38,141 nt of DNA from the IMG/VR virus record IMGVR_UViG_3300008517_000033, positions 1 through 38,141 of that record, one strand, 5' to 3'. Source of the DNA: a virus. Positions 1 to 38,141 of this stretch are shown piece by piece (the first letter of the stretch is position 1; the number at the start of each line of letters is the position of its first letter). The notes under the pieces are model-generated. The model did not search any database. It was not told where the DNA came from and saw only the letters and a list, made by a program, of their open reading frames with translations. The position numbers and the translations under genes are program-made.

Positions 1-102
1 AATTAACGGAATTAATCCAATATAAATAAATGCACCATAAAAAACTGCTCCCATAAAAACTAATATGAATAACCAAGTTTTTATTTCAATTATTTCATTC
101 AT
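1..102 (-). CDS. Small membrane protein, 3' end outside window
   Basis: Starts MNEIIEIKTWLF and continues as a hydrophobic stretch through the window edge, so only the first 34 codons are present. Residues from about 9 onward form one transmembrane helix. Its ATG overlaps the TAA of the preceding gene (TAATG), the usual sign of translational coupling. Family not recognised; a small inner-membrane protein is all that can be said. Confidence 0.6.
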   Translation of the reverse strand, partial: MNEIIEIKTWLFILVFMGAVFYGAFIYIGLIPLI

Positions 103-338
103 TATTCAACCTTTCCGCCTGCTCTTTTAACCTCATCAATGTAATCCTGCTTTTCCCTTAACATATCAAGTTTAATATCTTTTTCTATTAAGACATCATT
201 TATCTTATCCCTAAGTACAATCATTTCTTCTTTTTCTAACCATAAAATAGATTTACCTTCTTCAAATTCTATTTCATAAGTTCTGCCTAATTTTTTAATA
301 GTTATTTCTTTACTTTTTGGTTCTAATCCTGCTTGCAT
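102..338 (-). CDS. Hypothetical protein, 78 aa
   Basis: A charged, soluble protein beginning MQAGLEPKSKEITIKKLG, with a predicted helical, lysine/glutamate-rich second half (residues 38-78). The start is fixed by an AAGGAGG site six bases upstream, itself preceded by a GC-rich hairpin. No family recognised. It is the last complete gene of the micro-gene train in this part of the window. Confidence 0.65.
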   Translation of the reverse strand: MQAGLEPKSKEITIKKLGRTYEIEFEEGKSILWLEKEEMIVLRDKINDVLIEKDIKLDMLREKQDYIDEVKRAGGKVE

Positions 339-356
339 TTTTCCTCCTTTTTAGGA

Positions 357-378
357 GAGGCGGTTTTCACGCCGCCTC
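357..378 (-). promoter_or_regulatory. GC-rich hairpin in front of a Shine-Dalgarno site
   Basis: Seven-base perfect inverted repeat GAGGCGG / CCGCCTC with an 8-base loop that contains the stop codon of the upstream gene. No T-tract follows. The downstream bases TCCTAAAAAGGA could pair with the AAGGAGG of the next gene, so the segment can fold so as to hide or expose that ribosome binding site. Confidence 0.5.
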
Positions 379-558
379 GTCCCTTGTTATTTCCGATATT
401 CGCTTATTTGCAATCCTGCTATATTCCAGAGATTTATGTATGTGTCTTAGTGCTTTCCTTGAACTTCTTATCGTATCGTTTATGGCTTCTCTGGCGTCCA
501 GCAGATTTGCGTGTGAATCCATATTCTTATATAATATTTCAATATTTTTTTTCTTCAT
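367..558 (-). CDS. Hypothetical protein, 63 aa
   Basis: Starts MKKKNIEILYKNMDSHANLL and is predicted to be all alpha-helical with many Arg/Lys. The inner ATG at 558 is preferred over a longer possible start at 618 because an AGGGGAT ribosome site lies five bases ahead of it and the longer form would overlap the preceding cysteine-rich gene. Function unknown. Confidence 0.55.
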   Translation of the reverse strand: MKKKNIEILYKNMDSHANLLDAREAINDTIRSSRKALRHIHKSLEYSRIANKRISEITRDEAA

Positions 559-569
559 TTTTAAATCCC

Positions 570-719
570 CTACCCCATACACCAACCACGACACGATCCA
601 CTTTTGGTATACGGACATTTCTTTTTATTCTTAAAGCATTTACCATTAATTTCCTTGTACTTATTTCTTCCGTATTCTTCATAGAATTTATCTATCTCTT
701 TTTGATTTTCGTTATTCAT
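570..719 (-). CDS. Cysteine-rich micro-protein, 49 aa
   Basis: MNNENQKEIDKFYEEYG followed by a C-terminal half with four cysteines (C-x6-C-x7-C-x3-C) and several lysines. Likely a small metal-binding fold. The ATG overlaps the TGA of the preceding 36-aa gene by four bases. No family recognised. Confidence 0.5.
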   Translation of the reverse strand: MNNENQKEIDKFYEEYGRNKYKEINGKCFKNKKKCPYTKSGSCRGWCMG

Positions 720-826
720 TTATTTATCCTAACTGGTAATTTTTCTGGTTCTTTAACTGGTAGTTCTTTCGGTTTGACGATTGGCTCTACCCTTAAAATT
801 CTTTTTGGTTCTCCTATGTATGTCAT
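716..826 (-). CDS. Pro/Glu/Lys-rich micro-protein, 36 aa
   Basis: MTYIGEPKRILRVEPIVKPK, continuing as KELP/KEPEKLPV repeats. Short proteins of the pattern 'YIGEPKR..VEP...P..EP' occur in many phage genomes, always uncharacterised. Start (ATGA) overlaps the stop of the preceding 237-aa gene, supporting real translation. Confidence 0.55.
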   Translation of the reverse strand: MTYIGEPKRILRVEPIVKPKELPVKEPEKLPVRINK

Positions 827-1536
827 TTGAATAACTCCTTTTCTAAATAATCTTTATAATAAATAATTGGTACTTTGTAGTAACTTTGTAATGATTTAAT
901 AATATCTTCTTCTTTAAATGTTCCGATACTTGATTCTAACGAACCACTACCCCACCATGAAGAATTGAATGGTGGTTGTGGTGAGGGCTGTGGCGTTTGT
1001 TGATGTTGATATACACCAAGGGTTTGTTGAAATGCTGACTGTTGTGCTAATGCCTGTTGCATTGCCTCGTACCAAGTTCGCATTAACTGTTCTTCTTCAT
1101 TTTTCTCTTTCTTTTTTATCTTTTTCCTTTTAGGTTTTTCAGTACATCTTATAGATAATTCATTATCAAAACATAGTATCAACTTCTTTATCTTTGCTTT
1201 TTCCGCCCTATACCCGTCCCTGTGTTCTATCACCCTACCAGTGGCTTCAACCTCACCAGCAATTGGTTCTTCTAATCTTTTAATATAATCAATAAAATCC
1301 ATTTTATATTTATATATATAAAATCCACATTCACAATTAAAATCAGGAACTTTGTGTTTTTTATTCTTTAAACACTTAGCAATGTTTATATCATTTTTCC
1401 AATATTCGGCTTTATCACCAATACCTATACCTTTTAATCTAAATTCTTTTTTTCTTTTATTAATGCAGACAATATTAAAAGTTCTATATCCAATTATGGG
1501 TTCTATAACTAATTGTTCTTCTTTGTTATTTTCCAT
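823..1536 (-). CDS. Conserved phage protein with Cys cluster and low-complexity tail, 237 aa
   Basis: Residues 12-125 carry a recognisable conserved pattern: 'EPIIGYRTF' at the start, a tryptophan-containing loop, one cysteine near residue 55, then C-E-C-G-F-Y-I-Y, and 'GRVIEHRDGYRAEKA' near residue 105. This arrangement is common in uncharacterised actinobacterial and phage proteins. The middle (about 135-150) is a lysine-rich stretch and residues 155-200 are Gln/Pro/Ser-rich, probably disordered. The cysteines suggest metal binding. Function unknown. Confidence 0.6.
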   Translation of the reverse strand: MENNKEEQLVIEPIIGYRTFNIVCINKRKKEFRLKGIGIGDKAEYWKNDINIAKCLKNKKHKVPDFNCECGFYIYKYKMDFIDYIKRLEEPIAGEVEATGRVIEHRDGYRAEKAKIKKLILCFDNELSIRCTEKPKRKKIKKKEKNEEEQLMRTWYEAMQQALAQQSAFQQTLGVYQHQQTPQPSPQPPFNSSWWGSGSLESSIGTFKEEDIIKSLQSYYKVPIIYYKDYLEKELFK

Positions 1537-1679
1537 ATTTCCTCATCCCATTTTTTATAATATTTACATTCTCTTACTGGAATTGAATTACAAATATCAC
1601 ATTGCATACTTTTACAATCCTTATCACTACAAGTAGCACATAGACATTTATTACAAATTTTTAATGTTTTTGTTTTCAT
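1509..1679 (-). CDS. Cysteine-rich micro-protein, 56 aa
   Basis: MKTKTLKICNKCLCATCSDK and onward, with nine cysteines in CxxCxCxxC and later C-x4-C-x2-C groupings, typical of one or two zinc sites. ATG overlaps the TGA of the upstream gene and its end overlaps the start of the downstream 237-aa gene by 28 bases. No family recognised. Confidence 0.6.
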   Translation of the reverse strand: MKTKTLKICNKCLCATCSDKDCKSMQCDICNSIPVRECKYYKKWDEEIWKITKKNN

Positions 1680-2113
1680 TTTAGTAATTGTTTAAGTAAT
1701 TTTATTTTAGCTATGAGGGGGTTACTGTTTAATACATATAATTCCGTAAATTCTTCTTGGGGTTTAAATACACCACAACGCCAATTAACAAATGGGCTAT
1801 AGAATACTGAAATCCTATAAGACCAATAACTTTTCTCGCTTATCCTTACTATCTCCTCATCTAACTGGTCGCCCGTGGGTAGCCAGACAACCTTCCCCCT
1901 ATTCCTACTATAATCAGCGCCCATGTATTTTTGTTCAGACATTGCGTATGTTTTCCAAAATTTATTAGGCAACGTCTTTACCATTAAAATATCTATCTTA
2001 AATTTATAAAATCTGTCAAAGCATAAATCCCAAACTTTTAATTTTTTTCTTAACCTCTGTATCTCTTCACAATCACATTCTTTTATATATTCTTTTGTAA
2101 AATTGTTGTTCAT
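1676..2113 (-). CDS. Conserved hypothetical phage protein, 145 aa
   Basis: Contains a central 'VWLPTGDQLDEEI' motif (about residues 75-88) seen in a widespread family of uncharacterised phage proteins ('VWLPTQDQLQ' type). The N-terminus has CDCEE followed by a basic helix. The two flanking overlaps (four bases each) place it in the same polycistron as the cysteine-rich neighbours. No catalytic motif recognised. Confidence 0.6.
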   Translation of the reverse strand: MNNNFTKEYIKECDCEEIQRLRKKLKVWDLCFDRFYKFKIDILMVKTLPNKFWKTYAMSEQKYMGADYSRNRGKVVWLPTGDQLDEEIVRISEKSYWSYRISVFYSPFVNWRCGVFKPQEEFTELYVLNSNPLIAKIKLLKQLLK

Positions 2114-2346
2114 TTCAAACTCCTATAATCTCTTTTGTTTTCCTTATCATTTCCTTTATGCCAAGAACAATAACCAAAATTAGGATTAGTAATTATACCT
2201 ACGTGAATACATTTACCTTTATTGTATTCGCTGCAGGTATTGCACTTTCTGTTTATTTTTTTCGTTGTTCTGTATATTCCTTCTAGTGGCACAGTTTTTA
2301 ACATTTTTACCTTTTCCCAATTTAATATGTCTTCGTATTCAAGCAT
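2110..2346 (-). CDS. Small Cys-containing protein, 78 aa
   Basis: Starting at MLEYEDILNW, the protein has CNTC...C...C-x-W-H in its second half, consistent with a single zinc site. A GTG at 2367 is a possible longer start, but the ATG at 2346 follows the TAA of the upstream 30-aa gene by two bases and is favoured by coupling. Function unknown. Confidence 0.55.
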   Translation of the reverse strand: MLEYEDILNWEKVKMLKTVPLEGIYRTTKKINRKCNTCSEYNKGKCIHVGIITNPNFGYCSWHKGNDKENKRDYRSLK

Positions 2347-2348
2347 TG

Positions 2349-2441
2349 TTATTTGGTTTCGTGCCACTCCCTTAAATAAGCACGATTCATTTCTTTTATT
2401 AGTTTTATAATTCCCTTTAAAATTTGTTTTAGTTTATTCAT
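2349..2441 (-). CDS. Micro-protein, 30 aa
   Basis: MNKLKQILKGIIKLIKEMNR then YLREWHETK: an amphipathic basic helix. The start overlaps the stop of the XRE-like gene and has a GGAGGT site five bases upstream that sits right after a strong hairpin. Very short, but ribosome site, overlap and tandem placement argue for translation. Confidence 0.45.
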   Translation of the reverse strand: MNKLKQILKGIIKLIKEMNRAYLREWHETK

Positions 2442-2721
2442 TGTTACCTCCCGGGGATAGTTGGACGCTCCTATCCCCGTTGTCATTATTATGGGTGGTG
2501 GTTTTATTTATTTCTTCTAAATCCTCTAATTTATTTATAAAGTCTTTATTTGATTTAATAATTATTTCTTGAACATTATTTATATACTGTCTTGAATAAC
2601 CCATTTGGTTTGCTAAATCTTTGATTCCTAATTTCAATTTCTTCCTTATCCTCCTAATTCGTTTACTGACCCTGTAGCGCTCTAATGTCTCTTGCCAGTA
2701 CTCTTTATTACTTCTAATCAT
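2434..2721 (-). CDS. XRE-like DNA-binding protein, 95 aa
   Basis: Residues 30-52 (LGIKDLANQMGYSRQYINNV) form a helix-turn-helix of Cro/CI (XRE) type, preceded by a strongly basic segment (RVSKRIRRIRKKLK) that could add DNA contacts. The C-terminal 30 residues are polar and probably disordered. Probably a phage transcription regulator. A perfect CGTATATATACG palindrome lies 16 bases upstream of the ATG and is a candidate operator. Confidence 0.65.
   Translation of the reverse strand: MIRSNKEYWQETLERYRVSKRIRRIRKKLKLGIKDLANQMGYSRQYINNVQEIIIKSNKDFINKLEDLEEINKTTTHNNDNGDRSVQLSPGGNNE
2452..2479 (-). promoter_or_regulatory. Strong hairpin before a Shine-Dalgarno site
   Basis: Nine-base perfect stem CGGGGATAG / CTATCCCCG with a 10-base loop, inside the 3' end of the XRE-like gene and directly adjoining the GGAGGT of the next gene. 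It has no T-tract, so it is more likely a translational or RNA-stability element than a terminator. Confidence 0.5.
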
Positions 2722-2737
2722 TACTCTTAAAATTGCC

Positions 2738-2749
2738 CGTATATATACG
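2738..2749. promoter_or_regulatory. Perfect 12-bp palindrome, candidate operator
   Basis: CGTATATATACG is a perfect palindrome just upstream of the XRE-like gene. Its inner ten bases, GTATATATAC, recur at the centre of the 26-bp palindrome at 37904-37929, which suggests a shared DNA-binding protein. Confidence 0.4.
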
Positions 2750-2776
2750 CTTTATAATTAAAACAAACAGCATATC

Positions 2777-2905
2777 TTATCCCCCAAATCTTTTTATCCA
2801 TATCCTTTCCCGTATCCTTCTTTGTAATCCATACATTTCTTTTGCTATCTTTTTAAATTTGTAAAACAGTATCCTTTTCCTTAACCAACTTTTAAATTTA
2901 TACAT
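2777..2905 (-). CDS. Basic micro-protein, 42 aa
   Basis: MYKFKSWLRKRILFYKFKK, ending RERIWIKRFGG; about one third Lys/Arg plus aromatic residues. An AAAGGAAGAA site lies directly before the ATG, and the start overlaps the preceding gene. Could be a nucleic-acid-binding or membrane-active peptide; no family recognised. Confidence 0.45.
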   Translation of the reverse strand: MYKFKSWLRKRILFYKFKKIAKEMYGLQRRIRERIWIKRFGG

Positions 2906-3032
2906 TTCTTCCTTTCGGTGGTAATGGCAAGTAACCATTAAAACGAGTAACCTCTGGCCATTGCTCCTTAGGAAAATAAGTTATAATCGGATGATATTCT
3001 TGGATTTCTTTTTCCCAATCTTCTTTTGTCAT
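2898..3032 (-). CDS. Micro-protein, 44 aa
   Basis: MTKEDWEKEIQEYHPIITYF, ending in a Gly/Pro-rich tail (PLPPKGRNV). A GAGGAGG site six bases upstream makes this a convincing small gene. Function unknown. Confidence 0.5.
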   Translation of the reverse strand: MTKEDWEKEIQEYHPIITYFPKEQWPEVTRFNGYLPLPPKGRNV

Positions 3033-3059
3033 TTCTTCCTCCTCATTAATAATTACAAT

Positions 3060-3494
3060 CTATATAATTTCTGATAATTGTTTTTCTAACCATTCTTTCT
3101 TCTCAGGAATTCTAAGCCAGTAATAAATAGTACCTTTTGAAACCCCAAATCTATTTGCTATTATTCTTATCGGTATATCGTATTTAAGAACATATTTGGT
3201 AGGCCTACCCTTCACTGATTTACCCCCACTATTACAATGCAATGGATCGTGACAATTTCTACACAAAGCTATTAAATTATCTATAGAATGATTACTCTTA
3301 TCTCCATCTATGTGATGAACTAGGTTTGCAGGTTTACCACAAATTTCACACTTGCCTTTTGATTTTTTTAAAACTTCAATTCTTCTTTTCTTTAATAAGA
3401 TATGGTTAGGATATTCAGAAACCCCATTATTCCAGCGAGGATTACCTTCTCCTGTCATTATTTTTTTGTGCATTTCTCTTAAATCTTTACGCAT
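3060..3494 (-). CDS. HNH endonuclease fused to a helix-turn-helix, 144 aa
   Basis: The HNH fold is clear: CEIC (49-52), HH (60-61), Asn73, then C78-x2-C81-H82 and H86. A 'GNPRWNNG' linker typical of phage homing endonucleases precedes it. Unusually, residues 97-130 (GRPTKYVLKYDIPIRIIANR onward) form a resolvase-like helix-turn-helix in place of a NUMOD domain, presumably giving sequence recognition. Likely a free-standing homing endonuclease. No strong ribosome site precedes the chosen ATG; the Met at residue 9 is an alternative start. Confidence 0.8.
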   Translation of the reverse strand: MRKDLREMHKKIMTGEGNPRWNNGVSEYPNHILLKKRRIEVLKKSKGKCEICGKPANLVHHIDGDKSNHSIDNLIALCRNCHDPLHCNSGGKSVKGRPTKYVLKYDIPIRIIANRFGVSKGTIYYWLRIPEKKEWLEKQLSEII

Positions 3495-3530
3495 TAGTTT
3501 TAATTTATTATATTAATATCTTTATTCTCT

Positions 3531-3728
3531 TTATATTTCGCCTTCGTTAAAAAATAATTTATCAATTGGAATATTTAGATATACTGATATAAGTTTAATA
3601 TATTTTCTACGTGGATAATTTTTACCTTGTGTCCAGTTATTGACACGTTGAGGACTTACATTTAATTGTCTTGCAAGCTCAGCTTTTGTAATGCGTTTCT
3701 GATATAAAATTTCATTTAAATTATTCAT
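3531..3728 (-). CDS. XRE-family repressor-like protein, 65 aa
   Basis: MNNLNEILYQKRITKAELAR with a textbook Cro/CI helix-turn-helix over residues 12-38 (AELARQLNVSPQRVNNWTQG). It lacks a C-terminal dimerisation or peptidase domain, so it resembles Cro or short repressors. The start at 3728 is chosen because the consensus -10 box lies only seven bases upstream, making the transcript leaderless like lambda cI from PRM. An ATG at 3737 overlaps the -10 box and is unlikely to be used. Candidate lysogeny switch protein. Confidence 0.8.
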   Translation of the reverse strand: MNNLNEILYQKRITKAELARQLNVSPQRVNNWTQGKNYPRRKYIKLISVYLNIPIDKLFFNEGEI

Positions 3729-3735
3729 ATTTCTC

Positions 3736-3763
3736 ATTATAAAGGTTATTTTTAGATTGTCAA
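3736..3763 (-). promoter_or_regulatory. Sigma70-type promoter of the XRE repressor
   Basis: TTGACA (3763-3758) and TATAAT (3741-3736) are both consensus, separated by 16 bases. The expected start point coincides with the ATG of the repressor gene, predicting a leaderless mRNA. Confidence 0.75.
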
Positions 3764-3821
3764 TAGAAATTTTATTTAATTAGAAAAACTTTTTGACAAT
3801 ATAAACAACAAATTTTAGGGC

Positions 3822-3874
3822 AAAAAAAATAGGGTAGCAATATACCAATAATTAATATTGATATACCACTACCC
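3822..3874 (-). terminator. Very long intrinsic terminator
   Basis: GGGTAG...CTACCC closes a 19-base-pair stem (with G-U pairs) around a 5-base loop, followed by TATTTTTTTT. It ends the unit holding the tRNA-like element and insulates the repressor gene from late transcription. Confidence 0.85.
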
Positions 3875-3878
3875 AAAT

Positions 3879-3975
3879 TGGTGGACGTGGTGATGAATCG
3901 AACATCACGTTGACTAGACTAACCGAACGTGAAACACATTCCAAAATTAACCTGCCCGAACCATTACAGCCCCAT
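3879..3975 (-). ncRNA. tRNA-3'-end-like element (possible attP or small RNA)
   Basis: The 3' part has a tRNA T-arm (TGATG TTCGATT CATCA) and ends CACGTCC-A-CCA, resembling the 3' end of a tRNA or tmRNA. The 5' part (GGGGCTGTAATGGTTCGG) resembles a tmRNA 5' end but does not pair with the 3' end, and one extra base separates the T-stem from the acceptor strand. No complete cloverleaf can be drawn. The element sits between two terminators and between lysis genes and repressor, the usual location of attP, so a phage copy of a host tRNA/tmRNA 3' end is the best reading. Confidence 0.3.
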
Positions 3976-3976
3976 T

Positions 3977-4005
3977 AAAAAATCCCGATACAAAGGCGTC
4001 GGGAT
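3977..4005 (-). terminator. Intrinsic terminator after the holin-like gene
   Basis: ATCCCGA / TCGGGAT stem of seven pairs, 10-base loop, then TTTTTT. The bases 4006-4076 upstream, between the holin-like stop codon and this terminator, contain further small hairpins (for example TCCC-GAAT-GGGA) and no gene. Confidence 0.85.
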
Positions 4006-4076
4006 AAGCGCTTCCCATTCGGGACTGTCCTAAACTGGTCCGCATTGTTAAGAGGCGTTCTAGGATCTATTACTTA

Positions 4077-4346
4077 TTATTTTACCACACCATAAACCTT
4101 TAATACATCAAAATAAGAACCTGCAGCAAATACAGCCCCAGCTTTTACCATTACAGAAAATACATTTGTGTCAAGTTTTGCAGCCACTACCAATATAGCA
4201 AATATAACAGCAATTGCACCATTGATTCCTATAATTAGTTTTGGGTCTACATTTACTTTTATTTTTATTATTTGCCAAATTCCCAGAACTATAAAACCTA
4301 AAAGAAATGTAAGCAAATTAATATCTAACATAAAACTAAATTCCAT
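4077..4346 (-). CDS. Holin-like membrane protein, 89 aa
   Basis: Beginning MEFSFMLDINLLTFLLGFIV, the protein has two clear transmembrane helices (about residues 8-28 and 38-56), a weaker third hydrophobic segment (63-80) and a short basic end, the size and shape of phage holins. The start is set by AGGAGGTGA six bases upstream. Position downstream of the endolysin and just before the end of the late transcript supports a lysis role, but no named holin family could be assigned. Confidence 0.6.
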   Translation of the reverse strand: MEFSFMLDINLLTFLLGFIVLGIWQIIKIKVNVDPKLIIGINGAIAVIFAILVVAAKLDTNVFSVMVKAGAVFAAGSYFDVLKVYGVVK

Positions 4347-4357
4347 TATTTCACCTC

Positions 4358-4477
4358 CTAGCATTTAGAAAATCCACATACAATACAGTAAGGGCAGTTC
4401 CCCCCATTTTGTAATTCTGCACCGCAATCAGGACAAATATTTTCATCTACCAATTTACAATATTCGGATGTATTCAT
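4358..4477 (-). CDS. Zinc-ribbon micro-protein, 39 aa
   Basis: Contains CPDCG (15-19) and CPYCIVCGFSKC at the end, a treble-cysteine zinc ribbon of the type found at the C-terminus of class II ribonucleotide reductases and as stand-alone phage genes. A GGAGATAAT site precedes the ATG. Its stop lies inside the ribosome binding site region of the holin-like gene, suggesting coupling. Role unknown. Confidence 0.55.
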   Translation of the reverse strand: MNTSEYCKLVDENICPDCGAELQNGGNCPYCIVCGFSKC

Positions 4478-4611
4478 TTTATTATCTCCGATAGTTGTCA
4501 ATTCTGTTATCCTTTCTAATTGGTCAAAAACGTTTACACTTATTAAAATGTGTCTATGTTTTAGACCATATAATCATTTCATAAAGTCATAATTTTTTAT
4601 GATTATCTGAA

Positions 4612-4842
4612 TTAATCCCATAATTTTAGGGTTTCTTCTTCCAGCAGGTCATATAGCTTATCTCTCACCTTACTGGCAAAATCCTGTTCTTCGGGAGTAT
4701 TATTATATGAGTTATATTTAGTTATATCCCTTAGCCAGTTATCCAGGTCTTGGAGTAAGTATCTATAACTTCCCCCATTTATGGCATTATAATATTCTTC
4801 CTGGTCGGTTGCGGTATCAAATTCTAATTTTAATTTTGGCAT
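4612..4842 (-). CDS. Conserved phage protein, 76 aa
   Basis: MPKLKLEFDTATDQEEYYNA then NGGSYRYLLQDLDNWLRDITKY: a family of small phage proteins with an 'FDLP.D.E....A.NG..Y...L.D.D..LR...KY' pattern, common near replication or lysis genes and of unknown role. Start fixed by AAGGAGAAT; an 8-base inverted repeat (TTGTTCAC / GTGAACAA, 4855-4875) sits directly before that site. Confidence 0.65.
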   Translation of the reverse strand: MPKLKLEFDTATDQEEYYNAINGGSYRYLLQDLDNWLRDITKYNSYNNTPEEQDFASKVRDKLYDLLEEETLKLWD

Positions 4843-4854
4843 AACTTATTCTCC

Positions 4855-4875
4855 TTGTTCACAACTAGTGAACAA
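4855..4875 (-). promoter_or_regulatory. Inverted repeat abutting a Shine-Dalgarno site
   Basis: TTGTTCAC-TAGTT-GTGAACAA on the minus strand: eight perfect pairs, its last bases being the first bases of AAGGAGA. A second inverted repeat, TTTCAAC-GTTT-GTTGAAA, lies at 4930-4947. Either could be an operator or an RNA hairpin controlling the 76-aa gene. Confidence 0.45.
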
Positions 4876-4975
4876 CTTTAATTAGTGAATAGATTTATAG
4901 TTGTAAACTTGTTTCATTAAATCCCTATATTTCAACGTTTGTTGAAACAGGTATAGAATTGAAACTTATATCGAA

Positions 4976-5064
4976 TACATTTTGTAGTCAATTATATACA
5001 AATTGTAGTCAACTTTAATTACAGTTATATTTTTGGTACAATGTTGTACTAATTCTACAATGTA
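4976..5064. promoter_or_regulatory. Cluster of TACAA...TTGTA palindromes
   Basis: Four related palindromes occur in 89 bases: TACATTTTGTA (4976-4986), TACAAATTGTA (4997-5007), TACAATGTTGTA (5037-5048) and TACAATGTA (5056-5064). The first two belong to a near-perfect 17-base direct repeat spaced exactly 21 bases, both carrying TTGACTACAA on the minus strand. This looks like a multi-site operator between the phosphoesterase gene and the downstream lysis-end genes. Confidence 0.4.
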
Positions 5065-5810
5065 TAATAATGTTTGCCGTATAGGATAAACGGATGCTTT
5101 CGTGGTATTATAATCTGATGTACATTAAATTTATCTTTAACGAATTTGACTACTGATATGCAGTATTGCCAGTTGGGGAAAGGTTTTTTAAACCATTCCC
5201 AAGCCAATTTAAAATCACACAGGCAACCATTCTCCCAGAATCCAAAATCACCGCCTGATTTATTTGAAGCACAACAAAAACCAGCCCTATGGGTATGCCC
5301 CATTATCCCACTTACCCATTGTTCATATAGTTCGTTCTTAGCAGTATATCCGGCAAACTTTCTCGCACTCGTACCGTGCTGGTAGTGAAAGTCATTATAT
5401 ACATACTCGCTTCCATAGGGGATTGATTTATAGCCGTAGTCTTTAAGCCCTATCTTTTCGTTCATATTGATAAGGCCTTCTACTGCGTGGTGAGCTGATA
5501 AATAACTATTGAATCTGTCTTCGTGATTTCCAAATAGGAATATTTTATCCGCTTTGCCGACTGCGTCCGATACCTTAGCGTTTGTCTCATAACCAGCTTT
5601 AAAATCCTGTGCTATGGTAGTTACTCTATCGGCTCTTTTATCAAATTTAGAGATTGACGGACAATCCACCTGGTCTCCCAAGTTAATCAGTTTGTCAGGT
5701 TTTAAGTTCTTTGCAAACTTTAATACTAAGTCAAGTATCTCTTTATGATAATATGGTGCGTGTAAATCATTTATTACAAGGTGAGTCTCAATACTGTTTT
5801 TGTCAAAAAT
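5055..5810 (-). CDS. Calcineurin-like metallophosphoesterase, about 251 aa, AUU start
   Basis: All metallophosphoesterase motifs are present: DLH (15-17), GDQVD (45-49), GNHE (94-97), a later H-Y-Q-H block and GHTH. Family members hydrolyse phosphodiester or phosphomonoester bonds using two metal ions. Phage versions are usually of unknown substrate. The first ATG/GTG/TTG in frame would cut off the essential DLH motif, so the true start must lie upstream. The only plausible start is ATT at 5810, five bases after a perfect AAGGAGG (5822-5816); an upstream in-frame TAA rules out anything much longer. It follows a large structured RNA. Confidence 0.75.
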   Translation of the reverse strand: MFDKNSIETHLVINDLHAPYYHKEILDLVLKFAKNLKPDKLINLGDQVDCPSISKFDKRADRVTTIAQDFKAGYETNAKVSDAVGKADKIFLFGNHEDRFNSYLSAHHAVEGLINMNEKIGLKDYGYKSIPYGSEYVYNDFHYQHGTSARKFAGYTAKNELYEQWVSGIMGHTHRAGFCCASNKSGGDFGFWENGCLCDFKLAWEWFKKPFPNWQYCISVVKFVKDKFNVHQIIIPRKHPFILYGKHYYTL

Positions 5811-5870
5811 AATAGCCTCCTTGTTAGATTAATATTTACCAGACAACTTATCAAAATTGTTAAGTTTCTA

Positions 5871-6121
5871 GCAATTTATCGGCAATTTATCGGCAATTTG
5901 TTGACGGTTTTGCTATTCCATGCGACAAAGGAATTGTGCGGGATTTAGTTGATTGATGAGAGGTCGTTTTTATCAAGCAACTTACCGTCAAACCCTATGG
6001 GTAATTAACTTTATACTGAATACCCCTTACCGGATAGGATATTCCGATGCTCGTTAATTCGGAGCATAAAGCCCTAATTACCCGAAGCAGTACGTCTACC
6101 GCCAATTGCCCCGTCGGGCAA
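5871..6121 (-). ncRNA. Large multi-helix structured RNA, unassigned
   Basis: This non-coding segment has several long pairings: TTGCCC-cgtc-GGGCAA (6106-6121); a 9-bp helix GGGTAATTA (5999-6007) / TAATTACCC (6075-6083) enclosing hairpins at 6047-6067 and 6019-6043; and an 8-bp helix TTGACGGT (5901-5908) / ACCGTCAA (984-991 of the 5 kb block) enclosing two more hairpins. The 6019-6043 stem pairs fully only in the minus-strand RNA. An 11-nt tandem repeat (GCAATTTATCG) closes the segment at 5871-5900. It ends about 50 bases before the phosphoesterase ribosome site. It matches no RNA class I recognise; it may be a trans-acting RNA or a cis-regulator. Confidence 0.55.
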
Positions 6122-6123
6122 AC

Positions 6124-6255
6124 TTAATAATGAAATTCTGCTATTACCCTATCCTTAACATATTCGTTATATATCTTAGAATGTCTATTATCTAGTTTTA
6201 AATATATCTTTAATGATATACGCTTTATGAAGTTTAATATTTTTTGTTTTAGCAT
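6124..6255 (-). CDS. Basic micro-protein, 43 aa
   Basis: MLKQKILNFIKRISLKIYLK and onward; helical and basic. Its ATG overlaps the stop of the preceding 39-aa gene (TAATG). No family recognised. Confidence 0.4.
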   Translation of the reverse strand: MLKQKILNFIKRISLKIYLKLDNRHSKIYNEYVKDRVIAEFHY

Positions 6256-6374
6256 TATTTCGTTTTCTCTAATTTCTCTTTAAATTCCCGGCACTCATCA
6301 CTCATAACGTTTCCATTTTGTGCCATTATTATAAGAAGCTCTGTTGCAAGCCTAGAATTGATTTCAATTAGCAT
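6255..6374 (-). CDS. Micro-protein, 39 aa
   Basis: MLIEINSRLATELLIIMAQN followed by a charged helical tail. Overlap with the next small gene supports it; the ribosome site (AGAAAG) is weak. Function unknown. Confidence 0.4.
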   Translation of the reverse strand: MLIEINSRLATELLIIMAQNGNVMSDECREFKEKLEKTK

Positions 6375-6404
6375 TGTCTAATTTCTTTCTAAAGTTTTGT
6401 ACTA

Positions 6405-6433
6405 TAAAAAAAGCACCCGATTTCTCAAGTGCT
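6405..6433 (-). terminator. Intrinsic terminator after the HNH gene
   Basis: AGCACTT / GGGTGCT stem (two G-U pairs), 8-base loop, then a run of T. It directly follows the HNH gene at 6464. Confidence 0.8.
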
Positions 6434-6463
6434 CATTATTATATTTTTATATATGTAACTTTA

Positions 6464-7018
6464 TTATGTTGTTTTTAACTGTGCATGGTGTTGTGTGTGT
6501 TTACCACAATTTTCAAATAACATAAGATTTTCTATAATATTATTCTTTTTATTTTCATCTATATGATGTACTACTTCTTCTGGCTTTAAATATCTACCCA
6601 AAATCTTTTCCATTACTAATCTATGTTCATAAACATATCCTGCTTTATTTGCAAATGGGTGTTCAGGTCTTAATAATGCATAATATCCGTTATAAGTTTT
6701 TCTGCCACCATTCCATTTAGGATTTAACTCAGGTATCCCTAATCTTTTGCTTGAACATTCAATATTACAATAATGGTGTTTACTTCTTCTTATTTCAGAA
6801 TTCCGTTTATAAAATTCTTTTCCACATATTTCACATTTACATTTAGAAGTAGCCCTATTCCCTTTATTCCAAGGGATTTGACCTTTCAGAAATTTGCCTT
6901 TATTTACTGCTACTTTTAAAGCTTTTCCAATATTCTTTTTATGTTCTTCTGATAATATCTTACCCTTATGAGCTTCGCTCAATTTTTTTTTATGTTCTTC
7001 TGTAAACTGTCTTGCCAC
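6464..7018 (-). CDS. NUMOD3-HNH homing endonuclease, 184 aa
   Basis: Residues 5-35 are two NUMOD3 repeats (FTEEHKKKLSEAHKGK type) that bind DNA. Residues 60-88 are a zinc ribbon (CKCEIC...HHYCNIEC). Residues 128-178 are an HNH_3-type nuclease with VVHHID (149-154) and a downstream Asn and His-rich end. Free-standing homing endonucleases of this layout cut cognate sites in related phages and spread with flanking DNA. It carries its own terminator and interrupts the interval between the endolysin and downstream genes. Confidence 0.85.
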   Translation of the reverse strand: MARQFTEEHKKKLSEAHKGKILSEEHKKNIGKALKVAVNKGKFLKGQIPWNKGNRATSKCKCEICGKEFYKRNSEIRRSKHHYCNIECSSKRLGIPELNPKWNGGRKTYNGYYALLRPEHPFANKAGYVYEHRLVMEKILGRYLKPEEVVHHIDENKKNNIIENLMLFENCGKHTQHHAQLKTT

Positions 7019-7089
7019 ATTGTTCTCCCTATAAAGATTTATAACTATTATTAATTATAACAGTTATATTTATTCCTGCAATAGGAGTA

Positions 7090-7719
7090 CTAAGATTGCT
7101 TAATCTTTTTCCTTAATTGTTGCACAATAAAAGATTTCGAAATTCCGGCAATTGGCGAACTTGCATATCTGACATTTACACCTTTTTCATTATTCCCATT
7201 GTAGTATTTACCTTCCTTTATCAGGTAATTATTTACCCACCATTTTGTCCAGGTATCTATGCAATCTGGATAATCTTTAAACTTTCCAGCACTGGCATAA
7301 GGCGAACTATCATAAGCCTTAAAACCATAAAGATTATTTTTCATTCGTGCTATAAGGGAAGTTCCACTTGCGCTCTCTAAAACAGCATGGGCTATATTAT
7401 GCAGTACATTTACATCATAGAAATTTTGAGCATCTATAAAGGCCCACGATAGACCAGATAGTTTCTGGGTAAGACAATATTTCTCAAGTTCATAGCAATC
7501 TATGTTTTCAATATTTCCCAGTACTGGTTCAAATACTTCTGGACAGAAATTATCTTTATCGAATATTTCCATTCTACCTTTAGTTATCGGGCCAATGACA
7601 CCATCAGCTTTTATTCCAACATGCCTTTGAAAATCAGTAACTATAAGTTTGTAATGTGCAGGGTCGGAGACTTTATAACCTAAGCTATCAAAATATTTTA
7701 AATATTCTTGTTTATTCAT
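7090..7719 (-). CDS. Endolysin: peptidoglycan-binding plus glucosaminidase, 209 aa
   Basis: Residues 1-52 are a PG_binding_1 repeat (YKLIVTDFQRHVGIKADGVI). Residues 85-209 match the endo-beta-N-acetylglucosaminidase (GH73-like) fold, with the likely catalytic Glu115 in HAVLESASG and the conserved NNLYGFKAYD (128-137) and C-terminal 'GVNVRYASSP'. No signal peptide, so export would rely on the holin. Located at the end of the tail genes, as expected for a lysin. Confidence 0.85.
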   Translation of the reverse strand: MNKQEYLKYFDSLGYKVSDPAHYKLIVTDFQRHVGIKADGVIGPITKGRMEIFDKDNFCPEVFEPVLGNIENIDCYELEKYCLTQKLSGLSWAFIDAQNFYDVNVLHNIAHAVLESASGTSLIARMKNNLYGFKAYDSSPYASAGKFKDYPDCIDTWTKWWVNNYLIKEGKYYNGNNEKGVNVRYASSPIAGISKSFIVQQLRKKIKQS

Positions 7720-7864
7720 AATTTAGTATTCTTATATATTTATAATGCCAATCAAGATTTGGATTACATTTTTCGCAACCACCAGTTAATCCGCAATCAC
7801 ACATATCTATAAATTCTTTAATTGGAGTTCCCGCTGTATCATAATTATCTGTATAATGAATCAT
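7712..7864 (-). CDS. Cysteine-containing micro-protein, 50 aa
   Basis: MIHYTDNYDTAGTPIKEFID, then CDC...CEKC and an aromatic tail; a single zinc site is likely. It overlaps the endolysin start by eight bases, placing it in the lysis operon. Function unknown. Confidence 0.5.
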   Translation of the reverse strand: MIHYTDNYDTAGTPIKEFIDMCDCGLTGGCEKCNPNLDWHYKYIRILNYE

Positions 7865-7878
7865 TTTTATTTCTCACC

Positions 7879-9144
7879 TCATTCATAAGCCATATATATT
7901 TGCAATTTTTTAAACCAATAATCTGTACTAAATTTTCTATCTACTACGGGTTTTCTATCCACACCCAAAATCAAATCAGTCATTGTATTAATTCCAACCC
8001 AGCCATCAACTTTAAGTCTATTGGCTTGTTGATATTCTCTTACTTGTTTATCTGTAAAATTTCCGAATTTTCCATCAAAGGGATCATCATAATTATTTGG
8101 AAATCCATATTCAAGCATTAAAATTTCCTGTAGGGCTCTAACTTGATTTCCCTTACTTCCTATTTGTAAATCTTTTAATTTAAACATATCTTCCCCCTCA
8201 ATTATTATTGGTTCTGGTATTGGTACTTTCTGTCCTTCCCTTTTTATAAAATTCATTAAATCCTGGAAATAACTTGTACTCTTATTCATCATTGGCTCAG
8301 ATATAATCTGAGTGTATTCATTATTGTATTTTCTATAACCAAGCCTCCTGTATTTGGGTATGTTATTATTATCTATAACTACAATATTGGAAGCCCAATA
8401 ACCGGTCTGTTTGCTAATTCTTATAATATCCTTGTTTATATTATGTCCTTCATAAGTGCAATAAGATTCAAACCAGCTCCCACCTTCAATATTTAAAATT
8501 CCCAATCCATAGCTATCTGCTAAATTCTTCCAATCTGAAATTCTAGCAAAATATTTTCTGGGATTGTCCCAGTCCCCCATACTTGAAAGAAGATGAGCTC
8601 CAAACATTACATTGAGTTTACCTCGAAATATATTACCTAAGTGCTGGAATAGACTAACAAAATATTCTTCATTACCTACTGAAAATTTAATCTTGGAATG
8701 TTGTAAAGGAGTAAGTGAATTATAGGCAAATTTCGTATAAATACCCGTAGTATTATCATCTAACCATTTTCTAGGTTCATTTAAAGGCGCTATTACAGCC
8801 AAGTTAAAATTCTCTGTCAGAAGGTCAGCTACTATCCTGCTACATCTTCCATATTGTTCTGGCGGTATTAGTGAAGTCCAATTATTTTTCCTATCCCCTC
8901 TAAAAAAACTTAGATTAACTATAGGGATAACATTTTGCGTTTTACATTGATCTATAAAATCAATTAAAGAAATACCACCATTAGACATTATGGTATCATC
9001 TTTATATTTTTTGGTGGCTATCTGGTGTCTTAATTTATCATTGGCCAAATGTATATCAATGGGAAAAAGTAATCTATGTTCTGCTATTTGAACTCCTTTA
9101 ATTACCCCTGAAGGATCTAAACTTTGTCCTATATAAATTGACAT
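7879..9144 (-). CDS. TIM-barrel-like glycoside hydrolase with peptidoglycan-binding domain, 421 aa
   Basis: Residues 15-300 have features of a clan GH-A (beta/alpha)8 hydrolase: the signature N122-E123-P124 at a strand end (acid/base Glu) and a second glutamate E220 in NIEGGSW (candidate nucleophile). Residues 325-390 are a PG_binding_1 domain (LQIGSKGNQVRALQEI, then FDGKFGNFTDKQV). This could be a second cell-wall hydrolase or a tail-associated depolymerase; placement between an XhlA-like protein and the endolysin allows both. The exact GH family is not recognised. Confidence 0.6.
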   Translation of the reverse strand: MSIYIGQSLDPSGVIKGVQIAEHRLLFPIDIHLANDKLRHQIATKKYKDDTIMSNGGISLIDFIDQCKTQNVIPIVNLSFFRGDRKNNWTSLIPPEQYGRCSRIVADLLTENFNLAVIAPLNEPRKWLDDNTTGIYTKFAYNSLTPLQHSKIKFSVGNEEYFVSLFQHLGNIFRGKLNVMFGAHLLSSMGDWDNPRKYFARISDWKNLADSYGLGILNIEGGSWFESYCTYEGHNINKDIIRISKQTGYWASNIVVIDNNNIPKYRRLGYRKYNNEYTQIISEPMMNKSTSYFQDLMNFIKREGQKVPIPEPIIIEGEDMFKLKDLQIGSKGNQVRALQEILMLEYGFPNNYDDPFDGKFGNFTDKQVREYQQANRLKVDGWVGINTMTDLILGVDRKPVVDRKFSTDYWFKKLQIYMAYE

Positions 9145-9148
9145 ATAA

Positions 9149-9385
9149 TTACCTCATAGATATTATTGTAATCACAATTCCTATAACTATTGATAGTGCA
9201 GATAGCCAGGAGATAAAAGCCTTTATTGATATTTTAGATTTCATATCATATTTAATATTATCCAGGTCATCTTTAATATCTTTTAATTCTACGGTTTGCC
9301 CCGCTATAGTTGTCACTATCGGGATAATTTCATCATATAATTTTTGTATGGTAGCTTTCTCTTTTGTATTATTTTTATTTGCCAT
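9149..9385 (-). CDS. XhlA-like membrane protein, 78 aa
   Basis: An N-terminal coiled coil (residues 10-50) followed by one transmembrane helix (about 57-76) is the shape of haemolysin XhlA-type phage proteins, which act with holins in lysis. The start is set by GGAGG; a terminator hairpin immediately precedes that site. Alternative: a tail-associated membrane anchor. Confidence 0.6.
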   Translation of the reverse strand: MANKNNTKEKATIQKLYDEIIPIVTTIAGQTVELKDIKDDLDNIKYDMKSKISIKAFISWLSALSIVIGIVITIISMR

Positions 9386-9394
9386 TTAACCTCC

Positions 9395-9422
9395 AAATAA
9401 AAAACCTCCTAAAATTAGGAGG
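9395..9422 (-). terminator. Intrinsic terminator
   Basis: TTAGGAGG / CCTCCTAA on the minus strand as an eight-pair stem-loop (CCTCCTAA-AA-TTAGGAGG), then TTTTTTATTT running into the GGAGG of the next gene. Confidence 0.85.
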
Positions 9423-9450
9423 CAGATTATCAATAATATGTTTTCTATTA

Positions 9451-10266
9451 TTATGTTAATCCTGTTATACAAATTCCTTTCATAATTCTTATCTCATCAA
9501 TGTAGCCAGAATCTATCGCATATTCAGGAAAAGTTCCTGAAAGATACCAACCAATATTAAGTCTCGGAATATTATATCCAGCATTGTTATTATCATCCTT
9601 TGAATTTTGCAAATTCCCATTATGATAGATTTTTATAATTCCATTTTCTCTCACAAAACTTGCCTTAATCCAGTTTCCATTATAAACATTACTTGTACCT
9701 AAAATCTCATCGCTATTGCCTGCTGCATCTCTAACAAATAACTGTAATTTTCCAGTATTTTCTTCTGTCCCTGCCCACCAGCTATTAGTTGCCCCACCAT
9801 AATAACCTATAAAAACCTTATTTTCAGAAGGCACTGAACCCAGAAGTTTAAATACTACATCTATCTGCCAATCATCATCATCTGCAAAATTATACAAACT
9901 TCCGTGGTCTGGAGCATTAATCCTATCATCTGTAAAATATAAGCTATTATAAAAGTATCCACTTGCCCAAACCGGTTGTTGAGCATATAAAATTCTATTT
10001 ATATCAAGTCCGTTTCCGCTTGAATCATGACAGATATTTCCAGAACCAGTATCAAAATGCCAGAGCGCCCTTGTTATGTGGTCATCATCATCAAGTTTAG
10101 TAGGCTGTTTAGTTTCAATTGCTATCCATTTATCGGTTGCTAAATCGTAGTATTTCAGCGCATTTTTCTTACTCCACTTGCTATTACCATCATCCCACCA
10201 TCTAGTTGACTTAATCCTCTTCCAAGTAGCAGAACCGACATCCCAATATTTTGCTATTGCTACCAT
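9451..10266 (-). CDS. LamG/concanavalin-like lectin protein, 271 aa
   Basis: Residues 1-55 contain Trp-rich repeats (YWDVGSATWKRI, RWWDDGNSKW) seen at the N-terminus of phage structural proteins. Residues 65-265 form a laminin-G-like jelly roll: 'ALWHFDTGSGNICHDSSGNG', a central 'VVFKLLG', and 'YIDEIRIMKG' near the end. Such domains bind sugars, so this is probably a virion adhesion protein. Its start follows directly on the stop of the preceding gene. Confidence 0.7.
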   Translation of the reverse strand: MVAIAKYWDVGSATWKRIKSTRWWDDGNSKWSKKNALKYYDLATDKWIAIETKQPTKLDDDDHITRALWHFDTGSGNICHDSSGNGLDINRILYAQQPVWASGYFYNSLYFTDDRINAPDHGSLYNFADDDDWQIDVVFKLLGSVPSENKVFIGYYGGATNSWWAGTEENTGKLQLFVRDAAGNSDEILGTSNVYNGNWIKASFVRENGIIKIYHNGNLQNSKDDNNNAGYNIPRLNIGWYLSGTFPEYAIDSGYIDEIRIMKGICITGLT

Positions 10267-10608
10267 TTAAATATCCATCCAAACATCTTTATCAGAAGGC
10301 CCTACAGGAGCAGTTGCTTGCACAGCTATAGAAGTTACTCCAGTTACCGCATCATCTGAAATTTCCATAATTAACCCACCGACAGAATCATATATTTTTA
10401 TGCCATAAACTCCAGCAATTAGTTTTCCCATTTTTAGACGCTCACTATCGGAATCATCAATCACTCTAAAAGCCCCGTCTTTCACCGCTGTATGATGAGC
10501 CTTGTCTTCCATTTTTAAGGCTCTAAGTTCAGATTCAATCTTGTTAAGTCTTTCAGTTAGATAGGCTATATCTTCAGGGCTGTATTTAGTAATACTCAAA
10601 ATTTTCAC
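10267..10608 (-). CDS. Tail-tip accessory protein, 113 aa
   Basis: A short coiled coil (residues 10-40, with a leucine heptad) followed by 'VIDDSDSERLKMGKL...GIKIYDSVGGLIMEI' beta-rich segment that resembles connector regions of phage tail proteins. Starts at GTG with GAGGTG upstream. Probably structural; context between tail proteins is the main support. Confidence 0.5.
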   Translation of the reverse strand: MKILSITKYSPEDIAYLTERLNKIESELRALKMEDKAHHTAVKDGAFRVIDDSDSERLKMGKLIAGVYGIKIYDSVGGLIMEISDDAVTGVTSIAVQATAPVGPSDKDVWMDI

Positions 10609-10612
10609 CTCA

Positions 10613-10639
10613 AATAAAAAAACACCTTTTTTGGTGTTT
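10613..10639 (-). terminator. Intrinsic terminator after an HNH gene
   Basis: AAACACC-AAAAAA-GGTGTTT stem-loop followed by a run of T and ATTTGAGGTG, the ribosome site of the next gene. Confidence 0.85.
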
Positions 10640-10674
10640 AAATTAATATTGAAAATTATTATGTTGCTAATACT

Positions 10675-11436
10675 TTATTTTTCTATAAATATCTTATTAT
10701 AAATTAGTTCAATAATAGATAGAAATTCTTGATGATTTAAATCTCTTTTTATAAAATTAACTTGTCTATCAACCCACTGAATATTTTCAATAGAATTTTC
10801 CCCGTCTTTGGTTTTAGGAATTATATGGTCAATACTTGCATTTTTCCCTATGATAAGTTCTCTACCTGAATAGATACACTTATAATTTTGTTTTTTAAGA
10901 AGTTCTTTTAGATATAGCCAATTCTTTGATGAACCAGTATTTGCACGAGCCATAGTCTTTAATAAGTGTTCTTCACACAGAAAATATTTATTTTGAATAA
11001 TTATAGATTTACCACAATAAACACATAAAAAATGTTTCCGTCTTTCTTTTCGTAATTTATTTTGTAGTTTTATGTTTTTTTGTGTGCAAGCATAACACAT
11101 AACATTTTTTTTATTTCTACGTTCTACTGAAAGAGGGATTTTGCATCGTACACATATTCCTTGTGTCTTTATATTTTTATATCGCTTATGCCAGTATTTT
11201 GATAATTCTGGCTTGAGCCTATTGTATCTTTCTTGTTGACATTTTATATATTTTTTTCTATATTTTAAATATGTTTTTTCTCTAATTTTCTTGAATTTTT
11301 CTGGATTGTTTTTTCTCCAATCTGCAATTGTCTTTTTACGAATAATGATTGTACATTCTTTACAATATTTTCTATTCCCTCTTTTCCAAATTTCCTTACC
11401 ACATTCTTTACATTTTATTCTTTTTTTATATTTCAT
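10675..11436 (-). CDS. Zinc-ribbon HNH endonuclease, 253 aa
   Basis: Four CxxC zinc knuckles (near residues 8, 25, 95 and 138) precede an HNH nuclease at about 185-250 with 'CIYSGRELIIGKNASIDHI' and 'NIQWVDRQVNFIKRDLNH'. The latter Asn-rich helix is typical of phage HNH proteins with this fold. The first 130 residues are extremely basic. A mobile, free-standing endonuclease placed between tail genes, followed by its own terminator. Confidence 0.85.
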   Translation of the reverse strand: MKYKKRIKCKECGKEIWKRGNRKYCKECTIIIRKKTIADWRKNNPEKFKKIREKTYLKYRKKYIKCQQERYNRLKPELSKYWHKRYKNIKTQGICVRCKIPLSVERRNKKNVMCYACTQKNIKLQNKLRKERRKHFLCVYCGKSIIIQNKYFLCEEHLLKTMARANTGSSKNWLYLKELLKKQNYKCIYSGRELIIGKNASIDHIIPKTKDGENSIENIQWVDRQVNFIKRDLNHQEFLSIIELIYNKIFIEK

Positions 11437-11505
11437 AAAACTACTTTCTGTTATTCTAATATAAAAAGAATTATACCATATAAAGAATTATTTGTCTACA
11501 TATAT

Positions 11506-12516
11506 TTACTGAAATTCAACTGCTATTTTTTCAACCTCATTACTGTCAACTGATACCGATAATTTTTTAATTCGCCTATATGTATCAATGTCAAGATATC
11601 CTTTCTTTATTCGCAGCCTTACCTCGTCTCCAACGCTATAAGATTTTAATACTGTATCTATAGTATCCCTCACATCGCACCCATAAATTTGCGTAGGGTT
11701 TGGATATTCCTCTACATATTTTTTAGCATGCTCGGCTAAGGTATTTAATTCTTTTACATCTGAATGAGAAAAGGACTCTTGCATAAGCCCATAAATTTCC
11801 TGGCTCTGCATATTGTGAGCAACACTATAAAGCAAGTCAATTCCCTCTCCGCTCCCTATTGCGTTTGCCTGGTTTACCAAATCCTTCATAGAAAAATTAA
11901 AATTAAGTCCAGTTATATTCTTTCCGTATTCAAAAACTATAGCTTCAAGTCGCCTGCCCTGATGAGCGTAGACATTCAAAACTTTATTTTGCGTAATTTC
12001 CAAATCGCAGCCATTTATAACTTCAGTCATTTGTATAAAGGCTTCATATACGTTTTTGAATGGAGAATATTCTCTATCCCTTTTTATTCCTGTAGTAACA
12101 CTTCCCTGTGTAATTCCGTAATTACCATTAGGCAAGCCCTGAAAGTCATCAATAAGTGTCCAGAGAATAGTTCCCTGCTCAATGTCGGTAAATATCTTAC
12201 CACTGGGATTTACTTCCATTTTTTCAAGCAGTGCAAGATACCCACTAAAAGTTAGAGTTAACCTTCCCGATATATCTCCCACATTTCCACTTACCCCAGA
12301 TAGCACTCCACTCCAGAGTTTTCTATCCCCTCTGAAAATATCTATGAAATGTCTTGCAGGAAATAAGTTATTCTGGGTAAACTTAGGGTCGTCAATATTA
12401 AAGGAAATATTGCAACCGCCAGCACGATTTAATTCCCAAAAATATTGGAAGCTATTCCACGAAGTAATTTCTTCTATGTAGATATTGTCGATATCCTTAA
12501 TACGCAGACTATAAAT
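11506..12516 (-). CDS. Gp37-like tail protein (tail-associated), about 336 aa, AUU start
   Basis: The sequence matches the siphovirus ReqiPepy6 Gp37-like group: an N-terminal beta-rich region (WSGVLSG near residue 65), 'YSPFKNVYEAFIQ', and 'GSGEG' in the middle third. These are baseplate or tail-tip hub proteins. No ATG/GTG/TTG starts sensibly: a TTG at 12552 lies inside a terminator. ATT at 12516 lies seven bases after AAAGGAG (12530-12524) and leaves the expected N-terminus (xYSLRIKDID). Confidence 0.75.
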   Translation of the reverse strand: MYSLRIKDIDNIYIEEITSWNSFQYFWELNRAGGCNISFNIDDPKFTQNNLFPARHFIDIFRGDRKLWSGVLSGVSGNVGDISGRLTLTFSGYLALLEKMEVNPSGKIFTDIEQGTILWTLIDDFQGLPNGNYGITQGSVTTGIKRDREYSPFKNVYEAFIQMTEVINGCDLEITQNKVLNVYAHQGRRLEAIVFEYGKNITGLNFNFSMKDLVNQANAIGSGEGIDLLYSVAHNMQSQEIYGLMQESFSHSDVKELNTLAEHAKKYVEEYPNPTQIYGCDVRDTIDTVLKSYSVGDEVRLRIKKGYLDIDTYRRIKKLSVSVDSNEVEKIAVEFQ

Positions 12517-12534
12517 TTTAATACTCCTTTGCAA

Positions 12535-12561
12535 TAAAAAAGACACTCCCAAAAGAGTGCC
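12535..12561 (-). terminator. Intrinsic terminator
   Basis: GGCACTC / GAGTGTC seven-pair stem, 6-base loop, then TTTTTTATT directly before the AAAGGAG of the Gp37-like gene. Confidence 0.85.
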
Positions 12562-12617
12562 TTTCTATATATATCTCTAATTTCAAATCTTCTAAGAAAT
12601 CTAAAAATCTTCTATTT

Positions 12618-12917
12618 TTATCTTCGACTATGTTTTCTTTTATTCATAAATTCCTTAATTAAAAATAAGAAATTATCAAATCTAATCATCCACCTGAACA
12701 TAAAAGACTCTTTAAATGCCTCTGTAAATGTTTTATTAAGATTCTTAACAACTTCTTTTGATATGGCTTTATTAAGATTCTCGATATCTTTATTAAGATT
12801 CTCAATATCTTTATTAAGATTTTCGGTAGTTTCTTTTAATTTTTCAAATTCTTTTTTAAAATCTTTTTTAGGCATTTTCTTACCCATTCCTTTATTCCCT
12901 TTTAAACCATTATACAT
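12618..12917 (-). CDS. Coiled-coil membrane-proximal protein, up to 99 aa
   Basis: The centre consists of tandem heptads (NLNKDIE x2, then NLNKAIS) forming a coiled coil, followed by a hydrophobic aromatic segment (FMFRWMIRFDNFLFLI) and a basic tail. Met11 (MGKKMPKKDF) or Met15 may be the true start: an AAGGG site fits Met11. Probably a small tail or lysis accessory protein; not recognised. Confidence 0.5.
   Translation of the reverse strand: MYNGLKGNKGMGKKMPKKDFKKEFEKLKETTENLNKDIENLNKDIENLNKAISKEVVKNLNKTFTEAFKESFMFRWMIRFDNFLFLIKEFMNKRKHSRR
12768..12829. repeat. 21-bp tandem repeat (three copies)
   Basis: The unit TTTATTAAGATTCTCGATAT(C) recurs nearly three times and encodes one coiled-coil heptad per copy. 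A fourth degenerate copy lies at about 12731. Length variation between relatives by slippage is expected. Confidence 0.75.
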
Positions 12918-12932
12918 AATTTATACCGATAA

Positions 12933-13943
12933 TTATACCGATATTAAATGTATTGTCATAAAAGTATGTGTTGATGCTCCATAAATATCAACCGTATTCA
13001 CTCCTGCCATTGACCTAACAAATAATTCTATATAATCGGTTGCATTAAGAAGTAATATATCCTGTACTTTCATGAAAGCATTATCTGTTGTTGCGGAAAT
13101 ATATCCACCACCACTTGCTAATGCATTATTCTTATATATGCATATATCATAGACTTTACTAATTACTACTGATGTAAGAAGAACAGAACCAATAATTAGA
13201 TAATATCCCGTAACGGGTGCTGTAAATTTATAATTAGCAAAATCAGCCCCCACATCATAAGTTTCTGCATCAAGTAAGACTTTTATATAAGTACCATTAA
13301 CTAAATTTAATTGGTCGGAGGATAAATAAGCTCTTGCTTTTACATTGGTCTGGATTATTTTATCTCCACTGAAAACAATATCATCTGAAAAAGTTTTCTT
13401 ACCTATTATGGTTTGTGCTGTAGCAATTGTAACTAAACCAGCTAAAGCTAAATTCTGCAAATCTATCTGGCTTCTTTGGTCTGTAATATTAGCATTTGTA
13501 ATTTCTGTAACCCCATTACCAACATCTACTATTGCCAAATCCAGTGCATCATCTGGTAAGTCTGGTACGACTGGTGCGGGTGCAGGTGTTCCTGTGAGAA
13601 CCTGAATTTCCCATTCGTCTAAAGCACCACCAATGTCAGTGCTATCTTTTACCTGTGCGATTACTCTGTCCTTCCTCGGGTTGGTTGGGTTGCTTGCTGC
13701 AATTGCTTTATTCACCGTAGCATCGTTGTAAATTCTGTAATGTCCCTGTGTCGTTGATTGGTCTCCCTGAACATAGGCAGAACCTGCGGCTACATCTACA
13801 CTCATATTAGGAGTGCCTTTTTCAGTTACTTCTAAATCACCTGATTCTACTATTCCTTCAGTTAGTATATCTCTCCAATGCTGTCTATCATACTTCCCAG
13901 CGTAAGATTCAGAATCCAAAAAACTGGGGGCTATTTCTACCAT
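12933..13943 (-). CDS. Tail fibre/receptor-binding protein with C1q-like tip, 336 aa
   Basis: The N-terminus (ESYAGKYDRQHWRDIL) and the following 'VAAGSAYVQG' block match baseplate-attached phage fibre proteins. A linker at 165-195 contains 'TIIGKKTFSDDI', and residues 200-336 look like a C1q/TNF-like trimeric jelly roll (FTAPVTGYYLIIGSVLL). Such tips bind host surface sugars. Start at 13943 follows GGAAGGAGA; a longer start would run through the terminator. Confidence 0.7.
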   Translation of the reverse strand: MVEIAPSFLDSESYAGKYDRQHWRDILTEGIVESGDLEVTEKGTPNMSVDVAAGSAYVQGDQSTTQGHYRIYNDATVNKAIAASNPTNPRKDRVIAQVKDSTDIGGALDEWEIQVLTGTPAPAPVVPDLPDDALDLAIVDVGNGVTEITNANITDQRSQIDLQNLALAGLVTIATAQTIIGKKTFSDDIVFSGDKIIQTNVKARAYLSSDQLNLVNGTYIKVLLDAETYDVGADFANYKFTAPVTGYYLIIGSVLLTSVVISKVYDICIYKNNALASGGGYISATTDNAFMKVQDILLLNATDYIELFVRSMAGVNTVDIYGASTHTFMTIHLISV

Positions 13944-13960
13944 AATAATCTCCTTCCAAA

Positions 13961-13986
13961 TAAAAAGCACCCTTTAAGAGAGTGCT
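13961..13986 (-). terminator. Intrinsic terminator after an HNH gene
   Basis: AGCACTCT / AGGGTGCT eight-pair stem, 5-base loop, then TTTTTATTT leading into GGAAGGAGA of the fibre gene. Confidence 0.85.
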
Positions 13987-14014
13987 TAATTTTATATTAA
14001 ATTTTAATTTATAT

Positions 14015-14617
14015 TTAGCTAACTAACTGTAGTTTCTTATGAATCTCTTTATGGCATTCTTCACATAGAGTAATACCATTATTTATATCAAATCTAAGTT
14101 CTGGATAATCAGCAAATGACTTAATATGATGAGCTATTAAATAAGTACCTCTTTTATTACAAATTTGGCAGGTATAATTATCCCTTTTAAATATTTCCAA
14201 TCTCCAATCTCTGCCTTTGTCTGAATTTCTTAATTTTACATTTATTGGAGATATACCACCTTTCCAATTGGGATTATCTTTACCACAATATCTACCTTTC
14301 ATAAATTTGCTCACTTTCTTTTTGGTTTCTTCAGAAGGTTTATAATCCAGACTATATTTATTCCCTAACATAAATTTTCTTATTTTTCTTTTATGTTCCT
14401 CAGAGAGCTTTTTCCCATATCTATGATTTTTTTCACCTAATTGAGCTAATCTCATCTTCTGTTTAGTTTCTTCTGTATGAGGTAATCTCTTTCTACCTTT
14501 AGCAGCTTCACTTAATTTTCTTCTCCAGCCCTCTGTAAGCTTCCTACCTTTTAATGCTTTGCTGATTTTCTGATTGCGTTCTTCTGTAAATGATTTTCCT
14601 ATATTAAATCTACCCAT
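14015..14617 (-). CDS. NUMOD3-HNH homing endonuclease, interrupted at its 5' end, 200 aa
   Basis: Residues 8-115 hold about four NUMOD3 repeats (SEEHKRKIRKFMLGNK, PSEETKKKVSKFMKGR), then 'GKDNPNWKGGISP', and residues 135-200 the HNH nuclease (CQIC, AHHIKSF, LCEECHKEIH). There is no ribosome site before its ATG. The reading frame continues upstream through one TAA into the 38-codon fragment at 14636-14752, which completes a zinc ribbon found in the related protein at 6464. Translation of the shorter form may still give an active nuclease, but the original gene appears broken. Confidence 0.8.
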   Translation of the reverse strand: MGRFNIGKSFTEERNQKISKALKGRKLTEGWRRKLSEAAKGRKRLPHTEETKQKMRLAQLGEKNHRYGKKLSEEHKRKIRKFMLGNKYSLDYKPSEETKKKVSKFMKGRYCGKDNPNWKGGISPINVKLRNSDKGRDWRLEIFKRDNYTCQICNKRGTYLIAHHIKSFADYPELRFDINNGITLCEECHKEIHKKLQLVS

Positions 14618-14635
14618 ACATTTTCGGCTACAGAA

Positions 14636-14752
14636 TTAATGCTTAGAACCTTTTACAGAAACATAATTTCTTTTGAATATTTTTCTGCAATAACTACATT
14701 TGCAAATACAGATATAGCCACGCTGTCCACTTCTTTTTTTCTCTAATATCAT
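14636..14752 (-). pseudogene. 5' fragment of the HNH gene, cut by an in-frame TAA
   Basis: Encodes MILEKKRSGQ...CKCSYCRKIFKRN...KGSKH then TAA, followed in the same frame by FCSRKCMGRF. Compared with the intact relative (CKCEICGKEFYKRN...SKHHYCNIEC), the stop replaces a His codon between the two cysteine pairs. It is a single nonsense change, or an early stop, in a zinc ribbon that belonged to the downstream endonuclease. Confidence 0.7.
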
Positions 14753-14769
14753 ATTTATAATTATAACAT

Positions 14770-15615
14770 TTATATCCAGCCACTGCGAAAAATTATCTCT
14801 GCTTTCCCGTTTGTATTACCTAACCCGTCCCTAAATTCAATGGAATTGTTACCTGGTAAAATCTTCCACCATTCGCTATCACTGCTTAAATAATTATATC
14901 TGCTGGAAAATGAATTTAACATAATTGTCTTTTCTTCAAAATCTACTTCTAAATAATCGCCATCGGCAACCACTAAATTAACCAATATCTCTTTTGCGCT
15001 GTCATTATTATTTCTAATTTTAGGACTTGATAGGGGCCCATACATTTTTACTATAGGAATTACTGAATAATTTCCGTTATTTGTACAGGTAATTTTACCA
15101 CCAGTTTGTATCGTTCCATAAGTCTTTGGATAAACTTTTACATATACTCTACCGCCTACAGCAGAAGGAATATAAACTGTTTCTGTTAATTCTTCCTGTG
15201 AGTAAATGTGTGGGTCTATTGCAAGTAAATTGATAGTGAATATTCTTGACAATCTATCAGCTTCAATTATTTCAGGAACATCGGTATCAAATACTTTACA
15301 ATAAATTTGTAATGGTATAAAACCTTCAGGCTGATATTTTAACCATCGATATTGCCCATCAGTTATGAAAGCATTTAAAAGATTTTGCCTTAAAGCGTTT
15401 CTTTCCAATATACTTCCTGCCAATATCTCCCCACCGATACTTATTAGTCTTTCGGACAATAGCGTACCATAATCTATCTGGCCATCCATAGCAGGCCTAT
15501 TTTCCCGAGCTTCTCGAATTCCGGGACTATCAAGGCCTCCAATTTTTGTAACTCTGTATTTAAAATCATCATCATTTAAGGTTAAGTTATTATAAATATA
15601 TTTATTACCTATCAT
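14770..15615 (-). CDS. Distal tail protein (Dit-like), 281 aa
   Basis: Matches siphovirus tail-component/Dit proteins (Sipho_tail): N-terminal 'KIGGLDSPGIREARENRPAM' belt with 'DGQIDYGTLLSER', a central 'YRWLKYQPEG' and a beta-rich C-terminal galectin-like half. It forms the ring at the tail end that binds the tail-tip hub. Its start overlaps the tape-measure stop by four bases, the standard order. Confidence 0.8.
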   Translation of the reverse strand: MIGNKYIYNNLTLNDDDFKYRVTKIGGLDSPGIREARENRPAMDGQIDYGTLLSERLISIGGEILAGSILERNALRQNLLNAFITDGQYRWLKYQPEGFIPLQIYCKVFDTDVPEIIEADRLSRIFTINLLAIDPHIYSQEELTETVYIPSAVGGRVYVKVYPKTYGTIQTGGKITCTNNGNYSVIPIVKMYGPLSSPKIRNNNDSAKEILVNLVVADGDYLEVDFEEKTIMLNSFSSRYNYLSSDSEWWKILPGNNSIEFRDGLGNTNGKAEIIFRSGWI

Positions 15616-18239
15616 TTATTTATCACTCCTACATATTGAGCAAATAACCTTGCAAAAGTTTTTGAAGCAAGCTCTTCATTGTATTCATTGTGTATATGAA
15701 TTTCTTGATATTTTGCAATGGTTTTTTCAATAGGCCTAACTTCCGCACCTCTAGGAAGATTAAGTAGTTCAGGGCCTCTTTCACCTACTATGGCTGCTCC
15801 TGCTTTTGTTATTTCTCCTCCTGCTTGCAGAGTAGGTATTCCGCCAAAGGAAACCTTACCAAGTTTTAGACCCCATTCTTTTCCTGCAAGTCCTGGAATT
15901 AGCTTTCCCACCCAGCTAGGTACTTTTATGTGAATTTTATTCAGGCCTCCAATTAAACCATTGATAGCAGTTTGACAACCTTTTATCATCTTATTTAGAA
16001 AGCCGATTATAGAATTGATAGGCCTCTTTATTCCTTCGACAATCTTATCCCATACCGATAGGAATGCTGTCTTAAACTTATCAAAATTACTTTTTATATC
16101 ATCCCATAATCCAGAGAAGAACTTCTTGATGCCATTCCAGACAGGGATAATAAAACTATCTTTCAACCAATTAAAAGTGGTTACTATAAGATTTTTAATA
16201 AATAAAATAGGTGGCGTAAAAATGTTTTTAATAGTTTCCCATACTTGTTTAAAGAAATTGCTTATTGTATTCCATATGGTAGTAATAATGTTTTTGGCAG
16301 CTTCAAACTGACTCTTAACAAGATTTACTACAGCTTCTATTTTTGGCTTAAAGAAATTATATATACCTTCCCAGATTTTTTTAAAGAAATCTGATATAGC
16401 AGTCCAGATTATTATCGCAGCATCCCGCATTATATTAAACTGGCCTACAAAAAAGTCTTTTACAGCAGTTCCTATAGTTACAAAAAATCCTAATATCTTA
16501 TCCCAGCCGGCTTTAAATGCTGCAACAATGGCATCCCAATTATCAACTATAATATTAAGTCCGGGAATCCAGTTTAACATCCAATCCCAGATAGCTTGGC
16601 CTGCTACTACAAACGCTTCTTTCACTCTTGCCCACATATCCGTAAACCAGGATACAATCCCTTCCCAGTGTGATATGACAAGTCCGTATGGGGTATAATT
16701 AAAGAATGCACTCTTTATTCCTTCCCAGACATTTATAAATATCTGCTTAACCTTATCCCATAAATCTACGAAGAATTGTTTTATCTTATCCCAGTGCTGA
16801 ATTATAAGACCATAGGGAGTGTAGTTAAGAAACATGTTTTTAATCCATTCCCAAGCAGTCTTAAATGCTTCTTTTATTTTATCCCATAAGTCTATAAAGA
16901 ACTTTTTAATCTTATCCCAATTTTTCCATACCACAATTCCGATTGCTACCAGCGCAGCAATAGCTGCAACGATTCCTATGATTATCCAGGTTATAGGACT
17001 TATAGCCATAATTGCATTTAATCCCATCATAGCTGCACCAATAATCATAAGAACTGGACCTACTGCTGCTAGAGCAACTACTATTCCCAGAATTATCTTC
17101 TGCCACGTTGGGTCTAGTTTTCCAAACCACTCTACTGCTCCCTTAACATAACCAGACAGTTTCACCAGCCAGGGACCTACATATTCAGCAATGACATCTC
17201 CTATCGAAATTAAGGCATTTTTTGACGTTTGCATAAATACATTCCATTGATAACCCGGGCCTTGTGCCATCTCTTCAAATGCTTCTCCTGCTCTACCTGT
17301 TGAATTAGTTACTGTTTCAAGAGCTTCTGCAAAGTCTTTTGCATTAGTAGTAGTAAGAGGCAAGATCGCTCTAATTGCCTCCACATTAGGAAATAACTCT
17401 GTTAATGCAGCAACATCTCCACCAGTTACTTTTGTTATTTCCTCCATAACTCCTGCAAGTCCTCCAAACTTCTTTATAGCTTCAGGGCCGGTTTTAACTC
17501 CCCATTCCTCATACAATTTCTGCAGATTTGCTGATGGTTTTATAAGCTGAGTAAATACTGCGTTAAGAGCAGTGGATGCTTGTTCTGTTGAACCCGAAAC
17601 TTTAGTCAATGTGCCTAGAGCTGCTCCAGTTTCTTCAATTGTAACTCCTAGTCCAGTAGCTGAAGTTGATGCTCTCGGAAAGCAAACAGCCAGTTCCTCA
17701 AAAGTCAAAAGTCCAGTGTCCACAATTCCAAAAAATGTATCCATAGCTCTATTTGCTCCAAGTACTCCTTCAAGACCAAATACATTCATAGCTTTAGTTA
17801 ATGCCTCAGTAGTGGCCGTAGCATCTGCTGCACCACCAACTGCACCTTCCATTGAAGTAGTTAAGATATCTATTGCGTCTGCTCCTCTAAATCCTGCTGA
17901 AACAATCATATAAAAAGCTCCTGAAATATCCTCTGCACTTTTGCCAGTTCTATTGGACATATCAAGAATTTCCTTTTTATAATTCTTCATCTCATCTTCG
18001 GTAGCTTTAAGCATGACGTTGACTTTCCTCATGTTTTGGTCAAAATCTCCAGCCATCTTAAATGCAGCAGTGCCTAACCCCACAATGGGCAAAGTTAATC
18101 CCATAGTCATTTTCTTGCCAACGCCCATAAAACTTTGGCCCATACTTTTTAATTTTCCTTGTAGACCGCCCAATTGTTCATTGACTTTTCCAATTCCGTC
18201 AAGACCAATTCTTCCTACAATTGAGAATGCTTCAAACAT
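15612..18239 (-). CDS. Tape measure protein, 875 aa
   Basis: Residues 60-340 match the TP901-type minor tail/tape measure core. Residues 380-430 are strongly hydrophobic (several membrane-active helices). From about 430 to 600 there are Trp-rich repeats of about 45 residues (WDKIKQFFVDLWDKVKQIF; NYTPYGL.I.HW). The C-terminus has the typical 'AAIVGERGPELLNLPRGAEV'. It sets tail length and is expected inside the tail tube. The start overlaps the frameshifted chaperone stop by one base. Confidence 0.9.
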   Translation of the reverse strand: MFEAFSIVGRIGLDGIGKVNEQLGGLQGKLKSMGQSFMGVGKKMTMGLTLPIVGLGTAAFKMAGDFDQNMRKVNVMLKATEDEMKNYKKEILDMSNRTGKSAEDISGAFYMIVSAGFRGADAIDILTTSMEGAVGGAADATATTEALTKAMNVFGLEGVLGANRAMDTFFGIVDTGLLTFEELAVCFPRASTSATGLGVTIEETGAALGTLTKVSGSTEQASTALNAVFTQLIKPSANLQKLYEEWGVKTGPEAIKKFGGLAGVMEEITKVTGGDVAALTELFPNVEAIRAILPLTTTNAKDFAEALETVTNSTGRAGEAFEEMAQGPGYQWNVFMQTSKNALISIGDVIAEYVGPWLVKLSGYVKGAVEWFGKLDPTWQKIILGIVVALAAVGPVLMIIGAAMMGLNAIMAISPITWIIIGIVAAIAALVAIGIVVWKNWDKIKKFFIDLWDKIKEAFKTAWEWIKNMFLNYTPYGLIIQHWDKIKQFFVDLWDKVKQIFINVWEGIKSAFFNYTPYGLVISHWEGIVSWFTDMWARVKEAFVVAGQAIWDWMLNWIPGLNIIVDNWDAIVAAFKAGWDKILGFFVTIGTAVKDFFVGQFNIMRDAAIIIWTAISDFFKKIWEGIYNFFKPKIEAVVNLVKSQFEAAKNIITTIWNTISNFFKQVWETIKNIFTPPILFIKNLIVTTFNWLKDSFIIPVWNGIKKFFSGLWDDIKSNFDKFKTAFLSVWDKIVEGIKRPINSIIGFLNKMIKGCQTAINGLIGGLNKIHIKVPSWVGKLIPGLAGKEWGLKLGKVSFGGIPTLQAGGEITKAGAAIVGERGPELLNLPRGAEVRPIEKTIAKYQEIHIHNEYNEELASKTFARLFAQYVGVINK

Positions 18240-18619
18240 TATTTATCCTTTTTCATTTTTCTTTTTTTATCCTTTGCAATAATTCCTGCAGCATAAGCTA
18301 AAGCCTTTGATTTTATAACTTTCCTCTCTCTTTTAGTCATCTTTTTAGATTCCCCTGTAATTTTAAGATAACGTAAATATTGAGGAAAATTCTTCTTGCC
18401 ACCAGCACCCATTTGCCAACCAATGAAAGCAGCATATACATAATTTGCCCTTATATCCTCTTTTATTCTTTGTTCAACAATCTTGCGGTAACTCAGATAT
18501 TTTGAGTATGGCAGTTCCAGGATATATTCTTCTGTCCAGCCATATCTTGAAATTAAGAGGTCTGCTTTTTCTCTGAAGACTTGAATACTTCTACTAACTT
18601 GGTAGCTCTCTGAAAAAAA
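18239..18619 (-). CDS. Tail assembly chaperone, frameshifted C-terminal part (gpT-like)
   Basis: This reading frame has no own start. It continues from the upstream 159-aa gene after a -1 slip on T-TTT-TTT and reads FFSESYQVSRS...RYGWTEEYILELPY...GWQMGAGGKK..., ending next to the tape-measure ATG. The arrangement mirrors lambda G/GT: the fusion binds the tape measure during tail assembly. Coding signal is open for the whole stretch. Confidence 0.8.
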   Translation of the reverse strand, partial: FFSESYQVSRSIQVFREKADLLISRYGWTEEYILELPYSKYLSYRKIVEQRIKEDIRANYVYAAFIGWQMGAGGKKNFPQYLRYLKITGESKKMTKRERKVIKSKALAYAAGIIAKDKKRKMKKDK

Positions 18620-19032
18620 TCAAGTAGATTCTCCTTCTTCGATAGCTTTTCAATTATTACTAGAGTGGCCTGATATGGAAGCACATCAAATTCTTCTACT
18701 TTCATGTTTACCAAATCAGCCATAAAGGACTTAATCTCTGATTCTGCAACTGATAGTATGACACTAAAGATTTGTATTCCAAAGATTTGCACATCTTTAT
18801 CAACTTCTGCCTCTTCTGTTTTTTCACCCTCTTTTACATCTTTAGCTTTTTTGCCTTCTCCAGCTTCTTTCATCTCTTTAGCTTTTTTGCCAAGTTCTCC
18901 AAGATCAATATTCGATGCCTTCATTGCCTCCATTAATTTGTCTCCACATTTACTAAGGATTGTTGCAATCTTAAATAAATCTTTGGTCTGGAGATTTCTT
19001 GGCTCTAACTCCTCTACATTTATATCACTCAT
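18553..19032 (-). CDS. Tail assembly chaperone (gpG-like), 159 aa
   Basis: An acidic, helical protein with a lysine/glutamate-rich middle (residues 50-75). Size, position between tail tube and tape measure, and the frameshift extension identify it as the gpG-type chaperone. It coats the tape measure until the tube polymerises. Confidence 0.75.
   Translation of the reverse strand: MSDINVEELEPRNLQTKDLFKIATILSKCGDKLMEAMKASNIDLGELGKKAKEMKEAGEGKKAKDVKEGEKTEEAEVDKDVQIFGIQIFSVILSVAESEIKSFMADLVNMKVEEFDVLPYQATLVIIEKLSKKENLLDFFQRATKLVEVFKSSEKKQTS
18613..18619 (-). promoter_or_regulatory. Slippery heptamer for -1 frameshift
   Basis: Seven consecutive T in the frame GA-T TTT TTT-CAG: both P- and A-site codons can re-pair after a one-base backward slip. 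The zero frame stops 46 bases after and the -1 frame runs on to the tape-measure start. Confidence 0.7.
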
Positions 19033-19059
19033 TTTTTCCCTTCTTAAAATAGATTAATA

Positions 19060-19635
19060 TTAAGACTCTTCAGAAATTATTGGGAAACGAATTTCCCAAG
19101 GTTCCTCAGTTAAGTCAGATGGGTCAAAATGTCCGGTAAAGGTAACTGCTATAACTCCTTCTTCCTTATCAGCAGTAGTAAGTTCCATATTTTCATCAGA
19201 TAGAGCTTCCTTGATTATTCCAATGAAATCTTCATCTGCTCCAGAAACCTTGCCTATGATTGCAACGTTAGTCAGATAATCACCGTCTATGATATCTCTG
19301 ATTCTCTTTATTGAGTCATGGGTCTTTGCCTCTGCTGATGGATAATCAGTTTTTGCAGAACCTGGCAACATTACTACCAGAGCATCTGCATCTATTTCCA
19401 GTAAATTTGCAGTTATTCTTGACCTTATTGCAATTATTCTTCTAGTTCCCTTTACTGGCCCCCTTGCTCCATCTATATCTGGGGTTCTAATATCTTGTTC
19501 AACTAGAAAAACATTACCGCCTCTTGTTGCACCAAGCAGTGCCTCATTATCCTCATCATAATTAAGGTACACTGCCCCAGCATCTAGGACGAACCTTTTA
19601 ACTGTTTCAGTTGTTATTCCATGTGTCTGTACCAT
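19060..19635 (-). CDS. Major tail (tube) protein, 191 aa
   Basis: A beta-rich protein with 'TGHFDPSDLTEEPWEIRFPI' at its end, matching siphovirus tube proteins of about 190-210 residues. N-terminal 'FVLDAGAVYLNYDEDNEALL' and 'GARGPVKGTRR' loops also fit. It lies upstream of the chaperone/tape measure pair as in lambda and HK97. Strong AGGAGG start site. Confidence 0.75.
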   Translation of the reverse strand: MVQTHGITTETVKRFVLDAGAVYLNYDEDNEALLGATRGGNVFLVEQDIRTPDIDGARGPVKGTRRIIAIRSRITANLLEIDADALVVMLPGSAKTDYPSAEAKTHDSIKRIRDIIDGDYLTNVAIIGKVSGADEDFIGIIKEALSDENMELTTADKEEGVIAVTFTGHFDPSDLTEEPWEIRFPIISEES

Positions 19636-19664
19636 TATTTTATCCTCCTTTCTTATTTAACTTA

Positions 19665-19790
19665 TTATCTATTTCGGCCTCCGCCTCTACCTCCACCTTG
19701 ACCTCTTCCCGGGCCTCTTCCTGTCGGACAAGGATTTGTATTAGCATTAGCTCCTGTACCTCTTCCTGAACCATCTCTTCTTCCACCCAT
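19665..19790 (-). CDS. Gly/Arg-rich (RGG-like) micro-protein, 41 aa
   Basis: MGGRRDGSGRGTGANANTN then CPTGRGPGRGQGGGRGGG-type repeats: about 40% Gly and 20% Arg, with a single Cys. It has an AAAGGAGG site and its own tandem position before the tube gene, preceded by a terminator. Loosely resembles short Gly-rich DUF5320-type proteins. The sequence predicts an unfolded, nucleic-acid or phosphate-binding peptide; role unknown. Confidence 0.6.
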   Translation of the reverse strand: MGGRRDGSGRGTGANANTNPCPTGRGPGRGQGGGRGGGRNR

Positions 19791-19821
19791 TTTTTTCCTC
19801 CTTTAATTTATTTTTATCTAT

Positions 19822-19852
19822 AAAAAAAGACACCCAAAAAATTTGAGTGTCT
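19822..19852 (-). terminator. Intrinsic terminator after the tail terminator gene
   Basis: AGACACTCA / TGGGTGTCT nine-pair stem (G-U included), then TTTTTTT. It precedes the Gly/Arg-rich gene. Confidence 0.85.
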
Positions 19853-19881
19853 TAGTATATTCTTAATATATTATTTATATA

Positions 19882-20322
19882 TTATTCGCCCATTAACTGA
19901 CTGATAAATGCCTTTCTCCAGAAAACAACATTAAATTCAATATTCCAATGAACAACATTTGGAGTATCTTCTGGTATAACTCCATCTGAATTTGAATAAA
20001 CCCTTATAGCAGGTCCGCTTTCTTCAGATTCAAATCTCCTTCTATCCCAGAGTTTCATTACTCTTTCCTTTATATTTTCAGCCTCAACAGAAGAATTGCC
20101 CTTTGTAAAAATATCTACATTAGCAATTCCACTTTTTTTTGCCCAATGATCACCTGCTGGAAATCTATATGTAATGACTATATATGGAAACTTAACATCT
20201 TGCTCTGCCCAACTGTCATAAATGGCCGGAGCATCTTCATCAAAAATTGCACTGGCCAGCATTGCTTTTAATGGATCATTATCTATTAAAACCTTATTTA
20301 ATACTTCTATTACTTTAGACAT
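19882..20322 (-). CDS. Tail terminator / tail completion protein (DUF3168-like), 146 aa
   Basis: Contains 'FPYIVITYRF', 'NVDIFTKGNS' and 'RVMKLWDRRRF', a typical alternating alpha/beta order of tail terminator proteins that cap the tube and join it to the head. Start touches the stop of the gp10-like gene. Confidence 0.75.
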   Translation of the reverse strand: MSKVIEVLNKVLIDNDPLKAMLASAIFDEDAPAIYDSWAEQDVKFPYIVITYRFPAGDHWAKKSGIANVDIFTKGNSSVEAENIKERVMKLWDRRRFESEESGPAIRVYSNSDGVIPEDTPNVVHWNIEFNVVFWRKAFISQLMGE

Positions 20323-20741
20323 TATAAATATTCCTTACTCAATATTCTTATAATCTCATTTTTGTTCTTTTCAAATGCTATACCAAGATGAGGTCTAGGC
20401 TTCATTCCTCCTTTACCACTTGTACCCTTTTCAAGCATAAGTGCATAAAGTAGCATAGCTCCTATATACCCAACAAAGCCTTTTACATAAGGTTTATAAT
20501 CTCTTGCCAGATCTCCGAATCTTCTTGCAGGAGCTTCCCCGGGGGCAGAAGCCTGATACTTTTTCTTTGTTCCGGGTACATTATAAAATCTGCCAGATCT
20601 CGTACCTACTAAAATTTGATCTATCAATACATCATGAGTGCTAAAAGTTGCTTCTCTTATATTACTTTCCCCAGCCCGTTTTAAAAGTTCTTTTATCTCT
20701 GGAATTTTATCTGTTATTTTTACTACAAATTGTTTAACCAC
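20322..20741 (-). CDS. HK97 gp10-like protein, 139 aa
   Basis: Shows the gp10 family pattern: N-terminal helix (IPEIKELLKRAGESNIREA), 'GTRSGRFYNVPGTKKKYQAS', 'APGEAPARRFGDLARDYK', and 'LEKGTSGKGGMKPRPHLGIAF'. It is a neck protein of the head-tail joining complex. Confidence 0.85.
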   Translation of the reverse strand: MVKQFVVKITDKIPEIKELLKRAGESNIREATFSTHDVLIDQILVGTRSGRFYNVPGTKKKYQASAPGEAPARRFGDLARDYKPYVKGFVGYIGAMLLYALMLEKGTSGKGGMKPRPHLGIAFEKNKNEIIRILSKEYL

Positions 20742-21069
20742 TTTTATTCACCGTCTCCACTGCAACAAATTCAAGATATCTATCACTTTCAGAAGGATTT
20801 ATCATCCCTTTGATATCATAGAATTTGCTATCGTAATATGCCCTGCACTTATTAGCAAAAGAAGCTATACTCGGATGATGTCTTATTATTATTTTTGTAT
20901 TCACTTCTGGATAAATAGATTGATATTTTGAAATTTCATCTGCTTTCAGTGGATCTATTCCTGCCCAGACAGTATCTATTATCTGAAATTCAGTAGTCCA
21001 TCCTCCCCTGCCGTCAGATGTTTTTTTTGGTTTCTTAAAAATAATTCTCTTATTAAGTTTGCTGAACAT
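20734..21069 (-). CDS. Head closure protein (head-tail joining family), 111 aa
   Basis: Begins 'FSKLNKRIIFKKPKKTSDGR' followed by 'TVWAGIDPL' and a beta-strand end ('YYDSKFYDIKGMI'), the usual head-closure (Phage_H_T_join) layout. Its start lies inside the end of the HNH gene, suggesting that the HNH gene was inserted with minimal disturbance. Confidence 0.8.
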   Translation of the reverse strand: MFSKLNKRIIFKKPKKTSDGRGGWTTEFQIIDTVWAGIDPLKADEISKYQSIYPEVNTKIIIRHHPSIASFANKCRAYYDSKFYDIKGMINPSESDRYLEFVAVETVNKSG

Positions 21070-21403
21070 ACTTTTTTATCTCCGCATGCAATTTACTATG
21101 ACAAGTTCCACAAAGTGTTATTAAATTCTTCGGGTCGCAATTCTCTTTATCATAATCAATGTGATGTATAACAAAACTTCTTTGCCCCCTTTTCCATTTA
21201 CACTGACAAAGTTGACAAGTGTATCTATCTCTAATTCTAATAGATTTTCTTAATGTTTCCGTCCAGTTTATTGGATAAGGCTCAAAAGATAATCCACCCT
21301 GCCAGTTAGGACTATTCTCTCCAGAACATAATTTACTCAATTTTTCTTTTGTTTCTTCAGAACATTTTTCTGAACATTTCCAATGTTTACCTAAAGTACT
21401 CAT
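21053..21403 (-). CDS. Small NUMOD3-HNH endonuclease, 116 aa
   Basis: One NUMOD3-like repeat (CSEETKEKLSKLCSGENSPN) is followed by the HNH nuclease with CQLC, VIHHIDYDKENCDPKN and LCGTCHSKLH. It sits between two connector genes and ends 17 bases inside the next. Typical mobile free-standing endonuclease in a conserved gene pair; no terminator follows. Confidence 0.85.
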   Translation of the reverse strand: MSTLGKHWKCSEKCSEETKEKLSKLCSGENSPNWQGGLSFEPYPINWTETLRKSIRIRDRYTCQLCQCKWKRGQRSFVIHHIDYDKENCDPKNLITLCGTCHSKLHAEIKKYVQQT

Positions 21404-21414
21404 AATTTTTTCCC

Positions 21415-21750
21415 TTACATTCCGGGATTCTTTCTATAAAATCTTAATCCCTTATATTCATCTTCATCATCATAGGTAACAGATTGACTTCCAAGCTTCT
21501 CAGATTTAACTCCAGATATTCTCTGCTCATAATCCCTGCATATTCTTTTCTTAATCCAGACTCTTACTGAAGCTGGTATTATCTCTGTGCTTGCAAAATT
21601 AGTATTTAAGAATTCTTCAGCACTATCACAAGCACCTTTTATCAAGTCTTCAATTAGGGTATCATCTTCTGTCACTTTTTCACTAATCTTTAGCTCGTTT
21701 TTCATTTCATCAACGGTTATGTCATTGTAATCATAAAGGGACATTACCAT
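21415..21750 (-). CDS. Head-tail connector, gp6-like adaptor, 111 aa
   Basis: Starts 'MSLYDYNDITVDEMKNELKI', then 'DDTLIEDLIKGACDSAEEFL' and a C-terminal 'ICRDYEQRIS' helix. This is the DNA-packaging/gp6 adaptor family that docks under the portal. Likely start at Met3 (ATGTCC) or Met1. Confidence 0.8.
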   Translation of the reverse strand: MVMSLYDYNDITVDEMKNELKISEKVTEDDTLIEDLIKGACDSAEEFLNTNFASTEIIPASVRVWIKKRICRDYEQRISGVKSEKLGSQSVTYDDEDEYKGLRFYRKNPGM

Positions 21751-22160
21751 CTACTCCTTTTTATAATTCCACTTTTTCTTTTCTTAGTTTTAAACTGATC
21801 AGTTGTAATTGGACTGATTTTCTTTCTCTCTTTTTTTCCTGTAGATTCTTCGAGTATTCCAATTTCTCTTGGTTCCACTTTTACCTCTTCTAGTTTTTTA
21901 CCATATCCTTCATATTCTTTTACTTTTTCTTCCTTGTTTTTTTCTGGCTCAATAATCTTTTTCTTATAAACCTCTTTTGATTTTTCCTTTGCAATCCTGA
22001 TAACTCCTTTTGGTTTTTCATTGATAATTGTAATTACCTCCACTAATTTGTAGTTAATTAGCAACCTTGCATAATGGTCATCTGCTTTGAATGTCTTGCC
22101 TTTTGGAATCATCTTTTTATTTCTATCCTGAAAAGTTTTTAGAGCTTTTACCTTATACAT
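21744..22160 (-). CDS. Hypothetical protein in the connector operon, 138 aa
   Basis: The first 45 residues (VKALKTFQDRNKKMIPKGKT, then KADDHYARLLINYKLVE) look like the small SH3-like domain frequently encoded beside phage connector genes. Residues 50-138 are Lys/Glu-rich and likely disordered. Probably a head decoration or head-tail protein, by context. AAGGAGGTG ribosome site. Confidence 0.5.
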   Translation of the reverse strand: MYKVKALKTFQDRNKKMIPKGKTFKADDHYARLLINYKLVEVITIINEKPKGVIRIAKEKSKEVYKKKIIEPEKNKEEKVKEYEGYGKKLEEVKVEPREIGILEESTGKKERKKISPITTDQFKTKKRKSGIIKRSRW

Positions 22161-22163
22161 ATT

Positions 22164-23972
22164 CTACACCTCCTTAAATATTGGTCTTTTTTCTTTCTTG
22201 GGGTCAAAATTACTTATTTTATTTAGACAAATTGCAATCTTATATCCAATTAATTGTTGCGCATATCTGCCAATGGCAACAAATTCATTATTTCTTCTAA
22301 CCATCCTATTGCCCCCTACAAAAGTTTTAAGAGCCTGCATTGCAAAATAGCTTTGAAGATCTGGTTCTTTAATTACTATTCCAGAAGTTGCTCCTTTAAA
22401 ATATATCTCATCCATTTCCCACCATCTTTTTACAGTTTTTCTTACATTCTCTAAATGCTTTATAGGGATTGCCTCATAATTAGTTCCTCTGGGACGGAGC
22501 TTTTTTATTATTCCATTATAGGCTGGATAATCAGGTGGAGTTTTGTATTTATTGGTTGCTGTTTGGTCCAACCTGTCAATCCAAACTCCTGTATAGAAAG
22601 CTGACGCCCAGTTTTCTGACATCTTATATTGATATCTCAGCCAGCCTCCCAATCCTCCTACAGATTCAATTGGTCTATCAGCTACCTGACGTCTTATAAG
22701 TATTCCTGTCCCGCCTCCATTTTTTGACAGGTAAAGTTTATTTCCTTTAAAATCCAAGCTATATAGATGCCGGTAAAATTCATCATTGGTCTTAATTCTA
22801 AATTTCAACATAAGATAATGGTCAGCTTGACAAATAAAGAAAGGATAGATATCCATAACTTCTTTTAATTTACTTAGCCAGTTTTTTGAAATTACAGTGT
22901 CATTGTCAACTTTTGCAACATATCTATAATCTGGATATTTCTTAAAGAAAGCAACCATTGGTGGCATAAGCCCACTGTTTGTCCTGTTATAGTGAATCTT
23001 TATATTGGCATTGTCCTCTAAAGTTTTCAGATAATTTTTAGTGTTTGCATCTGAAGCATTATCAAATATAAAGAGTTCGTAAGGCCAAATAGTATTTTTT
23101 AGGATTGAGGCTATTGCCTTTTTTGTATATTCCAGTCTATTATAGGATATTATCAGTATTGGAATTTTGCCTTTTATCTTTTTTACATCTTCTACTACTG
23201 TCCCATTTTCAACATAAAGATTAGAATTACTTCTTTTTCTTGCCAAAAATTTTGGTTTATTATTAACTCTCATTTTTGTTGGGTTTAGTCCCATCTCTAA
23301 TGTGGTACGATTTCCATAATGATGAACATAGCTTGCTTTTGCCCAACAAGATCTGTAACCTGTTTTTTGAGCACGCCACAAGAAATCTATATCCTCATGG
23401 GTAGCCATCCCGTAACGCTTCCAATCAAAAAATCCAATCTTACTAAATACCTCTTTTTTAATTATCCAGCAAAACCCCACTACTCCAACAAATACATATT
23501 CTTCCTTCATTGAAAATGCTACCTGGTTAATAAACTCCTGTGTTGCCTCAAATCTTATCTTGGAAAGCTTTTGGTTATGTTGAGAGCCTGTGCTGTGACA
23601 TGTTGAAGGGCCCACTATTCCCACATCACTATATAAGGTGAATGCTTTCATCATTTTACCTAGCCAGTTTTCAGATAACACAGTATCAGAATTTAAAAAA
23701 CAATAGTAATCAGAAGTAGCCACACTAATTGCCTGATTGCATCCATAAGCAAATCCCTTATTTTTTTCATTTGTAATCAGAGTAAAATCAAACCAATCTA
23801 GCTTCTTGAGATAATCTTTAGTCTCTTTTTTAGAATCATTGTCAACCAGAATTAGTTCATAATTATTAGTATATCTGTTAAGACTTCTAAGGCATCTGTC
23901 TACATATTTTAATGCATCTTTTATAAGAATTATGATTGAAACTTTAGGATGCTTTACATATTTTTTTAACAT
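22164..23972 (-). CDS. Tandem family-2 glycosyltransferase, 602 aa
   Basis: Two GT-A domains in one chain: the first (residues 8-230) has 'KVSIIILIKD...NYELILVDND', 'NKGFAYGCNQA' and 'CFLNSDTVL'; the second (from 265) has 'IPILIISYNRLEYTKKAIAS', 'LFIFDNAS' and 'VAKVDNDTV'. The NxD/DND motifs bind metal-nucleotide sugar. Residues about 480-602 are an extra region without recognised domain. Bifunctional enzymes of this sort extend polysaccharide chains. Last gene of the glycan cassette. Confidence 0.85.
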   Translation of the reverse strand: MLKKYVKHPKVSIIILIKDALKYVDRCLRSLNRYTNNYELILVDNDSKKETKDYLKKLDWFDFTLITNEKNKGFAYGCNQAISVATSDYYCFLNSDTVLSENWLGKMMKAFTLYSDVGIVGPSTCHSTGSQHNQKLSKIRFEATQEFINQVAFSMKEEYVFVGVVGFCWIIKKEVFSKIGFFDWKRYGMATHEDIDFLWRAQKTGYRSCWAKASYVHHYGNRTTLEMGLNPTKMRVNNKPKFLARKRSNSNLYVENGTVVEDVKKIKGKIPILIISYNRLEYTKKAIASILKNTIWPYELFIFDNASDANTKNYLKTLEDNANIKIHYNRTNSGLMPPMVAFFKKYPDYRYVAKVDNDTVISKNWLSKLKEVMDIYPFFICQADHYLMLKFRIKTNDEFYRHLYSLDFKGNKLYLSKNGGGTGILIRRQVADRPIESVGGLGGWLRYQYKMSENWASAFYTGVWIDRLDQTATNKYKTPPDYPAYNGIIKKLRPRGTNYEAIPIKHLENVRKTVKRWWEMDEIYFKGATSGIVIKEPDLQSYFAMQALKTFVGGNRMVRRNNEFVAIGRYAQQLIGYKIAICLNKISNFDPKKEKRPIFKEV

Positions 23973-24523
23973 TGTTTAACTCTTTCCCAATAACCAATAT
24001 TACCAATAATTTTAAGTTTTACTTCTAAAGCAAATTTATGTATAGGACTGAATTTTGGTGCAACATCATGAAATAATACTCTTCCGCATTTCTTCACAAG
24101 TTCAAAATCAGCTTTCACATTACCATAGCTATGTCTTCCATCTACAAAAGCAAAGTCAAACTTTATATTATCCAGTATTGGTTTAATATCTATAGCCTTT
24201 GGATTTGCAGGAAATTCTCCCTCATGATTCTTAATTACATTCCCATATCTACCTTTTATCAAGTAAAAAGTTATCTTATTCCTCACTTCTGCGTCATCCC
24301 AGACTTTATACTTTTCAACATAATCTATGACATCAAATGTATATACTTTATTTACAAATTGAGCAATATATGCTGTGGATATACCCCTGTATGTGCCGAT
24401 TTCCACCACAGTATCTATTTTTGTATTCTTGAAAAAATCTCTAAACTCAGGATTTCCTATGGCTGAATATTTGGCTACATTATTTTCTATTGCATATTTA
24501 TATACGTCTAACATATTTTCCAA
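23966..24523 (-). CDS. Class I SAM methyltransferase (Methyltransf_24-like), 185 aa
   Basis: Carries 'TVVEIGTYRGISTAYIAQF' (motif I, SAM binding), 'VYTFDVID' (motif II) and 'FDFAFVDGRHSYGNVKADFE' (typical of the Methyltransf_24 group acting in sugar or O-antigen pathways). The TTG at 24523 or the ATG at 24514 could start it. Probably methylates a glycan, possibly as a chain cap. Confidence 0.75.
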   Translation of the reverse strand: MENMLDVYKYAIENNVAKYSAIGNPEFRDFFKNTKIDTVVEIGTYRGISTAYIAQFVNKVYTFDVIDYVEKYKVWDDAEVRNKITFYLIKGRYGNVIKNHEGEFPANPKAIDIKPILDNIKFDFAFVDGRHSYGNVKADFELVKKCGRVLFHDVAPKFSPIHKFALEVKLKIIGNIGYWERVKQC

Positions 24524-25347
24524 TATTCTCCTAATTTAAAATCAATATCTCTAGGAAGTTTGCCATGTCCAGAACCTGGGTAATGCGTTATCTCACTAAA
24601 ATATATATAATCATCTACCAAAAAGAAATCTATTCTTATAAAGTCAAAACCCTTACTTAACTTCTCTGCAAATTCTATCATTTTATTAAAACTTCTAGGT
24701 TTTTCTACTATCTCTCCAATTTTATGGCCAGGTCTTACTATATCCATTGATTCCCAATTTTCATCATAATAACTAAAAGTCTCTTGATTTGGGGTAGTTA
24801 CATATATCATTTTGCATTTCTCACCAAACATACAAATTCTATAATCGTCTGGGAGCTTTCCACTTTTTTCATGAAGTAATTTTTCAACAACAATCAGTGG
24901 TTCAATTTGACTATATGCCCATTCATACCACTGTGACCCATGAACTGTCTTAAACCAATCTTCACAATAATCTATTATTTCCTTATTACTAAGATTGACT
25001 TCTTGCTTACATGTATAATTAATTTCATAATTATTTCCTTCAGCTAAAATCCATCTGCCCGCTCCGTTATTAGGCTTTATAATATATTCCTCTGGCAGCC
25101 TATCGAACGGTATTGTCTCAGGATTATCAGTAACATATAGCAATGGTATTAAATGGTTATCTGCTTCCCAACCAATTCTATCTCTTATATATTGTCTTGC
25201 CCTATATTTATCTGCTGTCAATGGCAGTAATGGGTTTCTATCAAACAACTTCTTATATATAATCTTCTCATTAAAAGATTGTGGATTCTCAAGATTTAAA
25301 GGATAACCATGAATCTTCAAAAATAAATTCTTCTCATCTTCGTACAT
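24508..25347 (-). CDS. TupA-like ATP-grasp glycan enzyme, 279 aa
   Basis: The start at 25347 (MYEDEKNLFLKIHGYPLNLE) fits TupA-like proteins ('LNL.NP.SFNEKI', 'DRNPLLPLTADKY') and has AAAGGA six bases upstream; a GTG at 25392 would overlap the previous gene. Motifs 'YIIKPNNGAG', 'PDDYRICMFGEKCKMI', 'IRIDFFLVDDYIYFSEIT' match the ATP-grasp fold. TupA-like enzymes act in teichuronopeptide and surface-glycan synthesis, usually joining an amino acid to a sugar acid. Here probably part of a surface-glycan pathway. Confidence 0.75.
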   Translation of the reverse strand: MYEDEKNLFLKIHGYPLNLENPQSFNEKIIYKKLFDRNPLLPLTADKYRARQYIRDRIGWEADNHLIPLLYVTDNPETIPFDRLPEEYIIKPNNGAGRWILAEGNNYEINYTCKQEVNLSNKEIIDYCEDWFKTVHGSQWYEWAYSQIEPLIVVEKLLHEKSGKLPDDYRICMFGEKCKMIYVTTPNQETFSYYDENWESMDIVRPGHKIGEIVEKPRSFNKMIEFAEKLSKGFDFIRIDFFLVDDYIYFSEITHYPGSGHGKLPRDIDFKLGEYWKIC

Positions 25348-25358
25348 ATCTAATTCCT

Positions 25359-25898
25359 TTATTTTATTAAAACAGCTATAGCGTTTGCCCACTTAAATGG
25401 TATATTATATTTCATTTTTCTGGCTTCTTCTCTTGTAGTTTCAATCCATTCGTTTTCTTTATTTATCCGTTTCATAAAATATATATTCTCGAGTCTATCC
25501 AGTATTCTATTCACTTCACAATTTTGTCCAATTGGAAATGTAATTAGAACTCTTGGTGCAAAAGTTAAAATCCTTCGGACTGCAAGTAATGGATTTGATG
25601 TATGCTCAACAGTAGAAATAGAAACGCACATTGAATATTTTTTCTCCGGTTCCCATTGAAGGACATTCTCCTTAATTGTAGGCCAAAGGGATTTTTCATT
25701 TAAATCCAAGACATCGTGGAAATAATCTCCTCTGTAATGCCTTAATACATTTCCAATTTCTATTACATTTTTATCAGAGCCATCCACAAACTCAAAAGCA
25801 ATAGGCAATTCAACTCGTCTCTCATTCAGACTTGTATAATTATAAGTCATATCAACATATCTATATTCTTTGCCTCTAAATTTAAAAATTTTATCCAT
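25359..25898 (-). CDS. Methyltransferase-like protein of the glycan cassette, 179 aa
   Basis: Contains 'KNVIEIGNVLRHY' (motif-I-like but without the full GxGxG), then 'YSMCVSISTVEHTSNPLLAV' near residue 95, the post-motif region of SAM enzymes that sits beside the sugar pocket. The shortened motif I leaves SAM binding uncertain. Homologues frequently accompany glycosyltransferases. Function inferred only. Confidence 0.55.
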   Translation of the reverse strand: MDKIFKFRGKEYRYVDMTYNYTSLNERRVELPIAFEFVDGSDKNVIEIGNVLRHYRGDYFHDVLDLNEKSLWPTIKENVLQWEPEKKYSMCVSISTVEHTSNPLLAVRRILTFAPRVLITFPIGQNCEVNRILDRLENIYFMKRINKENEWIETTREEARKMKYNIPFKWANAIAVLIK

Positions 25899-25903
25899 TT
25901 TTC

Positions 25904-26566
25904 TTATACTACTGCAAGTCTGGGATGAAGAAATTTTTGAAAATATTTATTATCAATAATATTTCCTTTCATTACACCTACTTTTATACCTAACTTGTAC
26001 AGTGAATAATTAAAACTTAATTGGTCTCTTTTACTATATCTACAAATTTCTACCCACCAAAAATTATTAAACTTCTTAACCTCATCGCAATTTTTTCTTA
26101 AAAGAATCGTACATTCAAAAAGTCCATTATGTTCAGGATATCCCTCTTTCTTGTAGTGAAAAATCTGTTCTTTTATTAAATCTATACTATCAAGTTTTAA
26201 ATTCATACAAACATTAGCCTCATCATAAATACAATTTCTACCGGTATTATGTCTGAAGAGTGCAATATTATTTTTTCTTAAATACTTACTAACCAAAATT
26301 TTAGCTGGTACTATCAGACTAATATTTGCATCCATCCAAAGTACATATTTATATCCATCTAAATATTTATGTGCCAAGACCTTATGTACTTTCGCATTAC
26401 GGCTCGGATCAACAAATAGATTGCAGGCTCTCCTTATTTTCCAGACATTAGATTTTAAATTACTATTATCAGTAAAGCATATAAAATCAGCTCCGTCTGT
26501 AACTTGCTCATTTCGCAAAGGGTCTCTATTCCCTGTTATTACTGTATAAACTGCAATCTCATTCAT
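25904..26566 (-). CDS. DUF616/TOD1-like glycosyltransferase, 220 aa
   Basis: Starts 'IAVYTVITGNRDPLRNEQVT', followed by 'DFICFTDNS', 'NAKVHKVLAHKYLDGYKYVL' and 'WMDANIS', the DUF616 glycosyltransferase pattern with a D-x-N in place of DxD. Probably transfers a sugar from a nucleotide donor. Its ATG overlaps the TGA of the preceding gene. Confidence 0.75.
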   Translation of the reverse strand: MNEIAVYTVITGNRDPLRNEQVTDGADFICFTDNSNLKSNVWKIRRACNLFVDPSRNAKVHKVLAHKYLDGYKYVLWMDANISLIVPAKILVSKYLRKNNIALFRHNTGRNCIYDEANVCMNLKLDSIDLIKEQIFHYKKEGYPEHNGLFECTILLRKNCDEVKKFNNFWWVEICRYSKRDQLSFNYSLYKLGIKVGVMKGNIIDNKYFQKFLHPRLAVV

Positions 26567-27336
26567 ACAACTCTCCTAAACAAACTTATATGCCATTCTC
26601 TAAAATTATTCCAAGTCCAATTCTCTATACAATTATCTTTGGCTTTTATATTTTCTTCTATATTTTTAAAGTACAGGAGTAGTTCTTCATAATCTTCATA
26701 TATAAAATCTCCAGCAGTTTTAAGACTACGAATAAATCCAATATCTCTTGATACCACAGGAGTTCTACTATAAATAGCATTTAATATATCCATGCAACCA
26801 CCTTCCTGCTTTGATGCCTGCAAATAATAATCTATGTCCCTAAAGAACTCATCATTTGTGGTGTTGCAATGTTTAAATTCAAATATACTACTATCCAAAT
26901 CTTTTTTTAACTGCTCAATCTCTTGCCAATTTTTTCTATCATCTGCATAATTTCTACCACTTGTTCCTATTAGTATCTTTTTCTTTGTTGAAACTGATAT
27001 TCCAAAATAAGGACAAATCTCTATTTTCTTACTTTCAATTCCCTTTTCGGTAAGCCACTGCTTACCATGTACGGACATACAAATTACTAAGTCTGCCTTA
27101 TCTAATATGGGAAGTTTATGCTCTTTTGGTTTACTGCAATGGGCAAAAGAGACTATGTCAAACTTACCTTTTGTTAGATTATTTACTTCTTGCCAATATA
27201 CCCAGTCTATATAATAATTTATATCTCCCGGCCCAGTTACTATCTGTATATTCTTGTCCTCTATTTTCGTGAGTTCCAGGCCTATTTTTTGCAATATCCA
27301 GTTATCTTTAGGATATATAATATTTATATTAATCAT
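26563..27336 (-). CDS. GT-B type glycosyltransferase, 257 aa
   Basis: Residues 95-250 have the GT4-like C-terminal half: 'KKKILIGTSGRNYADDRK' and 'ASKQEGGCMDILNAIYSRTP', the E-G-G loop that binds the nucleotide donor. The N-terminal acceptor domain is short, as in small phage GTs. First gene of the glycan cassette, starting shortly after the capsid gene and a 13-bp inverted repeat. Confidence 0.75.
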   Translation of the reverse strand: MININIIYPKDNWILQKIGLELTKIEDKNIQIVTGPGDINYYIDWVYWQEVNNLTKGKFDIVSFAHCSKPKEHKLPILDKADLVICMSVHGKQWLTEKGIESKKIEICPYFGISVSTKKKILIGTSGRNYADDRKNWQEIEQLKKDLDSSIFEFKHCNTTNDEFFRDIDYYLQASKQEGGCMDILNAIYSRTPVVSRDIGFIRSLKTAGDFIYEDYEELLLYFKNIEENIKAKDNCIENWTWNNFREWHISLFRRVV

Positions 27337-27348
27337 GTTTTTGCTATC

Positions 27349-27391
27349 ATAAATAAGCAGGAAGACAGTTAATACCTCCCTGCTTATTTAT
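27349..27391 (-). terminator. Long hairpin between capsid and glycan genes
   Basis: Perfect 13-bp inverted repeat ATAAATAAGCAGG / CCTGCTTATTTAT, extendable by three pairs, with a 17-base spacer. The T-tract is broken (TTATTTAT), so termination may be partial; it could also be an RNA-end protector for the abundant capsid message. Confidence 0.5.
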
Positions 27392-27408
27392 TCTATTCTA
27401 TTTTACTA

Positions 27409-28686
27409 TTAGCTCTCTGCAGGCGCACTATCAAAAGTAATCTTAACAAAAGATTGCGGCCTGAATACAGTTAAAGCAACTCTTTCTTCTGCCAATATGC
27501 AGACTAAATTTTCTATAAAGAAATCTGCATGGTGCTCAGAGATTCTTATTGTTGCTTGTTCCCTATCCCACAAATATGCTCCAAGAGCAAAAGCTCCTGT
27601 TAATGCTTCAGTTGCAACCATAGCTGTGGTTTCAACAACCGGTACCCTAAACAATCTTGACTGTCCACCCTGGGTAACTGTTATCCAAACATAGTGCTCA
27701 TCTGAACCTTTGAGTAACTCTATATCTTCCCAATCCTGTGGAGCCAATACTATTCCAGTTACCTCATATTCAGCCAGTCTTGCCAGAGTCATTGCCCTTC
27801 TAATACAATCTATTTTTGTATCTCCAACTGTTCCATTAGACCAGAGATAGCTCTGTATATTTGCATTATTCATAATCCCTGTAAGATTAGGAGAAACACC
27901 ATTCCCATAAAGGATCTGGTCTTCCTCAACTCTCTTGAGACCATAAATTAACCTCTTATCAACATAGGCTCTAATTTGAGACACATCTGCTAGTACCTGC
28001 CTTGAAACTGGTATCCAGTGAGCAAGAGTCTTTACTGCTTCAGTCTTCAGTTCAAATGTCAGCTTTGACTGTGGTTTTGCCTTTGTCACTTTTACTGGTG
28101 CTGCATTGATTGTATAACCAGTTTCTTCTACATAATCAATAGCATTAGTACCTATAGGCTGAACAGTAAGTAGATCTCTTATTCTCAAAGGTCTTTCAGG
28201 CGGGGTAATTATTTCAGGAAATCTTAAAGCAACTGCTAAGTTACCACCAGTTATTGCCGATACAAGTTCATCTGCTTTATAAAAACTCTTTACATTAACT
28301 GGAGGACAATTTACATCTTTTCTTTCAAGCATTCCTTTATAGATTTCACTTTTTGTAAACTCATCCCCTGGAGTCTTCATTTCCTCTCCACTTGCACCAA
28401 AGCCTGGCCTCTGCATCTGCTTTTCAAACTCATCAATTCTCTTTTGAGCTTCTTCTACTTCTTTGGATTTCTCATCCACCACTTTCATTTTTTCCTCAAG
28501 CTCTTTAGAACCTTTATCTATTTCGGTCTGTATATCCTTGAGAGTTTTTCCTAATTTATCTATCTCTTTACCAGTGCTTTCCTTACCGACTCCGAGCTCT
28601 TTTATTTCGGCTGCCTGCTTCTCATTTATATCTTTAAATTTTGCAAACTCATCTTTAAATAAAGTTTGTAGTTCTTCTAATTCCAT
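27409..28686 (-). CDS. Major capsid protein with N-terminal delta domain, 425 aa
   Basis: Residues 1-95 are a highly charged coiled coil (scaffold-like delta domain). 'GFGASGEEMKTPGDEF' marks the likely protease cleavage region, and residues 100-425 match the HK97 gp5 fold, with 'GGNLAVALRFPEII' and 'YGNGVSPNLTGIM' and a 'LVCILAEERVALTVFRPQSF' end. The capsid protease is encoded immediately upstream. Expressed from its own promoter and a structured leader. Confidence 0.9.
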   Translation of the reverse strand: MELEELQTLFKDEFAKFKDINEKQAAEIKELGVGKESTGKEIDKLGKTLKDIQTEIDKGSKELEEKMKVVDEKSKEVEEAQKRIDEFEKQMQRPGFGASGEEMKTPGDEFTKSEIYKGMLERKDVNCPPVNVKSFYKADELVSAITGGNLAVALRFPEIITPPERPLRIRDLLTVQPIGTNAIDYVEETGYTINAAPVKVTKAKPQSKLTFELKTEAVKTLAHWIPVSRQVLADVSQIRAYVDKRLIYGLKRVEEDQILYGNGVSPNLTGIMNNANIQSYLWSNGTVGDTKIDCIRRAMTLARLAEYEVTGIVLAPQDWEDIELLKGSDEHYVWITVTQGGQSRLFRVPVVETTAMVATEALTGAFALGAYLWDREQATIRISEHHADFFIENLVCILAEERVALTVFRPQSFVKITFDSAPAES

Positions 28687-28689
28687 AGT

Positions 28690-28853
28690 TATATTCTCCT
28701 TTCTTATTTATTTTTGGGTATAATTAATTACCGACTAAAATATTTGAGTAGCTTATGGGCTGGCTCAAACAACCCTCTTAAAGCGACTTCACATTTCACA
28801 GGAGTGATTTCTCGGCTCCTATAGAACTAAAAGTGCTATTGAAACTTTTGATA
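28690..28853 (-). promoter_or_regulatory. Structured leader of the capsid mRNA
   Basis: About 150 bases of untranslated leader carry three hairpins: AAAAGT / ACTTTT (28829-28849), AGGAG / CTCCT (28800-28820) and TTTGAG / CTCAAA (28743-28769). No gene is present. The AGGAG arm mimics a ribosome site that is paired. Possibly a translational control or stability element for this abundant mRNA. Confidence 0.45.
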
Positions 28854-28882
28854 TTATTAAATAATTTTATTTCTAAAGTCAA
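28854..28882 (-). promoter_or_regulatory. Promoter of the capsid gene
   Basis: TTGACT (28882-28877), 17-base spacer, TAATAA (28859-28854), placed directly after the stop codon of the protease-associated gene. This would give extra transcription of the capsid gene. Confidence 0.6.
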
Positions 28883-29212
28883 TTAATTTCTAATTTCTAT
28901 GTTAAAATTTCTCATTTCATTAAGAATATCCTTTAAAACTTTAGCCTCTCTTTCCATATTTTTAGCAGCAACCTCAAATCTACCATCATGATCTTTACAA
29001 TGAGTCCTTGCGGAAGAAGCTGTCCAGATATCTTTTTTATATCTGTAAGCTTGCTCAGTCATTTTAGTTTCACCTTTTAGACGTCCCATAATTATACTAT
29101 ATTCCTTACCCTCATGTTTTCTGGTGGTTCTTTTAAAACTTTCAGGTTTAAAATCTTTTGGATCACGCAATCTGCAGGCATGCTCATTAGGATATGGTTT
29201 TACTGGTGGCAT
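28883..29212 (-). CDS. Prohead-protease-associated small protein, 109 aa
   Basis: The pattern 'EHACRLRDPKDFKPESFKRT' and 'GRLKGETKMTEQAYRYKKDIWT' is normally found in the C-terminal part of phage prohead proteases or as an adjoining small protein. Here it is a separate gene between the protease and capsid genes. Probably a procapsid component; role not known. Confidence 0.6.
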   Translation of the reverse strand: MPPVKPYPNEHACRLRDPKDFKPESFKRTTRKHEGKEYSIIMGRLKGETKMTEQAYRYKKDIWTASSARTHCKDHDGRFEVAAKNMEREAKVLKDILNEMRNFNIEIRN

Positions 29213-29213
29213 A

Positions 29214-30290
29214 TTAACCTCCTATAATTTTCCGATAACTTTGCATTTCATTAAGCATATCTCTTATAGTATCTTCATCTTTTTTTGCATCAGTATCAGT
29301 AAGTGTAAGAATTTGGTTTAATACTTCCATTGCCTCTGTGAGTTTTTGTCTACCTGAAGTTGATATAAGATTTAAGCTTTCTTTCTTCCAAGGAGCAATT
29401 ATAGTATCATCATCAAATTTGCCTCTCATCTTGGCATAATACTTTTCAATATGAGATTTAACTCCATTCACATCTGAAGATGGAAGTCTTACTCCTCCTC
29501 TTGCTCCCTGAATTACTGCTACGGCTGCAAATATTCCCTTTGGTATTGCTGTAAGATTGCCACCTATAATATCAGTGAATGGGAGTTTATATCCTCCAAA
29601 ATTATCTGCTTCCTCTGGGTCATACCAGAAAAATGCTTTCCTGTATTTACTCCAATTTACATCTTCCTTATCTGGTCCTCCTGCCCAATTTGCTATTCTT
29701 TTTTTGGCTGCATTTGCATCCCACTTATGCATCCTTTCAGCTAAGGGTAAATTAGAATAAGAAGTAGCCTTTTTGGTATCAATATCAAACTTCATATTTG
29801 CTCTTGATAGCAGGTCAAAAAAATCTATTGCTGACATTGACTTAACATCGAGTATAGAAGCTTCTTCATTGGCAGCTATCGGAACTGGTGAGTATTCGTA
29901 AAGCCTTAGTTCCTTTAAATGTATATCATTTTCATTTTCCTCATCAGGTTCACGCTTTATAACATCATAACCAATACTCATTCTATCGACAGCCTTATCT
30001 TTTATCAGTATCATATTATCTTTATTTACAGTAGTTTTTGAGACTTTGGTAACAGTCAAAAGTCCTGTAGAATCTTCCTCAATATGCTTGCAAACACCAA
30101 ATGGGTCTCTATGTCTCCAGAAACCTTTTATAAGATTCTTAGGAAACCTCTCTTTTATTGTTTTGGTAAAAGCCCCCCTGTCAACAATTTCATGCATACT
30201 ATCTACATTTCCAAATGTTGAGGCATAAGCTTCAACTTCCCACTTTTCAATATCAATATCAAAGTCTATTTTTGTATCCTTAAATTGCAT
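29214..30290 (-). CDS. Prohead serine protease, 358 aa
   Basis: HK97-type (U35) prohead protease: 'GFWRHRDPFG' holds the catalytic His60 and 'VDRMSIGYDV' Ser105. The C-terminal half (about 170-310) carries the extra region common in larger family members ('PFTDIIGGNLTAIPKGIFAA', 'VRLPSSDVNGVKSHIEKYY'). It matures the capsid by removing the delta domain. Confidence 0.85.
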   Translation of the reverse strand: MQFKDTKIDFDIDIEKWEVEAYASTFGNVDSMHEIVDRGAFTKTIKERFPKNLIKGFWRHRDPFGVCKHIEEDSTGLLTVTKVSKTTVNKDNMILIKDKAVDRMSIGYDVIKREPDEENENDIHLKELRLYEYSPVPIAANEEASILDVKSMSAIDFFDLLSRANMKFDIDTKKATSYSNLPLAERMHKWDANAAKKRIANWAGGPDKEDVNWSKYRKAFFWYDPEEADNFGGYKLPFTDIIGGNLTAIPKGIFAAVAVIQGARGGVRLPSSDVNGVKSHIEKYYAKMRGKFDDDTIIAPWKKESLNLISTSGRQKLTEAMEVLNQILTLTDTDAKKDEDTIRDMLNEMQSYRKIIGG

Positions 30291-30312
30291 AATTTTCCTC
30301 CTTTCTTATAAT

Positions 30313-32394
30313 TTAACCGGTCTTATATGAAATTGCACATCTACACATTATTGTTTCTATAGCTGGTCCTGCGGGATCCCCTGGATAATTCATTGGATAG
30401 CCTCCAATATAAAAGAAGCCATCCATTCCTACTGTTTGCCCGTCAATTTCTGTATGGCTATCCCTTACCCTGTCATCTCTTGCACTAACCCATGTCTTTA
30501 ACATTTTAGGAATATTGGCCTGCTTTGCTCCTTCCCATGAACCATAATTTGAAGAACCAACAACTTCTGTTCTTGCCATTCTGTATGAACGGTAAATTTT
30601 ATCCTGGTCATAATATTTTCTTAAGTCCTTTGAAATTTGATCTATTGTTCTATTGGCATCAACGCCAACAGTAATTATCCTGTTGCAGAAACTTTTACTT
30701 CCCTCTGATATTAGAGTAGCTCGTGTGGCACTCCATTCCTTACTCCAGGATATTATAAGGTTATGATATGGGTCAAAATCTTTTAGTCCTTTTATAGACT
30801 TCTTTGCAAATAATCTATATGATTTCAAAAGGTCACTGTATGTCTTTTCTCCAAAATCTACTATAATTTCTTGGTAGACTGCATTTAGCATCTCTGACCA
30901 TTCATCAATTCTTCCATTTATAACTTTCTCTAACTTCTTGATATTGCCATCTACATCTTTATATGCCTTTGAATATATCTTTGCCTCTTCTTCAAGTAAT
31001 TTTACAGTACTACCCTGTATCACCTTTTCCCAACCAAATCTCATCTGTTCAAATGATTTCCAGTATTGTACCTTTTGTTCTTCTGTTTGCAGGTTGAAGC
31101 TTTTTAAATCTTTTTTAGAAGCTGTCAACTTTTTTGGTTCTGTTGGCTTTTTATCTTCTTTACCAATTGTACCTACAGGAAATAACCTTGCACTTACATA
31201 CCCTATTTCTCCCCAGGAATAGTCCTTAAATCCAAGTTCCAGTTTCTGGTTAATCTCATTTAGAGGTATACCCATTGCAAATAATTTTTCTCCTGTTTCA
31301 ACTTTCTCCTTAAATTTCTCTCTTATTGCTTCTACGTTTGACAGATCATATACAAGTTTTATATCGGGGCCAAACTCTGGTGCTAATGTAAGATTCAAAC
31401 ATTCTTTAATGTCCTGCAAATATGGGATTATCGTATCCAGCCAGAATACTCTTCTTGATTCTGAAAGATTGGCCAATGTAGCATGCTCATAAAAACACAC
31501 CAGTGGAGGTGGTACACCAAATATTGAACAGACATCTTCTCTCGTCATTTTCTTACCAGCTATAAAATCCATGTCTATTGGAGATAGCGACATCTGCTGC
31601 CAGGTTGCTCCTCCGCTTAATACCCAGGGATTCCTTGCGTGCTCTGCTCCCATGTGTTGCTCTCTAATCTGTTTTCTTGCTTCGGTCCACTGGCTATCTG
31701 TCATTGATTCTTTAAAGGAAAAAACTCCATCTGAAATCGCCCTGTTCTGCAGAGCAACCTTATTCCATTTTGTCATCTCCACTTCTGTATCTACAACTCT
31801 ACCAGCAGCCTGCAGTGGAGACATACCCCAAAACATATTACCCGGATCTATAAACATGAAATGAATAATATCTTTAGGTTCAATATATTTTATGATCCCA
31901 GCATCAGTATATTTGTAACTGGATATAAATTCCTGCTTGCTCCTTACTGGTTTTATATTATCTGGATAGTAAGGCCAGAGTTCAGCTACAATTCCTCTCG
32001 CTCGTACCTTTCCCCACAAGGCATTGCCTCCAAGATAAAGATGTGATGTAGCTCTCTCTATCATATCCTGCCCAGACATAAATGGGTTAGGTTTTGCCAT
32101 CAGTTCTTCAATAGGATGTCCCGGAACTGGCTCCCAATCTTCACCTTTTTTTATCTTAGCTATCCAGGGTACAGATGCTGCTGCTTTCATTAACCGGTAA
32201 ACACAACTGTAAACATAAGAGCAAACTTTTAGTCCATTCTGTATAGCGTTATCAGTTGTCCATTCACTCCATACTGGCTGGCCACTGTACTGTGAGGGCA
32301 TAAGTTCCGCTAAAGTATAGGACTTCGTTCTTCCAGTAAATAAAAATTTAAGCCTATCTCTAAGACTTATTTTAATTAATCTATTATTAACCAA
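30313..32394 (-). CDS. Portal protein fused to MuF head-morphogenesis domain, 693 aa
   Basis: Residues 20-400 match HK97-family portals ('VYSCVYRLMKAAASVPW', 'HPIEELMAKPNPFMSGQDMI', 'YGQ'-type clip region). Residues about 460-693 match the MuF domain ('RMARTEVVGSSNYGSWEGAK', 'VSARDDRVRDSHTEIDGQTV', ending 'CRCAISY'). Separate genes in most phages, here one chain. TTG start with AGGAG seven bases upstream. Confidence 0.85.
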   Translation of the reverse strand: MVNNRLIKISLRDRLKFLFTGRTKSYTLAELMPSQYSGQPVWSEWTTDNAIQNGLKVCSYVYSCVYRLMKAAASVPWIAKIKKGEDWEPVPGHPIEELMAKPNPFMSGQDMIERATSHLYLGGNALWGKVRARGIVAELWPYYPDNIKPVRSKQEFISSYKYTDAGIIKYIEPKDIIHFMFIDPGNMFWGMSPLQAAGRVVDTEVEMTKWNKVALQNRAISDGVFSFKESMTDSQWTEARKQIREQHMGAEHARNPWVLSGGATWQQMSLSPIDMDFIAGKKMTREDVCSIFGVPPPLVCFYEHATLANLSESRRVFWLDTIIPYLQDIKECLNLTLAPEFGPDIKLVYDLSNVEAIREKFKEKVETGEKLFAMGIPLNEINQKLELGFKDYSWGEIGYVSARLFPVGTIGKEDKKPTEPKKLTASKKDLKSFNLQTEEQKVQYWKSFEQMRFGWEKVIQGSTVKLLEEEAKIYSKAYKDVDGNIKKLEKVINGRIDEWSEMLNAVYQEIIVDFGEKTYSDLLKSYRLFAKKSIKGLKDFDPYHNLIISWSKEWSATRATLISEGSKSFCNRIITVGVDANRTIDQISKDLRKYYDQDKIYRSYRMARTEVVGSSNYGSWEGAKQANIPKMLKTWVSARDDRVRDSHTEIDGQTVGMDGFFYIGGYPMNYPGDPAGPAIETIMCRCAISYKTG

Positions 32395-32437
32395 ATTTTA
32401 ACTCCTGAATCTATATTAAAATTAATTGTTTTTAGAA

Positions 32438-32470
32438 ATAAAAAACCCTCCAAACTCAAAATTTAAAGGG
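32438..32470 (-). terminator. Intrinsic terminator before the portal gene
   Basis: CCCTTTAAA / TTTGGAGGG nine-pair stem with 7-base loop, then TTTTTT. It separates the micro-genes from the portal gene, whose TTG follows about 40 bases later. Confidence 0.8.
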
Positions 32471-32485
32471 CATTTATTAATAGTA

Positions 32486-32566
32486 TTATATTAACTTGCT
32501 AATTTTCATTTCTCTATGGTCATTGTAGAGCCTCTTATTTTTGTTAAATCTAAAAAAATCGTTCAT
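32486..32566 (-). CDS. Micro-protein, 26 aa
   Basis: MNDFFRFNKNKRLYNDHREM then KISKLI. Coupled to the upstream gene by a stop seven bases away and an ACAGGAT site. Very short, so translation is uncertain. Confidence 0.3.
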   Translation of the reverse strand: MNDFFRFNKNKRLYNDHREMKISKLI

Positions 32567-32572
32567 ATCCTG

Positions 32573-32800
32573 TCAAGATAGAGGACGAAAGACTATTCCT
32601 ATTCTATCAAGGCATGCCCTTACTACTTTAGGATACTGCCAAATTCTCCAGCTTATACTTTTTCTTATAACACCTAAAAAAAATCTTAATGGAATATACT
32701 TTACTGAAAAATTCCAAAAATATTTACCATCTTTTGAAGATACTCCTTCGTATTTTATCCAATCTGGTAATTTTGCCATCTTAAACCACCGCCACTCCAT
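32573..32800 (-). CDS. Hypothetical protein, 68-75 aa
   Basis: Beginning MAKLPDWIKYEGVSSKDGKY (start 32779) or with seven more residues (start 32800), it has a Trp-rich N-terminal half and a basic helix. The 32779 start follows the upstream stop immediately. Not recognised. Confidence 0.5.
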   Translation of the reverse strand: MEWRWFKMAKLPDWIKYEGVSSKDGKYFWNFSVKYIPLRFFLGVIRKSISWRIWQYPKVVRACLDRIGIVFRPLS

Positions 32801-33035
32801 TTATATCCTCTAAGGTTAATGCCTCATCTTTTACACCATTAAATAAATTCATTCCCTTAGCAACAACATCATCCATATCCCCTTCAAACAATTCATAGGT
32901 AATTTTAGCACCCTTATAGCTTTCAAAATAAAGTCTCCAAGCTCCCTTTTCAGTACTTGTCTCATATATAATTTTAAACTTTCCGTAATATTTATCTGTT
33001 AAAACAACTCCGTCTTCCCAGGTTAAGTCTGTCAT
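32781..33035 (-). CDS. Hypothetical protein, 84 aa
   Basis: MTDLTWEDGVVLTDKYYGKF onward: alternating beta strands (Tyr/Lys rich) then an acidic helix. ATG overlaps the stop of the preceding membrane protein gene. Probably a head accessory protein by location. Confidence 0.55.
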   Translation of the reverse strand: MTDLTWEDGVVLTDKYYGKFKIIYETSTEKGAWRLYFESYKGAKITYELFEGDMDDVVAKGMNLFNGVKDEALTLEDINGVAVV

Positions 33036-33196
33036 TACAAACTCAACTCTCCAATCCCATAGCTATGAGGATGTTTCTTCATATATTCTTCTTGCTTTTT
33101 TTTGTGGTTTCTTTTTACAATCCTTATATAATTCAAATACAAAGAAATCGGTAAAATCACTATCAAAGAAATCACCATTATAAAAATTATTATCAT
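33035..33196 (-). CDS. Single-span membrane micro-protein, 53 aa
   Basis: Residues 1-25 (MIIIFIMVISLIVILPISLY) form a transmembrane helix followed by a basic, cytoplasmic tail (RIVKRNHKKKQEEY). AAGGGGA ribosome site, and TAATG overlap with the next gene. An unusual membrane protein between terminase and portal genes. Confidence 0.55.
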   Translation of the reverse strand: MIIIFIMVISLIVILPISLYLNYIRIVKRNHKKKQEEYMKKHPHSYGIGELSL

Positions 33197-33211
33197 TTCA
33201 TCATTCCCCTT

Positions 33212-34516
33212 CTAAGCTCTTGCTATTCTAAACTTTGTATCTTCAAGCATTAGGAATGTAAAACACCATACCAAAGCGTCAACTCTATCTGGAGATTCAC
33301 CAGAACCCTCTGGTAGAAAACTGCATTGCTGATCCTCTAAGTCATCAAACTTCCCGACATGATGTATCTTTTTTTGCTCATACAAAGCACTTATTGGTTC
33401 TGCTCTTGTCCTTTTTCCTCTTGAAGCCCATACTTTTTGATATGGTATGTCAGGGTCTACTGTCCTTATTAAAGCTTCAACCAGATCTCCGCCATTATTA
33501 ACTTCTCCAATTATCCTATCTGCTTCCCAGTTATGATATCCATTAATGGCTCTTTTTGCCCATAGGTTTGGCCTTATTCTACAGGTTAAATCTTGTAGGA
33601 CATAACCATGCCCATCTACTCCTATGCCTCCTACGATAATTCCTGTCTGATCTGATTCATCTCCACTGGTTACCGCTGGATCTATTGCTACCACAATTCT
33701 TATAAGTTCTGGAGCTTTTTTAACCCTCAGATCATCAATCATTTTTCTTGTCCATAAAGCCCCGGGGGTATCTTTTAAAAGCTCTGCATAGATTTCCTGC
33801 CTACCTAATCTTGTTCCTTCATATTTGGAGACAATAGTTTTATAAAATGCTGCTGCTAAATTGACTATATTATCATAGGTATTTCCACCAGTTATTACAC
33901 AATCTTTGTCTCCAATTAATTCCTTTACTATTCTAACCGGCTTAGGAGTAGTGGTAATTATTGCTTGTGGTTTAGAACCTAACCGTAATCCCAGCTTGGC
34001 CATATCCCATGCTTCTGGATACTTCCAATGTCCTATCTCATCACACCATAATATCTCATGCTGTGGACCTCTAAGTCTATCAGGTTCTTCTGCTGAGTAA
34101 GTAGTTGCCATTATTCCATTAGGCCAGGTAAGTCTTCTTTTTGATGGTTCATATAAAGGTCTATTCCAAGGTGGTGATACAGCAAGTATTCCAGATTCAC
34201 CCTCAACCATAATATCTCTACAATCCGCAGCTGTGGGTGCAACCAGTCCAATTCTATTAAAACCTTGTCCTTCCTTTTTTTTAATCCATTCTGCCCCAGT
34301 TCTTGTTTTACCAAAACCCCTGCCTGCTTTTACTAGCCAGAATGTCCAATCTCCTTCAGGTTCAAGTTGTTCAGGTCTTGCCCATTTCTCCCAATCATAT
34401 AATACACTTACTATTTCATTATCAGATAAATTATTAATAAAATCATTTCTTGCCTCCATCGGCATCTTTGCCAATGTTGCTATCATTTTGCTTATTGGTT
34501 TTCTTTCCAACTTCAT
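33212..34516 (-). CDS. Terminase large subunit, 434 aa
   Basis: ATPase: Walker A GRGFGKT (65-71), Walker B ILWCDE (155-160) and coupling TTTP (188-191). RNase-H-like nuclease: VVAIDPA with Asp279, then IIGEVNNGGD (336-344) and a late DRVDALVW. It cuts and pumps phage DNA into the prohead. Its start overlaps the small-terminase end by 74 bases; AGAGGTTAG ribosome site. Confidence 0.9.
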   Translation of the reverse strand: MKLERKPISKMIATLAKMPMEARNDFINNLSDNEIVSVLYDWEKWARPEQLEPEGDWTFWLVKAGRGFGKTRTGAEWIKKKEGQGFNRIGLVAPTAADCRDIMVEGESGILAVSPPWNRPLYEPSKRRLTWPNGIMATTYSAEEPDRLRGPQHEILWCDEIGHWKYPEAWDMAKLGLRLGSKPQAIITTTPKPVRIVKELIGDKDCVITGGNTYDNIVNLAAAFYKTIVSKYEGTRLGRQEIYAELLKDTPGALWTRKMIDDLRVKKAPELIRIVVAIDPAVTSGDESDQTGIIVGGIGVDGHGYVLQDLTCRIRPNLWAKRAINGYHNWEADRIIGEVNNGGDLVEALIRTVDPDIPYQKVWASRGKRTRAEPISALYEQKKIHHVGKFDDLEDQQCSFLPEGSGESPDRVDALVWCFTFLMLEDTKFRIARA

Positions 34517-34865
34517 CTAACCTCTTTGCGATATCATCTAATTTCCTCTTAAAACTATCCCTTGCAGTTGACATTATAATTTCAGTATCTCCTACTCCCT
34601 CAATTTCAGTATGAGTCTTATCAGGAATTAACTTTTTAATAAGTGCTATCAATACTGTAGGATTTACATAAGCTTTATTAACAAACTTTTCATATAGTGG
34701 TGTTTTCTTTTCTTCTTCTACTTTTCTTATTGCTTCAATCAAATCAGATATTGTAAAATTTTTAATTCCAGGTGGTCTACCAGGATTACCTTTCTTAAAT
34801 TGACCGCCAGGTTTCTCTTGATATTCCCGTTTTTCTTCCGTTATATCGGAAACTTTATTACCCAT
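34443..34865 (-). CDS. Terminase small subunit (putative, DUF5681-like), 140 aa
   Basis: 'GGQFKKGNPGRPPGIKNFT' is the DUF5681 N-terminal signature, followed by helices over about 40-80 that could be the DNA-recognition part. Position directly before the large terminase supports a small terminase role. Confidence 0.7.
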   Translation of the reverse strand: MGNKVSDITEEKREYQEKPGGQFKKGNPGRPPGIKNFTISDLIEAIRKVEEEKKTPLYEKFVNKAYVNPTVLIALIKKLIPDKTHTEIEGVGDTEIIMSTARDSFKRKLDDIAKRLDEVGKKTNKQNDSNIGKDADGGKK

Positions 34866-35085
34866 TTTGTATCACCGCTTTTAATGCTCTATTCTGTTCA
34901 ATCACAGTAGATTTTTTATTCTTAATCTGCTCGACTTTTATTCTGGCTTCTCCCAATTCTCTTAATGCTAGAAACAATTCATTATTTGCCTCTGCTAGAA
35001 TGTTGACATTTAGGGCTAATATTCTTTGCGCAGCCTCAACCTGCAACGTTTGTATTTCTTCTGGAGTTAATTTTTGTATTTCCAT
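34858..35085 (-). CDS. Coiled-coil protein upstream of terminase, 75 aa
   Basis: MEIQKLTPEEIQTLQVEAAQ and onward: helical, with heptad-like leucines (residues 25-70). Overlaps the small-terminase start by eight bases. No SD before its ATG. Possibly a packaging accessory factor. Confidence 0.5.
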   Translation of the reverse strand: MEIQKLTPEEIQTLQVEAAQRILALNVNILAEANNELFLALRELGEARIKVEQIKNKKSTVIEQNRALKAVIQNG

Positions 35086-35360
35086 AATTTAAAATGAATT
35101 GCCTGTGGGAGAGAGAACGCTTATATCTAGAATGAACTCTCTCAAGCCTGGTAGTGCTAGCTTTGAATACAAGTGGGAACCAGACAACCTCCCCCCACCC
35201 CTTCGGATGGCCCAAGAATGCTTTATCCTCACACTAAGGATTATTCAGCCACCACAGACAAACTTAATAATTTTCCATAATTAAGAAAGCCAGCGTTCTA
35301 TTCCCATTCTATTAGGGAATTACTAACTGGCTCCAGGCAGGGAGACTATCCCTGCTGTGG
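35086..35360 (-). other. GC-rich structured non-coding region (candidate cos/pac or ncRNA)
   Basis: No gene found in 275 bases. Inverted repeats: GCAGGGA / TCCCTGC (35337-35355), AGCCAG / CTGGCT (35288-35332) enclosing ATTCCC / GGGAAT (300-320), ATCCT / AGGAT (35225-35241), GTGGG / CCCAC, and GAGAGA / TCTCTC (35111-35143). A C-rich run (CCTCCCCCCACCCC) stands out in an AT-rich genome. Location directly upstream of the terminase genes is where cos sites usually are; a structured RNA is equally possible. Confidence 0.5.
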
Positions 35361-35606
35361 TTATATTAACTTATTGGATAAATATATATGGTTAGGCGTT
35401 CCAAAATATTCAATTCCATATTCCAATTCTATTTTCTTTATAAACTTCTTAGCCCGGGTAGCGTTCTTAAACTTCTTCCAAAACTTATAATATTTATCCA
35501 ATACCTTTTTCTTATATAGCTTATTACCTATTCTGGCAATGAGGCAAATTGTTTCTTCTTTGAGTAATCCTTCTAGGTCTATATTTAAGTCTAAGATTTT
35601 TAGCAT
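35361..35606 (-). CDS. Hypothetical protein, 81 aa
   Basis: MLKILDLNIDLEGLLKEETI followed by a basic, helical region (KKKVLDKYYKFWKKF). The start overlaps the preceding stop by one base (TAATG). Not recognised. Confidence 0.5.
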   Translation of the reverse strand: MLKILDLNIDLEGLLKEETICLIARIGNKLYKKKVLDKYYKFWKKFKNATRAKKFIKKIELEYGIEYFGTPNHIYLSNKLI

Positions 35607-35920
35607 TATACTGATTTAGGTTTAAAATGTGTTTCTGGTTCTTCCAATTCTCTAGTCCACCCACCAAAATTCTCATAACCAAGTTTCTTCATTTTCTCTA
35701 CATACTTTGGCAGGACAGATATAATCCCAGGTGAAGTATTATGTCCACAACAACTCGCTGTAGTTTGGATTCCCTTATTCCATAAATCTTTAATTTCTCC
35801 CACTATGCAGTTATCTATTCCAACTACTCTTATTTTATGTTTTGACTTAAACCAATCTGGATAAACCAAGGTTGTCTGGTTTGAGTATGAGCCCATTTTT
35901 ACATTTTTGCAGTTACACAT
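35606..35920 (-). CDS. Conserved Cys-containing phage protein, 104 aa
   Basis: MCNCKNVKMGSYSNQTTLVY and then 'VGIDNCIVGEI..LW..GI.T..SCCGHN' at about 33-61 match a recurrent phage family. Cysteines C2, C4, C38, C58 and C59 plus H61 may bind a metal. Function unknown. No ribosome site is obvious; the T-rich end of the preceding terminator lies 13 bases upstream. Confidence 0.6.
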   Translation of the reverse strand: MCNCKNVKMGSYSNQTTLVYPDWFKSKHKIRVVGIDNCIVGEIKDLWNKGIQTTASCCGHNTSPGIISVLPKYVEKMKKLGYENFGGWTRELEEPETHFKPKSV

Positions 35921-35932
35921 AGTTTTAGGGCA

Positions 35933-35963
35933 TAAAAAAAAGACCCCAATCTCTTGAAGTCTT
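35933..35963 (-). terminator. Terminator in a short leader (possible attenuator)
   Basis: AAGACTTC / GGGGTCTT eight-pair stem (G-U included) with 8-base loop, then TTTTTTTT. It lies about 45 bases downstream of a promoter and just ahead of the next gene, so it probably limits transcription into the packaging genes. Confidence 0.75.
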
Positions 35964-36006
35964 ATATAAATTTTATATCTCTTGACGGCTCTCGCCTATC
36001 TTACAT

Positions 36007-36037
36007 ATTTTAACATACTTTAGGTATGTTTTGTCAA
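36007..36037 (-). promoter_or_regulatory. Promoter with overlapping operator
   Basis: TTGACA (36037-36032), 19-base spacer, TAAAAT (36012-36007). Inside the spacer lies a perfect inverted repeat AACATAC-TTTAG-GTATGTT (36012-36030), as for a repressor site. Likely drives the terminase-side genes. Confidence 0.6.
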
Positions 36038-36040
36038 GCC

Positions 36041-36346
36041 TTATTTTTTTATACCACCCGGAACATCTTTATAATATCCAGTATATTCACGGCATATACC
36101 TTTTATTTTTCTTAAATGCCATTCACAATCTTTCTTTGCCTCTATAAGTTCAGCTGATATCAATTCTTTTTGTTGAGGCTTTATTTTTTTTACAAGAATC
36201 AGATAGCCTGATTTACCTGGATTTTCTATTATATCGATTAAATCTGAATATCTTGCAACTGTTTCTATTAACTTTTTATCATATATTTCAACCTCTTTAT
36301 TTTTGTATATTAAAATTAATTTATTATATTTTCTCCTCCTACTCAT
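36041..36346 (-). CDS. Hypothetical protein, 101 aa
   Basis: MSRRRKYNKLILIYKNKEVE, then a beta/alpha pattern and a C-terminal basic tail (GYYKDVPGGIKK). Start overlaps the previous stop (ATGA). Not recognised. Confidence 0.5.
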   Translation of the reverse strand: MSRRRKYNKLILIYKNKEVEIYDKKLIETVARYSDLIDIIENPGKSGYLILVKKIKPQQKELISAELIEAKKDCEWHLRKIKGICREYTGYYKDVPGGIKK

Positions 36347-36558
36347 GCCTTATTCCTTAAAACATTTCGCCATATTATTTTCTTCATTCTTGCTAAAAAT
36401 TCTGGATTTATATAACCAGTTTTCTTTACTTCTTTTTCACCCTGTAAAATCTTATCCATGTAATCTCTTTTAGCATGGCTTATTGCAACCAGTCGCCTTC
36501 TTTTTCGCCTTGCTTTCCTCTGCTCATTTTTTAACTTCTTATATTTCCAACTATGCAA
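36343..36558 (-). CDS. Very basic protein, 71 aa
   Basis: TTG start with GAGGGGAATAA site. 'RKARRKRRRLVAIS' (residues 15-30) is an Arg-rich helix; the whole protein is about 35% Lys/Arg, suggesting nucleic-acid binding. Family unknown. Confidence 0.5.
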   Translation of the reverse strand: MHSWKYKKLKNEQRKARRKRRRLVAISHAKRDYMDKILQGEKEVKKTGYINPEFLARMKKIIWRNVLRNKA

Positions 36559-36771
36559 TTATTCCCCTCTCTTATTAAAGCCTGGCTTCTCCCTCATTAA
36601 CTTATCCCAGAACTTAAATTTTTTAGAGGCTCGCTGGGCCCGAACATTTTTCTTAATCTGGTTCTTAGTGTAGTGGGTATTGAAAACGCTATTTAGTACA
36701 ATAAGCGATTTACTATTTAATGACTGTATTAAAAGGAATGAATCTTTAATTTTATGCTTTTCTTTTTGCAT
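36559..36771 (-). CDS. Basic hypothetical protein, 70 aa
   Basis: MQKEKHKIKDSFLLIQSLNS, then a basic tail ending 'REKPGFNKRGE'. GGAG ribosome site follows a terminator closely. Function unknown. Confidence 0.5.
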   Translation of the reverse strand: MQKEKHKIKDSFLLIQSLNSKSLIVLNSVFNTHYTKNQIKKNVRAQRASKKFKFWDKLMREKPGFNKRGE

Positions 36772-36784
36772 AACTTACTCCAAA

Positions 36785-36830
36785 TAAAAAAGAGGAATCT
36801 TAAGAGCTTTTATACTCCTAAAATTCCTCT
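36785..36830 (-). terminator. Intrinsic terminator
   Basis: AGAGGAAT / ATTCCTCT eight-pair stem with a 24-base loop, then TTTTTTATTT running into the ribosome site of the next gene. Confidence 0.8.
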
Positions 36831-36858
36831 GATTGTTTCAGTCAGAATTATCTTTTAT

Positions 36859-37014
36859 TTACTTTTCAAATGCCGGCTTTAGACTATGTTCTATTTTTAC
36901 ATTAACCGGATACCCGTCTTGAACATTTATCGTTAGTGTAAAGTAATTATTCCTGTTTATTTCGTCTTTCTTTTCATCTAATAAGTCTTTTATTTTTTCT
37001 GTTATTGTAATCAT
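36859..37014 (-). CDS. Hypothetical micro-protein, 51 aa
   Basis: MITITEKIKDLLDEKKDEIN followed by alternating beta segments (YFTLTINVQDGYPVNVKIEH). Weak ribosome site but clean reading frame between two genes, ending just before a terminator. Not recognised. Confidence 0.45.
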   Translation of the reverse strand: MITITEKIKDLLDEKKDEINRNNYFTLTINVQDGYPVNVKIEHSLKPAFEK

Positions 37015-37056
37015 ATCTTAATATATTATACTACCATCTTTTATAAATGAGCAAAT

Positions 37057-37341
37057 CTACAAACGAAAAGTCATTTTAAATTTCTCTCCTCTTGCCTCAA
37101 ATTCAATTTGCTCAGACATCTTCTTAAGGCCCTTAGGAGTAACTGGCTCATATTCTAAGGCTATTTTCTGCCACTCAAATATTTCTATAATAGAAATCTT
37201 GCCACTAAGTTTTGCCTTTATTTTCGGCATTTTTTTATTCTTAAAGGAAATAGTTACATCTTCATTTTTAAAATGGATATTGCGATGCGATTTTTCCAAT
37301 TCACCACTGTTTAAACCTATCTTATTTTTCTCTGATTCCAT
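37057..37341 (-). CDS. Hypothetical protein, 94 aa
   Basis: Residues 25-50 form beta strands (DVTISFKNKKMPKIKAKL). AAGGAGGCATA before ATG and a 20-base overlap with the previous gene support the start. Not recognised. Confidence 0.5.
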   Translation of the reverse strand: MESEKNKIGLNSGELEKSHRNIHFKNEDVTISFKNKKMPKIKAKLSGKISIIEIFEWQKIALEYEPVTPKGLKKMSEQIEFEARGEKFKMTFRL

Positions 37342-37645
37342 TATGCCTCCTTATAACAAATTTCAAACTTTTTAAAGCCATTTCTTTAGCTTCATCCTCG
37401 GAATCACAATCATATAAAGTACTATCAAGAATCTCGCCATCCATATAAATATCAACGAAATAACCTTTATTTTCCATTTGTTTTCTCCTTTTATCGTTTT
37501 CATTATCTAATCCCCTAATAAGTTTTTCTAATCCTCCCCTATTAATAAAATCTATTATTCTTATGGCTTCATCTCTTGTTATAGGTGTAGCTATGGCCAA
37601 TTGATTTGCTAAATTTATTATTCTTTCATTATCTATTATTGTCAA
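37322..37645 (-). CDS. Hypothetical protein, 107 aa
   Basis: An N-terminal helical region (NLANQLAIATPITRDEAIRI) and a C-terminal half 'GYFVDIYMDGEILDSTLYDCDSEDEA'. TTG start overlapping the upstream TGA (TTGA). Not recognised. Confidence 0.45.
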   Translation of the reverse strand: MTIIDNERIINLANQLAIATPITRDEAIRIIDFINRGGLEKLIRGLDNENDKRRKQMENKGYFVDIYMDGEILDSTLYDCDSEDEAKEMALKSLKFVIRRHNGIREK

Positions 37646-37830
37646 TCTTTATCAAACTCCATCCAATTTAAGATAAAGCAAATAGGGATAGCTATTAATA
37701 TCAAACTTAGTCCACCCCATAACTGGTTTAAATCATATTTTCCAACATAAAACCATACTGTTGCATTTGCTTGTATCACTAAGAACAAAATAACTCTTTT
37801 AAGGAATATCTTTACGAATTCTATTTTCAT
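37642..37830 (-). CDS. Two-span membrane protein, 62 aa
   Basis: Two transmembrane helices (residues about 8-27 and 38-55) with a short polar loop. AGGAGAT ribosome site. Size would suit a holin or small inner-membrane protein, but its place far from lysis genes makes this uncertain. Confidence 0.5.
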   Translation of the reverse strand: MKIEFVKIFLKRVILFLVIQANATVWFYVGKYDLNQLWGGLSLILIAIPICFILNWMEFDKD

Positions 37831-37903
37831 TTTTTATCTCCTCTAAATTCTTACCCATATCACAAAAATCTTTAAGTTTTAAAACTACAAATGTATCCCA
37901 CGT

Positions 37904-37929
37904 CCTATATAGTATATATACAATATAGG
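37904..37929. promoter_or_regulatory. 26-bp near-perfect palindrome, candidate operator
   Basis: CCTATAT arms flank a GTATATATAC core; 24 of 26 positions are symmetric. It lies between the partial HNH gene and the following genes, in the position of a promoter-operator. The core recurs at 2738-2749. Confidence 0.45.
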
Positions 37930-37934
37930 ATTGC

Positions 37935-38141
37935 TTATAACTTCGATATTAATTTAATTCTCTCCAAATATTCCAATACCTTATCATAATCCTTATCCCA
38001 TATTCCATTTTTCTTCTTAAGTAGATATTCATAATCATCTGGACGAGCCCTTAAAAACCAATCCATAAACCAGATAGAATCATTATGGGCTGAAAACTTG
38101 CCTGCGGTATGATGATTGGCACACAATAGGCAACCATTTCT
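37935..38141 (-). CDS. HNH/NinG-like protein, 5' end outside window
   Basis: The first in-frame codons at the window edge read RNGCLLCANHHTAGKFSAHN, then 'WFMDWFLRARPDDYEYL'. This matches the C-terminal part of NinG-like/HNH proteins ('C..CH......HS.P..F..W'). Only the last 68 residues are present. NinG-type proteins act in phage recombination; homing endonuclease is also possible. Confidence 0.55.
   Translation of the reverse strand, partial: RNGCLLCANHHTAGKFSAHNDSIWFMDWFLRARPDDYEYLLKKKNGIWDKDYDKVLEYLERIKLISKL

Follow-up and report, generated by a model that had tools for sequence, protein, structure and literature searches.

The window analysed here (W; positions 1 to 38,141 of IMG/VR record IMGVR_UViG_3300008517_000033, 38,141 nucleotides) is metagenomic siphophage DNA in which a set of six enzyme genes lies between the major capsid gene and the connector genes (Table 1). 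An ORF check recovered six co-oriented reading frames at 22164-27336 on the minus strand, overlapping or separated by a few base pairs, and both the gene identities and the capsid and connector boundaries proposed in the initial annotation were confirmed, with five of the six products scoring above their Pfam cut-offs and the third carrying methyltransferase-like motifs. The flanks of the contig are of phage type, with terminase, portal, protease and capsid genes on one side and connectors, tail tube, tape measure and Dit on the other; Hc1, Ne1 and terminator-type genes are found past the gp6/Ad1 connector. Relatives of the terminase are about 50% identical and scattered across many hosts, such that the host is not assignable from them. 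Promoter-like matches in W are no denser than in shuffled sequence. The hairpin that follows the capsid gene has a near-identical counterpart in the close relative L005 (z -3.45), and post-capsid hairpins are also present in L134 (z -3.3), L002 (z -4.4) and L011 (z -2.3), while the same folding comparison gave no clear hairpin in L178 and L003; this element is possibly an attenuator or processing site separating the capsid gene from the cassette. An operon neighbourhood alone does not prove the target of an enzyme.

Table 1. Genes and features of the cassette and its boundaries in W.
Feature	Position	Strand	Evidence or remark
Major capsid protein, HK97 fold	27409..28686	-	PF05065, E 1.1e-51; phrog_10; upstream boundary
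RNA hairpin, 19 bp	27349..27391	-	just past the capsid stop codon; MFE -22.3 kcal/mol, z -4.8
GT-B glycosyltransferase	26563..27336	-	PF00534 Glycos_transf_1, E 2.8e-6, just over cut-off
PF04765 (TOD1_MUCI70, formerly DUF616) glycosyltransferase	25904..26566	-	E 6.4e-21; phrog_26101, E 7.5e-24
Probable class I SAM methyltransferase, 179 aa	25359..25898	-	motifs VIEIGNVL and SISTVEH, spotted by eye
TupA-like ATP-grasp carboxylate-amine ligase	24508..25392	-	PF14305 ATPgrasp_TupA, E 7.9e-30
Methyltransf_24 methyltransferase	23966..24523	-	PF13578, E 7.4e-12; EIGTxxG motif
Tandem GT2, two GT-A domains	22164..23972	-	PF00535, E 1e-43, two stretches
Small Lys-rich protein	21744..22160	-	phrog_2616-like; adjoins the gp6/Ad1 connector
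gp6/Ad1-type head-tail connector	21415..21750	-	PF05135, E 1e-10; phrog_40 head-tail adaptor Ad1; downstream boundary

Three of the six genes encode glycosyltransferases. The GT-B protein is 57% identical to a cassette protein of L134 and 40% to that of L139, and the PF04765 enzyme carries a WMDAN motif. The tandem GT2 has one DXD-like motif per domain (NSD at residues 94-96 and DND at 356-358), its matches among PDB sequences include chondroitin synthase, and it is 72% identical to the protein found at the same place in L005, whose copy contains an in-frame stop; as a lone query against viral contigs it gave no match. The Methyltransf_24 protein, whose start codon is probably the ATG at 24514, shows 43-54% identity to five cassette relatives. 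The third gene product matched nothing in Pfam, NCBIfam, PHROG or the PDB sequences, and its label as a probable methyltransferase derives from motifs alone; its AlphaFold2 model (pLDDT 41) was unusable and was discarded, and in L011 the equivalent position holds a methyltransferase with no detectable similarity to it. Hydrophobic segments scoring at least 1.6 were absent from the 25 cassette proteins scanned, two phage controls giving positives, and the cassette enzymes are thus predicted to be soluble and free of membrane segments.

The TupA-like ligase matches PF14305 with 104.6 bits against a curated cut-off of 25, covering positions 1-240 of the 241-residue profile. Its homologues begin with MYEDE, its true start is probably the ATG at 25347, and overlap with the preceding gene is therefore not required. 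Residues K106, E170, D255 and E267 are invariant in five phage proteins; from general knowledge of ATP-grasp enzymes, we take K106 to be the ATP-binding lysine and the three acidic residues to be metal-binding. The predicted model is weak (pLDDT 57.6), and its Foldseek matches, ATP-grasp enzymes at TM about 0.3, only restate the fold class. When considered from the point of view of its relatives, the phage TupA proteins form a clade of their own, and close relatives occur only in viral contigs. A pattern scan of 84,980 species, which is limited by its pattern and also missed distant cellular members, returned no close cellular TupA; among 593 sampled genomes of two phyla, PF14305 exceeded the cut-off in 47, and the 16 bacterial proteins inspected were 25-33% identical to the TupA of W. 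In the collection of annotated phages, the TupA matches fall on fragments without annotation, and the one inspected (L014) lies amid bacterial-type polysaccharide genes, so these matches were not counted as phage evidence. The reading of the window as a prophage junction or a host polysaccharide locus is ruled out by the phage genes on both flanks together with the absence of close cellular TupA in these searches.

A search of related phages for the same gene order, as suggested in the initial annotation, shows the slot to recur and its content to vary. A cassette occupies the capsid-connector position in W, L005, L011, L134/L135, L178, L002 and L139, and in L003 it directly follows the capsid gene, the contig terminating within it. 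Of the six kinds of record with both PF05065 and PF04765, five show the cassette immediately behind the capsid gene (L003, L011, L134/L135, L139 and L178), L163 being the sole exception; a PF05065 capsid is encoded in only 3 of the 42 records selected by PF04765, the remainder including T4-like phages. The capsid-connector boundary also carries related cassettes, of differing content, in three or more further head modules, the capsids and connectors of which do not align with those of W. Since TupA is 67-72% identical among W, L011 and L002, and the capsids, portals and connectors of these three gave no alignment with one another, the module moves independently; judged from these sequences, it is passed between phages and favours one slot. 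Content turns over even between close relatives, as in W vs L005 and in L134 vs L178, and differs at one site among L134, L178 and L011. In relatives the slot also holds other enzyme sets, such as a DegT aminotransferase with GNAT and FkbM proteins, or a B12-type radical SAM enzyme, and thus the locus behaves as a swappable serotype or coat locus. Exchange of capsid and cassette as a single allele was considered as well: L011 vs L178 fits such a swap (capsids 45%, flanks 80-87%), whereas L134 and L178, with capsids 94% identical and different cassettes, argue against strict linkage. Finally, the chemistry is not restricted to the capsid slot: L004 carries TupA, PF04765 and Methyltransf_24 genes away from head genes, and in the large phages L225 and L226 TupA and PF04765 genes are paired in other surroundings.

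A further element of these loci is the small protein on the connector side, which has a Lys-rich tail. Its relatives are either free-standing or form the N-terminal part of fusions with cassette glycosyltransferases (L002, L003, L134 and L178), and this fusion is among the new features of these loci.

The most likely reading, by context and precedent, is that a short glycan is built and capped on the virion, and we hold with moderate confidence that the six genes form a virion-glycosylation cassette. Their soluble products would appear late, expressed from the head operon together with the capsid; in the cytoplasm, the tandem GT2, PF04765-type and GT-B enzymes would build a short glycan of partly acidic character, and one glycosyltransferase would start it on a virion protein, the major capsid protein being one candidate acceptor and the small connector-side protein another. 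The TupA-like ligase, consuming ATP, would join an amine or amino acid through an amide bond to a sugar carboxylate, giving a uronic-acid amide, and the methyltransferases would cap hydroxyls as methyl ethers. No nucleotide-sugar dehydrogenase was identified, and hence the uronate donor would come from the host. That the acceptor is a virion protein, the identities of the sugars, the ligase substrate, the order of steps and any benefit to the phage are inferred. As a precedent, mycobacteriophage capsid and tail tube carry glycans (Freeman 2023, cited in PMC11256854 and PMC12619734).

It is unlikely, albeit conceivable, that the enzymes instead alter the host surface polysaccharide after infection, blocking superinfection or the re-adsorption of progeny to debris. 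TupA-like and GT2 enzymes typically belong to bacterial loci for surface polysaccharides (PMC11800379), the cassette resembles TuaG and PgaC in NCBIfam at scores below the cut-off, and a similar argument has been made for pelagiphage glycosyltransferases (PMC7029224). Against this stand the late head-operon location and the repeated capsid-connector placement, and the lack of any hydrophobic segment of at least 1.6 in the cassettes tested, hence of a flippase, GtrA-type protein or membrane-anchored glycosyltransferase as in Gtr-type serotype conversion. Serotype converters are moreover prophage-linked, while the record, possibly a fragment, lacks PF00589 (tyrosine integrase), the sole integrase type searched. 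We regard as improbable that TupA ligates a protein side chain or C-terminus in the manner of RimK or graspetide ligases: RimK, ArgX and graspetide ligases are among its Foldseek matches, and the linked small protein offers its Lys-rich tail, but the underlying model is the weak one described above, the characterised member of the family acts on glucuronate (PMC11800379), and a PF04765 glycosyltransferase is adjacent to TupA or at most one gene away in each of the seven phage loci examined for it, six of them in other phages. Modification of phage DNA, with a hypermodified base carrying sugars, is very improbable: DNA is the target of many phage glycosyltransferases and methyltransferases are present, yet the cassette sits with head rather than replication genes, and PF00303 (the thymidylate synthase/hydroxymethylase family) is absent from the record, which may be a fragment. 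The Methyltransf_24 and TupA families are not known to modify DNA. A passenger (moron) set maintained by mobility alone, with no dedicated role here, would accord with the mosaic distribution, the content turnover, the presence of the cassette in just 1 of about 120 capsid relatives and the stop in L005, but can be given hardly any credence given the intact catalytic motifs of W, the conservation of its tandem GT2 in L005 and the retention of a whole multi-gene set at one site across several lineages.

Sugars have been demonstrated on the virions of very few phages. Virion glycosylation by the cassette would imply a recognisable genomic slot for this modification that is common to unrelated phages, and TupA-type amidation is not reported for virions in the literature searched. 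A bolder and rather doubtful extension is that the capsid-connector boundary is where phage "coat serotype" loci are exchanged in general, unrelated phages trading glycan cassettes there, one of which makes amide-capped uronate glycans, and that the connector-side domain fused to glycosyltransferases docks the enzymes on the assembling head, sugar-coating the particle while it is being built. If virion glycosylation through this slot is confirmed, gene order would predict capsid surface chemistry, with relevance to particle stability, adsorption and the recognition of capsids by bacterial defences, and the fused domain would offer a testable route by which enzymes find the particle.

Among known systems, the TupA-like domain of Campylobacter jejuni Cj1438 (Cj1438C) amidates glucuronate at its C6 carboxylate and, as proposed for W, is associated with GT2 activity on an acidic glycan (PMC11800379); in contrast to W, it serves a bacterial capsule as part of a single fused polypeptide, and the likeness is one of description, not alignment. 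The isolated Cellulophaga phage phi12:1 likewise has Methyltransf_24 and PF04765 genes among its head genes, but only these two enzymes, located upstream of the prohead protease, and no TupA. Cluster O phage Corndog carries an O-methyltransferase and three glycosyltransferases in its head operon, proposed as capsid modifiers, but between portal and protease and with no ATP-grasp enzyme reported (PMC4351075). A close parallel in layout is provided by the Cluster J mycobacteriophages (Omega, Thibault, LittleE and Courthouse), where insertions of 8-10 glycosyltransferase, methyltransferase and kinase genes between the capsid and head-tail connector genes have been known since 2013 (PMC3706429), which makes the earlier description of the cassette as the best candidate for an undescribed system too strong. 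As in W, several glycosyltransferases and SAM methyltransferases occupy the capsid-adaptor site and vary between relatives, Omega encodes a two-domain glycosyltransferase likened to chondroitin synthase (PMC3706429), and Thibault has a small gene immediately before the adaptor. Unlike W, Cluster J includes kinase and metallopeptidase genes, and Thibault has no TupA (PF14305). The glycosyltransferase, methyltransferase-like and TupA proteins of W found no similarity by tblastn in mycobacteriophages, a result that leaves room for remote GT2 homology; thus W represents the same kind of locus outside the Omega/Thibault gene lineage. Relative to these systems, the reuse of the capsid-connector slot by unrelated phages together with TupA/PF04765 chemistry is new, and, as far as the tools reach, so is a TupA ligase in a capsid-connector cassette within the literature and annotated phages searched.

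Coding in the 38,141-base virus record is mostly on the minus strand, and the initial annotation was right in seeing a cassette between the capsid and connector genes, its six gene calls matching those found in the window. Five of the six genes have clear family matches; the remaining one, encoding a 179-aa protein, has no clear family match, and SAM motifs mark its product as a likely methyltransferase. Catalytic motifs are intact in the tandem GT2 (NSD in one GT2 domain, DND in the other), the PF04765 glycosyltransferase (DAN), the GT-B protein (EGG) and the Methyltransf_24 (MT24) enzyme (EIGTxxG), as are the ATP-grasp residues of the TupA-like ligase (TupA). The GC content of the cassette genes is 29-33%, versus 35-39% in the terminase, portal, protease and capsid genes. 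Elsewhere, at least five free-standing HNH/NUMOD3-like endonuclease ORFs are dispersed over the genome, one amid the connector genes, and three resemble a single ORF in the viral contig L134 (31-62%). A metallo-phosphoesterase-like ORF (phrog_221), matching only the C-terminal part of its family, may be a gene cut at its N-terminus.

Features of the window and of compared viral contigs (L numbers)
Feature	Position	Strand	Remark
Terminase	34516-33212	minus	start of late operon
Portal fused to Mu-F-like domain; S78 prohead protease			in this order after terminase, then major capsid
Major capsid	28686-27409	minus	directly before six-gene cassette
179-aa protein	25359-25898		cassette
Small gene	22160-21744	minus	directly after cassette
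Ad1 connector, HNH gene, Hc1 head closure, neck, terminator-type, major tail protein, tape measure, Dit			in this order after small gene
HNH/NUMOD3-like ORF	21053-21403		confirmed by Pfam
HNH/NUMOD3-like ORFs	14015-14617, 10675-11436, 6464-7018, 3060-3494		by eye and BLASTP
phrog_221-like ORF	5055-5681		
L004 TupA, two MT24, radical SAM	8001-11393		
L005 tandem GT2	10299-12104		
L011 capsid	3438-4328		
L134 radical SAM	6860-7999		by eye
L178 capsid	5071-5967		

Scanning viral contigs retrieved related cassettes. L005, related to the window (terminase 79%, portal 73% and capsid 73% identical), keeps the tandem GT2 (72%), the remainder being replaced by FkbM, a GT2-MT24 fusion, GNAT and DegT; this GT2 gene has one in-frame stop and the L005 terminase is split too, the stop reflecting either sequencing error or decay. 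L011 has the order capsid, small gene, GT2, GT2, GT2-PF04765, methyltransferase, TupA (about 72%), GT2-like, connector, and L134/L135 the order capsid, small gene, multi-domain GT2, GT-B (57% to that of the window), further enzymes including radical SAM and MT24, connector. The radical SAM protein of L134, judged by eye to be of the cobalamin (B12) type, suggests unusual sugar chemistry. L178 and L139 follow the L134/L135 plan with other enzyme sets. L002 is arranged as capsid, glycosyltransferase, fused small-domain/GT-B/PF04765, TupA, MT24, small gene, connector; L003 is of the L002 type, its contig stopping within the cassette.

The capsids of these phages form four groups (the window with L005; L011, L134, L178 and L003; L002; L139) with no substantial BLASTP alignment between them, and the connectors follow the same pattern. 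Nevertheless, the TupA proteins of the window, L011 and L002 are 67-72% identical; thus, within these phages, similarity is higher among the cassette enzymes than among the head genes, the pattern expected from horizontal exchange into a single slot. Since loci were retrieved via an enzyme (L005 via capsid) and never via position, the common position is no selection effect. L004 is an exception: its TupA/PF04765/MT24 trio lies in a replication-type neighbourhood, where TupA, two MT24 genes and a cassette-type radical SAM gene adjoin DNA-processing genes, not head genes. Of some 120 relatives of the capsid (about 30-57% identical, leaving L005 aside), L005 alone carries a recognisable cassette 3' of the capsid gene, so the cassette is lineage-specific rather than general to this capsid family. 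Capsid identity is 94% between L134 and L178 but only 45% between L011 and L178, phages that are otherwise close (portal 86-87%, scaffold 80%); this looks like replacement of just the capsid gene.

Five phage TupA proteins form one group in a FastTree tree (support 1.000), and 16 inspected cellular PF14305 proteins are 25-33% identical to that of the window. PF14305 exceeds the cut-off in 30/398 and 17/195 genomes of two phyla; a genome scan, limited by its patterns, found no relative. A PF04765 gene is adjacent to TupA, or one gene away, in all seven phage loci inspected, four of which, the window apart, were found by TupA alone.

The small protein precedes the cassette in L011, L134, L178 and L003 and follows it in the window, L005 and L002, these flanking proteins partially resembling one another. 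In L003, L134 and L178, the multi-domain glycosyltransferase begins with a comparable N-terminal stretch (about 38-50 residues; 40-53% to the protein of L011), and the domain fused to GT-B/PF04765 in L002 is 49% identical to L002's own separate small protein. Leave-one-out profiles give good support for the L002 pair and weak support for the others. Such fusions suggest that enzyme and head-assembly protein act together.

Immediately 3' of the capsid stop codon lies a 19-bp hairpin (z -4.8) conserved with L005; better-than-shuffled hairpins occur at this place in five of the seven loci folded. With no strong run of T residues, the hairpin of the window more likely serves as an attenuator or an element at an RNA end than as a full terminator, and it would allow much capsid but little cassette enzyme.

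The enzymes are apparently soluble, making lipid-linked assembly and export unlikely. The glycosyltransferases would draw on host nucleotide sugars to build a short chain, which the methyltransferases would cap. The TupA-like domain of Campylobacter jejuni Cj1438 amidates glucuronate at its C6 carboxylate (PMC11800379); by analogy, the most likely target for amidation by the ligase of the window is a uronic acid. The acceptor would be a virion protein, given the late head-operon position and mycobacteriophage precedent: Cluster J mycobacteriophages carry insertions at the same capsid-connector boundary (PMC3706429), Corndog is a further precedent (PMC4351075), and glycans on capsid and tail tube are reported by Freeman et al. 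2023, as cited in PMC11256854 and PMC12619734. The earlier proposal of a glycan built on the virion is plausible and now better supported, although this kind of locus is already known. A search combining TupA, ATP-grasp and phage found no paper in the literature collection covered; what is new relative to these systems is the ligase/PF04765 chemistry, the slot common to unrelated phages and the enzyme fusions.
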